Origin: Deroplatys truncata
Taxonomy: Eukaryota; Arthropoda; Insecta; Mantodea; Mantidae
Assembly: GCA_030765065.1 (NCBI GenBank)
Contig: CM060975.1
Location: 199,926,007-199,990,006 of the forward strand
Length of the DNA: 64,000 nt
Reading direction: 5' to 3'
Of the stretch, positions 1 to 64,000 are shown one piece after another. Position numbers and translations under genes: made by a program. The notes beneath the pieces are model-generated. The model searched no databases and was not told the DNA's origin. It saw nothing but the letters and a program-made list of their open reading frames with translations. Position 1 is the stretch's first letter. Each line of letters opens with the position of its first letter.

Positions 1-840
1 ATTTTACAAACGCTTATTCTCCATATGGTTCATGTTAATCGAGATATCGAGATGTCAATCTTATTGGTAATTTTCTTGTAGATGCAAGGGAAATATGGTA
101 GCTTTTAAGCGATAGTCAAATATTTTAACGCTGGTTGCTATGTGGCGCATTCCATTCTCTTTGCATGTCCAGGACATAAAAAAAATGAATAACGAATGTG
201 AGAAAAAGTATAAGTATTGGAAAATTTAAGGGAATAACAAGCAATATCTCGAAAACGGTTCACTCAACAAAAGAAATGTATATGACATAAGTTGTGTATT
301 TTAACGCGATCTACATTTTTTGTGTAGTAAAATTTTGTCTATCTCTTATGGTTTACCAGTTATGCAAAAGTCGTTCACAATGAAGAATACTTTTGGAGAC
401 ATTCCCAGAAAATTCGAGATATACATTTCATTTCTCATGACATTTTCTTAAACATATGATATTTTCATCAAAATCGTTAGAGCCATTTTTGAGAAAATTA
501 AAATTTTCGAAAAATCTTCCATGTAAAGGGTAGTCTGGGGTGGGGGGATTTTCTTGAAAACCTTCGTGTCGCATCTCTGGAAGATACTGAACCTAAATAC
601 CAAGTTTGGTGCTTATCCGACTGTTCGTTTTTGAGTTATGCTGTTCACAGACACACACACAGACACACACACACACAGACACACAGACACACACACAGAC
701 ACACACACGGACATGTTTCCAAAAATGCTTTTTTTGGATTCAGGAGGTCTCAAAACATGTATTTCCGGTGAAATCTCGGTATCGAATTTTTGGGTGGAAT
801 GCAATACTTCCCCTACTTACTATACGTAGTAGAGAAAGTA
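1..840 (-). mobile_element. Microsatellite-bearing ACTTTCTCTACT repeat, copy 1
   Basis: This copy reads on the minus strand and is cut by the window start, so its CACATCAGATTTTT end is missing. Its other end is the near-palindrome ACTTTCTCTACT...AGTAGGGGAAGT at 807-840. A CA/CAGA simple-sequence tract lies at 648-709. Reading both by eye, it is almost identical to the copy at 29783-30680, far closer than to the other copies. Small reading frames in it are made of the simple repeat and are not genes. The family's architecture resembles non-autonomous Helentrons; that classification is inference. Confidence 0.75.
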
Positions 841-842
841 AT

Positions 843-1134
843 TCTATGCAAAGGGTAGTTTGGAGTAGAAGAATGTTCGTATGTATCAAATTCTTGAAGA
901 GACCGAACTCAAATAACAAGTATGATATTTATCTAACATTTCATTTTTGAGTTATCCTTAGGGATCCCAGACATCCCAGCTTACCCGGGACAGTACCAAT
1001 TGTTTTATCACTTTGTTGGTTTGTCCCGGGTTTCCGAAGAATTCAGATTTTGAACCTATTGAAACATATTTTTCCTAATAAAACTAATTATTTTAATCAT
1101 GCTTTTCTTATCTATAAAAAAAGCATGACTAATT
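843..1134. repeat. 292-bp direct duplication, unit A
   Basis: This segment is repeated almost perfectly, in the same orientation, at 2666-2956; I see only a few substitutions and one A-run length change. The first ~110 bp are a diverged piece of the ACTTTCTCTACT family. The rest is unique and contains an inverted repeat (ACCCGGGACA near 987 with TGTCCCGGGT near 1022) that could form a hairpin. Confidence 0.8.
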
Positions 1135-1139
1135 CATTT

Positions 1140-1372
1140 TTCAACTGGTGATGTGTAGACCAAAAATGCTCTGCAACTGCTGATTTCTCTGTTTGTTTAT
1201 ATTTCATGTTTCTCGTGTGTTCTTCAAACCTTATGTCTATGTTTCTTTTTTGTCTTCCCTACGTACATTTTTTTGCAATCTTTACATCCAATTTCATAAA
1301 TACCAGAAGTTTGTTTTTCCCACTGGAATTTTGTTCTTGTTGGTTCTGAGTAAGTTCCAGTAAGCTCTTGTG
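1140..1372 (-). pseudogene. Penelope-like element, GIY-YIG endonuclease fragment
   Basis: The minus strand translates to GIYEIGCKDCKKMYVGKT, the GIY-YIG signature with the paired cysteines typical of Penelope-like endonucleases. The frame then breaks within about 20 codons, but the following residues still resemble the downstream EH...AVAEHFW region of the element at 4218-5520. No reverse transcriptase part remains. It is a short decayed relic directly next to the duplicated unit A. Confidence 0.7.
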
Positions 1373-1659
1373 TAGAAAGTGAAGCTAGAGTAATAAAAAA
1401 TCAATTTATGCATATAAATATCAAAAACAAATTCACTGTGTTTTCCCAGAAAAGGGCTTAGAAATCATTAGCTTGCAATGGTGATGAAAGTTATGGTAGT
1501 AGCATTATATCACTTGTATATTATTTATGCTGAGAAAGCAACAGACAAATATTTGTAGATGCATACAGTAAGAAATAACGAAAGTAAAGTTTTGTGAAAC
1601 TTTATTAATGAACTGAAGAAGATAACAGCCTCTGTAATTTCATAAGAGCCACTATGATA
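1373..1659. other. Unassigned AT-rich sequence
   Basis: I see no coding signature, RNA gene or clear repeat copy in this stretch. Confidence 0.5.
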
Positions 1660-2050
1660 TCCAATGCATTTATAGCAAAAAACGTGATGTGTTACATTTG
1701 CATGGCTTTCTCTGTGCTCTATCTCATATTAGTGGGTATACAAAGTTTATTTTCCTATCTACTTCATTTTAATCAGGATAAATCTTTGCAGAAATAGCTT
1801 CTTTACAGATACAAAGGAACAGCGAAAGCCAAATGTTTAAGAACTGACACTAAATGCAGACCTTAAAAGTCCATACTCTCTCCATGGCATGGCGAGAAAC
1901 AACTGAAAATCGATAGGACTTTAAAAGAATGGCTAAGTATTGAACAATTCAAACCATTAATAATGAATATTGCAGAAGTGATAGCGGTAAAAAATAAATA
2001 AATGAATTTATGATGTAAATACTGAATTCTATTTTGTTGCATGTCATCCA
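1660..2050 (-). mobile_element. Degenerate ACTTTCTCTACT-family copy
   Basis: Blocks such as CATGGCTTTCTCTGTGCTC, TACTTCATTTTAATCAGGAT and the later ATGGCATGG...AACAACTGAAAAT correspond in order to the terminal third of better copies such as 17287-18120 read in reverse. It is old and truncated. The small minus-strand frame at 1863-2051 lies within it and is not a gene. Confidence 0.5.
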
Positions 2051-2069
2051 TGATGATGTACTAAAAGAA

Positions 2070-2785
2070 GAAATCTGATGTTATATTCACATGCCTTTCT
2101 CTACACATATCATTTATCTTTGCATCTCTTCTACAAATTATTCTTTAAAGCCATTCTATCTGTTTCATGTTGAGTAAGATAAACGTTTGCAACACTTGTT
2201 TCATCACACATTTTGTTGTGTAATTGAGGCTAAAGTGATTGTCAAATCTTTAAAATCTGGATCAGTATATGCTGGCTTTAAAATTCTACTCTTGCATTAC
2301 ATTAGAGGAAAAAAGAACAGTGACTGAAGTACTTCAAAACTGTATGATAAAGGATTGGAAAATTCATACCAAATCAATAAATATCCCAGAAATGGTTAAT
2401 GCCACAAAAAGATGTTGGATATAAACTCTATGTTTTAATGCAATCTGCATTTTTTGTGCAGCAAGTTTTATATTTACATCTTTTGGAATATTAGTTACAC
2501 AAAATTATACAAAATTAATTGCAAAAGAAGAGAACTTCACAGACAATTTGTAGAAAATTCAAGATGTATATTTGATTAATTATGCAAATATCTTGAATAT
2601 CTGGTCTTTTTAATCAAAATAAAAAATAAACATGATTTTTTGAAAATGAAAAATAAGAAAAATTTTCTATGCAAAGGGTAGTTTGGAGTAGAAGAATGTT
2701 CGTATGTATCAAATTCTTGAAGAGACTGAACTCAAATAACAAGTATGATATTTATCTAACATTTCATTTTTGAGTTATCCTTAGG
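2070..2785 (-). mobile_element. Diverged ACTTTCTCTACT-family copy
   Basis: On the minus strand this follows the family order from the ATCTGATGTTA...CATGCCTTTCTCTAC end through the AAAATGGTCTTAA-like core to the TTTGAGTTAT block. It lacks the simple-sequence tract and the palindromic end. Its distal ~110 bp form part of the duplicated unit B. Confidence 0.6.
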
Positions 2786-2956
2786 GATCCCAGACATCCC
2801 AGCTTACCCGGGACAGTACCGATTGTTTTATCACTTTGTTGGTTTGTCCCGGGTTTCCGAAGAATTCAGATTTTGAACCTATTGAAACATATTTTTCCTA
2901 ATAAAACTAATTATTTTAATCATGCTTTTCTTATCTATAAAAAAGCATGACTAATT
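2666..2956. repeat. 292-bp direct duplication, unit B
   Basis: Near-identical partner of 843-1134, in direct orientation 1.8 kb away. It has the same CCCGGGACA/TGTCCCGGG inverted repeat. The left flank is the body of a diverged family copy and the right flank is unrelated to the flank of unit A. Confidence 0.8.
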
Positions 2957-3234
2957 GTAACTGCATACCATGTGGTGGAGTCAGACTGCTAGGGTTGCCA
3001 AATTTGAGAAATGAAAATGAGAGATAGGTAGATAAGTAGTCTAATATAATACATTCATGAATAGAAATTTTTTACCAAACATTTATTACATCACAGATTT
3101 GTTACTGTAAATAAATTGCACTGTATTCTGCAATCTTAACATAATTTTTTTGGTTTTTTTTTATCAAGGACCATTTTGGCATCAATATTTCATATTTCTT
3201 AATATTCTTTAACCAGGTAGGTCATATCTGATGA
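2957..3234. other. Unassigned sequence
   Basis: No coding or repeat signature recognised. Confidence 0.4.
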
Positions 3235-3415
3235 TGAATGAACGAAAAGGTTTAAATGATACTCAAATGGGCCTGGAAACCCTAGAGCTTAAAAGTTACC
3301 TGACTGTCTTCTTAGGATAAGGGAAAACTCCAGAAAAAAACTCAGGTAACTCACCCTAACCAAGATTCGAACTCAGGACTTCGCACATACATACACACAT
3401 GCTGCTTCTGTTACA
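3235..3415 (-). mobile_element. tRNA-derived SINE relic
   Basis: On the minus strand there is a B-box-like GAGTTCGAATCTTGG followed by a body containing GTTTTCCCTTATCC, a layout common in insect tRNA-derived SINEs. The A-box end is poor. It is distinct from the SINE family with copies at 6437, 57754, 59539 and 61836. Confidence 0.5.
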
Positions 3416-4092
3416 TGTCTCAGTCAACTCTTATTGTTCATTAGAAAAAGAAACAATCTTTCCATTTCTGTATTTGATCTAAGTGTAAATCCAATTACCT
3501 TAAAGAAACTATTAACACAAACATTTTTTTTTTCAAAACATTGAAAACCCTGACCCATATTTCTGATGCATTCCCTTCCTGAGATATAACATCTGACACT
3601 GAATATCCTTAAGAAGGTTTTGAAGCACTGATCTTAAAGTGAGGAGCATCCAAGAGTCTATTGACAAGTTTTCTTCAAATTTTAAGTGCTGGTTTTAAAT
3701 ATGCAAACAAGCATATTTTTCTTTCTTCAGTTATACCCATGGCCATGGAACATGTTAACTTACTTAAAACCCCATAACTTCTACTACTGAAAAGAAAAGT
3801 AGAACTAAGAATTAAAATGAGAAATACGGGATAAATGCTATAAAATACAGAACCCAAGATTTGAATAAATGTTGAAATACAGGTATTCCTGGGAAATACT
3901 TGCTACCCTACAGACTGATGATCAACACAAAAAAATAAGCTAGGGAAACCACCAGGAGAAGAAGATAGTAATGGAGTGAGCAGCAAAAATGAGATATGGA
4001 GCTTAAAAATGTTCAAATAATGTTAGCAAAATAATAAAGAAAATAACTTCACAGCTTTTGGGCAAACATATAATTTCACCTTTTTGGGCATA
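3416..4092. other. Unassigned AT-rich sequence
   Basis: No coding potential or recognisable repeat seen; only short stop-rich frames. Confidence 0.4.
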
Positions 4093-4120
4093 TACAGAGT
4101 GATTCTAAAATACATTTACA

Positions 4121-4181
4121 AATTTATTTAAAGGTGAGTCGAAATTGTTACACTAACATCACTTAAGTTTACTCACTTAAC
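4121..4181. repeat. 61-bp terminal inverted repeat, left arm, of Penelope-like element
   Basis: Perfect reverse complement of 5518-5578. It lies just beyond the stop codon and the hammerhead-like motif of the minus-strand Penelope element. In this position it is non-coding. Confidence 0.9.
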
Positions 4182-4213
4182 ATGTTTCGGGAAACCGTTG
4201 TTCCCATCCTCAG
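4179..4213 (-). ncRNA. Hammerhead-ribozyme-like motif of Penelope-like element
   Basis: On the minus strand, directly after the RT-endonuclease stop codon, there is CTGAGGA (matching the conserved CUGANGA core), then a GGGAA/TTCCC stem around a 7-nt loop, then GAAAC and ATGTT. This order is the hammerhead core with stem II. Stem III would be extremely short and stem I is weak, as reported for the minimal hammerheads of Penelope-like elements, which work best as dimers. The predicted cleavage position falls at the edge of the 61-bp inverted repeat. Activity is inferred, not shown. Confidence 0.55.
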
Positions 4214-4217
4214 AAGG

Positions 4218-5520
4218 TTAACACGACTGGCCCGTGTTGTTGGTGTTTCCGTTTTTTGGACTGGATCCTGTGGTGGCATCTTGTGGTGGAGAAATGTACT
4301 TCCAGAGAGGATTTGGTGGCGGCAAATCAAAATTCATTAGATGTGTGTTGTGTTTTAGAATGGTGATCTTCTCCCATGCATCTAATTCGGCTGCAAATTT
4401 GGCTGGTTTGACTAATGTAATATTGGGTTTGATGTTGTGATTAGTGATCCAAAAATGGTGTGAAACTGCAGATTTGTCCATTTGTTTGTATTTAATACAT
4501 CTCATGTGCTCCTTTAGCCTAGTTTCTAAGTTTCTTTTTGTCTTACCAATGTATACTTTATTGCAATCTGAACAATTGATTTTATAGATTCCAGCTTTTT
4601 TGTCTTGTGGAATGGGGTCTTTTAACTTGTTACAAAGTAATTTCTCTATGTTAAATTTGTTCTGTGGAGCTAGGCTGATGTTATGTTTCATGAAAATCTT
4701 CTTAAATTTGTGAAATGTTCCTGGGTGGTATGTGAATTTCTTGAACTTTAGTTCTTTATCTTGCTGGCTGAGATTAGTTGTGTTTCTGATGTGCATCTGT
4801 CGTTTGAATTTTGCAATTTTTTTGTCAATAGTTGCTTTGTTGTACCCATTATGTATTGCTGTGTCTACTATATGCTGGTATTCTAACTGGTATTCTTTTT
4901 TATTTAAGGGGGTATATACCAGTCTATGTGTTAGGCTGTTTAGTACTGCATGTTTGTGTGTGGTTGGATTGAAACTCTTATTTTTTATGTAATTAGTAGA
5001 GTGTGTTGGCTTCCTGTATATGCCAAAGGTTAGGTTCTTTTGTTCTCTGATGATTTTTAGGTCTAAAAATGGTAGCATGCCTTCTTTTTCTATTTCTATG
5101 GTGAATTTTATTGATTGGTTCTGTAGGTTTAGTAAGGCTAAGGAGTCTTGTATGAACCTATTAGGGACAACAGCGAAGATGTCGTCAACATATCTGTGCC
5201 AAACTTTAAACATGTATGGAAAGGAAGTTGTTATGTGTATTTCTAAGTAGCTCATAAATAAATCTGCCAAGAAGGGTGAAAGTGGGTTGCCCATGGTTAG
5301 ACCAGTTGGTTGTTGATAGAACTTCTTATTGAAACTAAAACAATTTTGTCCAATGCATAAATTGGTAAGTTGTATGAGGTCTTCTATTTCTTCTTCAAGT
5401 AGGTTAGTCTGCTGTAGCCATTTCTTTAATTGACGCAGGAGTTGATCTGTAGGGACACTTGGAAATAGTGCAGTGACATCAAAGGAAACTAATCTGTCTT
5501 CTGGTTCAAGTTCCAGTGTT
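4218..5520 (-). CDS. Penelope-like element reverse transcriptase / GIY-YIG endonuclease, N-terminally truncated
   Basis: The open frame covers the 3' part of a Penelope-like ORF. Reverse transcriptase motifs appear in order: VSFDVTALFPSVP (motif A with catalytic Asp), QPTGLTMGNPLSP (motif B) and RYVDDIF (motif C, YVDD). A connector then leads to the endonuclease GIYKINCSDCNKVYIGKT with LEHMR-like and DAWEK residues downstream. The stop is at 4218-4220. An ATG at 5294 is internal to the RT, so it is not the true start; the frame runs unbroken upstream to the inverted repeat, where the element is truncated and N-terminal RT motifs are lost. A complete element copies itself by target-primed reverse transcription, its endonuclease nicking the target. 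Absence of stops and perfect flanking inverted repeats suggest a young insertion, but it is unlikely to be autonomous. Confidence 0.85.
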
Positions 5521-5578
5521 AAGTGAGTAAACTTAAGTGATGTTAGTGTAACAATTTCGACTCACCTTTAAATAAATT
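5518..5578. repeat. 61-bp terminal inverted repeat, right arm, of Penelope-like element
   Basis: Perfect reverse complement of 4121-4181. Here its inner part reads in frame with the RT (LKFTHL leading into the motif A region), so this arm is native coding sequence and the left arm is an inverted copy. A further ~46 bp separate it from the right target duplication at 5625. Confidence 0.9.
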
Positions 5579-6197
5579 CAATACACATCACTGTTTCTAG
5601 CTTCTTTTCATTACAATACATACGTACATTTACAAAGTTTAGGGATGGGTTCCTTACATCAAAATGAGAAAAATTTTCATACAAACATTATTCCAAAATC
5701 CTTCATTTCATTTTCATATTATTAATTTATTATTGTGTTCAACAGTTTTCCAGGTCCAACCCAATAACTTCGCTTATCTATGTACTCATTCATTAAGGCT
5801 TTGACTCATTGTATTCTGATTGTCCATGATTTGACAAGTGCATGCATGTCTAGATGCAAAAGGAGGACATTTCCAGCATTTAAATGAATTTATGTCTTGA
5901 GCACTTCCTAACAAGCTGACGATGTCAGAGTCAAAAACAGATTAATGTGTCACTTTAAAATGTTCTTTCATTAATAACAGTTTGAACTTTAATAAATTGA
6001 AAACAAAGGATTTTGGGACATATGTTTATGTGAACTATTTTTCTTGTTTGGTGTAAGGAACCCATTCCCAAACTTTGTAAATGTATTTCAGAATCATCCT
6101 ATGTATCAATTTTCCAGTTTTGTACAATTTTAGCCAACACCCCTGAGTATTTTGTTCATTTTCCTGTTTTTTCTTTCAGAATATGTGAACCTGTTAT

Positions 6198-6339
<142 letters not shown>

Positions 6340-6436
6340 AACTGTGCCTAGTTGAACTGAATGTTTTAGATAATAGAATGCTGAGGTAAATTATTTGAAA
6401 ACATTTTTCCAATTAGTATTTCTCTTGAAACTGAAC

Positions 6437-6703
6437 TGAGCTTTATTTATGGATGCTCTAACTGCTATGGTTCTTAGCCTCCCATTCTATATTGGGCGGG
6501 AAAGATTAGAAATTTTGCACAGAGGCTTATTTATCAGGCTTGAAGTTCTTTTACATGCCATAAATCTATGACATGGGACCACTGGCTTTACTTCCTTTTG
6601 AAAGGAAGCCATGCTAAGGATTTTTACGCCCAAAAGAATCCATTGTCCTCTGCCAGGTTTGAACCCGCGACCTTGGGAACTAGAGGCTAGCATGATACTT
6701 AGT
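6437..6703 (-). mobile_element. tRNA-derived SINE, family A, copy 1
   Basis: On the minus strand it reads CCTCTAGTTCCCAAGG, then the B box GGTTCAAACC, then the body CCTTAGCATGG...GGAAGTAAAGCC...CCAATATAGAATGG and ends at ATAAATAAAGC. The same order is found at 57754, 59539 and 61836. The A-box head is truncated in this copy. Confidence 0.75.
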
Positions 6704-6705
6704 AT

Positions 6706-8914
6706 TACTCTCTACTGTGCAAGAGGAGCACAAGCCAGCAACTGACATTTCTGAGACAAAAGATGATTACATATTCCAAAATATATAAATGTTATAAAAA
6801 GACTGTTAATAAGTTAAATAGAATAAACAGTATCTCTAGCTGCCTGCCTGTATAGGATTGCATAATCTGATAATACAAAACTAGGACATCATTAATCAAT
6901 TTAAGGAAATGAAATATTGAGGGATAGGGAACCCTAAATGTAGGAGAAAAGTGCATTTAATTAATAATCCAGAGTTTTGGAGGGACTTCTTTATTGTATT
7001 TTACTTAAGTAAGCACATATCAAAAGTGTATTAAATATATTCAGTACAACTTAATTTATTTAGTATCAACATTTAAGTTTTTTTATATCGATCGTATTTC
7101 ACTGAACCTTCAGCAGTAGAAATGAACTTGGTATTGCTCACAATAAGTTTATGAAACTCTCTACAACTTATATTTTTCATATTATATTATATGCAGCATG
7201 GCATTAACTGATTTTACTGTTACCTATTCTTTTGCTGGTGTCATGACCAGGAATTAAGTATAATATCCCACAGTTTTAGCAACTTTGAATACTGCTCACT
7301 AGAAGTAATTATAATGAAGGCAGCCCATTTCTTACGTGACAAATAATCTGAAAACTACTATCCTTGACCTCCTCCAAAAAAAATTAAATTTCTTAAAGTT
7401 GAGTTCAAACATAGTAAAAATCACAGGCTTTTTTCTTTTTCATTTTTTTAAATGTTTTCATTTACCATAAAATTGTGGACAGACCACAAAATCTGTGGCA
7501 TGTGGTAACCCATGTATTACATGTATTTACTGGACAGTTTCTGTTATTACAACAGAAGTTATAGTTGTTCCTATTAAAGAACTATGACGGTGCAAAGTTA
7601 CTGTCACTGTAAATTACACATGTTTATGCTTCATTTTGATCTTCCGAGCATTATGTTGTAGAATTGGCAGCAGCAGAGCAGCACTGAGCATGTCTGATGT
7701 ATGCCAGCCCTATAAATTAAGGAACCTCTCTGCATATCATCACATCAGGTACTGCCAGGCTGGCAATGGTCATCAAATAACAGGTACAGTAACACAGAGA
7801 TATTACATCATGGAAATGTCAAGAATGTCAAGCCAATTTATCATTCTGCTAGTCAATGTAGGTCATCAAGTATCAGCTAGGAACCACTGACAAAATGACA
7901 TTCATCAGTTCATCATACTATGGGCATATATATTCCGAGTTTATGTGTGAGCTCATTTCAATTTAAATTCTCTTTTAATATTTCTCATGATGAGAATGAT
8001 TAGTTTTTGGGTTACATTTTGGCAATAGTAACATTTCTAAATTCTAAATTTCTTATGTCACTCGACTCAAATAAATGTAGATTTAATGAGCATTGAAAGG
8101 AAGTAACATGAGGTCAAATGGGGCAGCAGTAATATGTGTTATTGATGAAGGAGTTTATGTTATTGTGCTCTTGGTTTGTGATGAATTAGAATCTATGTAT
8201 ATAAATTCATATGAAGGATTATTGTGGAATAAATGTATTAATGTTTTATTTGTCCAAGACCATGCTACATTTATTTAAATTGTGAAGGGTTATTTTATGC
8301 ATTGTATAGAGTGTTGCATATGTCTATTGAGTCAATATAATTCATTTCATTTATTATCTGAATTACAGTTTCAGTTAATGATGTGAGTATTTGAGTTTAT
8401 ATTAAAGACAATTTGCAAGAGAAGAAGAGTCCTCAGTTAATACATTAGTTCATGTTTGTATTATGATGGTTCTTGTATTTCAATTTTCAACAATTAATCC
8501 AGTTAATTATTTAATTATTTTAAATTATATTATTTTATGTGGTATGTATTTATCCACTTTTTAATACATGTATATGTTACAGGTTCCTTGCTGTAAAATT
8601 CTACTGCACTTCCCAGTATCTTCCCCATATTATCCACTCCTTAAGCATGTTTCCTTATGCTCAGTAGCCTTACTTCTACTACCTATTGGGAAAGAGGAGG
8701 AGATGAAATTATAAATAACCCAGTAGTAAATATACAAATAACAACTAGATTAGAAGTAGTAAGCCAAAGATGCCAAAGCATAGCAAAGCATTTAAATATG
8801 TAGTGTTGAGTCGAGAAGTAGGTAGCTGAGGATGTGGGCCATACCTTACAAAACATGTTCTACAAAAATAATCATAAGAGAAGCTGGGAGTGATAACTGA
8901 CTCTTATCTGGAAT
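6706..8914. other. Long stretch without an assignable feature
   Basis: AT-rich sequence with frequent stops. The longest frames (7636-7890 and 8093-8278, plus strand) show no recognisable motif, no splice context and no homology visible to me, so I do not call genes here. Confidence 0.4.
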
Positions 8915-9451
8915 CAGTGGCGGCTGCTACATAAGAGCACAAGAGCATGTAAACACCCAAACTTTTGACACCTTGAAGATTTATTGGTTATTTTTTCTTT
9001 TAATGCTATTAAACGTAACATATATGTGGTAATTTAAAATCTATGGCATTTAAAACTACCTTCAAGTGTGCACAAAGCTTCTCCCATGCTGTGTATCCAT
9101 ACTTTCACTGCAATTTTGTGTTAATGCCACTAGATGGTAGCACTACAGCAGAAGTAGGTAATGTGCACAAGCATGGCAACTTCTCCCAGTTATTCCAGAC
9201 CATCCACAGTTCCAACTACAATTTAATTTACATATTACTGCATTCTTCCCTTAAAACGCTGTACTTAATTATGTACACAATAACAAACCTCCACAAAAAC
9301 AACTCTTTCTTTCATCAGACAACCTTGAATTATCATTATTACTTTTATTTATTATTATCATTATTGCTGTTGTTAGGAGCAGTTATATCAATTTTTTCCT
9401 GACTTTAAAATTTTGTGAACATCCAAAATCTATACCCACAAGTCGCTACTG
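8915..9451. mobile_element. hAT-type non-autonomous element
   Basis: The ends are CAGTGGCGGCT at the left and the reverse complement of CAGTAGCGACT at the right, matching the CAGTGGCG-type termini of hAT transposons. The 8-bp flanks (TCTGGAAT and CCTAGGAT) agree at only five positions, so the target duplication is uncertain. The internal plus-strand frame at 9043-9402 has no transposase motif. Confidence 0.5.
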
Positions 9452-9664
9452 CCTAGGATAAAGTGTATTTATAATTCGTTTAAATTATATAACCCAGTAC
9501 AGTGTAGTATATTTTAGTTCAGAGACATATAAGTTAACTTTTATAATTTATAATGATTAATTTTATATTACATTCATAAAAATTAGAAAACTTTCCCCAC
9601 TCTAAACATTTATTTTTGCCATGAGGCTAACATTATAGTTTTGTTCCCCTTCCCTCTTTTATTT

Positions 9665-10382
9665 TCTTTACTACTTAGCTCTACTAAATAGAGGAAGTAC
9701 TGCATTCTAACAAAAAGTGTTATATTGAGATTTCACAAATATATGTGTGCATGTGCGTGTGCATGCAAGAACAACATAACTAAAAGCTAAATGTTGGATA
9801 AATACCACATGTGTTTTTAAGTTCAGCATCTTCCAACGTGCAACATGAAGGTTAAAAAATTCCAGCGTTCTAAAATTACATGAAAGAATTTGTTATTTTT
9901 TTATTTTCTCAAAAATAGTTCTATCAATTTTAATTAAAATATATGTTTTAGATATTTGTATGAATAACAAAATGTGTCTTCAAATTGCCAATGTATTTCT
10001 CTTCATTCGGAATGAATTTTATATAACTCTGTTTAACTGGTAAACCACAAGACAGACAAAAACATACTACATAAAAATCTATATCTCTCTAAAACACAAT
10101 TATTTCAAATAATGAATTGTGGTACCAGCCATTTCCTAGATATCCATAGATATTGCTTTGAATTTTTCAATATTTGTCTTCATTTTTTAAAATGCTGTTA
10201 CCATTCATTTGTTTCTCATGAGGTCATGGAAAGATTATGGAATTTCAAGGCCAGCAATAGAGACCCACTTTTTAAACATTAGACTATTGCTTCAGTCTTC
10301 TGTATCCCCTTTGGACCTACTATGAAATTTGTAATGAAACCCTTTCTGCAAATGTATCTTGAATAACATGAAATATATAGAA
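9665..10382 (+). mobile_element. ACTTTCTCTACT-family copy, diverged
   Basis: It begins with TTACTACTTAGCTCTACT and GAGGAAGTACTGCATTC, has a short GTGCATGTGCGTGTGCATGC tract at the expected place, and follows the family order to the TTTCTGCAAATG block. It ends against another copy of the opposite orientation. Confidence 0.65.
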
Positions 10383-11097
10383 AAAAATCTGATGTGTTGC
10401 ACCCACATGACTTTCTCTACTCTTGTACAAACTATTTTTACAAACGCATATTCTCCATCTACTTCATGTTAATCGAGATAAACGTTTGCAGAAACTATCT
10501 TATTGTTAATTTTCTTGTAGGTGCAAGAGGAATATGGTAGGCTTTTGAACTGGTAGCTATGTGAAGCATTCCAATCTTTTTGCATGTCCAGGACATATAA
10601 AAAAAATATATAATAATAACAAATTACCATTTGAGAAAAAGTATAAGTATTGGAAAATTATTCAAACAAATAATAAGGAATATCTTGGAAATGGTTTACT
10701 CGACAAAAAAAAATGTATTACATAAATTTTTGTTTTAACGAGATCTACATTTTTCTGTAGTAAAATTTTGTCTATCTCTGCTTACCAGTTATGCAAAAGT
10801 CATTCAGAATGAGGAGGACATTTGGGGACATTCCTAGAAAATTCAGGATATATATTTCATTTGTCATGGAAATATCTTAAACATATAATATTTTAATCAA
10901 AATCGTTATCTATTTTTGAGAAAATCAAAATTTTGAAAAATGTTCCATGTAAAGGGTAGTCTGGGATGGGGTGGGTTTTCTTGAAAATCTTCATGTCACA
11001 TTCTTGGAGGATACTAAAAAACTCAGATACCAGTTTGATAGTTATCCAACTTTTTGTTTTTGAGGTGTGCTGTTCATAGACAGACACACAGGCACAC
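10383..11097 (-). mobile_element. ACTTTCTCTACT-family copy, truncated at the simple repeat
   Basis: It starts with AAAAAATCTGATGTGTTGCA and CATGACTTTCTCTACTC and follows the family on the minus strand up to the CAGACACACAGGCACAC tract. There it stops at the start of the 0.9-kb TGAGGCAG element. Confidence 0.75.
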
Positions 11098-12014
11098 TGA
11101 GGCAGTATTTTTAACACTTAAATGATTTTAGTCAAATTATATAATATAAAATACAACATTCCACCTTAAAGCAATATGTGTATGTAATAATATATAAAAA
11201 GTGCATATTACAGTCACTGTATATGTTTGTATTATTGTATACATGTGTAATAATGTTATGTGAATGTATTACGTAATTTAATAATGTAGGAGCTGTGAGA
11301 ATAATAAGTTAAAAGTTGCTAACATTGAGGTAACAATAAGGTAACCTCGAGGCAATAATAAATTTGAAAGTTTAACAATTCTACTAGTCATTATTGGAGC
11401 AACAATAATGTAAATTTTGAAAAGTTTATTAAACAGCCAATCAATAACCAGAAAAAAGCTTAAGTTAAATAAAAGTATTCTATTGGAGTAGGATTAGCCA
11501 ATCAGAAACTGAAATAGGGAAAATTGTACAAATTCAGAAGTCAGTTGGTTGTAGACAGTGTTCCTAACCAGACGCAAGATGCGTCCTCAAGAAATTTAAC
11601 ACGTATTCAGTGTGAGATGAAAAATAGTTTACATGTTAAAAAGTGCAAGTAACTAATAAAAAAAAAATCTCACAGCTCTCTCTCTATATCAGTGAAGTGT
11701 TATTTAAATCATGTCAAGCATTAATAAATGGAGTGAATTAAAATTATAATCTGTGTAAGCCTACATTCTTCAGTGCACCACTCCTTGCTATGATATTCAT
11801 GCCTCTAACAAAAATAAATACTGACGCAGCCAAGGCAAACATAAATATTAATATTTAAAGAAACAGTAAAAATCACAAAGTTAATATTTTTTAAACATTT
11901 GGGGCAAAGGCCACCGGAAAGTACATTTGGGGCGAAGACTACCGGAAACTTTTTACCATACATGCGGTTGCTACCACTTCAAGTTCGGCTCCCCAGCAGT
12001 CGAAATATAATACA
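11098..12014 (+). mobile_element. 0.9-kb TG...CA element, copy A
   Basis: It begins TGAGGCAGTATTTTTAA and ends near ATAATACA. It is the reverse-complement counterpart of 34272-35180, where the boundaries are set by a 10-bp target duplication. Shared landmarks are GGTAACCTCGAGGC-like, GATTGGCTAATCC-like and two tandem copies of a GGGGCAAAGGCCACCGGAAA-type unit at 11899-11950. A solo LTR or LTR plus leader is possible (TG...CA ends, AATAAA signals), but the 10-bp duplication is atypical. No protein is recognised. Confidence 0.65.
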
Positions 12015-12114
12015 TCTTCTTCAAACTGACTTTCCATACGTAGCAGCAACAAACCTTCTTCAAATTGGCTCCCAAAGCGTGGTGCAAACAACTTAAAAAT
12101 AAAAATTACTTCAA

Positions 12115-12833
12115 CAGACACACACACACATATGGTACTTATATGATGAAAAGCCAGATAAATAACAAACTTGGTATTTAGGTATAGTATCCTCCAAATA
12201 TGTACAGGAAGATTTTCAAGAAAATCCGCCCACTCCAACTACCCTTTACATTAAACATTTTTCAAAATTTCTGATTTTCCAAATAATGGCTCTAACAATT
12301 TTTATTAAAATACCGTGTATAAAAGATATTTTCATGATAAATAAAATATATATAGATTTTCGTGGAATAGCCTGTGAAGTCCTCTTCATTCTAAAGAAAT
12401 TTTGTATAATTTTGTATAACTTGTAAACATTAACTAATAGACGAAAACATACTGCACAGAAAATGTTAAAAACACATAATTTATTTCAAATAACCTTTTT
12501 TGTGGCATAAGCCATTTCTGAAATATCCGTTATTAATGGTTTGAATTGTTCTTTACTTGGTCATTCTTTTTAAGTCTTGTCAACTCTCAGTTATTTCTCA
12601 TGATTGTATGGAAAGAGTATAGAATTTTAGGGCCAGTATATAGCATACAGTTCTTAAACACTTCACTACCGCTCTTCCCTTTGTATCTATAAAAAAATAT
12701 GTAATGTAAATATTTCTGCAAAGGTTTATTTGGATTAAAATGAACTAGATAGAAAAATAAACTGTGGTAAGAATAGTCTGTATACCTACTAATAAGTGAT
12801 AGAGTGTAGAGATGTGAAAGTATCACATGAGAT
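12115..12833 (+). mobile_element. ACTTTCTCTACT-family copy, 5' truncated
   Basis: It begins at a CACACACACACA tract, continues with the AGATAAATAACAAACTTGG and CTACCCTTTACAT blocks, and ends with TAGAGTGTAGAGATGTGAAA and CACATGAGATTTTT. The part before the simple repeat is missing. Confidence 0.7.
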
Positions 12834-13012
12834 TTTTGTACAACAATTTTTTACTTCTGCAATATCAGTAATGAAACTAAATATCACTTTCAACCACTTT
12901 TGTACTAATGAATCTTCTGGGAGACTATAAGGTGATAATACTGATGCCTAAGAAACAGATGTGCTTATGATCAATGAATTCTTGATAAACAGTTAACAGA
13001 TTTAAAACTTAC

Positions 13013-13479
13013 CTCATATCCAATATAAACTATGTTGTCATCAGACATAATTAAAGGACATACATTTGCCAGACATTTAACTAGCTTCTTGGGTCCTATT
13101 TGCTGAATGGTAGAAATGTTTTTAGCATCCAGGTTATCTACAAATTGAGATTCTTCATCTTGTTTGTCCCAAAATGGTTTTTTTGGAAATGGGATGTAAA
13201 ATATTTCCCAACCAAGAGTGGCAGCATTAGTGCCCTCAGGTATCTTATTCTCATCAGACAGCACATTTAGTGGACTGGGTGTAATGTTACTGGAAAAGTT
13301 AGTGAATTTATTCACTTTAATTTGCTGATCTGGAATAAGATTATCTGTATTGTGCTCATCAATGCCACAGATTATTTGACGAACAAACTGAGAAGCAGAA
13401 AGAGGAACGCCCATTTTCTCATATAGTTTATACACTGCTGGTATAGGTAGAAGATCCCGGAAACTGAAAAGTGCCAGAC
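13013..13479 (-). CDS. RSPH10B: RSPH10B exon 8 (last exon found)
   Basis: Acceptor AATCTTCTTCTCAG|GTCTGG, donor TATGAG|GTAAGT; 467 bp. Two bases complete the Gly codon, then 155 codons, leaving in phase 0. It encodes LALFSFRDLLPIPAVYKLYE and MGVPLSASQFVRQIICGID, corresponding to the FLWMLKDF...TFMEVIAED region of the family, followed by a polar linker and a hydrophobic IGPKKLVKCLANVCPLIM. Because the exon ends at a good donor and not at a stop, at least one more exon, expected to hold the C-terminal coiled coil, lies to the left. I could not find it in 1-13012. Confidence 0.85.
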
Positions 13480-16400
13480 CTGAGAAGAAGATTACAAAAA
13501 ATATGAGTAAAAATAATGGGAGCAATAGTTTCTTACATGTAGCATCTAACTCTGATCTCTAAGAAGGGGTTTGACTGTGTAATGTATAACAATAACCCTT
13601 TTTATTAGATTACAGGGATGACTTGATTATAAATATGTCACTAATAATAAAATTAACTTTTGAGTCAATTTGTAACACGTTGACAAAACACAGTAACGAA
13701 AGTGAGGGTTTTTGAAACATATTCTGAATGAATGTTTTTTTTTAAGAAAGGGGAGTAAATAAATGCCATATGCACTGCGAAAGTTGTGATCTATTGTGCT
13801 TCCCTTCATTTAATCTCCTGAGATTCTTGCCTGCTTTGCAAGGTCTACAAGTCTCTTAGTAGACACTTCTTGAAATCCTTGCAACAGCATGTTTCCTGAT
13901 TAAGGTATTTAACCCTTTGAATATGAGTGCTTGACAATCACACAGCAAATGAGATATTAAAACACAAACACATTAAAAGTATTAATAAAAGTGAAGTTAA
14001 AGTATGTTACTATTTCTTGAGTCGACATGTTGGCACAACTAGCATCAAGTTCTTAAAATACAAAATACACAATTATTTCAGGTAGCGTCCTGCCTATCCT
14101 CAGCAGTTGAGCCGAGTAAGTTGTTCTTCTCTTGTTTTTCCTATCTCTTGCCATGGACTCGTTACGACCTCATCTGGTGGTTGTAAAAGGAACTGCATGA
14201 TGCCATCTGTGGGAGGGATCTTGAAATTCAAACATTTTTGTTTATTCATTTTGATGTGAATTTTTTCCCAAGCATCCAAATCTGTGTGTTTATTAACATT
14301 TTTTAGGAGTTTGATTTCAAGACCGATGTCATGATGGTCTTCCCAAAAATGTGATACAGCTGAATGGTCACATTGTTTTAATTTGATGTTCTTTCAGTCT
14401 AATCATAAGTTTTTTTTTTGTTTGTCTAATATATTTCTTGTCACAATGTTTGCAGTCAACACTATAAATACCTGATTTATTTATGGGATCAATCTTCTTT
14501 TTTAAGGGATTATTCAGTAATTTATTTAAACTGTACTGCTTTTGTGGAGCTAGTTGTATTCCAAAAACTTTAAATATGGACTGAAATTCACTAAAACTCT
14601 TAGGATGGTACGTGAATTTTTTTGTATATTTTTGCTTTTTCAATATCGACTCAATAAATACTAACAAATGAGATACTGTTACATTTACTCTTCTGTATTT
14701 TCTACATACTGATTGACTGCTTTGCTGATTTTTTGGAGGTGCCCATGTAGCTGACAGTGTCCTGTTAATAGACTAATTGTCCTTTTTACTGTAGTTCCAC
14801 TCATTTTAAGCAGTGATTGTGTCCTGCTTGAATGAATGTTAAGTCAGTGATATAAGTATTACAAATCAACTTAAATGTTAATTTTATAACCTCTTTTATG
14901 TCTAGTATAGCATATTTTACATAAAGATGTTTTGTTAAGGTTTTAGAATTTTTTAATTACTTTTTTTATTTCATTTTATACTAATATTTAACAATAAAAT
15001 ATGGGGTTTACAGCAGTTTTATATTGCTGAAATATTAAATTTTTTATAGTGGGTATTGTTTTTAGAATAAGCAGCAAAATCCAGGCAACTGCAGTCCAAT
15101 GTAACCTGTGAGCATCCAAGTGTACCTCATATCGGTTATTTTACTTGGGCCCTGCCCATTCTTTACCACGGGCACAGCAGTCACTGGGATTTGAACTTGT
15201 GATGCTTTGCTTTCAATGGATGGCCAATCCATTTTGTCTCACCTTAGCAATCATGGCTATTTGAATTGCTTTGGTTGTGGTGTCTGTGAAAGGGTTATGA
15301 ATCTGAGTTTAGGAATCCAAAGAAGAGCAGCATATGTACGCAAAATAATTCCAACATTAAGGTGAATCTAAAAGCTTAGCCCTCAGTTTCCTTTTCACCA
15401 ATCCTACCTCCCAATTTCTATAATCTCCTGTATCTTTTACTGCTCTATCAAGGACTTTGATTTGAGAAACAAATGATGGTTGTAAATAAGTACAAAGGCT
15501 TTCACGGCCGGAGTTAATCGATAAAACATTAAAGTCTTCCGGGCTGGAAGGCTGTGGTCTAAGGGTAAAATTACTAGCACCCGACATTTCGGTCACTCTG
15601 TGGTTGCCATCTTCAAGAATGTAACACCCAGGACAGCTTGATAACGACTACAGTTTCTTTGTATAAATGTTGAGAATGAATGCTTAGACTATCAAATTAT
15701 TAATGAACTCTGTTCACACTATTAAAGTTTTGCTACATTTTCTGGTTAAAACTGGTGTGGCAATTATTTCTCCATAGTGACCTTCAGAATGACATATATA
15801 TAGCATTTCCACTTCTACTCTATCATATATAATATTTTGCTACCATTGCCCTTAAATTCCCATGGTTTAAACATTTCTTTGTATCAATTTTCTAATAATA
15901 ATTCCTATTGATCTTCAGACATCACACTTGAGCATATTTCTGAAATCGAATCAACTTGGGAAAGGCATGTTCCTCTCTTAGACAAAGTTCCATAGGCTTT
16001 TGTCCTTATACAAAAGAACAATGAAAATGTTGTAAACATGTTGGTTCCCCCGTGTAACATTTGGATATATAGAAACTTAGAAGGCCAGTGTTTTTGCCTC
16101 CAATTTAACATTAGTTACAAATATTATGCTTTTATTCCCCTTATGCTAAATTTATTACTACATAAACATAAACCTTATTTTTACTTTCTCTACTACGTAT
16201 AGTAAGTAGGGGAAGTATTGCATTCCACACAAAAATTTGATACTGAGATTTCACCAGAAATATATGTTTTGAGGCCCCCTTAATCCAAAAAAAGCATTTT
16301 TGGAAACATGTCCATATGTGTCTGTATGTCTGTGTGTCTGTCCGTCTGTGTGTCTGTGAACAGCATAACTCAGAAACGAAGTCGGATAAACACCAAACTG

Positions 16401-18865
16401 GGTATTTAGGTTCAGTATCTTCCAGAGATGCGACACGAAGGTTTTCAAGAAAAACCCTCACCCCCGATTACCCTTTACATGGAACATTTTTCGAAAATTT
16501 TAATTTTCTCAAAAATGGCTCTAACGATTTTGATTAAAATATCATATGTATAAGATATTTTCATGACAAATAAAATGTATATCTCGAATTTTCTGGGAAT
16601 GTCTCCAAAAGTATTCTTCATTGTGAACGAATTTTGCATAACTGGTAAACCATAAGAGATAGACAAAATTTTACTACACAAAAATTGTAGATCGCATTAA
16701 AATACACCATTTATGTCATATACATTTTTTTGTTGGGTGAACAATTTTCGAGATATTGCTTGTTATTTCCTTAAATTTTCGAATACTTGTACTTTTTCTC
16801 AAATTCGTTATTCTTTTTTTTATGTCCTGGACATGCAAAGAGAATGGAATGTGCCACATAGCAACCAGCACTTAAAATATTTGACTATCGCTTATAACCT
16901 ACCATATTCCCCTTGCATCTACAAGAAAATTAGCAATAAGATTAACATACTGATTAACATGAAGCATATGGAGAATAAGCATTTGTAAAAATAGTTTGTA
17001 CAAGAGTAGAGAAAGTCATGTGAGTGTAACACATCAGATTTTTTCATACGTACCTTTTGAATTGTTCTCTAATTTTAAGTATGTAACAGTGCCTTGTTGC
17101 ACTCATCCTATAATTTTATATTTAGTTTTATTTAGTTTTTGACACATTCAGTTAAAATAATTACATTTCACCGGTACTAAGGTGCGGTCACAATAATACT
17201 GCCTTACTTCACTGTTTCTCGCTTCAACTTTTACTTATTAAAGTTATATAATTGTACTTACATAAGGTATTCCTACATACATTTTTACTTTCTGTACCAG
17301 TACATAGTAGGTAGAGAAAGTATTGCATTCCACCCAAAAATTCAATACCAAGATTTCACTGGAAATACATGTTTTGAGGCCCCTTAAATCCAAAAAAAGC
17401 GTTTTTAGAAAAAGGTCTGTGTGTGTGTCTGTGATCAATGTAATTCAAACACAAAAGTCAGATAAATACCAAACTTGGTATTAAAGCTCAATATCTTCCA
17501 AAGATGAGGCACAAAGATTTTAAAGAAAATCCCCCACCCCAAAATACCCTTTACATGGAACATTTTTTAAATTTTTTTTTACTTTCTAAAAAATGGCTAT
17601 AACATATTTGATATATTTACATGAAAAAAAAATATGCGTTTTGAATTTTCTGGGAATAGCCTCTGAAGTCCTCTTCATTCGGAAGGGATTTTGTATAATC
17701 TTGTATAACTGGTGAACTTAAGCAATAAACAAAAATGTTCTACACAAAAAATGTAGATCTCTTTAAAACACACAATTTACTTCAAATAAGTCTTTTGTGG
17801 CATAAGCCATTTCTGAGGTATCTATTAGCAATGGTTCAAGTTGTTCATTACTTGTTCTTGAAGTCCTGTGAACATTCAGTTGTTTCTTGCAGTTGCATGG
17901 AAACAGTATGGAATTTTAAGGCCAGTATATGGCATCCAGTTCTTAAAAATTTGACTTTTACTTTGCATCTATAAAGAAATGTGTAATGTAGCTGTTTCTG
18001 CAAAGGTTTATTTGGATTAAAATGTAATAGAAAAATAAGCTTTAGTATGAATAGCTTGTATACCCACTAATAAACGATAGAGGGTAGAGAAAGTCATGTG
18101 AGTGTATCACATCATATTGTGTTGTCTTATTGACATTGCCATGTAAAAATTTTTAGAATGGAACAGTCACCATAATGATGAGGTAGGCAACATATGATGC
18201 TCACAGAATTATACATGTTGGCTAGCAATTCCTGCTTAATTTTAACTAGCTAGGACAAAATTATTAGCATACTTTTCTAGATATTTGCTGAAGATTTATT
18301 CAGCACACATCATGACAGATGCTTTAGTCTTTTTAATAGCTTGTGCTTGCTTACACTAAACTATGCTAATCAGAATAATTTATTAGCCCTTAAAAGTAAC
18401 AAGCAATATGTATCTTTTAAACTTTAAGGCAACTTACCGTCATGACTTTCCACAGATGGTAAAGCATTTACATGAATAAATTTCTGGAATGCTTTACCCA
18501 GTATACCTGGTGGCTCAGGTAGTCTCTTTTGATTTTTTGCATACTCAAGACTGTCTTCACTAGAATAAACCAGCCAGCATACTTCTAATAAATAATGTAG
18601 AAATTGCCAGAAAAGAAGTGGCTCAGCAGGATCATACACTCTAGTTATTCTGGCACTCCAATTATTTTCTGTAATGTAAAACAATAAAAAGGTCACACTT
18701 TCTAAGAAATTTAACTTTTTCTACTACATACTTACAGTAAGTAGAGAAAGTATTTTACTCCACCCAAAAATTCAATTTCGAGATTTCACCGGAAGTATAT
18801 GCTTTGAGGCCCCCTGAGCCTAAAAAGCATTTTTACAAACATGTGCATGTAGGCATGTGTGGGTG

Positions 18866-18921
<56 letters not shown>

Positions 18922-21900
18922 TGTGTGTGTGTGCGTGCTCATAGTTACATTTTCATTTAACATCAATACCATTTTGCAATCGTAAGTGATGAATAGGTGA
19001 TTGACACCTAGTTTAAACTGGATGCATGAAGCAAATACAAGCAAATGGAGCAACCACCACCACCGCCACCGCCACTGCCACCGCCGCCACCACCACCGCC
19101 ACCACCACCACCGCCACTGCCACCGCCACCACCACCGCCACCACCACCACCACCATCATTCATTAAGCTATTCTCTTGGTATTCAATACATTCTCTTAAC
19201 ACATTACTTTTTTCTAGATTAAAAGTTCTGAACCAAAATTTCAAAGCTCTTTCCATTATCTTCCCCTTAGTTGTCACCCTGTCCATCTCTAATTGTGCTA
19301 CCTGCCTTACAATTGACTTCGGTAGCCCTAGTATTTCTCTATAAAACATCCTGTGCACCACATCTATACTTTCCCATCCTCTATCTAATCCCCATATTTC
19401 TATACCATACATCATTTTTGCCTCCACAACCATCTCATAAACTTCTTCCACCCATTTAACATTTATATTAGGTACTTTATATTTGCAGCTTCTAATTGCA
19501 GCCATCACCCCTTTACCTTTTGCCAATGCAAACTTCTTTTGTTTCTTCCATTTATTACCTCCATCTATTTTTACTCCTAAATAGATACAGTCACGCACTA
19601 CCCTGTAATCTTTATTCTCTCCCTTCCACTTTTCATATTTGCTTAATTTTCCACCCTTTTTGAAAACCACAATCTGTGATTTCTCTTGATTCACTTTTAA
19701 CCTCCATTCTTTACAATATACATCAATTGCTTGTAATGATTGTTTTAAACCACTTATTGTAATAGATCCTACCACTAGGTCATCTGCAAAAAGAAGTCCT
19801 GGGATTTGGATGTTGTTAATTACTCATCCAGATCTGTGCCTGTTTTGTAACAATAGTTTGTTGAGGAATGTGTACAGAAAGTCATACAAATGCAACATAC
19901 ATTTTTTCCTTTCTTGTTTAGGAAAAATGAACTGGGCCAGTATCCCTCCAAAGCATAGTAGCAAGATATTTTGTGCAATATTATAAAATGTAAAAATATA
20001 ATAGCTTTTGCTGCAGGCCAAATTTTAGGTTGGAATTCTCAGTTGCTGCTTCATTGTTACACATGTGAAGTATATTAAGAAATAGGCTATGCAACATATG
20101 TATCCATCTGCATGACTAACACTCCCAGTGATTGAATAATCCTTACTCTAGCTGTACTGGAGTGAGTGAGTGATCCTCTGCTCATAACAAGGTTCAATGG
20201 TGAATTTTGGAGATCAGTTATGCAGCATTTCTTTATGAAGGAGTTAGATTCCTCCTGCAATAGCTAATATTATTGTAAACAGAAAAAAGAATATGATAGT
20301 AGAGGAAATCAGAGTTTTGATACTGCTGAAGACATTCATATCAAAGACGATTTAACATACAAAACAAGGTTGAAAAAGCAGTATCAACAATACGTAAGGT
20401 TAGCAACAATCCAACAACACTGAAAATGATACAGATGCATGACCTGGTCGTGAAGTACCTCAATCATCACATATTTCTTCTGTGTTTGAGAATCTTCTTC
20501 AACGACTTGTAAAACGTATTCTTCCTAGTTAGATGTAAGAGCAACTTTTGGTGTTCCTTGATACATGTTTATGGTTCCTAACTCAGTAATGCAATGATAA
20601 ACAGCATAAAATGTTGGATAACTCAGTTGGTTTTAATCTGAAAATGCCATTTGATACTACTATGCAGCCTTGCATCTGTTATCATTTGCATCACCTACTT
20701 AAAAATCACATCTGCCTTGTCATGAAATCAATAGCCTGGCATGGTTAAACATAAATGTACACAAATGTTAACAAATCTCTTTGGCAACATATTGTACCTA
20801 AGGTACAATGAGTGCTTCAGCAGATTTCTATCAATAACAAAATTTGATTATCTAACAAAATTAATGATATTTTTGGTTACAAACCTAAACTGTTGGATTG
20901 TACCTTGAAATGTATTGAATGTAAACTTGTATTAACAACACAAAAATAAGATTTCTGAAATATATTATGTATATATGCACTTGTTTTCTTGTTTTGATGT
21001 GAGAAATCTGCCACTGTAGCTTATATAAATATATATATGCATCTTCAGATTTATTTGACCTTTACCGCCAATCAGTTTAAATAAACGAATTCACTATTAG
21101 TTTAGCGAGTCCCATGTCTCAAATGAGAAAAGTGGAATTGAACCTCAGGCTGTATGTATTTCCAAATTCGTAACAGGTTGATGTAAAGTGGCGGTGCAGA
21201 ACTTGTTTTCGCTAGGACATTTTGTGCGTTCTTTGCACACAAGATAGAAGTGGCCACCAAATACAAAATTTGCATGGTTGAATGCTGCTTCTGAATGGGA
21301 GGATATAAGGGGAGACTATCGTTATTATATTGGTTGCTGTGTGAATCATTTTCTCCATTCTTGCCCAGAGTTTCATTAAGTTCTGAGATAAAACATTTTA
21401 AAAAACAAAAAAACAGTTGTTTTCATTAAAACAACTAAAATATTTAAGCATATTTTAAAATATTTAAAATATTTATAAAGATTACTTCAGTTGCTTTTAT
21501 TAAAAAGCTAAAGTTGTGCCATTAAAGCCGAGACACTTTCTACAAAAACCATCCAATTATTTGAGTTACCTATCAGTGTACATGCTGATATTGCAAATTT
21601 ACAAAAGAAGTTCCAAATGTGGACACTGGATAGCTACAATACAAGTCCTATTTCATTCATGACAGTTGACATCCACCATTTCCACTCATCTCTTGCTAGT
21701 CCTCTGCTAGAAGCATGGGTGGTAACTTGCTTCAAAGTATTAACATCATGCGCAGACAACCAAATGGCAGTAAAGGTCAAGTAACTCTGAACACCGCATA
21801 TATACCTAATGTTCTTTGGTGTCTCACCTGTTCCACCTTATTCATCTTTATTAGTCAAGGTTTTCTAAAAGTGAAATTTTAATATGGCAAAATCTACTGC

Positions 21901-24900
21901 AGCACCCCATTTCATAAGGTCAAGGGTTGCCCCCCTGCAAATATAATACCATGAACATATATATATATCATACAGAAGCGCAGAATACAAACCTAACTTT
22001 CTGTCCAGTTCAACAAGAGAGCAGCCTGTCATTTCAGAAAGTTTGCAGTCACGTGCAAACTGCCACAACATTAAACGAGTTAGCACAACAGGGAACTCTG
22101 GTTCTTTCCTGCAGGCTATTGTTGCATAAGTATAATACAGCTTGCGTAATTGTAATTCTAGTAGCATAAGGGATTTGTGCAGCCATTTCTTCTCAAATTC
22201 AATAATCTCTGGAACTAAAGTATTTTCATCACTCTTTGACACACTTTCAGACTTGACACCAGATGATTTACATGAAACAGTGTTGTCACTACTTTCTGTC
22301 AAAGATATTTTCATGGTTGATTCCTGCAAATAAATTTAATAATAACTTCAAAACATATCTTACTCTAGTAGCATTTGAACACTATCTTTTATTCATATAT
22401 TAATATGACCTTACCCTTAACCATAACTTAATAAAGCCATAAGAGAATTTTTCACAAAGTGGGAGAACTTATAACTATGCTTTGGAATGAGAAAGCTTAA
22501 TGCATACTGTTAATCTTTCATAAAAAGTGTCATAGTGCATTTCATTACATTTGCACAAGTTGTTGAATCTACAATTTGTTTAAATTATAAAAATTACTTG
22601 TATTTACAGTTATTTGGAACTCAAGATAAATTTAGAATGCTGCAATATGTTTTCTTTCTTAAATAATCAAAACATTTTGGAACTGCATATTTTTGTTACC
22701 TTCTGTAAGTTGGATCTTCTACATTGATTTTGATTTTGAGTGGACTTAATCGATTTTGGAAATGAGTGACCCATCATATTGAAGTTCCTGGTTGAGGTTT
22801 ACTCATCAGCCTTTATATGCAGTTTCATTGTTTTAATGTTGAGAGAGAGAGAGAGAGAGAGAGTGTGTGTGTGAGAATGCAAGGAAAATATTTTTAATTT
22901 AATTAAATGTATTTATATACTGTCATTATCAGAATATGAACTTTGAAACATCAACGTGGCACATAAAATTGAACAAATGATCTATTACTTAACCTTTAAA
23001 ATTTGCATATTATCATTTTATGTAAATTACAATTAACTAAATAGCATATAAAATTGACAACATTAACGCTTGTAAGTTTTGTATATGTTATTGATTTGTT
23101 TTACTGAATATATTTCACCTAGAGAAAAAAGTTATACACTATCCAAATGGATATTAATTATTAAATATAAGAATTTTTATTGGGCTTTCGCTTATCCTGA
23201 AAAGACAGATGTTGGATAACTGGTCTTTTTAGAACCCAGGCTCATTAAACACATGTTAATCATCACATCATTTATTTCCTCTGTAGACATGCAATGTTAT
23301 AAACCTGAGATGTTAAAGAAAGAAAAATTAAATATGGAAAATCTCCTTGTTTGGTGAGTGCTCTTTACTATCATGACTAATGGTCTAAAACTGACATAGG
23401 TAATCAAGGTTGTTTATGCATGGACTTGTGAATGAGGTCTGTAGTTCAAATCCTACCAGAACTGTCTTCCCTGACTGAGGTATTTTTTCTATGTTTTCCT
23501 CAGTCCTCAAATCTGTCAAATGCTTGGAGGTACCCTAAACTTAGGCCTGGAACTTCTGCTTTCCAAATTTCTTTTCCAGTTATTTCATTTAATGTATCAC
23601 CCGCTGCTGTATGCAATAAAAATGGACATGAAGTACTAAATAAGAGGTCTAAATCTGACTAAAAATTAAGAACAATTTTAACCACCCTTACACAGCATTT
23701 GGGAAAGTAACAGACTTCCAACATACTATGTTGAAATACCAAAATATCTTTGAAACCAGTTGGTTTTATAATTGCTGCATAGGGATACATGAGCACTTTT
23801 CAGCCAAACTTAAACAATTAGTCAAACTATCCAGATTTCACAGTGGAAATTTTTTTATAATATTTAGTTCTAATAATGAATAAATCTCTAGTATGGTGGT
23901 AGTGCAGTTGCTTACCAAGCGGGAGTCCCAGGTTCATTCCTGGTACTGGCATGGGAATTTTCTCCTGCTAGGAGACTTATCCCAGGGTGCACTCAGCCTT
24001 GTTAGATCCCTGAAGTGCCAACTGAGGAGCTACTTGATTGAAAAGTAGCAGCTGCAGGTTAAGGAGGCCGCATATACCAGCCGGGAAGTAACCCAAGCAC
24101 TGACCAAGGTATTCCATATAAAGCAAAATTTGATACTATAAAACTAAGATAAAGTAAAAGGTATAAAAATTGATAAATTTCCTATCCTCCATTACTGCAC
24201 CCCACTCATGGTGCCTATTGTGGACAGAGGTGGGGTATGCAGCGGCCGGGTGGCAGGCCTTAGCTGGCAACAGGCTGATGCACCATAGAGGCTAGTTTAA
24301 TAAACAAATCTGATTTAACACACTCAGACAACTTTTTCTGTCAATGGCGAATATTCAGAACATGCTACCTTGCACTGCATGTCCTAACATACTGTGGTTT
24401 AGTTGAAATTAAATTATTTTAATAGTTTTCACTTAATTTTCCACATAAGTACTCAGTATTATCTGTATATTTTACCAGTTTAGATTGGAGCCAAGTATAC
24501 ACACTAAGGAAAGTTAGATTGCAAAGTTGTATATCCATAGCATGCAACTACCTGCAGAAATACTCTGAATAACCTGCAGGCATACTACAGAGGAAAGAAA
24601 CTCTTGGATACTTTACAAAAGGAAAGGGGATGGTATGGGAAAAACTGAGCTGTTACTGAAGGTACATGTGTATGACTGGATCTACTTTATTAATTGTGTA
24701 GCATTGTTCTTGTGCTCAGTACCATTGGAAATTATTGCATCATAAAAGTTAAAAAGGTTGACATGCAGGATGTATGTGCAAACACTTTGTCATTGCTAGG
24801 TGTAGCGTCAAGTTTCATTCAACTTAGAAATGTTGCGTTAATTCTGCTGATTCGGATTAGAACATTTGCCCAAGAGGTGAAGGACTGCTGAGATAGCAGT

Positions 24901-26045
24901 GGTGCACCTTTAAAACTCTTTTGGGACAATGTGGTACTCGAGAGGAACTGCTACGTGAACCTGCATCAGTCTGAGCCTTGAAAATCATTAATAAAAGTAA
25001 ATCATAAATTGGCAAGACAACACCAGCTTCGTCTCAGGTAAGCATGCCGTCCAACTAAACTATATGTACCCCCATAGGCGGCCTCGAGTTGTGTAGTAAT
25101 ACATCTATATTTTTATACACTTATTGGGTTATTATGTAAATGTTTAGGACCAAATTGGTCATACTGACACCTTCCCCTGGGTCATGTACTTGAGATGCTA
25201 GGTGCCCGCACCTCTCACCGCTTCCAACCCTCTGTATTTCACCGACGACATTTGGTGAAGGCACCCCTTTGAGCTCCCTACTGTTATTACCCCTACAAAT
25301 ATCCCTTAATTTGCCTCCCCCCGTGACATTTGGTGGAAGCGCCGAATAAACTTAAAATTAAACCTTTTTGACTCTTGAACTAATGAACAAACAAAATTAT
25401 AGTGCCTCAGTTAGCGTATCTCTTAAGTAGTAATAAGAAAGATTCAACTATCATTTTAATACAAAGCTAATGAGGAACACAAATAGCAAAAATGCAATTC
25501 ATGAAAAAGGAGCGACAACTTCACGTATAAGTAAATTGGCAAGTTTTGAAGATAACACCTTTCAGATGACTGAAAAATTCAATGCCATAGCCGGGATTTG
25601 AACCACGGATCTCCCGGTCTCCGTCCGGTTGCTCTAACCACTGAGCTACCATGGCAACATGCCGACACGACATTAAATTCTCCAGCTGATTCGCATTTTT
25701 CCCGGTAAACCACAAGGAGATATCAAATTGTATTGAGATGCCATACCCCAATGGCGACTTACATTTATTGTAAGTACTTTAAGTTCCGGGCTTTATAGTT
25801 GCAACCACTATTAGGTCAATTAATTCCATAACACCTTTCAGTTTAAAAGCAATATTTTTGAATGTGTATTAACATCAGCAATAATATTATTGAGTATTAA
25901 TAATAAATAATAATAAATATGAATAATAAGTAATAATAAGTATTATTAATAATAAATATGAAAGATAAATGATAAGTATTATTAATATTAATAATAAATA
26001 ATAATAAACATTAATAATACATTTAATAATAATGTGTATTATTAC

Positions 26046-26142
<97 letters not shown>

Positions 26143-29100
26143 AGATGTTCAACGTCACCTTTCATGTAATAGAAATTAGAGTAGTTGCATAGTGCATGCC
26201 TTTTACTTGAGCTCATGCTTTGCTACTGTTCTCTACCTATTTCAACTTCACACACCTAACTCCTACACTCACCTATCATCTTACAGGCAATTGCCCATTG
26301 CCACTTTTCATTCTAATTTCATTGCAAGGAAATGAATCTGCTATCATGAAGTAAGAAAAAATGTTGCAAAAGTGCACTCCAAGTTGATTTGCAATTGTCA
26401 GCTGCAGATGTAAGCAGCAAAGTAAAGAATTTGATTACTGCAGCTACATAAACTTTAAGAGATAACAAAGCTATGCTATATATTAACCTAATAAAGGTAG
26501 CATAATGCACAATGTTTTGCAATTGATCCTTGAACTGGTGAATTCCATAGCAAGGCAGTATATAAGTACATGGCATTATCACTAACAAGGGCACAATTTG
26601 GTTTATTTTCTCAATATAGATGCAACAATAAGTTACAAACAGGCAGGCATCAGTAACTGAATAAAAATAAAGCTTAATATTTTCAGCATACACATTCAGG
26701 GGCATGTGCAGGGAGCTTAAGTTTCCCCAAGACACTCAAATCGTAATATTGAAGCATTGCAGTCTCAATTTTGTTTTCTGTAATTCTTTCATATTTAGAT
26801 AATTAGTATACCGCATTGTATCTGTTACCAAATAAAAATACTATACAGATTAAAACAGTGTTAAACATTGGGGGATGATGGAATTAATCCATAATTTTGA
26901 AAAATTATCACATGTGTTGATTGGCAACATTGATTAAATGGCTCGCTCCACTCGTTTTACTATCTGCACACATTTAATCACCTGTAGTTAGTATTAGATG
27001 GTTAAAGAGGACGTCTGTAGTGAAGTGAAAGTGGGACTCCTGAGTGGGTCTCACCATAATCTAGTGGTTAAAACACCTGACTGATTGACTTAAAAGTGAA
27101 TTCTTTACAATATTTATAGAAGTTAACCTAGCCTGGGTATGAGCTCTGGCTGGGAGTTTAGTCTCTGTGTACTCCGTTTGACTTTTGGTCCTATAAATAT
27201 TTAAAAAGTTGGTTTTTGGTCATATTGGCCATCAAATCCTTTATTTAGTCAGTATACCCTGTTAAGTGATCCAGTTGGTATCCCCCTATACATGGATAAA
27301 CTGGAAATAGTGGACAAACCGGAACCCATCACTTACCTACCATTTTCCACTTCTCCAAACAAAAAGGTGCCCTCACCACTGTTACAATTGCTGTCTTGTG
27401 GCACTCTGGAAGAAGGAAGTACATGGGCTGAGATGTGGGAGGCCATGTGTTCAGAGGCAGACACATGGTCAGAGGAGATGGAAGGGGGGGTGGGGACTTG
27501 GGGCACAGATGGAGGCACAAAATGTTGGAACACTTTTATACATGAAAGCAATACATTGCAATTATTTATTTTAAACGAATGGAGGTAAGGAAAGGATAGT
27601 TTGCATGTGAAAGGAATACATTATAATTTATTTATATCCACATCATAATCCTTCCACATTCCAACATATCACAACAGAGTGGCTGAAAAAATGTTATTCC
27701 CGTTTCAGTAGTACAGAACTGGTCTTTCACCTCATAGTATTTCATTCCATATGTTTTGCTGCCATCTCTGCCAACAACAGCTCCAAGACTGAGGTATTCG
27801 TGTAAGGAATTTCAACATGAAGATGTAGGGAAAGGAAATAATCATTGGGGCAGTAATGCGGTCAGAGTGAAAGGGATGGGGGCACCTTCTTGTTTGGAGA
27901 AGAAATGAAAATGATAGAAAGTGACAGGTAAGCAATGGGTCCCACTTTGTCCATTATTATGGATAAATCTGTAAAAGTGACCATGGTAAGACCCACTTCA
28001 TGTGTTTCAGTCATTCATTCCTGTTTCAGCCCTCCCCCACCCAAATTCACTCCCTGCATATGCCCCTGCACACTTAGTCAGTTGTTATTATTGTTTATTA
28101 TTGTTGCCCTAATTTTGCTAATCTGGATACTAATGTGCACCTGTGTGTAAATAACTGTCTTGAATAATGTTTGAGAAAACACTGATAATATAAGATTAAA
28201 TTAGGTATTAGAAGTGAAAAACATTACCTGAAAATAGCTATCAAAGGTAGGAATAGATGAAACTTCCTGAGGTTCAGTTTCAGCCTGAATATCACTATCA
28301 GATTCATCAGAATCGCTAGTTTCAGATTCTTCATTAGGAAGTTCTGAGGTGCACAATACAATATTAAAGCGCTGCAAGTGATAGGATAGATCAATCTCAA
28401 TCTCTGAGGCATATAAAACCTCTCCAAGTTTTTCTGGCTCATTTTGCTCATCTTCTGATTCTGATCCTTCTTGTTTCTCTTGCTCATCTGTTGGTGTAGA
28501 TTGCCTCAATCTTGATTTTGGCGTGTTTATTTCAGTTTTGGATTTAGTTTCTCCAACTTTTGTTTTGATTTTTGGTTTTGTTTGTATGTTGCTCTCCAGA
28601 CTTGCTGTTCGCTTCATTGATTCAGAAACTCTTTGTTTCTTTTGTTTAACATTACTTTGTGCTCCACGTAACAGTGAGTTCCGAATTAGTTTAGGTTTTA
28701 ATGTTTTTTGAATAGATGCAGTCACACTTGTGGTTTTATGTATATCCACTGAACTTGTACTTTTGCTAGATCTAATAAAGGAGTCCTTGGATGCAATGGA
28801 GTCCTTGGATATTATACTTTGCGCATCTGTTTCTGTCTCTTTATCAGTTATTACAGGCTCTTCAAATTTTTGCAGAATGCATTTTTTCACTAGAATATCA
28901 TTTTGAAATGTTGTATTTAGCAATAGCCCATTCCTGTGAAACAGAAAACGAAAGCAAAGTTATGTAGTTGCATTTAGCCCAGTTGGTAAGAGAAGAGAAA
29001 TGGCACAGAAGTATAGTACTATGGTTTCAAACTAGATAAGTATTAAAAAAAAAGCTTATTTTTTTTTTAGCCACCTTTATTTGCACTGATATTGTATGAC

Positions 29101-32100
29101 AGAAACTTGAGTCTTAATTTTAATTATGAATACTGTAAGGCAAGGGTGGGGAAATGCCTTTCTCTCTCGAGAGCAACATGCACTACACCACTCAGCAGCA
29201 CACAGAAAACAAATGAATAGACAGCTAGAAATGGAGTTGCGCCTGCGAGTCACACTGCCTCGTGAGTTGTGTTTTCGCTACCACTGCTGTAAGGCATCAT
29301 TTAATGTAAGTAGGCTTACTAGGAAGATTTAATGACATTATATTACCTTTAATTTATTAATAAGTTAATACAATGTAATACTATCACTCGTCTCAGAATT
29401 CATTTCTGCCAGAAACACATTCCACTGGTCTTGCCTTCAAGGTCTTGCCTTTGGAGGTAAGAAGTCAAAAACTACCTTCATTCTGTATTAAATTATATAA
29501 TGACTTCAACAAATGAAAACAGATCCTAATAAGAAACAGTTAGTGGCGAAATAAAACACCAAAATAATATCATACCTTCATCATTACTATTTAATGCTTT
29601 GCATTTTTTTTAATGATTTTCCATTGTGTACTTGGCCTTCTAATTCATTAAATTATATATGTTTTATATAATGACTTCAAAATATTAAAACAGATCCTAA
29701 TAAGGAACAGTTAGTGCCAAAATAACATCCCAAAGTAATATCATAAGTTCATCATTGCTGTTTGATTCTTTGCTCTCTTTTTACTTTCTCTACTACGTAT
29801 AGTAAGTAGGGGAAGTATTGCATTCCACCCAAAAATTCGATACCGAGATTTCACCGGAAATACATGTTTTGAGACCTCCTGAATCCAAAAAAAGCATTTT
29901 TGGAAACATGTCCGTGTGTGTGTCTGTGTGTGTGTCTGTGTGTCTGTGTGTGTGTGTGTCTGTGTGTGTGTGTGTCTGTGAACAGCATAACTCAAAAACT
30001 AACAGTCGGATAAACACCAAACTTGGTATTTACGTTCAGTATCTTCCAGAGATGCGACACGAAGATTTTCAAGAAAATCCCCCCACCCCAGACTACCCTT
30101 TACATGGAACATTTTTCGAAAATTTTAATTTTCTCAAAAATGGCTCTAACGATTTTGATGAAAATATCATATGTTTAAGATAATGTCATGAGAAATGAAA
30201 TGTATATCTCGAAATTTCTGGGAATGTCTCCAAAAGTATTCTTCATTATGAACGACTTTTGCATAACTGGTAAACCATAAGAGATAGACAAAATTTTACT
30301 ACACAAAAAATGTAGATCGCGTTAAAATACACAACTTATATCATATACATTTTTTTTTGTTGAGTGAACCGTTTTCGAGATATTGCTTGTTATTTCCTTA
30401 AATTTTCCAATACTTATACTTTTTCTCAAATTCGTTATTCATTTTTTTATGTCCTGGACATGCAAAGAGAATGGAATGCGCCACATAGCAACCAGCGATA
30501 AAATATTTGACTATCGCTTAAAAGCTACCATATTCCCCTTGCATCTACAGGAAAATTACAAATAAGATTGACATCTCGATATCTCGATTAATATGAAGCA
30601 TATGGAGAATAGGCGTTTGTAAAAATAGATTGTACAAGAGTAGAGAAAGTCATGTGAGTGTAACACATCAGATTTTTTTTATTATGATTCTACATTCTGT
30701 TTACTTGGTTTTATAATTATCATCCACATTTCCTCTCTTTGCTGTACATTCTTTTCTGTTCTCATTTCTTATTTCATCAAAAAAGAGCCAAATTGAGTAT
30801 TTTTCCCTCCCAATTATCCTACTGCACATGCAAGCAATTCAACTGACACTGACAGGATACTGATCTAACAATGGACACATGCCACACAATCAACTGCTAC
30901 AATATTTAAATTTAAACAGTGAGTGTTGTTCCAATAACTATGGAAAATAGTAAGATAAGAATAAAAATAAAATAAAACAGATAGTGGATTTAAAAAACAA
31001 ATTGGCTTTAATCAACCAAAGTGGTTTAAATCAGCCAGCCCTGTCAGATAATGATCTAAATATTTCAAATCTGGCTTTTCTTTCCAACCTATACTCTGAC
31101 ATGGCCAATAACAACATAAATCAGATTGCCTTTGAGGTTACCTAGAATATATGAAAAGCAGATGAGAGGAGTTCACTGTGTACTCACATCTCATCACAGA
31201 AGCACAGAAATTCTGTAGCAGCACAGAAAGCACAGTTTGAGTGCCAACCATGGCATTGGATTTTTCAAATCTGATTCAGCTTGCCATAAGAGGCAAAAGA
31301 ACTGATTTAGCATAGAACTGGCAAATTCAAAACTTGGCTTTCAAGTAGTAGTACAATAAAATACAGGGTACCTCAAGGATTGGTACTCGGACCTCTTTAT
31401 TTATCTTATACATAACAACTTGCCAGATAATGTAAATAATATGACAGGTGTAAATATAATACTTTTCGCTGATGATACTAGTACTTTTATAAAAGAGGAG
31501 AGCAAGAGTAATCCAAATCTGCATATAGATAAAAGTTTGAAATACATTTTTAACTAGTTCAGTGCAAACATGCTCATATTAAGTAAATAGAAAACATCAG
31601 CTCTGTACTTCCATAATAAGATAAATAAAATAAAATTTATCCAAGATTAACTTTGAAACAATGCCAAATAAATTATACAAAACCAAATATATTCTTAGGT
31701 TTAATAGTAGAAGGAAATTTGAGTTGGGAACCACACACACAGACACATTGGCAAACAAACTGAATAAAATGTGCTTCCTAATAAGGGCAGTCAAATGCAT
31801 GTCTAGTGTATAAATATAAATAGAGCAGTATACTTTGCATATGTCCATAATCTACTAGTGTATGGTATTATATTCTGGAAAAATTCCAAAGATAGTGTGA
31901 AAGTATTCAAGATACAAAAGAAAATAATTAGAATTATGACAGATCTCTCAACTACAACTAGTGGTAAACCATACTTTAAACAATTAAGCAGTTTACTTTT
32001 GGCAAGTATCTACATATATGAAACACTTGTTTATATGAAAGTTCACTTAAGTTTATTCAAAATAAATTCAGAAGCTTGTATACATATCACTAGAGTAAAG

Positions 32101-35100
32101 CATAATTTATTTGTAAATTCATACAGGACTAAAAACTATGAAAACACTTTCAGATATGCTGGCTTACATCTATATAACAAGCTACCTGAATACATAAAAA
32201 ATATTAATTCACAACAAAAATTTAAAGGAATGCTATTAAATTTCTTAAAAGATCACAGCTTTTATACCATATATGAATTTCTAAATCTGTAATTATTATA
32301 AATTTTCACTTGTTGTAAATGTTGTATATTATATTTGATGTATCCTACAATATGTACATGTTTTAATGGATGAATAATAAATGAAATGTAATGAACACAG
32401 AGTAAGCAAGCTTAACACTAGAAGAATCAACTGGCCAAATCGACAGATTAATAATTTATAATTGTCTGCATGTCACATACCGAACCCAGTGAAGTGAAAC
32501 TTTATGAATTCTCATGAATTTAGTATTGATTATGCAATGAAGGGGGAAGCCACATGCACTGCAACCTAGTACCTACATAGATCTATTGTGGCTAACAACT
32601 CCCAGAAGGAAGGGATGAAGTAAAGGAACCACAGGAAGCTACAGGCTGCAGGCAGACAGACCACAGAGATGCATGGAGGTCCCTAACAACTACTGGCTCA
32701 AAGACCCGTCCCACTGCTGGAGCTGCCTAGAGAGGGTGATGAACAGCTAATCAATCAAGCAGCCCTCTAGTGTTCCTGGGGAGTGTTCTTCCCTTTGAGC
32801 AAGTATCTGTGCTATCTGCCCACCTCTGCCATATATGCCATGAAACCTAAAAGCACACCTAAAAGAGAGAAGGAAACAGAATGAAAGGGAAATGATGGAA
32901 AGGCAATCGTGGTAGATGTGCCTACTGACTAAGGAAAATCATGAAAAGCCCAAACTCAGAGTGGGCAGTCAACAAGATATGAACTCGGCATCAAATGCGA
33001 GCCTCACATGTTACAGGAGCGCCATCTCACTCAACATCAATTAAGTAACTGTAGACGCCTTTAAAATTTTATTCTTGAAATATAATTATTAATGCTTTAA
33101 TTTTACACTGCTACCTTTCAGGACCACAGCCAGCCGGTTTGACTGGTAACATATCTCTTCCTTCCTGCTTCTCCAGTGTTAAAAATAATACTTTTATTGT
33201 TGTTCTGCAAATAAAAACTAGTGATCCATTGTTGTTTGCAACTAACTCAAGAATCATTTATTGCTATTTATCAAAGTATCATGTTGTAATAGCATGTGAA
33301 GGCTGAAAACTTATAGCACATTAGTTTATCTGTGATTTAACATGGCATTAGACATCTGAAAAATGACAAAATATTTTCATACTCTTAATTGTTACCTGAT
33401 ATTGAATCATAGGGAAAGATCCTTTCATTTTATATGAAGAGGATGTGTTTGTAATTAATAATGAGAATAGTGATAGTGGTTACATCCATTTATACAGGAT
33501 AAAGATGACAGAGTAAAAAACAAAAAAAGAAAGAAAAACAAAATTGTTAACTCTTAAGTGATAATTAAGGATAAAGGTATGATGAGCTAGTGATTAACAG
33601 TGTGAACAGTGAAGGATCATAATTTATGGTAGTATTATTGATAAAAATCATTCTTTGAAGAAGGAAAATCCTTTGGCTTTCAAATTTTGTGGTATCCACA
33701 AGGGCAAGAAATTGTACACTGTCACAACCCTGAAACCTTACTTACTGAAATGAGATCCAACATTTCGGAAAATAAAATCTTGAAACTTTTGAAAATTTTA
33801 GCCTTTTTCAAGTTTCCACGTTCTCTTTTTTGAGCCAGATTGGAGTTTTTTTTGGGCTTTCTCAAATAATTCCAAAAAATATTGTCCATTTCGTTTATTG
33901 CTTATTAAATCACAAGTTACTCTGATCTTTGAAATGCAATAAGCAATGTCCAGTGATCTCTTTTGCAAAACTTCAAAAAGAATGTTTGTCACAGAGAAAA
34001 TGTCATTCAACACTACAGCCGGAAGAGTAAATTCAAAACTATTCATTTTGTTCAGAAATCCCTTACTGAACTGAACTGAACTGATGTTTTATCAGATTGC
34101 TTGTCATTCATAATATTCTCAAACACTTGTTTCAATTTTTCCCAATCTTCTACAATTACAGTGAGTAGTTCTGAGTTAGAATAGTACAGAGTTTCAGCTT
34201 AGCTTGGAATATGTCTAGCTGAAAATGAATCAAGTACTGCATTCGTTTTGATGAATGATGGAAAATGAAGGTGTTTTGTAGTTCCACTGTTGGGGAGCCA
34301 AAACTTGAAGTAGTTGCAACCGTGTCACTACAAACTTTCCGGTGGCCTTTGCCCCACATATACTTTCCGGTGGCCTTTGCCCCACGTTTAAAAATCAACT
34401 TTGTAATTTGAATGTTTATTTAAATATTATATAAGTATATTTGCCTCGGCTTAGTAGTAATTTGCAGAAACACGTTTCTCTTAGCAGGGCTGAAACGGCT
34501 AAAGAATGAAGGCTTACACAAATTATAATAGTATTTAACTTCGTTTTATTAATCTTTCACACAATTAAATAACACTTCACTGATATAGCCTACTGTAGAG
34601 TTGTGAGATTATTTATTAATTTCACTTTTTTAACACATAAACTTTATTTTTATTCTCGCCGTAATGAAGTTTTATGTCTCACATTTAATCTGTACCGTAT
34701 TGAAGTGCTCGGGAACGCTGCCTAGTAGTGTCTGGCTTCTACCGCTTAAATTAGTAAATTTCTTTATTTCATGTCTCTGATTGGCTAATCCTACTCCAAT
34801 AGAATACTTTTCTTTAGCTTAAGCTTTTTCTAGTTGTTTTATTGGCTATTTATAAACTGTTTTAAATATTACATTATTTTTCCAAGAATTATTAGTAGCA
34901 TTATTAAACTTTCCAATTCACTATTGCCTCAAGGTTACCTCATTGTTACCCCATTGTTAGCAACTTTCGCTTCTGTTCTCAGAGCTCCTACATTGTTAAA
35001 TTACATAATACATTCACATAACATCATTATACATGTACATAATATAAATATTAATACAATGACTGTTACATACATTTTATATATTATTACATACACATAT

Positions 35101-38100
35101 TGCTTTAAGGTGGGCTGTTATTAAATTTTATATTATATAATTACACTGATATCGTTTAAGTATTAAAAATACTGCCTCAAAAAATGAAGGAACCCCACTG
35201 ACACTATTGTAAAATATATGCAACATTTGGAAATGTAATCTAAACTTTGTTGAAGTACCAAGTTAGTTGATGAGCTAAGCAATGCACAAAAACGGATTGA
35301 GGTGCTTTGTCTTTAATTTTGTTCTGAAGACCATTTAGCTGACCTGCCATTACATTGAGCCACTAATTTCTTTTCATATGAAAACTCAGACAAAATCCCT
35401 CCAGAAGATTGAACAAAGCCTCAGATGTTCTATCAGCGCTAACATTATAGAACTCTAGAAAATGCTCAAAAACATTTCCTTCAAAAATCACATATTTTAT
35501 TATGAAAGAACACTGTGATGTGTTCTGTCTTTCACTGTGTACCTGTATTATCATCAACTTCAAAAGGAAAAAACTTACTATTATGAATTTCATTTTTACA
35601 TGATCTTCTATGTACCTACAGATATGCAGTTTATGACTTCATTTTGAATTCTCTTGGAGTTCCCACTGAATACGCTATTAATTTTCAAATAGTGATTTTG
35701 AGTTTCCAGTGAACTCCTTGATATTAATAAAGCAAGCAGTTCCTTGAAATTTCCACAATTTATTGAACTTACATTTTCATTGTGCCCCTAAATCCAAGTT
35801 CTTGCTTAACTAAATATAACACAGCATCTATAACCAGTTGGAAAAGTAGTCTATTCATACAAACATTTTCATTGAAGTGAACCATAAATAACCTTGCACT
35901 TTCCAGTAGGGCATCAGAAATTGCATTTCTATTCTTTAAACTAGGTTCAATTGTAGCTTCTATTTCAGATATGGAGCAGAATCCTTTATGCTTATTTAGA
36001 GTTTGCATAATGTTCTTAAAATCTGAAAATTCTTCCTTATTCTAGACATTATGATTATTATTAAAATGTAAACAGGGCCAACAAAATAGTCTTTCTAAAT
36101 TGGAGCTAATCCATAAACCCAGAAACATTTACCGTCCTTTTCCTTTTTTATACAAAGATTTAATGGCATGGTAGGTCTTCTAACTGTTAACATGTCTTTT
36201 TTATCCTCGTCTTTCCACCTGAAGAGTGGTGTCTCAAGTAATATTACAAACCGTCATTAATTGGATTAATTTCACAAACACAAACGATAACATCCACAAG
36301 CCATTGTAACAATAATGGAAGAATGACTGTTGAGTGTGATGTAGGTATAGCCCTTCCCCTGGCCCCTAAGCCTGTAAGCAAGCATGATTCACAGTTAGTT
36401 GGGAAGGACGTGAAAGGATTCTTATCCATTGAGACTATCCCAGCACTTACAGGTTTAAAACTGCAAGCAAAAAAATGTTTGACATGTTGTCATAGCAATG
36501 TGTAAACTAGAAGGAGAGACAGGGTTTGGCAGACAGTGTCTCTTCACTCTCTTCACATCCACTAGCAAGCAGGTGGTTAGAGAGAAATAGAACATACACT
36601 CCATCTGAGTGTCTTTTGCCAGCCTATTGCCTAAGAATGCACAATCTTGTGAAGCAGTGTGGACTGGGAGAAAAAACAGTGCAGCAACCCAGCCTCTGGA
36701 AATAGCTAGGGTGAGAATTTTCAAATAAATATTGATTGTATGATTCTTTAACTTTTAAGCGCAGAGAAGGTGAAGCGCCCCTTCACTCTCTTCACCCCAA
36801 AGCACCCCTTAATATGCTATTAAGTGTTCAAGGAGATTAAAAAAAAATGACAATCTATTGATGGTTTAAAATAATAAATTAGTGACTAATTTCAGTAAAC
36901 TGAATTTTCTGTGCTGTAACATTTATTCAGTTGGATTTGATGTTTTTTGAAAACAAGTTCCACATGTTATTTGTTGCTGCATAGCATCCGAAGAAAGAAT
37001 AGCAGAGGCAAATAGATGCAAAGAAGACTGCCAATACCATTTTCCACTATTTTTCAGTGAGGCTATCAAACTGTCTTGTAGTTTATTAAACCCCTAAACT
37101 GATTTCCTGTCCATTGAAGCAAGTATTAAATTCAGTATAACATAAATTAAAGAATAAATTGAACGAGAAAAAAGGTGGCAATTATTTATGTTTTAAATTG
37201 CAAGGTGGCAAGTTTTGCACCTCAAATACATGAGTCATTTAAGGCAATGCATGGTGAAATTTGGTAAAAAAATGTAAACATTTTCTACAATTTTTTTTTT
37301 TCATCTTTATTACACTTATATTTTGTACTTTCATGCTACACAATTAATTTTGTAATATTGAAAATGTTAAAGCCACAAATTGCTATTTAATTGGTCCTGT
37401 ACCATTTAGGTAAAACACAGCATTGAACTTCTTTGAACTCCATTTTTCTCAGTTCCTTTTTTCAAAATTTTTCACTTTTCAAAATGCTCCTTGGACTTCA
37501 ATTTATAACTTATTAGTTTTAAATTTTTAGGATAGCTTCAGGAATTATACATTTAAAAATTATTGTGCACTAGTTAAAAAATATGAAATAGTCAGCTGAA
37601 ATTAATTATTTTTCATAACTCATATTCAAAAACTTGAACAATTCAATAACATGTAAACAAAAGAAATTACTTACTCATAAACTAATTAAAATTAAGAAAT
37701 ACCTGCACAACAATTTCTTTATATTTGTACGCTGAATTCAAATAAAAATTTGGAGCAATACGATAAACCATAGGGTCCAATGAACATTTCATATTACCAT
37801 ATCAAAAACTTGTTTTATGTTCTGAGTATATGATAAAAAGTCAAAGCAATCGGATAAAAACTGGATTTTTTTATTTTCGTAGATGCAATGGCTTAAGAGT
37901 TTTCATACAAGTTTTCAAACAGATATTGAATAAAAGTCGCACACAACATAAAATAATCTAACTTTATTAAAGTGAAGCTTTTTGTTCAAGACCAAAGAGC
38001 AATATTTTATCATAATACAGAAATACTTAGGTCAAGTTAAATTCTCTGGTTCACACAACTTTAAATAGAAGCATTCTTGTACTGGTTTACACAAATAAGC

Positions 38101-38531
38101 ATCAATATATTTTTGTTCCAACATTTTAATACCTGCTAACCCAGTCTGTAATATTAAGGGGCTTTTGACATCCTCAGCTTGGAAACCTCATGGGAAGTAG
38201 ATCCAGAGCAATGCTTTTCCTGGTTTTGCTACAGTTTTAGGAATTTGGAATTTGTTTGTAAAAGCACACTTAGCATACTTAAGCTTTTACCTGCTTAAGT
38301 GTGTTAAACACATTCATTTTACTTCTAAGAACTTGGAACACCAGCCTAATTTTGGCTTTATAGTCTTTTACATATATATTTACTTTCTCTACCATGTACA
38401 TAGTAGGTAGAGAAGGTATTGCATTCCACCTGAAAATATGATATCAAGATTTCACCGGAAATACATGTTTTGAGGCACCTTGGATCCAAAAAAAAAGCCT
38501 TTTAATAAAAAGTTCCATATGAGTGTGGGTA

Positions 38532-38594
<63 letters not shown>

Positions 38595-41500
38595 AGCATA
38601 AAACAAAAATGAAAAGTCAGATAAATACCAAACTTGGTAGGTATTTAGGTCAGTACCTTACAAAGATGTGACACAAAGATTTTCTATAAAATCACCCCGC
38701 CCCAGACTATCCTTTATGTGGAACGTTTTCCAAAATTTTAGATTTTCTAAAAAATGGCTCTAGCAGTTTTGATTAAAATACCATACATTAAAGACATTTA
38801 CATAAGAAATAAAACGTAGATCTTGAATTTTCTGGGAATAGCATATGGAGTCCTTTTCGTTTGGTAGAAATTTTGTATAATCTTGTATAACTAGTAAACA
38901 TTAAGGAATAGATGAATAGATGAAAACGTACTATATAAAAAATGTAAATCTCTTTAAAACACACAATTTATTTAAAATAACATTTTTTGTGGGATCAGCC
39001 ATTTCCAAGATATCTGTTATTAACACTTCGATTTGTTTAATACTTTGTCATTCATTTTGAGTCTTGTCAATTTTCAGTTGTTTCTTATGATATGCAATCA
39101 TAAAGGATGAAATTTTAAGGACAGCATATGGCATCCAGTTCTTAAACATTTTACTATCGCTGTTCCCTTTGTACACTAGCAGAATGGGTAATATAGACAT
39201 TTCTGCAAAGGTTTATCTCCATTAAAATGGAGTAATAGAAAAATAAACTTTCAGAAGAATAATTTGTATGCTCACTAATAAATAATAGATGGTAACGAAA
39301 GTTAAGTGAATGTAACACATCAGCTTTTTTAAACCATGCACAGGAATGGCTTTCTCATTTTCAGCATTATAGTCAATTCACCAAACATACTTTGTGAGCT
39401 GTGATGGAATAAAGTAGTTCAGAGCTTTCCATCACCTTCTCCAACAGACATATGGAGCACATTAATAAAATTACCCTGTTTTTGTTTTGCATATAATCTC
39501 CATTGCCTTCAAACCTTCACATCTAGTACTCGGTGGGCAGTGGTAAATAACAGAAACTGTTTCAGTCAATTCTTTGCTTCTGTCCAGTTGAGAGGGGGGG
39601 GGATCTCTTATCTAACTTTACTTTTCAGAATACTCAGCAGTGCTATGGCAGAATTAAGGCTACTTAACTTTCACCAAGATGACCTAGGTTTAATCTCAAT
39701 AGCCACAGATGGAATTTATGAAGGACAAAGTGATGCTTGGACAGGTTTCTTCCTTGTACTCCAATTTCTCTTGCAAGTCATTCTGCTAACTGTTCCAACA
39801 TCACAATTATTCTCATCCCCACAACTATCCTATCATTCAGTTTCCCTTATTCAAATCTATAAAAATAGCATGGATAACTTTAATATGGACAATTATTTTT
39901 AATAAATAACTAAATAAGTAAATAAATATATATGTGCATATAAATGAAACTCTATAAGAACAGAAAAAGATGGTACCTACATGAGGGAATTAAGTTAGGA
40001 TAAAGAAGAGCATTAAATGTCCTTCTGTTTGTAGATAACTTAGTTTTAATTTTTGACAAGGAAGGCTATAGAAAGCAGTATATCAACTGAATCAAATCTG
40101 TAAAAAATACAATATAAATACAATGCCATTTGTGAAAATTGCAACATGAAGGAAACACATGAATTCAATGAATTTAATACCAAGGTTAGGTATATGATGA
40201 GTAACAAATGATAAACTTTTCAAATCTATACATTTTGTCACTCAGCACCCCAGTGACGGTGTTCACATGCCCATTGCAGTCGGAGGAGCTTGTGGTTTCT
40301 GGACAATGGAAACCGACGTAATGGCATGCATGCAACCAGTCCAACCTGCAGCAGACGGTGACAAACCGTTGATGCAGACAAGTTCACACCTGTTGCAGTG
40401 CTCCAGTGTCGAGCGAACACTGTGGATGAAGCTGTATGGTCCGTTATGGCCATGCGGACAAGATGACGGTCATCCCATGCTGTGGTCATGTTCCATGGTC
40501 CAGTACCCGCTCTTGCTGCGTATGACCTTTATCTATCCACTGCTTCCACACATGCATCACTGTTGTAGAAGCATGCCCTGTACAAGCCGAAATGTCATGG
40601 TATGACAAACCGCTTCCTGGAGACCGATCATTTAGCCCTGTTCAAACTCACATGCCTATATGACTCCCTTTGACGTCGACGAGGTATACTGGCACTCACT
40701 TTATTGTTTCCACCATGTTTGACAGCTCTGCACTGACTACATTGGGCGCAACACTGATCTTGTCGAACTGACACGAGAGGGCTTTGCTCGGCCTTTGTGT
40801 ACCCCATCTCTCTGCAAACCTAATCACTTATTACTTGCACACTCTTCTACACTTCTACCAAGTTTGGAGTTATTCGGGAAATTCTTTCTTGGTGTTGCAA
40901 TTTTCACAAACGGTAGTGTATATTTAGGACAAAATACAGGGAAGATATCCAGTAAGAAGTAAAATAGTATTAGAAGACAATATATTGAAACAAGTATCAC
41001 ATTTCCAATACCTTGGCTGTGACGTAACTTATAACCAAGATCAGGATATGAACAAAAAAAATACAAAAATTTCAAGCAGTCTGTGGAGTTATCAAATGAA
41101 CCTTTAAAAATAAGGCAAGGAGAGAAACACAATTAAGATTTTATACAGTATGGCAGTGCCAGTGATAAATTATGGGAGTGAAGCATAGACTGTCAAGAAA
41201 AACTAAGATATAAGCAGCTGAAATGAGGTTTTTAAAATCAGTCAAGGGCTATACAAGAGAGGAACATATTAGAAATGAGGCAATCAGAGAAGAGCTGAAA
41301 GTACAACCACTATAAGAAATAGAAAAAAATAGAAATAAATGGGTTGAACATCTCCACCGCATGCCAGAAGAAAGAATACCCAAACAAGCATTTTGTTACA
41401 GACTTAGGGGATCAATTGGATTACCCCAAAAAAGATGGTTTCAATAAATATGAGACCAAAACAGGCAAATACCTAAACCGTGAAGGGGGGAGGGGAAATG

Positions 41501-42455
41501 TTAAAGAGTTTGGCTACAACACTGCCCTATCTCTCATTCTTGGAGAAACTCTAAAATCAAATTGACAATTTCACACTTGACATTACTCAAGAACCACCAC
41601 CGCTGCTGCCAAACCCCCCCCCCCTTGCCATCACCACCTTCATTTTTATGATCACTGTCATTTTGAGAATATGCCAGTAATAACTATTTGGGATTCTTAC
41701 TGTCAAGTATTTGATCAGACTTGTAGACTTGTGCTCTTTAACTAAATTTTACATTGCATTTTAAAGATACCCTATGAGCTTTGTAACTGAGTTCCTATAA
41801 TAGCTGATAGTTTTCAACCATATCTGATTCACAAAGACTAATGACCCAATATCAAGAACAAAAAAAGAAAAGCAAAACATGAATAAGAAGAAAACTGGAT
41901 TTGGCAGGCGTTGCATCTAGATTACTCATAATTATACTAATTTTAATATACCACATAAAAGTGATTCACAATAATCCAAGAACAGGAACCAGAATGGAAA
42001 GAACAAGAAGAAAAAATGTATACAAGTTTTGGTCTACAATACCCCAGTAACAAGAAAGGGAATGCATATTGATGGCCAAATTGATAACAAAATGGAAAGT
42101 GGAATTTGTGCATTGGGGCGTCATTTGCTTGCACTGACCAATAATATGTTTCCCTTGCTTCTAATTTAGCCAACATAGTGCAAGTTAGCCAATGTCAAAG
42201 TTTGACAGAGTAAGCATTTTTTTAAATGCCGATTATTATTTCTGATTCTTCTATGCCTTTATTAATGCCATGGAAAGTTTATTGTTCTTCTTTGTTAATT
42301 TCTACCATGTTTTACTTTCTTTACCATGTGCCTAGTAGTTAGAGAAGGTATTGCATTCCACCTAAATATTCAATACTGATATTTCACCAGAAATACATAT
42401 TTTGAGGCCATCTGAAACCAGAAAAAGCGTTTTCAGAAAAAAGTTGCATATCTGT

Positions 42456-42488
<33 letters not shown>

Positions 42489-43985
42489 TGCGTGCATGCG
42501 TGCGTGCGTGCGTGCGTGCATGCGTGCGTGCGTGCGTGCATGCTTGTGAATAGTTGGACCAACACTAAGCTAGGTATTTAATTTCAGTATCTTCCGAAGA
42601 TGCAACACTAAATTTTCAGGAAAATCACCCTACCCCAAACTACCCTTTATGGGAACATTTTTCGAAATTTTTGATTTTCTAAAAAATGGTTCTGAAGATT
42701 TTGATTAAAATACCATATATGAAAGATATTTACAGGATAAAATGTAGGTATATCCTAAATTTTCTGGGAATAGCCCATGAAGTCCTCTTCATTTGGGAGG
42801 AATTTTGTATAACCTTGTATAACTGGTAAACGTTAAGCAATAGACAAAAAACGTACTACACCAAAAATATACATCTCTTTAAAACACACAATTTATTTTT
42901 AATAAGTTTTTTGTGGCATAAACCATTTCTGAGATATGTTATTAAAAGTTTAGATTGTTAATTTCTTGGTAATTCTCTTTAAGTCCTGTTAACATATAAT
43001 TGTTTCTCGTGATTGCATGGAAACAGTATGAAATTTTAAGGCCAGCATATAATGACCAGTTCTTAAACATTTGACTATCACTGTTGCCTGTGTATCTATA
43101 ACAAACTGTGTAAGTAGACAGAAAAATAATCTTTAGTAAGAATAGTTTGTATACACACTAATAAACGATAGAGGGTAGAGGAAGTCATATGAATGTATTG
43201 CATCAGATTTTTGCTACTGTTTTTGTGGCAATAGCCAGTTTTGAGTTACATATAAACAATTAAACTTTTGCTAAAAGAACCAGTGCACACTTTACTTGGG
43301 GGAGTCAGGATCTATAGTCAGGACATGCATTTGCTAGAATTCCTTCTTCATTTTTCCAGCTTGTGACTAGAGAGAACTCTAGTGGCTGTTTCATCCCATG
43401 ACTGCCTTGAATAATGATTACAGTGAAGAATAATATGCATAACATGCTGTGCCTGGGAACGAGAGCATTAACATTGAACCAAGTCTTCTTTTCTGTTCCC
43501 AGGACTTGGGAGAGCTTCCCGTTAATTGTGAACACGCACATTGTAATACATATATTTTAACTTTGCCACTCTCGTTTTGGTTACCATTCTCGGTTATTGT
43601 GAACCAGCCTTAATACTTCAATGTTCATACCTGCAAATAAGTATTCCTGAACCATGCTTTTTACCGCGGACCCAGTTGCCTTCAAAGCGAAGTCCACTGG
43701 GGGTTAGAATAGTACCACTAGCTGAGTGCAGAAGTCCTAGTCCATGCTTTTTATTATTTTCCCACCAGCCCATGAAAATGTTCTGCATGGGAAATGCCAA
43801 CTCTGTATTGAAAAAGGCTCTCCAAGTGTATTCACCATAGCCACATCTCTGACCTTTTGCCCAAAAGCCTCTGTATACCTGCATGAATACAACATACACT
43901 GATTTATTTATTTATTCACCCCTTTTCATCAGGACTGCAGAAGGTAGGGAAACAATTAAGCACTCGAACACAAATAAATATATTA

Positions 43986-44052
<67 letters not shown>

Positions 44053-47000
44053 AAAATTTGGTGACTTTGTCCAGTTTTTCAACTGTCACTTCTCTTAGTT
44101 CTCACTCTCACTGTTTTGGTCTGTTTCAACTTTCATGGGACTTCACTTACACACACAGTTCACACTGTCACATCACTAATGTGAACTAGTTTAATTTCCC
44201 CATAACTTCCTTTCTTCATGGCATAGCTACTTCTTCTGAATGGTCACTTGCTGTAGAGTCAAACACAAGACTTCTACAATCTCTTGCTCTGCAGTAGCAC
44301 TGACCAACTCAATTGACTGACTCCTCTTATGAGGTGCTTGCTTATATAGCTGATGGGATCTTCCACAACATTCTAGAACTATCTGGAGACATGTTCTGGA
44401 GGGCAGAGGAAAGGAAACTTCCAGAAGATTCTGGTTATCTGCCATTAGTACTTCTGAAGTTTATGCTGGGTGAGAGCATGACTTATCTTCGTTTATCTCT
44501 GACTGCATGGCGTTAGCCTCCCAATAACCTTGGGTCATAGTCACTGCATCACAATATATAAGGTGCATTCAGAAAGTAAGTTTCCCTATTTTTTAAAACT
44601 TTATTGGCAATGGGTACAGCAATGTTTGAGCTATTTTTTTGACATAGTCACCACAAGAATTGAGATCAACTATCGTAAGATCAACTTTTGTATTCCTGTG
44701 TCATAGAAGTCTGCCGCCTGTGAATGGAACCAGCATGTGACAGTCGTCTTCTCTTCATCATTGTCAAAACGCTGACCGGAGGACAGGAATTTCTTAGGTG
44801 CAGGAAAAGATGGAAATCACTGGGAGCAAGATCAGGACTGTATGGTGGATGATCAAACAGCTCCCAGCTGAACTCCTGTAGAACAGTTGCTGTGCACCGA
44901 GCCGTATGTGGACGAGCATTATCATGGAGCAGCACAACATCTGCAGTAATAATTCCACGTCTCTTATTTTGAATGGCACGTCGCAATTTCCGCAATGTTT
45001 CACAGTAACGGTTAGCGTTCACCGTTTCACCTCTGGGCAGGAAGCTAATGAGCAGAATGCCCTTCCTGTCCCAGAACACCGTGCACATCACTTTCTGCAC
45101 CGACACAGTCTGTTTGAATTTCGTCTTGACCAGAGATCCACCATGAAGCCAATGCATTTGACTGTTGCTTGATTTCCGGAGAAAAGTGCGAAATTCTCAT
45201 CTCATCGCCCGTGACAATCCTGTCGAGGAACTCGTCGCCGTCATCATGATACCGCTGCAGAAATGTCAGTGCTGCTCCTAAGCGTTTTGTTTTGTGCTCG
45301 AGTGTCAGTTTTTCGGCACCCACCTGGCACACAATTTCCTGAACAGCAGGTGCTTAATGACAATGTCATGCAACAAGGGTTGCGATATCTGCGGAAAATG
45401 GCTGCTGAGCTCCGCAATCTTGAAGGGACGGTTCTCCACGATCCGCTGCCGCATCAGCTCAACGAGGTCGTCATTGATGAGGTACGGTCGCCCAATGGCT
45501 CTTCATCATGGACACTTTGACAACCTTCGTTAAACAGCCTACACCAGCGACGCACCATCTGTTTGCTCATGATGTTCGGCCCGTAGACCTGACAGGGCTG
45601 ACGATGAATTTCGATCGGTGCTATCTTTTGTGCAGTAAGGAACTTTGTCACTGACCGAACCTCGCAGGCGGCAGAGGAACGAATAAGAGCCGACATTTCG
45701 GTCCACTGCTGCTACGCTACTGGCACCAGGCGGGACCTGTCCGTCATAGATCTCTTACGCATGCGTAATTTTCCCGGCTAAATACGTTTACTTTAAGGGA
45801 AGCAAAATCGGGAAACTTACTTTCTGGATGCGTCTCGTATATACAAAAACATACACATGCACGCGCACAAACTGAATGCTTATTAGATTTAAAGAAGAGC
45901 TTTATAAAGTTGCCTTTTCACAGTAAGTGAGGAAAAATCAAAGTGGTTGTATTTAATCAAAATTTTGTTATATGTAAGATACATTCTTAATAATCTCGAA
46001 TTCTTGAAAACTACTGACCTTGGAATTTGCCACACAAATAGTGATTGCACTCATAAAACAGATTTACTTATGCAAAAATGTAGGTATTAATTGAATTTTG
46101 AACTTTATACTACATTGTTTGTTCACTTATATAATAAAATTTGTTGTGCAATTGCCACTTCTGGTACTCAGTTTAATTAACTGAATTTGATTAATATTAT
46201 GATGAATATCTAGGTAGAATGTTGTAATGTCAGCATTCTTAAAATATAAATATCTAAGAAATTTCTTCTGGACTTCTCTATTCTATTTTGATGACTATGA
46301 AAGTAAGAACTGCAAACTAGTACCAACTTGGACCTTGTAAGCTGAATTTCCTTAAATTACGAGTTGTGCTTTGTTTCTTTCCTCTCTCAGAAATTATAAA
46401 GTGTGTAACACTGAACTTTAAAACTATTTTTAAATAATCCATATACAGTAGAAACCCATCAACAATTATAATGGAAGGGGTGGGGTTGATAGCTAACTGA
46501 AAACGATGAATGAACAATAGGTTTAACAAGCAATTATACAAAGAAACTCGATAAACACATGAGTCCTATAGTATATTTCTTGTATATTTAGAAAAATGGC
46601 AATAAAGGTGATTGTTGTCTGCAGCACAGGGTTGCGTGGGAAAGGGAACAGACTTTTGCTCCGTAAAACCAATACAAGTGCGTACGCTTACTATTCTTCA
46701 TCAGTTTTGTAGGTACATCACTAGGTGACAACAGTACATTATGATCCCTCTATTGTTTGATTGCATGACCACTTCGTGATTTGAAATTAAAACTTAAATT
46801 ATACAAAGCTAAAGGTATCAGAACAAACTTTTAACAAGAGTACATGTTCATTCTGTAGTCAATTTGTAACATTGTTGCATGCTTATGATGTAACATTCAT
46901 TGCATTTCCATTTTTCATTCATTTCCAAAACAGGTTCTTTTTACTGTGTGCAGGGAATTTTCATTCCAGAACACTAAACACCATAAAAAAAAGGATGATG

Positions 47001-50000
47001 GTTTCTGAGCCTAACAGTTAACTGAGTGACAGATAATCAAGGTTTTATTGCATCCATGAAGTATGTACTAAATACAAATCTTCTACATCTCTTACCTGGT
47101 TGTTTGGCAAAACCATAATTCCAACACCATCCTGAAAGCCATCCTTCCAGTCTCCAGTGTACTGTGAACCAGAATTATAACAACGTACACCGGATCCTTC
47201 TTGCTTGTCATGAACCCAGTCTCCTTCATAATAATCTTTTCGTCCAGAATCATAATAGAGGAAACCTCTGCCATCTCTGTGTCCCATTTTCCATGATCCA
47301 AAATAAGCTCTGCTATCACCAGCACCAACAAAGAATCCATTTCCGTGCCTGAGGCCTTTATAGACCTCTCCTTCATACCAGTTCAAGTCTTTCCATTCTA
47401 TATAACCTTTACCTGTCATCTCATTATCAATGAACTCACCCTGTGTAAGATATAGACACAGTGAAAATTATCTAAGCAACACTAAAGACCAGCTGTAAAC
47501 TTAGGGGAGGTACTTGCACAGAACTGCAATAGCAGGATAATGACATAATAACAAAATGATGCAATGGCTGTACACAAACTTACATTAAACAGCGATAAAT
47601 TTCAATGCATGAGCATCACAATATTTAATAGAGTGAATGCAAATACCGAACCAGTGATTACCTATAATAGTAAAACAATTCAACATGTATCAGATGCAAA
47701 ATCCTGACTATTGATAAATTCTTGAGCTGGAAATCACACGTACAATACCATTACATCTAAAACTATTAGAACACATTATATAATTTGAGTGTTAAAACAT
47801 ATTTGCAATCCTCAAACAATAAAAATGATACATTTCTCCTATGTGCAGTCAGTACTTGCCTATGGCCCAATCTTATGGGAAAATTCTACGATGTAAATAA
47901 ACTCGTATTTATAACACAAAAGAAAATAATTACAAACATGTTTAATTTAAGGAGAATTGAACATGTCAAATTTCTCCAGACTTTCTCACAAACCAATCTG
48001 AATAGAACCAAAATTACTATTAGTCAACATATCCAGACTTAGAGAGAATGAGTGAGGGAAATAATGAATATCTAATGAAAGTACTTATTAGTGTGCAATT
48101 TCAGAGCAAAAAGTACAATGCTTTGAATTATAATGGATGGCATTACAAGGTTTTGAATTGCTCAGTAAATTTACCTATTGTTGGTGAAATGGAGAGCACA
48201 AGTGATCACCACGTTTTCAAGGTTGAAAATTACTTGTGGTTTTGAAAGATAATTCAGAGAATACTGCATTACAATGTCAATTCTTCTGAGAATTAGTTTC
48301 TCTTATTAGCAACAATTTATTCAAGCTTCCAGCAAATTATTATAAAAAAACTTAAGGGGTTAATTGTGTTCATTCCATACTAAATTAAATTTTAATACCT
48401 TATTAGCTTCAGTTTTTGTATTAAAAACAGTAGTAATGTTAAAAATAACAGTACTCTAAACTCTGAAACCATCAAATAAATTACCGATTTCAGGGTATAC
48501 AATTTATTGGAACTGGAATGTTCAACTTTAAAATAGGAATAAAAATTGTACAGAAATTGTACAGAAACAAAAGTAATCTTAGATAACAACAATGTAATGT
48601 ACCAGATATGTCTTAATTCAAAGTCTGTACATTTACCATGTCTAACAATAAATAATCTTGGTTTTCCGTGTTATATTTTTAGCTATAACTGAATAAAATG
48701 ACTAACAGAGAAATGTATTCCATTCAAAATAATTACACACAACAATGCATTAAAATTTAAAACACTCAATTCACACTCATACCAATATAAATTTCTATAA
48801 TGTGCATTTATACGTGCATGCTTTCTTGTTACATGGAATCCCAGGTGGGGTATCAGAGAACCCCAATTGATATTTTGATTATTATCACATAGATAAATGT
48901 ATTTGAAAAATTCAACAATGGTAGTGCTTAGTGGGGTGGGTTTAACAATGTCACATAGTCTGAAAAAGATAAACTATTTATAAAAGCTACAAATAATGAA
49001 ATAGTTATGTTGGGTTCCTGTAATATCCCGCTTGGTATACAGAAGGTTAAGGTTGTTGAAACCTTGTTAGATCAAAGAAATTCTGCTGTGGCTTCTTTGC
49101 CTTCAATTGGTTCTATTAAATCTATAGAAACTTGTTCTTAAATAGTGAAGACATTGAATAGAATTTAGCTTACAGGAACGTACAAAGAAATTTGAGTACT
49201 AGTGTACTTTAGTTATTTTAACAATAAAAAAACATAAAATGTTCAGAATACACAACCTCATATTTTGATCCATTGGCCCAAGTAAATGTACCTTTGCCTT
49301 CCATACATTTAAGCGACATTCGACCAGTGTATACATTTCCATTGGTGAAAACAACAGTCACGTTTTCATCTGGTGGCTCAAATTTTATTTCCTCTTGAGG
49401 TGGCACGGATTCCTAAAATGCAGGGGGAAAAATTTAATAAATTAATGAACATACATGATGTGTAGCGTAATATTTACTTTTAATCATATGTAGCTAACCA
49501 TGGTTATTGTGTTAGTTATGTAGGTACTTGATCAAGCAGTCTTCTCTGGAACCTACCAGCTTGCTAGCAGTATACCTGTTCACTTCTTAGGAATGACAGA
49601 AGTTTATAATACCTATATACCTACTAAAAGACACTTTTGATCAGTGGGTGAAGTGTGTTGATAGAATCATTGAATCTTCTTGTAACAATCTTCCCTTTAC
49701 AGTTAGTTACTTTAACTAAATTGACAGATAGCAATAGTCTACCTTTCTGTTTAATTTGTAATTCTCTTCTAAGATAAACCTGAAACGTTTAATTCTTTAG
49801 TTCAACTTTCATTTTACTGTGTCACAGGTTTTCAAATTTACTGGTCTTCTGGTGGTCTACTGCTTCATGCAGGCTCACAAACATAACACAAGAGAAAAAG
49901 GCAAATGTAAAGAAAGATATAACCAAGTAAGAAAGTAAGTGTTATATTAATCACAGTAATTGTGCAATTTAAATTATGCTTATTTAAACTGGATGAAGTA

Positions 50001-53000
50001 AAATATGTAGTTGCAATATGCCACATAGTATCACCACAGCTCTCATATTAATGCAGAAAATGGCATGATTAGAAAAGTTAAGTTGGATAACCTGGCAGGA
50101 ACCCCTTTCCATCTTCTACATAAAGGAAGAGAGGGGCAGGTGTGCTGTAGCAAGGGAAGCAGAGAAAAATTAGAACTCAATATATCCAGTAACACAGTGT
50201 GCTTGTGTGCTAGGAATCGCATCTCTTGGGCTTGTCAACCATCTTATACATCTTAACATACTGCACTCTGCACCTTTCCCTGTAGTCTGTTGCCCAAAAG
50301 ATTTCTTCTCTGCTCGCATAATACTGTTTATGTGTCTCTACCTCCCTAAATAAGTGCTTATCCCCAAAGAATGAGTGTGGAAATTAAACACAGAAGTTCA
50401 AGAGAAGAAAGTGTGCATAGTGGACATGAAATACATGTAGGAGTAAATGCACATATACGAGAACAACTCTGGATGTGCAGTTGTAAGTATGTGATCACCC
50501 AAGAACTGCCATTGCTTTTGTTTGTGTATATAGTACATATCCTGTGACAAAATAGTTTGTAATAAATGCAAAAATATTTAAGTTTCTAAATAGTCCTGTA
50601 CAACTACAGATATTATTTTGTTTCACTTTTATTTCGAGCAATGAACATTTTAATCTTCCATTTATGCTAATATTATAAAGATAGGAAATTTATGTGTGGA
50701 TGTGTGCATGTAGGGTAATGTAGAAATCACTCAACCAATTTTGATGATTTTTTTTCACTACTAAAAAGCCCCATTCTTCATGATGAACATAGGCTATAAA
50801 GCACTTTATATTTTCAATTTCTAAATTACTAAAAAATTTAAAAAAAAATTAAAAATCATGTACGAGAATATACTAGAATATACCAACAGGATATCTCAAG
50901 CAGTAACTTCATAACCTGCATTTGGGAGGTCGTGGATTCAAACCCCTGTGACCAACCAATCTGACCGAAGATTTTTCGTCATTTTTCTCAGTCGTTAGGG
51001 GAATGCTGGGTTGGATAATGTCATCTGCGAATTTTCCTATCATCCCTTTCATCAGTAGGTACATTTCATTTCCTTCTTTACCACCATACCAGGCATTAGG
51101 CTGATCACGGATGTACTATGATCCAAAAGTTTGCTTGGTCCTCAACAGGCTACTGACCCAAGGCATTGGCTTGTAAGTCCTTGGGGTATAAATCTATGAA
51201 GATGAGGGTTATTCATTGAAGACACAGAAGAAGAAGAAGAAGAAGAAGAAGAAGAAGAAGAAGAAGAAGAAGAAGAAGAAGAAGAAGAAGAAGAAAGTGT
51301 ACTAGTATACAAACATACTGGAGCAATTAAAGAACATGGTTGCAAAAAAGGCTTCAACTTTGTATTAAGAATGCCAAAGAGTAGAAAATATATTTTTTCT
51401 CTCTCTGTCTGTTTATTTTATGTTGCTTTAACTACATGGTAATATTGCAATGGATCTGTTAGGATTTTTCTTTTAAGCCATCTAAAGCAATCAGATGTTC
51501 AATAATGATACAGCAGTAAAACCAGTTGAGTGCTTTGAATACTGAATTTTCAAATTATTTAGCTTCTTCCTCCTTTTTTTACCCTTACATGGTAGATTTT
51601 TTGAAATTTTCAATTATCTCAAGGCTGGCTCTTAACTATTGTGATTAAAGTAACATATATTAAACCTTTAATGTATTATGTAGGTTTTTAGCTACACACA
51701 TTTCCTCTCAATTTCTTTTAAGAAAATGTTCCAATGTGTTTAATGCATGTTGTAGCTGTTCCAAACACTACACAGTACATGAGAAGTACTTTGCTTTGTT
51801 TCAGTGTTTTGTGTTTGTAAGCCCTTGCACTGAGCTCATGTTGGGTAAGAAATGTTGTGAAAAAATGGTGTTGTATGTCTAATTCTTTTGATTTGAAAAT
51901 ATGATTTACATTTTTTAAGGTATGTATATATAATTTAAGTAAAATATTTTAATTTTGTACTTCTATAGTGGAATGATTATTAAAAAGTCTTTGTAGCTGA
52001 TCAGCTACATTATGCATTTGTTGTATTTCAGAACATAACCTAACCAGCTGAGCATGCTCAGAAAGGGGTTAACAGATAAAGAGATTATGGTAGAAATTGA
52101 GCTACCACTAAGTAGTGGAGATGATTGGGACTTTTCTTCTGATGACCGATTAAAGGACAGGACCTTTAATCCAGCTGAAGAGCAAAGCAACAGCAATGAA
52201 TACTAAAATAATAATCTTCTTAAAGTACTTGTAATTGTAGTGTTCATTTCCACAATATAAGGTAAATGTTTCAACAAATCCAGGTACATCATCTTCACAA
52301 TTATTTCCACTTTGTAATGGAAAAAATATTCAAAATGTGAAATAAAAAAATGCAGAAATATTGTATGGAAAGAAAAGCAAATAGTCATTCCTGAAATACA
52401 GTCTAAATTCCTTTGAAGTACATCTTTGCGGTAAAAAAATCGAGCTAGGCACACCATATTAACTTTTTTCATGTATTTTCTCTTCTCTAATCTATTCTGA
52501 GATTGTAACCAAGGATTCTCATAGATGCAATGTCAGTGTAATCCTAATAAACTTGTAAACTTTTCTTCTTCTGCTATAAATAAGTTCCTAGGTATATGCA
52601 TCATAATGTCTGTTGTGCATGTGCCAAACATTAGAGATCACTGGACAGAGGTTGTCGGCAGTCAGTTAACCAAATTAACCATATCAGTGAGTCACTTTGA
52701 GCTAATCAGTAAATATATACATTCCAATGACAATAATAAACTTATTCCTAGAGGTGAAGAAGATCACAATAGACTCTTCAAGTAAGACAGCTAAATAATA
52801 CATTTAAGCAACTAACAGAATGGTTTGTAGGAAATAACCTGTTAATGAGAACAAAACCATGGCAATATGCTTTTATCATATACAGAATAAAAATCTAGAT
52901 AACTCTTCAGTCATTATTGGAAAAAACCAGCAATCTGCAAAAAAGAAACTAAATTCTCAGTTTTATATGTAGATGAGAACTTAATGGTGTACCTAAACAC

Positions 53001-56000
53001 ATCGATATGTTAATAAATTAAGTAGTGCCTGTTTCACTATAAGATAGCAAGAATATCAGTGAATGTAGAAGCACTGAGAGTAGTATGGTTTGCTTACTTT
53101 CATTCTCTCATGTCCTATGGGTTAATTTCTGGGGAAATTCGACAACAATGTGGAAGTCTTGATAATACAAAACAGGTTAATTAGAATCATAACAAATAAA
53201 TTGGCAAAAAGTAGCTGCAGGAAGTTGTTTAAACAATTAAAAATATTATCTTTACCATCAGAGTATATGTTTGAACTATTGTTATATGAAATAGGACATC
53301 ATCACATTTATAGTTAATTCCCAAATACATAACCATAACACCCGTAACAAAAAACAAATTTCTGTAAGCACACATAATGTGGTTCTTTATGAAGGGGGAT
53401 TCATCCACATAGGTATTAAATTATACAACCACCTTCCTGTTATGTACAAGAGTATTCAAAGTTACAAATTGTTTAAAAATAAATTATGTTATTTTATGTC
53501 ACAAAATTGTTTTTATAATACAAATGAATTTGTAAATACATGTAAGATAACAAACTGTAAATAATGTATATTGATATTGACTAATTATGTTTTATGTAAC
53601 TTTTGTAATGTGACAATTCCGATATCATTTTAATGATTAAAATGGATGAATAAGGAACTTGAACTTCACCCATTATTGAATTATTGAGAACAAGATTCCA
53701 AAGTGTATCTGCTGAAGAGTGTATTACTTTAGAGAAAATTGTTTAGGAAAAAGAATACTTGGGGAAGAAGACCTAGGGCCTAGTGCAAATGTTATTATTT
53801 GTCTAAGTAGAGTACTTCTAAGAAATTTAAACCACAAGCTCTACTTAGATAACTATTATATACATAATTACCTCTTATGGTTCAGTTATACAAACAATGA
53901 ATATATTCCCTTGGAACAGTGAGGAGAAATAAGAGTGCCTGACTGCAAGCTACCAGCAGAGGAAGATCTGAAAAAACTCAAACGTGGCACTTTGAAGGAA
54001 TGTGTGGCTACTGTAGATTTTGTTGAAGTGTCCAACATTGTGAGGAAGGACAACAAGAATGGCATGATGCTTTCAGCTCTAGCTAGGCAACAGCCACTAC
54101 TGGAAGTAAGCAGGTTTGATAGGAAAGCCAAATCCAGAATAAATGTGTCCTGTCCACAGCTGATAAAACTCTATAATAAACACATGGTAGAAATTGATTT
54201 GCTGGAAAGTGTCATGGGAAGATGCAAAATTATTATGAGATGTCGAAAATGGTATCAGTGATTATTCTTTTACCTGCTGGACATGGGAAAAGTGAACTCA
54301 TGGATACTGTACAGATGCATCCCAAAAATCAAGAGGATGTCAAACTCTCTGCTAGGTATATAGAAAATGCAAGTAAAATAGGACAAAAGCCATGGATATT
54401 TTATTCCAAGCAATCAATATGTATAGATTCAGCAATGTAGAAAACAGAAACGACATTGAAACAAAAGATGATCGAATGTGCTTACAATGGTATAGTATCT
54501 CTGTGATACTTCTGCAAAACATTTTTAATAACCCTTAGATAAGAAAGTTTTGCTATACTTCCTCTGTATGTTTTATTCAAATTCATTACCAGCTTGTACT
54601 AAACAATTTTATTATGAGAGAAAATTACATCTAGTGTAATATAAAAAATTAGTCAGCTGATGTTGTATAGTTAACAACTGAGAAGATTATTTTTCTGGAT
54701 GATTACAGACTATGTACTGTTTACTGGGAGTGGCCAATCTTCATATTTACCTGTTTGACCCAATTTCATTGAATATTGATGTCAGGAATTTTTTTATTGT
54801 GTGAAAATTATGTGGCTACTGGGCCAAAGAGAATATAGATACAAAACATTTAAATTTCATCCACTGTCTAAAGGATTACTCATTTGATTTCACTGCCAAA
54901 AGGTACTTAAGAACTTCAAAGACTGTTAAGGGAAGGTTAAGGAAATCAGATGTGTAACATCCATTAATGTTTCATAACCATTTCCCTGAATAACAGTAGG
55001 TTTTTCATCCATTTTTGGAATATCATGGACTTGTACGAGATTACAATTATAAGGGATAATATTTCACCATAAATATTTCTAGATAATTTTACAATAAATG
55101 TATAAAGAAGACTAAGGGAAGTGAATGAGCTTATTAAATCATAATTTCAAGTTTAAAAAGCCACCGTACAACATTGGATAAACCAGCTGGATGACATAAG
55201 TAAATACTGCTGTCTAATATGAAAAATTGGAAAAAAGTTCTGATGTTCAACAGTCATAAACTTTCTGTATCCATTCCTTCTATGTTATAATTATTATACA
55301 ACTCACAAAAATTATTTTTCTCTTTACCTTTCGTTAATCCCAATAAATGTTTGCCTTAAAACAATTTCAAATAGGCAATATGATCTTGTTTATATGCAAG
55401 ATGCAGAAACAATATTCAGTTATATGTTTTACAATTCTGGTTTTTGCTGGCAATCAGCTTGTCAGAAAAAAGAAGAATTGCAAATTTTCAAATTTGTTAC
55501 ATTCCAAGAAATATATATTGTGCTAAGAGATTTACAATTTGATTGTCTACTGAACTTTGAACCTGGCCACTCATTCTGTAGACAATCACTATGTTTTATT
55601 TACATTTTACAATTTCCCGTCAATAAATTATCTTGCTTCAGTTTTTCATGTCCCATTTCCACTTGTTTTTCACTTGTCACTTGTTGACTGCTTTACCATA
55701 ACACATTCACCATAGTTTTCCATTCAAGGTAAGATACACTACCTCTTACTTTTCTCTATCTACTGTCCAAAGCCATTTATTTTTGACTTTACACAAAAAC
55801 TGTCCAATGCTCCTAGCGTCCTTGCACATCATTTCAATTATAAGTGCATTTCTATCCCCCTCCAACCACTTCTTTTTAATAAATTCTCTTCTCCATTTTC
55901 TGTTCCTGGCATTTAAATACGATGTGTTCAATGTCTTCATTACCATCACATATCAGACATTGGTTTTGAGGAATACCCTGTCTTAATCCTCTTAGCCTCC

Positions 56001-59000
56001 ATGTTCCAGCTCATACCCATGCAATAGATTCTCTCTCTTCTATATTTACTATGTCTATATATTTTTCCCTACCCCATGTATTTTTCATTGTCCTATAACA
56101 AACCAATGAGCTCTTTTTGGCAATCTCACTGAACATGTTTTGTATTTCTATATCTTCCAGTCTCTTCCTTGCCTTTTTCCAAAAAATTTTCAAGCTATTT
56201 TCTCTCCTTCTCCACATGTCTCCTAACCCATTTTTCCCTAAAATGTTCCGTAAATTACTTACCCATCCATCATTCATTAAACTATTCTCTTGGCATTCTA
56301 TACATTGTCTTAACACATTACTTTTTTGTAAATTTAAAATTCTAAACCAAAATTTCAAAGCTCTTTCCATTATCTTCCCTTTAGTCACCACCCTGCCCAT
56401 CTCTAATTGCACTACCTATCTTACAATTGCCTTTGGTAACCCTAGTATTTCTCTACAAAACATCCTGTGCACCTCATCTATACTTTCCCATCCTCTATCT
56501 AATCCTCATATTTCTATACCATACATCAGTTTTGCCTCCACAACCATCTCATAAACTTTTTCCAGCCATTTAACATTTATATTAGGTACTCTATATTTGC
56601 AGCTTCTGATTGCTGTCATCGCCCCTATACCTTTTGACAATGCAAACTTCCTTTGTTTCTCCAATTTATTACCTCTATCTATTTTTACTCCTAAATAAAT
56701 ACAGTCCCGCACCACCCTGTAATATTTATTCTCTCTCTTCCACTTTTCATATTTGCTTAATTTGCCCCCTTTTTGAATACCACAATCTGTGTTTTCTCTT
56801 GATTTACTTTTAACCTCCATTCTTTACAATATACATCAATTGCTTGTAATGATTGTTTTAAACCACTTACTGTAATAGATCCTACCACTAGATCATCTGC
56901 AAAAAGAAGTCCTGTTGTTAATTACTGCTGCACAGTTATTATTCCTTCCAATTTCTAGTAAGACATCATCTAGGTATAAATTAAATAAAACTGGGTTTAA
57001 CTTACATCCTTGGATGATGCACAAATGTAAACCTGGGAAACTTAAACATTCAGCAATATTTCAGAAACACATAATGCTATGAAAAAGTTGTATGATAAAT
57101 TGTATATTTAAATGAGCTCTACATTTTTCTGTATGAGATAGTTCAGCTCATTGGGAAGTGGTTGTGGGTGACATGAGACACTGTGTTTAATTTTAAGAGG
57201 TATGCATTGTGATACTGCTTGATGCTCCAAACATGTCTTGTTTCTGCACTGACAGTGTATATAGTGGTGAAAGGATGGGAGAACAGCGAGAACCTGGTTT
57301 CTAGTATGGGATTTTTTAATGCAGATACATAGTAGTTGTAACATACTTTACATACCTATTAACAAATATTTTGTTATTTCCTTGCACTGATAAATGAATG
57401 TCCTATGTTTAATTATCTATTGGAATAAATTTTTCCATAGGGAGGTATAGGTAAAGGTTATACAATGGAAGGGGAACCTCAATCTATATGGATCTATTGT
57501 GGCTACCACCTCCTCAGGAAGAATGGGTGTAGTAAAGGAACCACAGGAGGCTACAGGTCATACACAGACAGATCATAGAGATGTGCAGAAGTTCCTAACA
57601 TATCCTGGCTAGAAGACCTGACCCACTACTGGAGCTGCCCAGAGGTTGATGAGCGACCCTTGCAACCAGACAGTTTTATGGTGTCCAGGGAATACTCTTT
57701 TCTTGGAGAAAGCATCCACACTATCTTTGGCACCACCTCACACCATGAAGCACATGTTTTCCTCTGTGGTCTAGGGGTACCATGACCTCCAGTTCCCGAG
57801 GTCGCGGGTTCAAACCTGGCGGAGACCGATCAATTTTTTTTCGGGTATAAAAATCCTTAGCATGGGTTCCTTTGGAAGGGAAGTAAAGCTGGTGGTCCCG
57901 TGTCTAGATTTACAGCACATAAAAGAGCCTCAAGCCTGATAAAGAGCCCTCTGAGTAAAATTTCTGGTCCTTCACTTCCAATATAGAATGGAATGCTAAG
58001 AACCAATAGTAGTTAAAGAGCATCCATAAATAAAAACTTGATTACTATTACCCATGAAGCACGCCTGAAGCAAAAGGAAGAAATGAATGAAACGGAAAGG
58101 AAATTGTGGTAGAGGAGAGACTAAAATAGTGTTGAGAAGAAAATTCAGTAATTATGATGACAGATCGAGTATATTCCAAGAGAAGTAACATGGTTCTGCT
58201 TGTACAAAATTGTAAACCATTTCCTAATATTGTAAAAGTGCAGAAAAGTAATGCTGTAGGAACTGAAATTCAAACAGATGATTGGGTAATATTCAATTAC
58301 AAAGCATCATTATTCCCAGGTGTTGTTACTGAACTGCTTGTTAAAGAATGTAAGGTTAATATGGTGGGGAGAAAAGAAAAACTGTGGATATGGCCTGATA
58401 TAAAGTATGACATTTTTTAGACTAAAGGCAAAATAGTAAAAGAAAGTGAATCCTCCAACTATTGTCAATTCTTGGCATCACTTAAATTTGATGAAGTAAT
58501 GCAGATCTATTGTTTCCTGTAACCTTTTAATGCATTTATTTTGTAGTCAGTGACTATATATTAGTCAGATATACTAAAATGCATATTAGTATATTAGATA
58601 TTAATCAGTATTGTTATGGTAAAATGTTCCTTTATCTTTTGTGGATGTCCTACAAAAATATGAGATTCATATCACCATTAGCATAGCAGAACTTTTAGTT
58701 TTTATAATAGGGTGTTATAAGCTTGTATAAATCTGTAGTATAAGTTACCAGTGACATCTTTGTTTCTTTACATATTACTAGGAGTGATACTTCAAATGTT
58801 TTTATGTAACTTATTCTCTGTAAGTATCAGTGATGTGTATTAAAATAAACGTTTATGCATATCTAAGTTCTCAAGTTATTTGTTTTCATATTTATTTGAA
58901 AGTGTCAAATCATAATATATCATAATGGAATCACCTTATATCAAAAGCTTCAAACACTGAATTATGAACTTTAAAATTCCAGCAGAAGATAGTATAATCT

Positions 59001-62000
59001 CTAAATCCAACCCCAATATTATGTTTAACTAACTTCTTGTCATCAGAAGTAATTGCTATGTTACTATAATTTGGTTTAAGAGACCATTACTTGCTTTTCG
59101 GTCATCTGGTGATTCAAACATATTGGAAATTCAATTAAGGAAGTTGTTAGTTGATAATATATTTCAGTTATCCAGAGAATAAGAAGATGATCAGAGAATC
59201 ACCAGTTAGTTGACTAGCAGCTAAAAATGAGGACAAAGGTCCTCAAAATGTTTTGCCAATAATTTGATAAGTGGAGCAATATGAGTGTTTAACTCGATTC
59301 ATTTTTCATCATTTCATTATTTGCTTTACTTTGTAAAAGTTCCAATATATATATATTTTAGTCATCCTCCATGGTTTACAGCAAGGGTGGCGAAAATGCC
59401 TTTCTCTCTCGAGTCATCAAATATGCAACACGCACTATACCACTCAGCAGCACATGGAAAACAAATGAATAGACAGCTAGAAAAGGAGTTGCACCTATGA
59501 ATCACAGTGCCTCGCGAGTCATGCTTTTGCCACCACTGGTCTAGAGGTACCATTAGTACTAGGGGTACCTCTAGTTGCTGAGGTTGCAGGTTCAAACCCA
59601 GTGTGGAGGGCAATATTTTTTTTTTTGTTTTTTTTGTAAACCTTAGCATGGCTTCCTTCAAAAGGGAAGTAAAGCCAGTGGTCCTGTATCATAGATTTAT
59701 GGCATGTAAAAATCCTCAAACCTGATAAAGATGCATCTGAGCAAAATTTTTGGTCTCTCATGCCCAATATAGAATGGGATGCTAAGAACCATAGTAATTA
59801 AAGAGCATCTATAATTAAAGCTAAATTTCAATTTTTTCCAATGATTTTAAATTTATGCAAACACAGTTCTCTCCATCAATCTAATTTATGTTATGGTAAT
59901 GAATACTTGTCTCTAAAAAACAAGTATGGTTCAAAACTAGAAAATAAAATAGAATACATTTTGGCAAATTCTATTTAGTGTTGGTAATATTGGAGTAGGT
60001 AAATGTATAGGTATCTAACCTTACCTTCATTAGTTCTTCACTTAAAATGAATTGCTTGCAAACAGCTTCCTCTCAAGCCTGCTTCTTCCTTGCTCCTGAT
60101 CACAGTACATTTAGCTCCAATGATTTGGTTTTAAATAACAATTTTTTGCAGAGGTGAAGAATTGTGCTGCTTTTGCCTCAGTTTTACTGCAGTGTTAGAT
60201 GCATTGAAGGTTATACAGTAATTATTAAATCTTTTAATGAGAAATTCCATCTTCAAACTTGAGATTTGAGCCAAAATGGACCAAAACGAGTGGTGCATTA
60301 CAACTGACTATGTCTCACTCATATTCTGTGCTCATATTGAGATGAAATTTAGATTAGCATGAGATATAACTATGTATAAGGGGCATTCAAATGAAACCTG
60401 GTCATTGCGACTAACTGTGCATTACACGTAAGATGGCACCACATAACTGCGTGTATGGTGGCACCATCTATTGGTAGAGCGACTGCAGCGTACGCAACGT
60501 TTAACGTTGCAAAGCGACAGTGTGGTTTCATGCCTAAGAGAAGTAGGTCACACAAGTTATCGTCCACTACTGAACATGATGGCGAGTAAGCAGCAACAAC
60601 GAGGAGTGATTTCATTTTTAGCGGCGGAGGCAGTTGGAGGCCGTGAAATGTATCGACGGATGAAGGCTGTGTACGGTGAGTACAGTCTGTGTCGTTCAAG
60701 TGTGGTGGAATGGCGCAAAAGATTCCTTGAGGAGCGCGAGTTACTGGAAGACAATGCTCGTCCTGGACAGGCTCATCGTGTCATCACACCTGAAATGATT
60801 GCGGAAGTGAATGCTTTAGTCTTGGGCAACTACGATGGACGAGATCCATCGGTTACTGGGTATTAGCGTGGGCACCATTCACACCATAATGCATCAACAC
60901 TTGAAATTTCGAAAAGTTTGTGCGCAGTGGGTTCCCCACCAACTGACCGCCGAACAGTGCAATACTCGAATGGCGCTGTCTTTGAGTCATCTGCAACGTT
61001 ATCATGAGAAGGAATACGGCTTTCTGTCGCATATTGTCATTGGTGGCGAAACATGGTGTCACCATTTTGGACCGGAAAGCAAGCGTCAGAGCAAGCAGTG
61101 GAAACATGCGACTTCATCACCTCCAAAGAAATCAAAGACCGTGCACACTAGTTCTAGTAAGGTCATGATGTCCTTCTTTTTTGACCACAAGGGCCCACTG
61201 CTTGTCGAGTTCCTGGAACGGGGAACCACCATCAATATCAAGCCACTTTACAGAACCTTAGACGAGCCATCGAGTCGAAACGCCCAGGCATGTTGTCCAA
61301 TGGCGTTATTCTCCTGCATGATAATTCCCGCCCACACACTGCCAATGCGGTGAAGACGACATTGCAGCAGTGTCGATGGGAAATGCCGGAACATCCACCT
61401 TACAATCCAGACCTTTCACCGTGTGGCTTTTATGTTTATGGACCTCTAAAACAAGCTATTCGCGGACATCGATTCACAACGGATGATGGAGTGTGTGAAT
61501 GGGTCCAGGCCTGGATCCAACAGCAGTCTACTAGCTTCTTTAAAGATGGAATCAACCGGCTAGTGTCGCAATGGGATAAATGTGCTAACAGTTTTGGCGA
61601 CTATTTTTGAGTTAATAAAATCGTTACCGTTACTTGACACAAGTGACCGGGTTTCATTTGAATGACCCTCATATATGACCATATATGTGGATGTATTATG
61701 TTTTTCTTAAAACTAATGGGATGCATATTAAAATAAAATTCTCACTATGACAGCCCAAGCTAAGCCAAGGCTTGTTGTACTACACTGGCATTCTTTTATT
61801 CCATCCACTCATAGGAGAGGGCACTATTATTAAATTGAAATTGAATTTTATTTATGGACATTCTTTAACTACTATGGTTCTACATTGGGTGAGAAAGTCT
61901 GGAAATGTTTGCTCAGAGGCTTTTTATCAGACTTGAGGTTTTTTTATGTGCTGTAAATCTATGACACGGGACCACCGGCTTTACTTCCCTTCTGAAACAA

Positions 62001-62661
62001 GTCATGCTAAGGAATTTTATGCCTGAGAAAATCCATCGCCCTCCATTAGGTTTGACCCAGTGACCTCAGGAACTAGAGGCTAACATGGCACCCCTAGGCA
62101 ACAGAGGACGACATGTGGTCAGTATGTACAAAAATTATAAATGAAGTTATAAATTCTTAGTATGTCCTCTGAAAAAATAGATTTGCAGTGAAAGTGTCTT
62201 CTTCTTTGACCTGTGAGATATACTCAATACAAATGGGAGGTTAAGAGTGACTACACTTTATGGTGGTGAAAATCTGACTAGCCAAGAGTATGCTGGCCAT
62301 TAAAAGAGGAATACGAAACACAGTCTAATCAACACAAAATCTCAATTTCAAAGGACAAATTTAATTATGTGTTTCTTTTGGAAACTTAGGCAATGTTCTT
62401 CCATGTTATAAAATATTACCAAAAAAAGTGAAGTTAATTTCTTAAAAATGAAAATACGCATCCTGATTCATATATAGGATACTCCAAAATATATAGGTAC
62501 ACAAATAGGAACTCATTAAGCTTCAATAAAAATTTATACCTACCCGAAGATCAGTCTTGCTAACCTCCAAAGATATGTCTTCTGATGCAAGTGTCTTTTC
62601 TGAAGTTTCAGAAATGGTGAGATCAACAATGATGCTTCCTGCTTCTGATGATGTCTTTCTT
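13013..62661 (-). CDS. RSPH10B: RSPH10B orthologue (radial spoke head 10 homolog B), eight exons, both ends missing
   Basis: Eight minus-strand exons (62661-62544, 49412-49257, 47440-47096, 43878-43631, 28933-28228, 22323-21993, 18668-18438, 13479-13013) all have AG acceptors and GT donors. Joined, they give one leading base plus 867 codons without a stop. MORN repeats fill exons 2-4; the exon order, MORN spacing and the later IEIDLSYHLQRF-like and LMLWQFARDCKL motifs match RSPH10B of animals. The family protein is a component of the radial spoke of motile axonemes, so in an insect expression in sperm flagella or ciliated sensory neurons is expected. The 49.6 kb span with introns packed with transposons is notable. 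Neither initiator Met nor stop codon was located. A different MORN protein is possible but the C-terminal match makes RSPH10B much more likely. Confidence 0.88.
13480..14075. other. Intronic sequence without recognised elements
   Basis: Part of the intron between RSPH10B exons 7 and 8. It contains a polypyrimidine-rich acceptor tract next to exon 8 and AT-rich sequence; no gene or repeat recognised. Confidence 0.5.
14076..14103 (-). ncRNA. Second hammerhead-like motif, Penelope relic
   Basis: On the minus strand CTGAGGA is followed by an AGGCAG/CTACCT stem with one mismatch and then GAAAT. It occupies the same position relative to the endonuclease C-terminus as the motif at 4179-4213. It is probably degenerate because the residues after GAAA do not give a clear stem III. 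Confidence 0.4.
14104..14680 (-). pseudogene. Penelope-like element, GIY-YIG endonuclease relic
   Basis: The frame from about 14667 carries KKFTYHPKSFSEF, then LAPQKQYSLNKLL, then GIYSVDCKHCDKKYIRQTKK, matching the connector and endonuclease of the element at 4218-5520. The YIG Gly is replaced by Arg. A frameshift near 14395 moves the rest (SAVSHFWEDHHDIG and DLDAWEKI) to another frame. The reverse transcriptase is gone. It is inactive and lies in the intron between RSPH10B exons 7 and 8. Confidence 0.8.
14690..15350. other. Intronic AT-rich sequence with a possible SINE relic
   Basis: Mostly featureless. At about 15130-15290, minus strand, AGTTCAAATCCC resembles a tRNA B box preceded by GGTGAGACAAAATGG; I consider a decayed SINE possible but unproven. 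Confidence 0.3.
15357..15640 (-). mobile_element. Probable Penelope-type terminal fragment
   Basis: The minus strand has TTGAAGATGGCAACCACAG then GTGACCGAAATGTCGGG, and further on ACTCCGGCCGTGAAAGCC. The GAAGATGG...CGAAATGTCGG arrangement resembles degenerate hammerhead-bearing ends of Penelope-like elements. The first core base pattern is altered (CTTGAAGA for CTGANGA). No RT or endonuclease is adjacent. The assignment rests on this motif alone. Confidence 0.35.
15641..16182. other. Unassigned intronic sequence
   Basis: No coding or repeat signature recognised. Confidence 0.4.
16183..17044 (+). mobile_element. ACTTTCTCTACT-family copy, nearly full length
   Basis: It starts ACTTTCTCTACTACGTATAG and ends AAGTCATGTGAGTG...CACATCAGATTTTT. 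The simple-sequence tract is GTCTGT-type at about 16315-16358. By eye it is close to the copies at 1-840 and 29783-30680. It lies in the intron between exons 7 and 8 on the strand opposite to RSPH10B. Confidence 0.8.
17287..18120 (+). mobile_element. ACTTTCTCTACT-family copy
   Basis: It starts at TACTTTCTGTACC, has a short GTGTGTGTGTC tract at about 17416-17431, and ends with GGGTAGAGAAAGTCATGTG and ATCACATCATATTG. It belongs to a more diverged subtype shared with 38382 and 42313 (blocks TTTGTGGCATAAGCC and TGGCATCCAGTTCTTAAA). Confidence 0.8.
18438..18668 (-). CDS. RSPH10B: RSPH10B exon 7 (helical region)
   Basis: Acceptor TTTACATTACAG|AAAATA, donor CATGACG|GTAAGT; 231 bp. It completes the split Glu codon, adds 76 codons and leaves one base of a Gly codon. 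The reading NNWSARITRVYDPAEPLLF then WQFLHYLLEVCWLVY parallels the NNDIPVEEIHSPFTTIL and FLNYLLHLAYHIY segment of vertebrate RSPH10B. The phase joins on both sides agree with the neighbouring exons, which is strong evidence. Confidence 0.88.
18713..18945 (+). mobile_element. ACTTTCTCTACT-family 5' fragment with (GT)n
   Basis: It begins with the near-palindromic end (ACTTTTTCTACTACATACTT...AGTAGAGAAAGT), follows the family for ~130 bp and ends in a GT tract at 18868-18933. Nothing of the family follows the tract. It lies 45 bp from the acceptor of exon 7. Confidence 0.75.
19048..19156. repeat. CCACCG minisatellite
   Basis: About 110 bp of CCACCG/CCACCA/CCACTG units. On the minus strand it reads as poly-Gly directly in frame with the non-LTR RT relic at 19157-19827, starting exactly at its ...NSLMNDG residues; on the plus strand it reads poly-Pro or poly-His. 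No expressed protein is implied. Confidence 0.95.
19157..19827 (-). pseudogene. Non-LTR retrotransposon reverse transcriptase, C-terminal fragment
   Basis: The minus strand reads GLLFADDLVVGS (the catalytic ADD box, motif C), then LKVNQEKSQIVVFKKGG, YLGVKIDGG, YGIEIWGLDRGWES and LGLPKSIVRQVAQLEM, a continuous thumb and C-terminal segment of a LINE RT. Everything upstream of the ADD box is missing. The downstream end stops at the CCACCG minisatellite. The same family occurs at 55738-57035, which continues past this point. It is a 5'-truncated, dead copy in the intron between exons 6 and 7. Confidence 0.85.
19828..21992. other. Intronic sequence without recognised features
   Basis: I see no coding motif, tRNA box pair or family copy here. 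A dense AT region lies at 21400-21500. Confidence 0.4.
21993..22323 (-). CDS. RSPH10B: RSPH10B exon 6 (helical region)
   Basis: Acceptor TTATTTGCAG|GAATCA, donor TTAG|GTTTGT; 331 bp, 110 codons plus one base of a Glu codon. After about 40 polar residues, helical sequence begins at VPEIIEFEKKWLHKSLML and LQLRKLYYTYATI, followed by LMLWQFARDCKL and ELDRKL. These line up with the LRRIYSFYSSL, KLHFWRFLKDCKF and MDRIL segments of the vertebrate protein. Confidence 0.88.
22324..23419. other. Intronic sequence with a short GA/GT tract
   Basis: Contains (GA)n(GT)n at 22841-22874. The rest is AT-rich without recognised features. Confidence 0.5.
23420..23600 (+). mobile_element. Possible tRNA-derived SINE relic
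   Basis: AGTTCAAATCC at about 23445 resembles a B box and is followed by TTTTCCTCAGTCCTC...CTTAGGCCTGG. The A-box region is weak. Confidence 0.35.
23893..24310 (+). mobile_element. tRNA-derived SINE, second type
   Basis: TGGTGGTAGTGCAGTTGC resembles an A box, and GGTTCATTCCTGG about 30 bp later a B box. A non-tRNA body follows with GGGAATTTTCTCC, GCCGCATATACCAGCCGGG and a GC-rich block to 24290. Only one copy is visible here. Confidence 0.5.
24311..25229. other. Unassigned intronic sequence
   Basis: No recognised coding or repeat signature; the frame at 24694-24891 shows no family resemblance. Confidence 0.35.
25230..25350 (+). mobile_element. Possible LTR-retrotransposon leader remnant
   Basis: GACATTTGGTGAAGGC at about 25249 and GACATTTGGTGGAAGCGCC at about 25326 are two similar sequences of the kind found at the primer-binding site after the 5' LTR of Gypsy-type elements. 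No LTR pair or protein is present. Weak call. Confidence 0.25.
25521..25750 (-). mobile_element. tRNA-derived SINE with 73-nt tRNA-like head
   Basis: The head at 25655-25583 folds partly as a tRNA: acceptor GCCATGG/CTATGGC, GCTC/GAGC D-stem, A box TAGCTCAGTGG, and B box GGTTCAAATCC. The anticodon loop has C instead of U at position 33, and the T stem has two mismatches, so a functional tRNA is unlikely. A short body with CACCTTTCAGATGACTG follows. Confidence 0.6.
25875..26143. repeat. (AAT)n/(ATT)n simple-sequence tract
   Basis: The left part is AATAAT-rich and the right part is nearly pure TTA/ATT to 26143, giving a large imperfect palindrome of simple sequence. Confidence 0.95.
26144..27254. 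other. Intronic sequence without confirmed features
   Basis: A 138-codon minus-strand frame at 26319-26735 has no recognisable motif and is rich in Leu, Ile, Tyr and Phe, as expected of AT-rich chance frames. CTAGTGGTTAAAACACCTGAC at 27061 faintly resembles a tRNA D-arm and may be a SINE trace. Confidence 0.35.
27255..27990. mobile_element. Foldback-like element with ~100-bp imperfect inverted repeats
   Basis: Left arm at about 27290-27385 and right arm at about 27865-27970, inverted, share ATGGATAAA/TTATCCATAAT, GTGGACAAA, CTTACCTR and CTTCTCCAAACAARAAGGTG. The central ~480 bp is unrelated. Reading frames inside the arms are by-products. Termini and target duplication could not be fixed. 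Confidence 0.55.
28228..28933 (-). CDS. RSPH10B: RSPH10B exon 5 (end of MORN array, low-complexity segment)
   Basis: Acceptor TTTCACAG|GAATGG, donor TTTCAG|GTAATG; 706 bp. One base completes the split Arg codon, then 235 codons follow, leaving in phase 0. It opens with NGLLLNTTFQNDIL, matching the last degenerate MORN unit of the family. A long Ser/Thr/Lys/Glu-rich, probably disordered stretch follows (many KS, SK, KPK, SES motifs and the acidic run SDSDESDSD). SEIEIDLSYHLQRF inside it corresponds to the conserved SIELDLN-type motif of vertebrate RSPH10B. The low-complexity part looks much longer than in vertebrates. It could be lineage specific, but all 235 codons are open. Confidence 0.85.
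29141..29286. mobile_element. hAT-type MITE with 8-bp target duplication, copy 1
   Basis: The 146-bp element starts CAAGGGTGGGGAAATG and ends with the reverse complement of CAGTGGTAGCGAAAAC. It is flanked by identical 8-bp CTGTAAGG at 29133-29140 and 29287-29294. Short imperfect CA(G/A)TGGTGGC-type ends with an 8-bp duplication are the hAT hallmark. A second copy lies at 59382-59538. Confidence 0.8.
29295..29782. other. Intronic AT-rich sequence
   Basis: Contains an internal direct repeat (AAACAGATCCTAATAAG at about 29517 and 29689, each followed by AACAGTTAGTG and an AATATCATA block). No gene. Confidence 0.5.
29783..30680 (+). mobile_element. ACTTTCTCTACT-family copy, full length reference copy
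   Basis: This is the best-preserved copy. It runs from ACTTTCTCTACTACGTATAG to AGTAGAGAAAGTCATGTG and CACATCAGATTTTTTTT. The GTGTGTCT-type tract is at 29914-29979. The 12-bp ACTTTCTCTACT at the left end is inverted as AGTAGAGAAAGT about 40 bp before the right end. The left end is itself a palindrome (ACTTTCTCTACT with AGTAGGGGAAGT). No protein is encoded. Confidence 0.8.
30681..31359. other. Unassigned intronic sequence
   Basis: No recognised feature. Confidence 0.4.
31360..32396 (+). pseudogene. Jockey/CR1-like non-LTR retrotransposon, 3' fragment
   Basis: Across several frames the plus strand shows YRVPQGLVLGPLYL (RT motif B, normally GVPQGSVLGPLLF), LPDNVNN, and ILFADDTSTFI (motif C). 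After further breaks, an open frame at 31858-32292 gives YGIIFWKNSKDSVKVFKIQK and YAGLHLYNKLPEYIK, the usual C-terminus of this LINE type. It ends with AATAATAAATGAAATG, resembling the short tail repeats of such elements. It is 5' truncated and frameshifted. Related relics are at 47590-48010 and 52786-53683. Confidence 0.8.
32575..33040. repeat. Interspersed repeat shared with 57480-58135
   Basis: GATCTATTGTGGCTA, GGAACCACAGGAAGCTACAGG, CAGACAGACCACAGAGATG and CTACTGG...AAGACC...GGAGCTGCC occur here in the same order as at 57489-57752, and CATGAAACCTAAAAGCAC corresponds to CATGAAGCAC there. Class unknown. Confidence 0.6.
33041..33779. other. Unassigned intronic sequence
   Basis: No recognised feature. 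Confidence 0.4.
33780..36040 (-). pseudogene. hAT-superfamily transposase relic (DUF4371 type), split by a 0.9-kb insertion
   Basis: In order on the minus strand: ALLESARLFMVHFNENV...NRLLFQLVIDAV...KQELGFRG at 36008-35769; NCGNFKELLALL and KRIQNEVINCISV; FEGNVFEHFLEFYNVSADRT...EALFNLLEGF near 35460; MAGQLNGLQNKIKDKAPQSV near 35300; then, after the insertion at 34272-35180, KTNAVLDSF, WEKLKQVFENIM and FEFTLPAVVLNDIFSVTNIL near 34030. This is the layout of hAT-related DUF4371/ZMYM-like transposases. Multiple frameshifts and stops make it inactive. The C-terminal dimerisation domain is not recognised and may be lost. Confidence 0.75.
34272..35180 (-). mobile_element. 0.9-kb TG...CA element, copy B, with 10-bp target duplication
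   Basis: Identical AAAATGAAGG lies at 34262-34271 and 35181-35190. Between them is a 909-bp segment beginning, on the minus strand, (T)TGAGGCAGTATTTTTAA and ending ACTACAAAACA. It interrupts the hAT transposase frame between the GFLHFF-like and HSSKRM-like residues. It is the inverted counterpart of 11098-12014 and holds two ~25-bp tandem units with CCACCGGAAAG at 34332-34385. No coding capacity is recognised; the class is unknown (solo LTR or other). Confidence 0.75.
36041..38381. other. Long intronic stretch without assigned features
   Basis: AT-rich. The reading frames at 36244-36724 overlap on both strands without any motif. Sequence near 36100-36230 might extend the hAT relic, but I cannot show it. 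Confidence 0.4.
38382..39330 (+). mobile_element. ACTTTCTCTACT-family copy with (GA)n
   Basis: It starts TACTTTCTCTACCATG and ends AACGAAAGTTAAGTGAATG and CACATCAGCTTTTTT. At the position where other copies carry GT it has a pure GA tract at 38534-38593. The downstream blocks match the 17287 and 42313 copies. Confidence 0.8.
39331..39949. other. Unassigned intronic sequence
   Basis: A 120-codon plus-strand frame at 39540-39902 has no recognisable domain and no ribosomal or splice context; I do not call it. Confidence 0.4.
40121..40918 (-). mobile_element. Tc1-like transposon, internally deleted
   Basis: Terminal inverted repeats of about 35 bp: the left begins CAATGCCATTTGTGAAAATT, and the right reads as the reverse complement of CACTACCGTTTGTGAAAATT, both going on with GCAACA. 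A TA dinucleotide flanks each end (40119-40120, 40919-40920), the Tc1/mariner target site. At about 0.8 kb it is half the usual length, and the catalytic half of the transposase is missing, so it could move only with help from elsewhere. Confidence 0.8.
40235..40740 (-). pseudogene. Tc1-like transposase, N-terminal fragment
   Basis: On the minus strand, RGRIVGLQEAGLSYHDISAC resembles the first helix-turn-helix of Tc3/TCB-type transposases, and TTVMHVWKQWIDKGHTQQ follows. The second part (40489-40238) gives RHLVRMAITDHTASS, NLSASTVCHRLLQVGLVACM and PLRRFPLSRNHKLLRLQWAC, the second DNA-binding region up to EHRHW. A frame change separates the parts. The DDE catalytic residues would follow but are deleted. 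Confidence 0.75.
41451..42312. other. Unassigned intronic sequence
   Basis: No recognised feature apart from a short poly-C run near 41617. Confidence 0.4.
42313..43213 (+). mobile_element. ACTTTCTCTACT-family copy with (GTGC)n
   Basis: It starts TACTTTCTTTACCATG and ends GGTAGAGGAAGTCATATG and GCATCAGATTTTTG. The simple-sequence tract at 42456-42544 is GTGC-based. It ends about 420 bp from RSPH10B exon 4. Confidence 0.8.
43631..43878 (-). CDS. RSPH10B: RSPH10B exon 4 (three MORN repeats)
   Basis: Acceptor TTCATGCAG|GTATAC, donor TTTGCAG|GTATGA; 248 bp, entering in phase 0 and leaving with two bases (AG) of an Arg codon that the next exon completes with G. MORN units are YRGFWAKGQRCGYGEYTW, FMGWWENNKKHGLGLLH and FEGNWVRGKKHGSGILI. 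Between the first two is the longer PMQN-containing linker that is also present at this place in RSPH10B. This brings the visible MORN count to nine. Confidence 0.9.
43985..44048. repeat. (CA)n microsatellite
   Basis: About 60 bp of CA dinucleotides just upstream, on the minus strand, of RSPH10B exon 4. Confidence 0.95.
44559..45837 (-). mobile_element. mariner transposon 1
   Basis: The 1279-bp element has terminal inverted repeats sharing GCATYCAGAAAGTAAGTTTC and TA flanks at 44557-44558 and 45838-45839. Size and target site are those of mariner. It carries a transposase on the minus strand and lies in the intron between RSPH10B exons 3 and 4. Confidence 0.9.
44681..45696 (-). pseudogene. 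mariner transposase, frameshifted, DD34D residues retained
   Basis: Start ATG at 45696 (MSALIRSSAACEV). The DNA-binding part has MVRRWCRLFNEGCQSVHDEE. A frameshift near 45480 moves on to a second frame, where LFRKLCARWVPK and IVTGDE follow. A further shift near 45160 leads to LLHDNARPHTA and HPPYSPDLAPSDFHLF. The three catalytic Asp residues are all present, and exactly 34 residues separate the second and third, the DD34D signature of mariner. The protein cannot be made from this copy because of the frame breaks and because the end after SPDLAPSDFHLF is shifted. Confidence 0.85.
45838..47095. other. Intron 3 remainder, no feature
   Basis: AT-rich; no recognised coding or repeat signature. 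Confidence 0.45.
47096..47440 (-). CDS. RSPH10B: RSPH10B exon 3 (five MORN repeats)
   Basis: Acceptor ATCTTACACAG|GGTGAG, donor AACCAG|GTAAGA; 345 bp, 115 codons, phase 0 at both ends. Five consecutive MORN units of about 23 residues can be read, with the YxGxW...G.G hallmark: YEGEVYKGLRHGNGFF, YFGSWKMGHRDGRGFLYY, YEGDWVHDKQEGSGVRCY and YTGDWKDGFQDGVGIM after the junction-spanning unit. The WYEGDW...GVRCY segment is especially close to the vertebrate protein. MORN arrays form elongated beta-sheet rods used for protein or membrane contacts. Confidence 0.92.
47590..48010 (+). pseudogene. Jockey/CR1-like LINE fragment
   Basis: Plus-strand frames give LLINSxAGNHTYN-like residues where FLSWKxH would be expected, then VLAYGPILWENSTM, the YG..FW segment of the same LINE type as 31360-32396. 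It is short and broken. It lies directly upstream (minus strand) of RSPH10B exon 3. Confidence 0.5.
48011..49256. other. Intron 2 remainder, no feature
   Basis: No recognised feature in this AT-rich stretch. Confidence 0.45.
49257..49412 (-). CDS. RSPH10B: RSPH10B exon 2 (first MORN repeat)
   Basis: Acceptor TGCATTTTAG|GAATCC, donor TATGAG|GTTGTG; 156 bp, 52 codons, phase 0 at both ends. It encodes a charged lead-in (EEIKFEPPDENVTVVF) followed by the first MORN repeat, YTGRMSLKCMEGKGTFTWA, and the beginning of the second (KYE), which is completed by GEF at the start of the next exon. In vertebrate RSPH10B the MORN array starts in the same way. Confidence 0.88.
49413..50876. other. Intron 1, left part, no feature
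   Basis: Short frames only; nothing recognised. Confidence 0.4.
50877..51223 (+). mobile_element. tRNA-derived SINE with AAG tail
   Basis: GGATTCAAACCCC at 50935 fits a B box; the A-box region (ATCTCAAGCAGTAAC) is weak. The body has CATTTTTCTCAGTCG, ATTTTCCTATCATCCC and CCTTGGGGTATAAATC and runs into an AGA simple repeat that may derive from its tail. Confidence 0.5.
51224..51296. repeat. (AGA)n microsatellite
   Basis: About 70 bp of pure AGA units. A poly-Ser frame on the minus strand is an artefact. Confidence 0.95.
51580..51720 (+). mobile_element. Degenerate ACTTTCTCTACT-family core fragment
   Basis: CCCTTACATGGTAGATTTTT, CTCAAGGCTGGCTCTTAAC and GTGATTAAAGTAACATAT match, in order, the CCCTTTACATGGAACATTTT, CTCAAAAATGGCTCTAAC and TTGATTAAAATACCATAT blocks of the family core. 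Confidence 0.45.
51721..52524. other. Unassigned intronic sequence
   Basis: No confirmed feature; it probably includes upstream decayed sequence of the piggyBac relic. Confidence 0.4.
52525..54470 (+). pseudogene. piggyBac-type transposase relic, split by a LINE
   Basis: Segment 1 (52525-52785) reads INKFLGICIIMSVVHVPNIR, then SHFELISKYIHSNDNN and PRGEEDHNRLFK, typical of the DDE_Tnp_1_7 domain of piggyBac transposases. After the LINE insertion the frame resumes with PIIELLRTRFQSVSAEE (53685). A deletion then leads to EEDLGPSANVI, LNHKLYLDNYYIHNYLL (containing the second catalytic Asp region), VPDCKLPAEEDLKKLKRG, VATVDFVEVSNIVRKDNKNG, EVSRFDRKAKSRINVSCP and YNKHMVEIDLLESVMGR...MRCRKWY. A frameshift at about 54258 precedes FYLLDMGKVNSWILYR. 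The first catalytic region is lost, so it is inactive. Confidence 0.85.
52786..53683 (+). pseudogene. Jockey/CR1-like LINE fragment inserted in piggyBac relic
   Basis: LTEWFVGNNLLMRT near 52825, VNKLSSACFTIR near 53015, a YFHSLMSYGLI segment near 53100, and VLYEGGFIHIGIKLYNHLPV near 53380 are successive parts of the RT C-terminus of the LINE type seen at 31360-32396. It ends with ATTAAAATGGATGAATAAG. It is heavily mutated yet placed exactly between two contiguous piggyBac segments. Confidence 0.75.
54471..55737. other. Unassigned intronic sequence
   Basis: No recognised feature; the 97-codon frame at 55394-55687 has no known motif. Confidence 0.4.
55738..57035 (-). pseudogene. Non-LTR retrotransposon RT, C-terminal half with zinc knuckle
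   Basis: Reading on the minus strand: IQGCKLNPVLFNLYLDD (motif B) near 57010, LLFADDLVVGS (motif C) near 56895, VNQEKTQIVVFKKG, YLGVKIDRG, LMYGIEI, LGLPKAIVR, LEMGRVVTKGKIMERALK, NDGWVSNLRNILGKN, and near 55960 QCLICDGNEDIEHIVFKC, a CCHC zinc knuckle common at the C-terminus of such elements. At least three frame breaks occur. It is the same family as 19157-19827. It shows that the sequence after the shared NSLMNDG should be WVSNLRN, where the other copy has the minisatellite. Confidence 0.85.
57036..57479. other. Unassigned intronic sequence
   Basis: No recognised feature. Confidence 0.4.
57480..58135. repeat. Interspersed repeat shared with 32575-33040, interrupted by a SINE
   Basis: The left part is 57480-57753 and the right part 58063-58135. 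GGATCTATTGTGGCTACC, GGAACCACAGGAGGCTACAGG and ACTGGAGCTGCC on the left and GAATGAAACGGAAAGG on the right follow the order of the other copy. The two halves are separated by a SINE flanked by CCATGAAGCAC on both sides. Confidence 0.65.
57754..58051 (+). mobile_element. tRNA-derived SINE, family A, copy with 11-bp target duplication
   Basis: A box TGGTCTAGGGG and B box GGTTCAAACC are both intact matches to the tRNA promoter consensus, with spacing as in a tRNA. The body (CCTTAGCATGG, GGAAGTAAAGC, CCAATATAGAATGG, CATCCATAAATAAA) is shared with three other copies in the window. CCATGAAGCAC is repeated at 57743-57753 and 58052-58062, the expected target duplication. It is the best copy of the family. 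Confidence 0.85.
58154..58500 (+). pseudogene. Transposon-derived C-terminal domain, unidentified
   Basis: The frame from 58154 includes DDWVIFNYKASLFPGVVTEL, then KVNMVGRKEKLWIWPDIKYDIF. After a single stop at 58418-58420 it goes on in frame with TKGKIVKESESSNY. The pattern DWV.V.Y....FPG.V.E...V.V......W.WP is one I associate with C-termini of several transposon-encoded proteins in arthropods, but I cannot name the family. No upstream domain is visible. Confidence 0.4.
58501..59381. other. Unassigned intronic sequence
   Basis: No recognised feature. Confidence 0.4.
59382..59538. mobile_element. hAT-type MITE, copy 2
   Basis: It matches 29141-29286 through AAATGCCTTTCTCTCTCGAG, CCACTCAGCAGCACA and AATGAATAGACAGCTAGAAA. 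The ends are CAAGGGTGGCGAAAAT and the reverse complement of CAGTGGTGGCAAAAGC. Flanks GTTTACAG and GTCTAGAG agree at six of eight positions. The right flank is also the head of a SINE, so this duplication is doubtful. Confidence 0.7.
59539..59822 (+). mobile_element. tRNA-derived SINE, family A
   Basis: GGTCTAGAGGTACCATTAG is followed by a partial repetition of the head (CTAGGGGTACC), then the B box GGTTCAAACCC and the family body ending CATCTATAATTAAAGC. The T-run near 59610 is longer than in other copies. It abuts the MITE at 59538. Confidence 0.75.
59823..60376. other. Unassigned intronic sequence
   Basis: No recognised feature. Confidence 0.4.
60377..61671 (+). mobile_element. mariner transposon 2
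   Basis: The 1295-bp element has inverted ends, the left CATTCAAATGAAACCTGGTC and the right CATTCAAATGAAACCCGGTC, with TA at 60375-60376 and 61672-61673. Length, ends and target site are typical of mariner. Confidence 0.92.
60576..61610 (+). pseudogene. mariner transposase, frameshifted and catalytically altered
   Basis: ATG at 60576 or 60579 begins MMASKQQQRGVISFLAAEA; the HTH region continues with VVEWRKRFLEERELLEDNAR. A frameshift near 60840 leads to MDEIHRLLGISVGTIH and VIGGETWCHHFGPESKRQS, where the usual TGDETW is GGETW, so the first catalytic Asp is lost. A second shift near 61300 gives ILLHDNSRPHTANAV and HPPYNPDLSPCGFYVYG. The spacing after HDN is the 34 residues of DD34D, but the third Asp is Gly. 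Two frameshifts and two lost catalytic residues make this copy dead. Confidence 0.88.
61836..62112 (-). mobile_element. tRNA-derived SINE, family A
   Basis: Minus strand: TTGCCTAGGGGTGCCATG, CCTCTAGTTCCTGAGGTC and a B box altered to GGGTCAAACC, then the family body ending GTCCATAAATAAAATTC. It lies in the presumed intron upstream of exon 2. Confidence 0.75.
62113..62543. other. Intron 1, right end
   Basis: No repeat or gene recognised; the GTAGGT donor of exon 1 is at its right edge. Confidence 0.45.
62544..62661 (-). CDS. RSPH10B: RSPH10B exon 1 of those found (N-terminal linker)
   Basis: The acceptor is TTCAAAACAG at 62662 onward and the donor is CGG|GTAGGT. Only one frame is open; it uses one base from the split codon and then 39 codons, ending in phase 0, which fits the next exon. 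The encoded acidic, Ser-rich segment (ETSEKTLASEDISLEVS) has no domain and corresponds to the variable N-terminal region before the MORN array. It is the least certain exon, supported by splice sites and phase only. An upstream coding exon must exist because the first codon is split. Confidence 0.65.
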
Positions 62662-64000
62662 CTGTTTTGAACAACACAGAACAAATCTTTTATTAAGCAA
62701 GGAAGAAAAGTGAATTATAAAAATAAAATTAATTTTGCCAAATGATGCAGGAATACCATCTTTAGAAAAATCTAAAAAAATTTTATTTACTACTTCATTC
62801 TCAAGTTACAATGATCTTGAAGCTAACCGAGATGTGTTTGTTCCAAGAACACTACAGTTTGAATCAGTTTATATTGAAAACATCACACTTATTTTGAGAG
62901 AGTAACATTCAGCCACATAAACATGAAAAAATTGTGTTATTTACTAAAGATAAAGTTTAGGTACTTTGAACTAAATGCATTGATTTTTCACCCCAAATCA
63001 ACACATTGCATAAGTGAGCAGTGATTACATGACAATGGAGCAATAACTACCTATAGCAATTTCAGCTGTAGATAGAGACTGCAAATAGACATGATGCAGC
63101 ACATACTCTTCAATACTCAGAGGCATGAGGAATGTATTTCAATTTAACAATCATATAAATGAGAATTGCACAAGGGTAGCAAGGCAATCAACTCAGAAAA
63201 TTCTACATTTCTCTCATGAAATTAATCTACTGCAAGTAATGGTGGGCAAGTGAGTGGGTATTAAGTACTATTGCATCCCACTGTACTGAGAAGAAAGTTG
63301 AAGGATTCTCATGCAGTGCATGCAAGAGCAACAGGCACTCAGTGGTTCCAGGTGACATTCCTGACCATTGCCCAATGCCACCTTAGGGCATCAGAGTGCA
63401 AAAGGAATTCAAGGTGTGGTGTATTTTAGAGACTTTTACATGCATCCACTGATAATTTGTGTGTAGCTACTATTAGTCTTCTGTTATTTCTAGCTGGTGG
63501 ACTCTTAAGAATTGATAGTATCTTTGTAATAAGCCAGGCACTGCCAACTGGGGTGAGGTTGGTTCTGCAGGGTGAGATTGTTCCATTTTTTCCATTTTGG
63601 GTAATTTTAATTATATTTTTCCTGTCTCAATATCAGTGGGGAAATTTAGGTTGTGCAAGTTCTCATGTGTTAAAGGACATATGTTGGCCACACTGAAACA
63701 ACTGCAGGAGTTTCAAGAAGATTCCACTAGGGGCAGCACTGGTTTATTTAGGCTTGTTATTGTTTTGGTTATAACAATAACTTGGAACTTTTACATTTCT
63801 GATTGGCAAGAAAAGTAAGAAAAATCTGTTAAGTATACATTTACAACTAGTTTTTATGCTGATCAAGAAACAGTCAGTATTTAGGCAATTAAATGTCACT
63901 ATTATCCAATAATTAACAAATAAGTGTAAAAGTCAATTTTGAAGTTAAAGTGGGATGACTTTGGTCCTGGAACAATGACACCCCATTTTAGGTCAACTTC
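62662..64000. other. Presumed RSPH10B intron or upstream region, no feature
   Basis: The exon at 62661 begins with a split codon, so the upstream exon must lie further right. I could not recognise it before the window end. Plus-strand frames at 63457-63818 show no known motif. Confidence 0.4.

Follow-up and report, generated by a model that had tools for sequence, protein, structure and literature searches.

A Helentron family of the mantis Deroplatys truncata with landing sites inside its own copies and double-headed autonomous elements

Helentrons are recognized by a Ser residue in motif 2 of the Rep protein, RG(S)PH, a position at which Helitrons have Leu, according to the part of the work on the mite Metaseiulus occidentalis that is drawn on here (PMC4067079). 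In the same part of that account, HINEs have palindromic subterminal inverted repeats (subTIRs), set back from the 5' end by two to four bases; close to the 3' end there is another, short palindrome that is distinct from these, and insertion is into T-rich targets (PMC4067079). For FoHeli, the non-canonical Helitrons of Fusarium oxysporum, the available portion of the description explains multiple 5' termini by self-insertion together with a start at the outer 5' end (PMC5148889). Helentrons, HINEs, T-run targets, nested clusters and multiple 5' termini are already in print. Few natural cases are known so far of tandem arrays of Helitron-like elements and of the choice of ends at which transposition starts and stops.

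The family described here is close to the mite elements. As far as the consulted part of that description goes, the two are alike in the 12-15 bp palindromic subTIRs and the 3' stem-loop, in the unmodified T-rich target with a variable number of Ts, and in the Rep/PIF1/endonuclease protein with the Ser in RGSPH and with HINEs as deletion derivatives (PMC4067079). The distance from the 3' subTIR to the 3' end is different, approximately 25 bp here as compared with the 38-60 bp given there for the mite. DINE-1/INE-1 of Drosophila, likened by its description in the same source, shares the subTIRs, the internal microsatellite, the 3' stem-loop, the TT preference and the high copy number (PMC4067079).

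We analyzed a stretch of 64,000 nt (the window) and the genome to which it belongs (4.29 Gb in 818 contigs). A BLAST search of the window with the copy at 29783 (copy I, Table 1) identified 12 related copies. The preliminary description had claimed ten or more; all 11 that it listed were recovered, plus a 3' fragment at 1677-2031, while shorter matches at 842-973, 51580-51664 and 57052-57128 were left out of the count. The best identity to copy I was 97% for the copy at 1-839, 90% for the copy at 16183, about 80% for those at 10381 and 18714 and approximately 60-68% for the other seven. With at most one mismatch, the box ACTTTCTCTACT matched the window 11 times as compared with 0.46 expected, a number reached in none of 100 shuffles; the box AAAAAATCTGATGTG with at most two mismatches matched seven times as compared with 0.77 expected. 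The family makes up 13.7% of the window, which was itself chosen for its repeats. Both ends, which had been ascribed to every copy, are kept in five (16183, 17287, 29783, 38382 and 42314) but not in the other seven: the copy at 1-839 crosses the window edge, the one at 9661 is 3'-truncated, the one at 18714 is a 5' half, and those at 10381, 12115, 2071 and 1677 lack the 5' end. Likewise, the simple-sequence tract does occupy one fixed position, but it differs in kind among copies, being TG/TCTG in some, (GA)29 at 38535 and (GTGC)21 at 42460. Three truncated copies (10381-11097, 12115-12837 and 18714-18940) are broken at this tract, as though the sequence were fragile there. A stretch of about 290 bp that takes in part of copy B and its flank is duplicated almost identically (842-1135 and 2666-2957). 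Family coordinates (q) are window coordinates minus 29700.

Table 1. Coordinates of the family copies in the window and of the structural features of copy I.
Feature	Position in window	Strand	Basis or remark
Copy I, reference HINE, complete	29783..30680	+	orientation taken from autonomous partner
5' subterminal inverted repeat ACTTTCTCTACT, 5' end, first palindrome arm	29783..29794	+	copy I
Second arm of 5' palindrome (AGTAGGGGAAGT)	29805..29816	+	12 pairs
Internal simple-sequence tract of copy I (TGTC/TG repeats)	29909..29980	+	
T7 run CATTTTTTTATG, landing pad for same-family insertions	30442..30448 (q742-748)	+	intact versus filled counts, nested junctions
3' subterminal inverted repeat AGTAGAGAAAGT	30639..30650	+	copy I
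3' stem-loop, 5 bp, 7-base loop	30652..30668	+	pairing over 9 copies
3' T-run, part element, part target	30673..30680	+	junctions of inserted copies
Flank of copy I, tandem repeat, period 171	29530..29782	+	neighbouring unit is the candidate empty site of copy I
Copy A, identity to I 97%, 3' end outside window	1..839	-	5' flank duplicates part of copy B
Copy L, 3' fragment	1677..2031	-	BLAST
Copy B, without 5' end	2071..2796	-	BLAST
Copy C, 3' part lost at start of copy D	9661..10380	+	BLAST
Copy D, 3' end abuts body of C in opposite orientation; broken at simple-sequence tract	10381..11097	-	
Copy E, without 5' end, broken at simple-sequence tract	12115..12837	+	BLAST
Copy F, complete, 90% to I	16183..17044	+	BLAST
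Copy G, complete, older subfamily	17287..18119	+	BLAST
Copy H, 5' half only, terminates in simple-sequence tract	18714..18940	+	BLAST
Copy J, complete, older subfamily	38382..39330	+	BLAST
Copy K, complete, older subfamily	42314..43212	+	BLAST

Several other features were noted in the window. An open frame with reverse transcriptase and GIY-YIG domains (Pfam; 4218-5561, minus strand) is presumably Penelope-like, and the frames at 14100-14772 (minus strand) resemble it by eye with no Pfam match. Two fragments with Transposase_1 matches in Pfam (44681-45196, minus strand; 60820-61353, plus strand) we take to be mariner-like. Two frames with MORN repeats (Pfam; 43618-43911 and 47045-47467, both minus strand) are possibly exons of one host gene, and Rfam places a tRNA gene at 25583-25655 (minus strand). 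A Pfam scan of 20 of the 67 frames listed detected no Rep or helicase in the window.

The Rep-helicase was found elsewhere in the genome. A search for Helitron_like_N (PF14214) gave at least 152 matches with 150 of 291 candidates scored, and among the matches listed 18 lie in stop-free frames of 2,100-2,543 aa. Six of these long-frame loci were analyzed with 20 kb each and read on both sides. An element sharing the ends, which the preliminary description had proposed to search for, does exist in the same genome: in six of six loci, the gene is framed by both ends of the family. All six elements start with the first ~750 bp of the HINE at 84-86% identity and terminate with its last 37-101 bp, the identity of which is about 95% in five loci and 72% in C10. 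They are 9.6-11.0 kb in length, and the longest holds an inserted HINE. The protein scanned, that of copy C5, has matches to Herpes_teg_N, DUF6570, Helitron_like_N, PIF1 and Exo_endo_phos_2 in one frame. In this copy the Rep and PIF1 domains are fused and we count the C-terminal endonuclease as present, with an E value of 1.3e-5 over profile positions 2-117 of 117 and a score of 25.5 bits, which is below the Pfam cut-off of 27.4. Rep motif 2, VEFQMRGSPHEH, reads RGSPHEH in six of six copies and thus has the Ser of the Helentron RGSPH. The six autonomous proteins are 96.5-99.9% identical, which suggests recent activity. Unlike in the mite Helentrons, as portrayed in the part of the source used here (PMC4067079), no RPA-like second frame was identified among sense-strand frames longer than 250 aa in the six loci, which comprise the Rep frame and frames overlapping it only. 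The Herpes_teg_N match (L021:5064-9998, copy C5; 36.2 bits, cut-off 25) possibly represents a cysteine protease, comparable to the OTU-like domains that are mentioned in that part of PMC4067079. A 63-bp (21-aa) repeat in the N-terminal part of the Rep frame is present in approximately 11 to 24 copies at L021-L032, and its number varies between otherwise near-identical autonomous copies. No relatives were found in a viral collection with the protein query, a DNA pattern or the helicase-endonuclease half, nor in a prokaryotic genome collection with one DNA pattern.

The partner also settles the orientation. The ACTTTCTCTACT palindrome had been described as a 3' hairpin, so that the element had been read backwards; it lies upstream of the autonomous gene and is the 5' end, and the 3' end is formed by the weak stem-loop that precedes the T-run. 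Because the gene of the partner reads away from the palindrome end, the + strand is the sense strand for the copy at 29783. In the 12-bp 5' palindrome, 96.9% of 96 cells were paired over eight copies, as compared with at most 63.5% in slid versions, and its DNA fold z was -3.1 to -4.3 in four of the five copies folded and +0.7 in copy K. One pair varies, with T-A in five copies and C-G in three, and in all five two-ended copies the 3' box follows this variation (copies F and I have A; copies G, J and K have G). The 13 one-side changes are all T-G on the + strand, which, in a small set of related copies, is a hint only. The stem-loop at the 3' end is weak, with 40 of 44 cells (90.9%) paired over nine copies, no covariation among the nine, and fold z values of -1.1, -3.6 and -1.7 in three copies. 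The 12-bp inverted boxes at both ends fall within the 11-15 bp of Helentron and HINE subTIRs. They are asymmetric, one located at the 5' terminus within the palindrome and the other set back from the 3' end by about 25 bp; on that side, the order toward the terminus is box, stem-loop and T-run.

The exact 20-base 3' end, GTGTAACACATCAGATTTTT, occurs 147,968 times in the genome and its reversed-pattern control zero times; this count takes exact copies and leaves diverged ones outside, F and I being the only copies in the window that carry the exact end. All listed junctions are at T-runs or after at least one T. At the sites read, insertion was into TT or T-rich sequence without target-site duplication, the Ts themselves excepted. 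In insertions into the T7 run of another copy (the pad), the left flank extends into the run and the right flank begins again with the first base past it, q749, and at the nested junction in L039 the flanks are exactly continuous (q739/q740). No duplication outside the Ts was detected at nested sites inside other copies, in agreement with the insertion without target duplication at TT or AT sites that had been expected; because T-run lengths at junctions vary, a few Ts may be duplicated. In a selected sample of 49 paired ends, the family was present on both sides in 30, on one side in seven and on neither in 12. These loci were picked as best matches or for a Rep gene, and the pairing was mechanical, with some ends mismatched (L039 5748, L040 2796). 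The joined flanks of copy I align to its tandem neighbour, a candidate empty site. The right flank alone scored 17.0 against the neighbour, which was reached at seven of 500 random places and is at chance level, so it is mainly the left flank and the join that speak for this empty site. The partner with common ends and the insertion at T-runs support the preliminary assignment to a Helentron-like non-autonomous class. None of the signs named beforehand as speaking against it appeared, namely consistent target-site duplications, a poly-A type insertion signature at empty sites, or autonomous relatives encoding another enzyme.

Two other classes have to be weighed against a Helentron. If the inverted 12-bp ACTTTCTCTACT boxes near both ends were terminal inverted repeats, the family would be a MITE of a cut-and-paste (TIR) transposon and a target duplication would be expected. 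The asymmetry of the boxes, the nested sites without duplication outside the Ts, and a partner that has the same ends and encodes a Rep-helicase all argue against this class, which we regard as extremely improbable; neither symmetric terminal repeats nor a fixed target-site duplication was found. We give similarly little credence to a non-autonomous canonical Helitron, which would have a 5' TC, a 3' CTRR and an A/T target. The same genome does have canonical-type Rep genes: among the 12 best-scoring other Rep loci looked at, six carry RGLPHAH, and the motif pattern finds nothing in the other six. The partner that shares the ends carries the RGSPH motif, however, and the family terminates in ACTTTC and a T-run and inserts at T-runs; TC/CTRR ends and A-T insertion were seen neither at the ends nor at the junctions. 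As internally deleted Helentron copies, the HINEs keep about 750 bp of the Helentron 5' leader and its 3' terminus.

Both the T7 run inside the element and the 3' T-run are landing sites for more copies, resulting in nested and in head-to-tail arrays. Genome-wide exact patterns gave 7,773 filled and 35,354 intact pads, an occupancy of 18%, the intact count including units of satellites, of which 31 are listed for the beginning of C1; the filled pads account for 5.3% of all exact 3' ends. In contrast, a control site at q650 of the same element was filled in 91 cases and intact in 51,647 (0.2%). The pad-to-control ratios are approximate because the counts take exact patterns, and part of the 100-fold difference is attributed to T-run length because q650 is mostly TTTCTTTT. 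T7-T8 was present in nine of the 100 control sites listed, so that a pad excess of about nine-fold would remain, a rough figure given that 30 of the 100 are units of one satellite. If all T-runs of at least seven were equal, approximately 1,421 filled pads would be expected by a rough yardstick, the T-run count of the window, as compared with the 7,773 found. Head-to-tail junctions amount to 6,097. Some filled pads are only 231-232 bp apart (e.g., C1:24690179, 24690411 and 24690643). Close to the beginning of the first contig, 31 occurrences of the pad pattern follow each other at a 3.41-kb spacing (C1:20307-122592); the one unit read (L042, C1:20000-23900) consists of one HINE and about 2.6 kb of other DNA.

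Eighteen autonomous copies were examined, six read on both sides and 12 on the 5' side only. Eleven of the latter have frames of at least 2,100 aa and L054 has one of 1,631 aa, so that 17 of the 18 listed long frames and L054 were covered. The insertion context was taken from a BLAST search with the 400 bp preceding the moved unit. Eight copies start inside the pad of another copy (C5, C8, L043, L044, L047, L050, L051 and L053), two at the 3' T-run of another copy (C4a and L049), three within another copy in the opposite orientation (C13, L048 and L052, the host of L048 being an old family copy) and five in DNA without family match (C9, C10, L045, L046 and L054). Thus, 13 of 18 start in some family copy. 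The binomial chance of even 12 or more of 18 doing so would be 3.6e-7 if the family made up 13.7% of the genome and 0.0014 if it made up 30%.

Most of these copies are double-headed. An extra 5' head of about 660 bp from a HINE was observed in 13 of the 18 copies examined (five of the first six and eight of the further 12), which makes the double-headed unit the majority autonomous form. Head and autonomous 5' end meet within the T7 run, the head being a HINE 5' half with the variant AAATGCG. Five heads are 98-100% identical to each other, 96-97% identical to five other young HINE copies and 92-93% identical to copy F; the eight further heads are 98.6-99.8% identical to the C5 head. In a tree, the heads form one clade (99/86) and the autonomous 5' ends another (100/97). 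In both clades C8 is outside C4a, which is outside the rest, although support for the branching order among the heads is weak (SH-aLRT 28-74). No in-register match was found between the outer flanks of the five headed loci except for C5 and C8, both of which are in pads and whose host copies are 97% and 93% alike on the two sides. The left flanks of C4a and of C13 each share pieces with those of C5 and C8, these flanks being family copies, and no match was found among the other right flanks. The C8 composite is followed by one 3' remainder only, which belongs to its host copy. Because the headed loci differ in their outer flanks and C8 has the 3' remainder of its host only, the head and the element move together. 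In C8, the autonomous 5' end is 96-97% identical to the heads and 95-97% to the other autonomous 5' ends, and L050 is similar; with a 5' end equally near the heads, heads and bodies may exchange sequence.

Other histories could have produced the arrays and the heads. Rolling-circle read-through into concatemers, or unequal crossing-over, instead of repeated insertion into the family's own T-runs, is rather unlikely to account for the arrays. The 6,097 head-to-tail junctions would look alike under either process, and constant-period arrays, such as four junctions 2,481 bp apart on C1 and the 3.41-kb array at the start of that contig, speak for these processes. At the inner pad, however, the flanks are adjoining halves of another copy (J4 16300, L002 1384, L006 272, L038 769 and 6533), which argues against a concatemer because a concatemer does not yield such flanks, and the spacing of 231-232 bp between filled pads is in agreement with multiple levels of nesting. 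For the arrays, we keep the reading of repeated insertion into the family's own T-runs. As to the head, its presence in 13 of 18 autonomous copies is also what would be seen if it were an old integral part of the element that single-headed copies have lost. We consider this quite improbable, as the heads group within HINE copies and apart from the autonomous 5' ends. In addition, the headless C10 branches first among six autonomous 5' ends, in a tree that has only C10 of the five headless copies, and the headless L043 and L051 sit in a HINE pad, which is the precursor state expected if the head was acquired by insertion.

Taking T-run insertion, self-landing and composite movement together, we hold it very likely that the HINEs are gene-less deletion copies of a Helentron which moves in this manner. 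Then, how would a composite arise? The Rep protein would nick at the palindromic 5' end, one strand would be displaced as far as the 3' stem-loop, and the displaced strand would join a T-run. For an autonomous copy located in a HINE pad, the structure suggests that transposition could begin from the outer 5' end and terminate at the first 3' end reached, after which the host half and the autonomous element would move as one double-headed unit. On balance, we think it reasonably probable that this Helentron lineage targets its own family. The T7 pad in the leader would be preferred about 100-fold over another site, the outer 5' end would export the double-headed unit that is now the main autonomous form, and self-targeting would spare host genes and build arrays giving rise to satellites. 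As thousands of self-insertions lie at a known sequence, they allow target choice, the handling of T-runs and the recognition of ends to be followed at the base level. Structural evidence that mobile units result from a start at the outer 5' end with a stop at the first 3' end, in an open-frame Helentron, comes from the double-headed copies.

A search of titles and abstract openings in one open literature collection returned no report of a self-landing pad or of double-headed autonomous Helentrons, and the box letters led to no repeat paper by title. For the mite, no description of self-landing pads or double-headed autonomous copies was found in the part of the account considered (PMC4067079). 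The tandem Helitrons of bat, silkworm and plants, as cited in the portions of PMC4067079 and PMC5148889 used here, likewise form head-to-tail clusters; bypassed termination or circular intermediates have been invoked for them, whereas insertion into the family's own T-run explains the inner-pad cases here. The closest parallel is FoHeli, which in the available part of its description has several 5' termini and one 3' terminus, as in this family, and for which the composite model matches the one drawn here (PMC5148889). Its repeated 5' piece is typically below 200 bp, with self-insertion given as a possible source, as compared with about 660 bp here, and its ends and targets differ from those of this family. 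Unlike in that part of the FoHeli account (PMC5148889), autonomous copies are seen here in the HINE pad, and the copies that carry the head are autonomous ones whose frames are open. The family itself is filed as Helentron, and the new part is the self-landing pad and the double-headed autonomous form.
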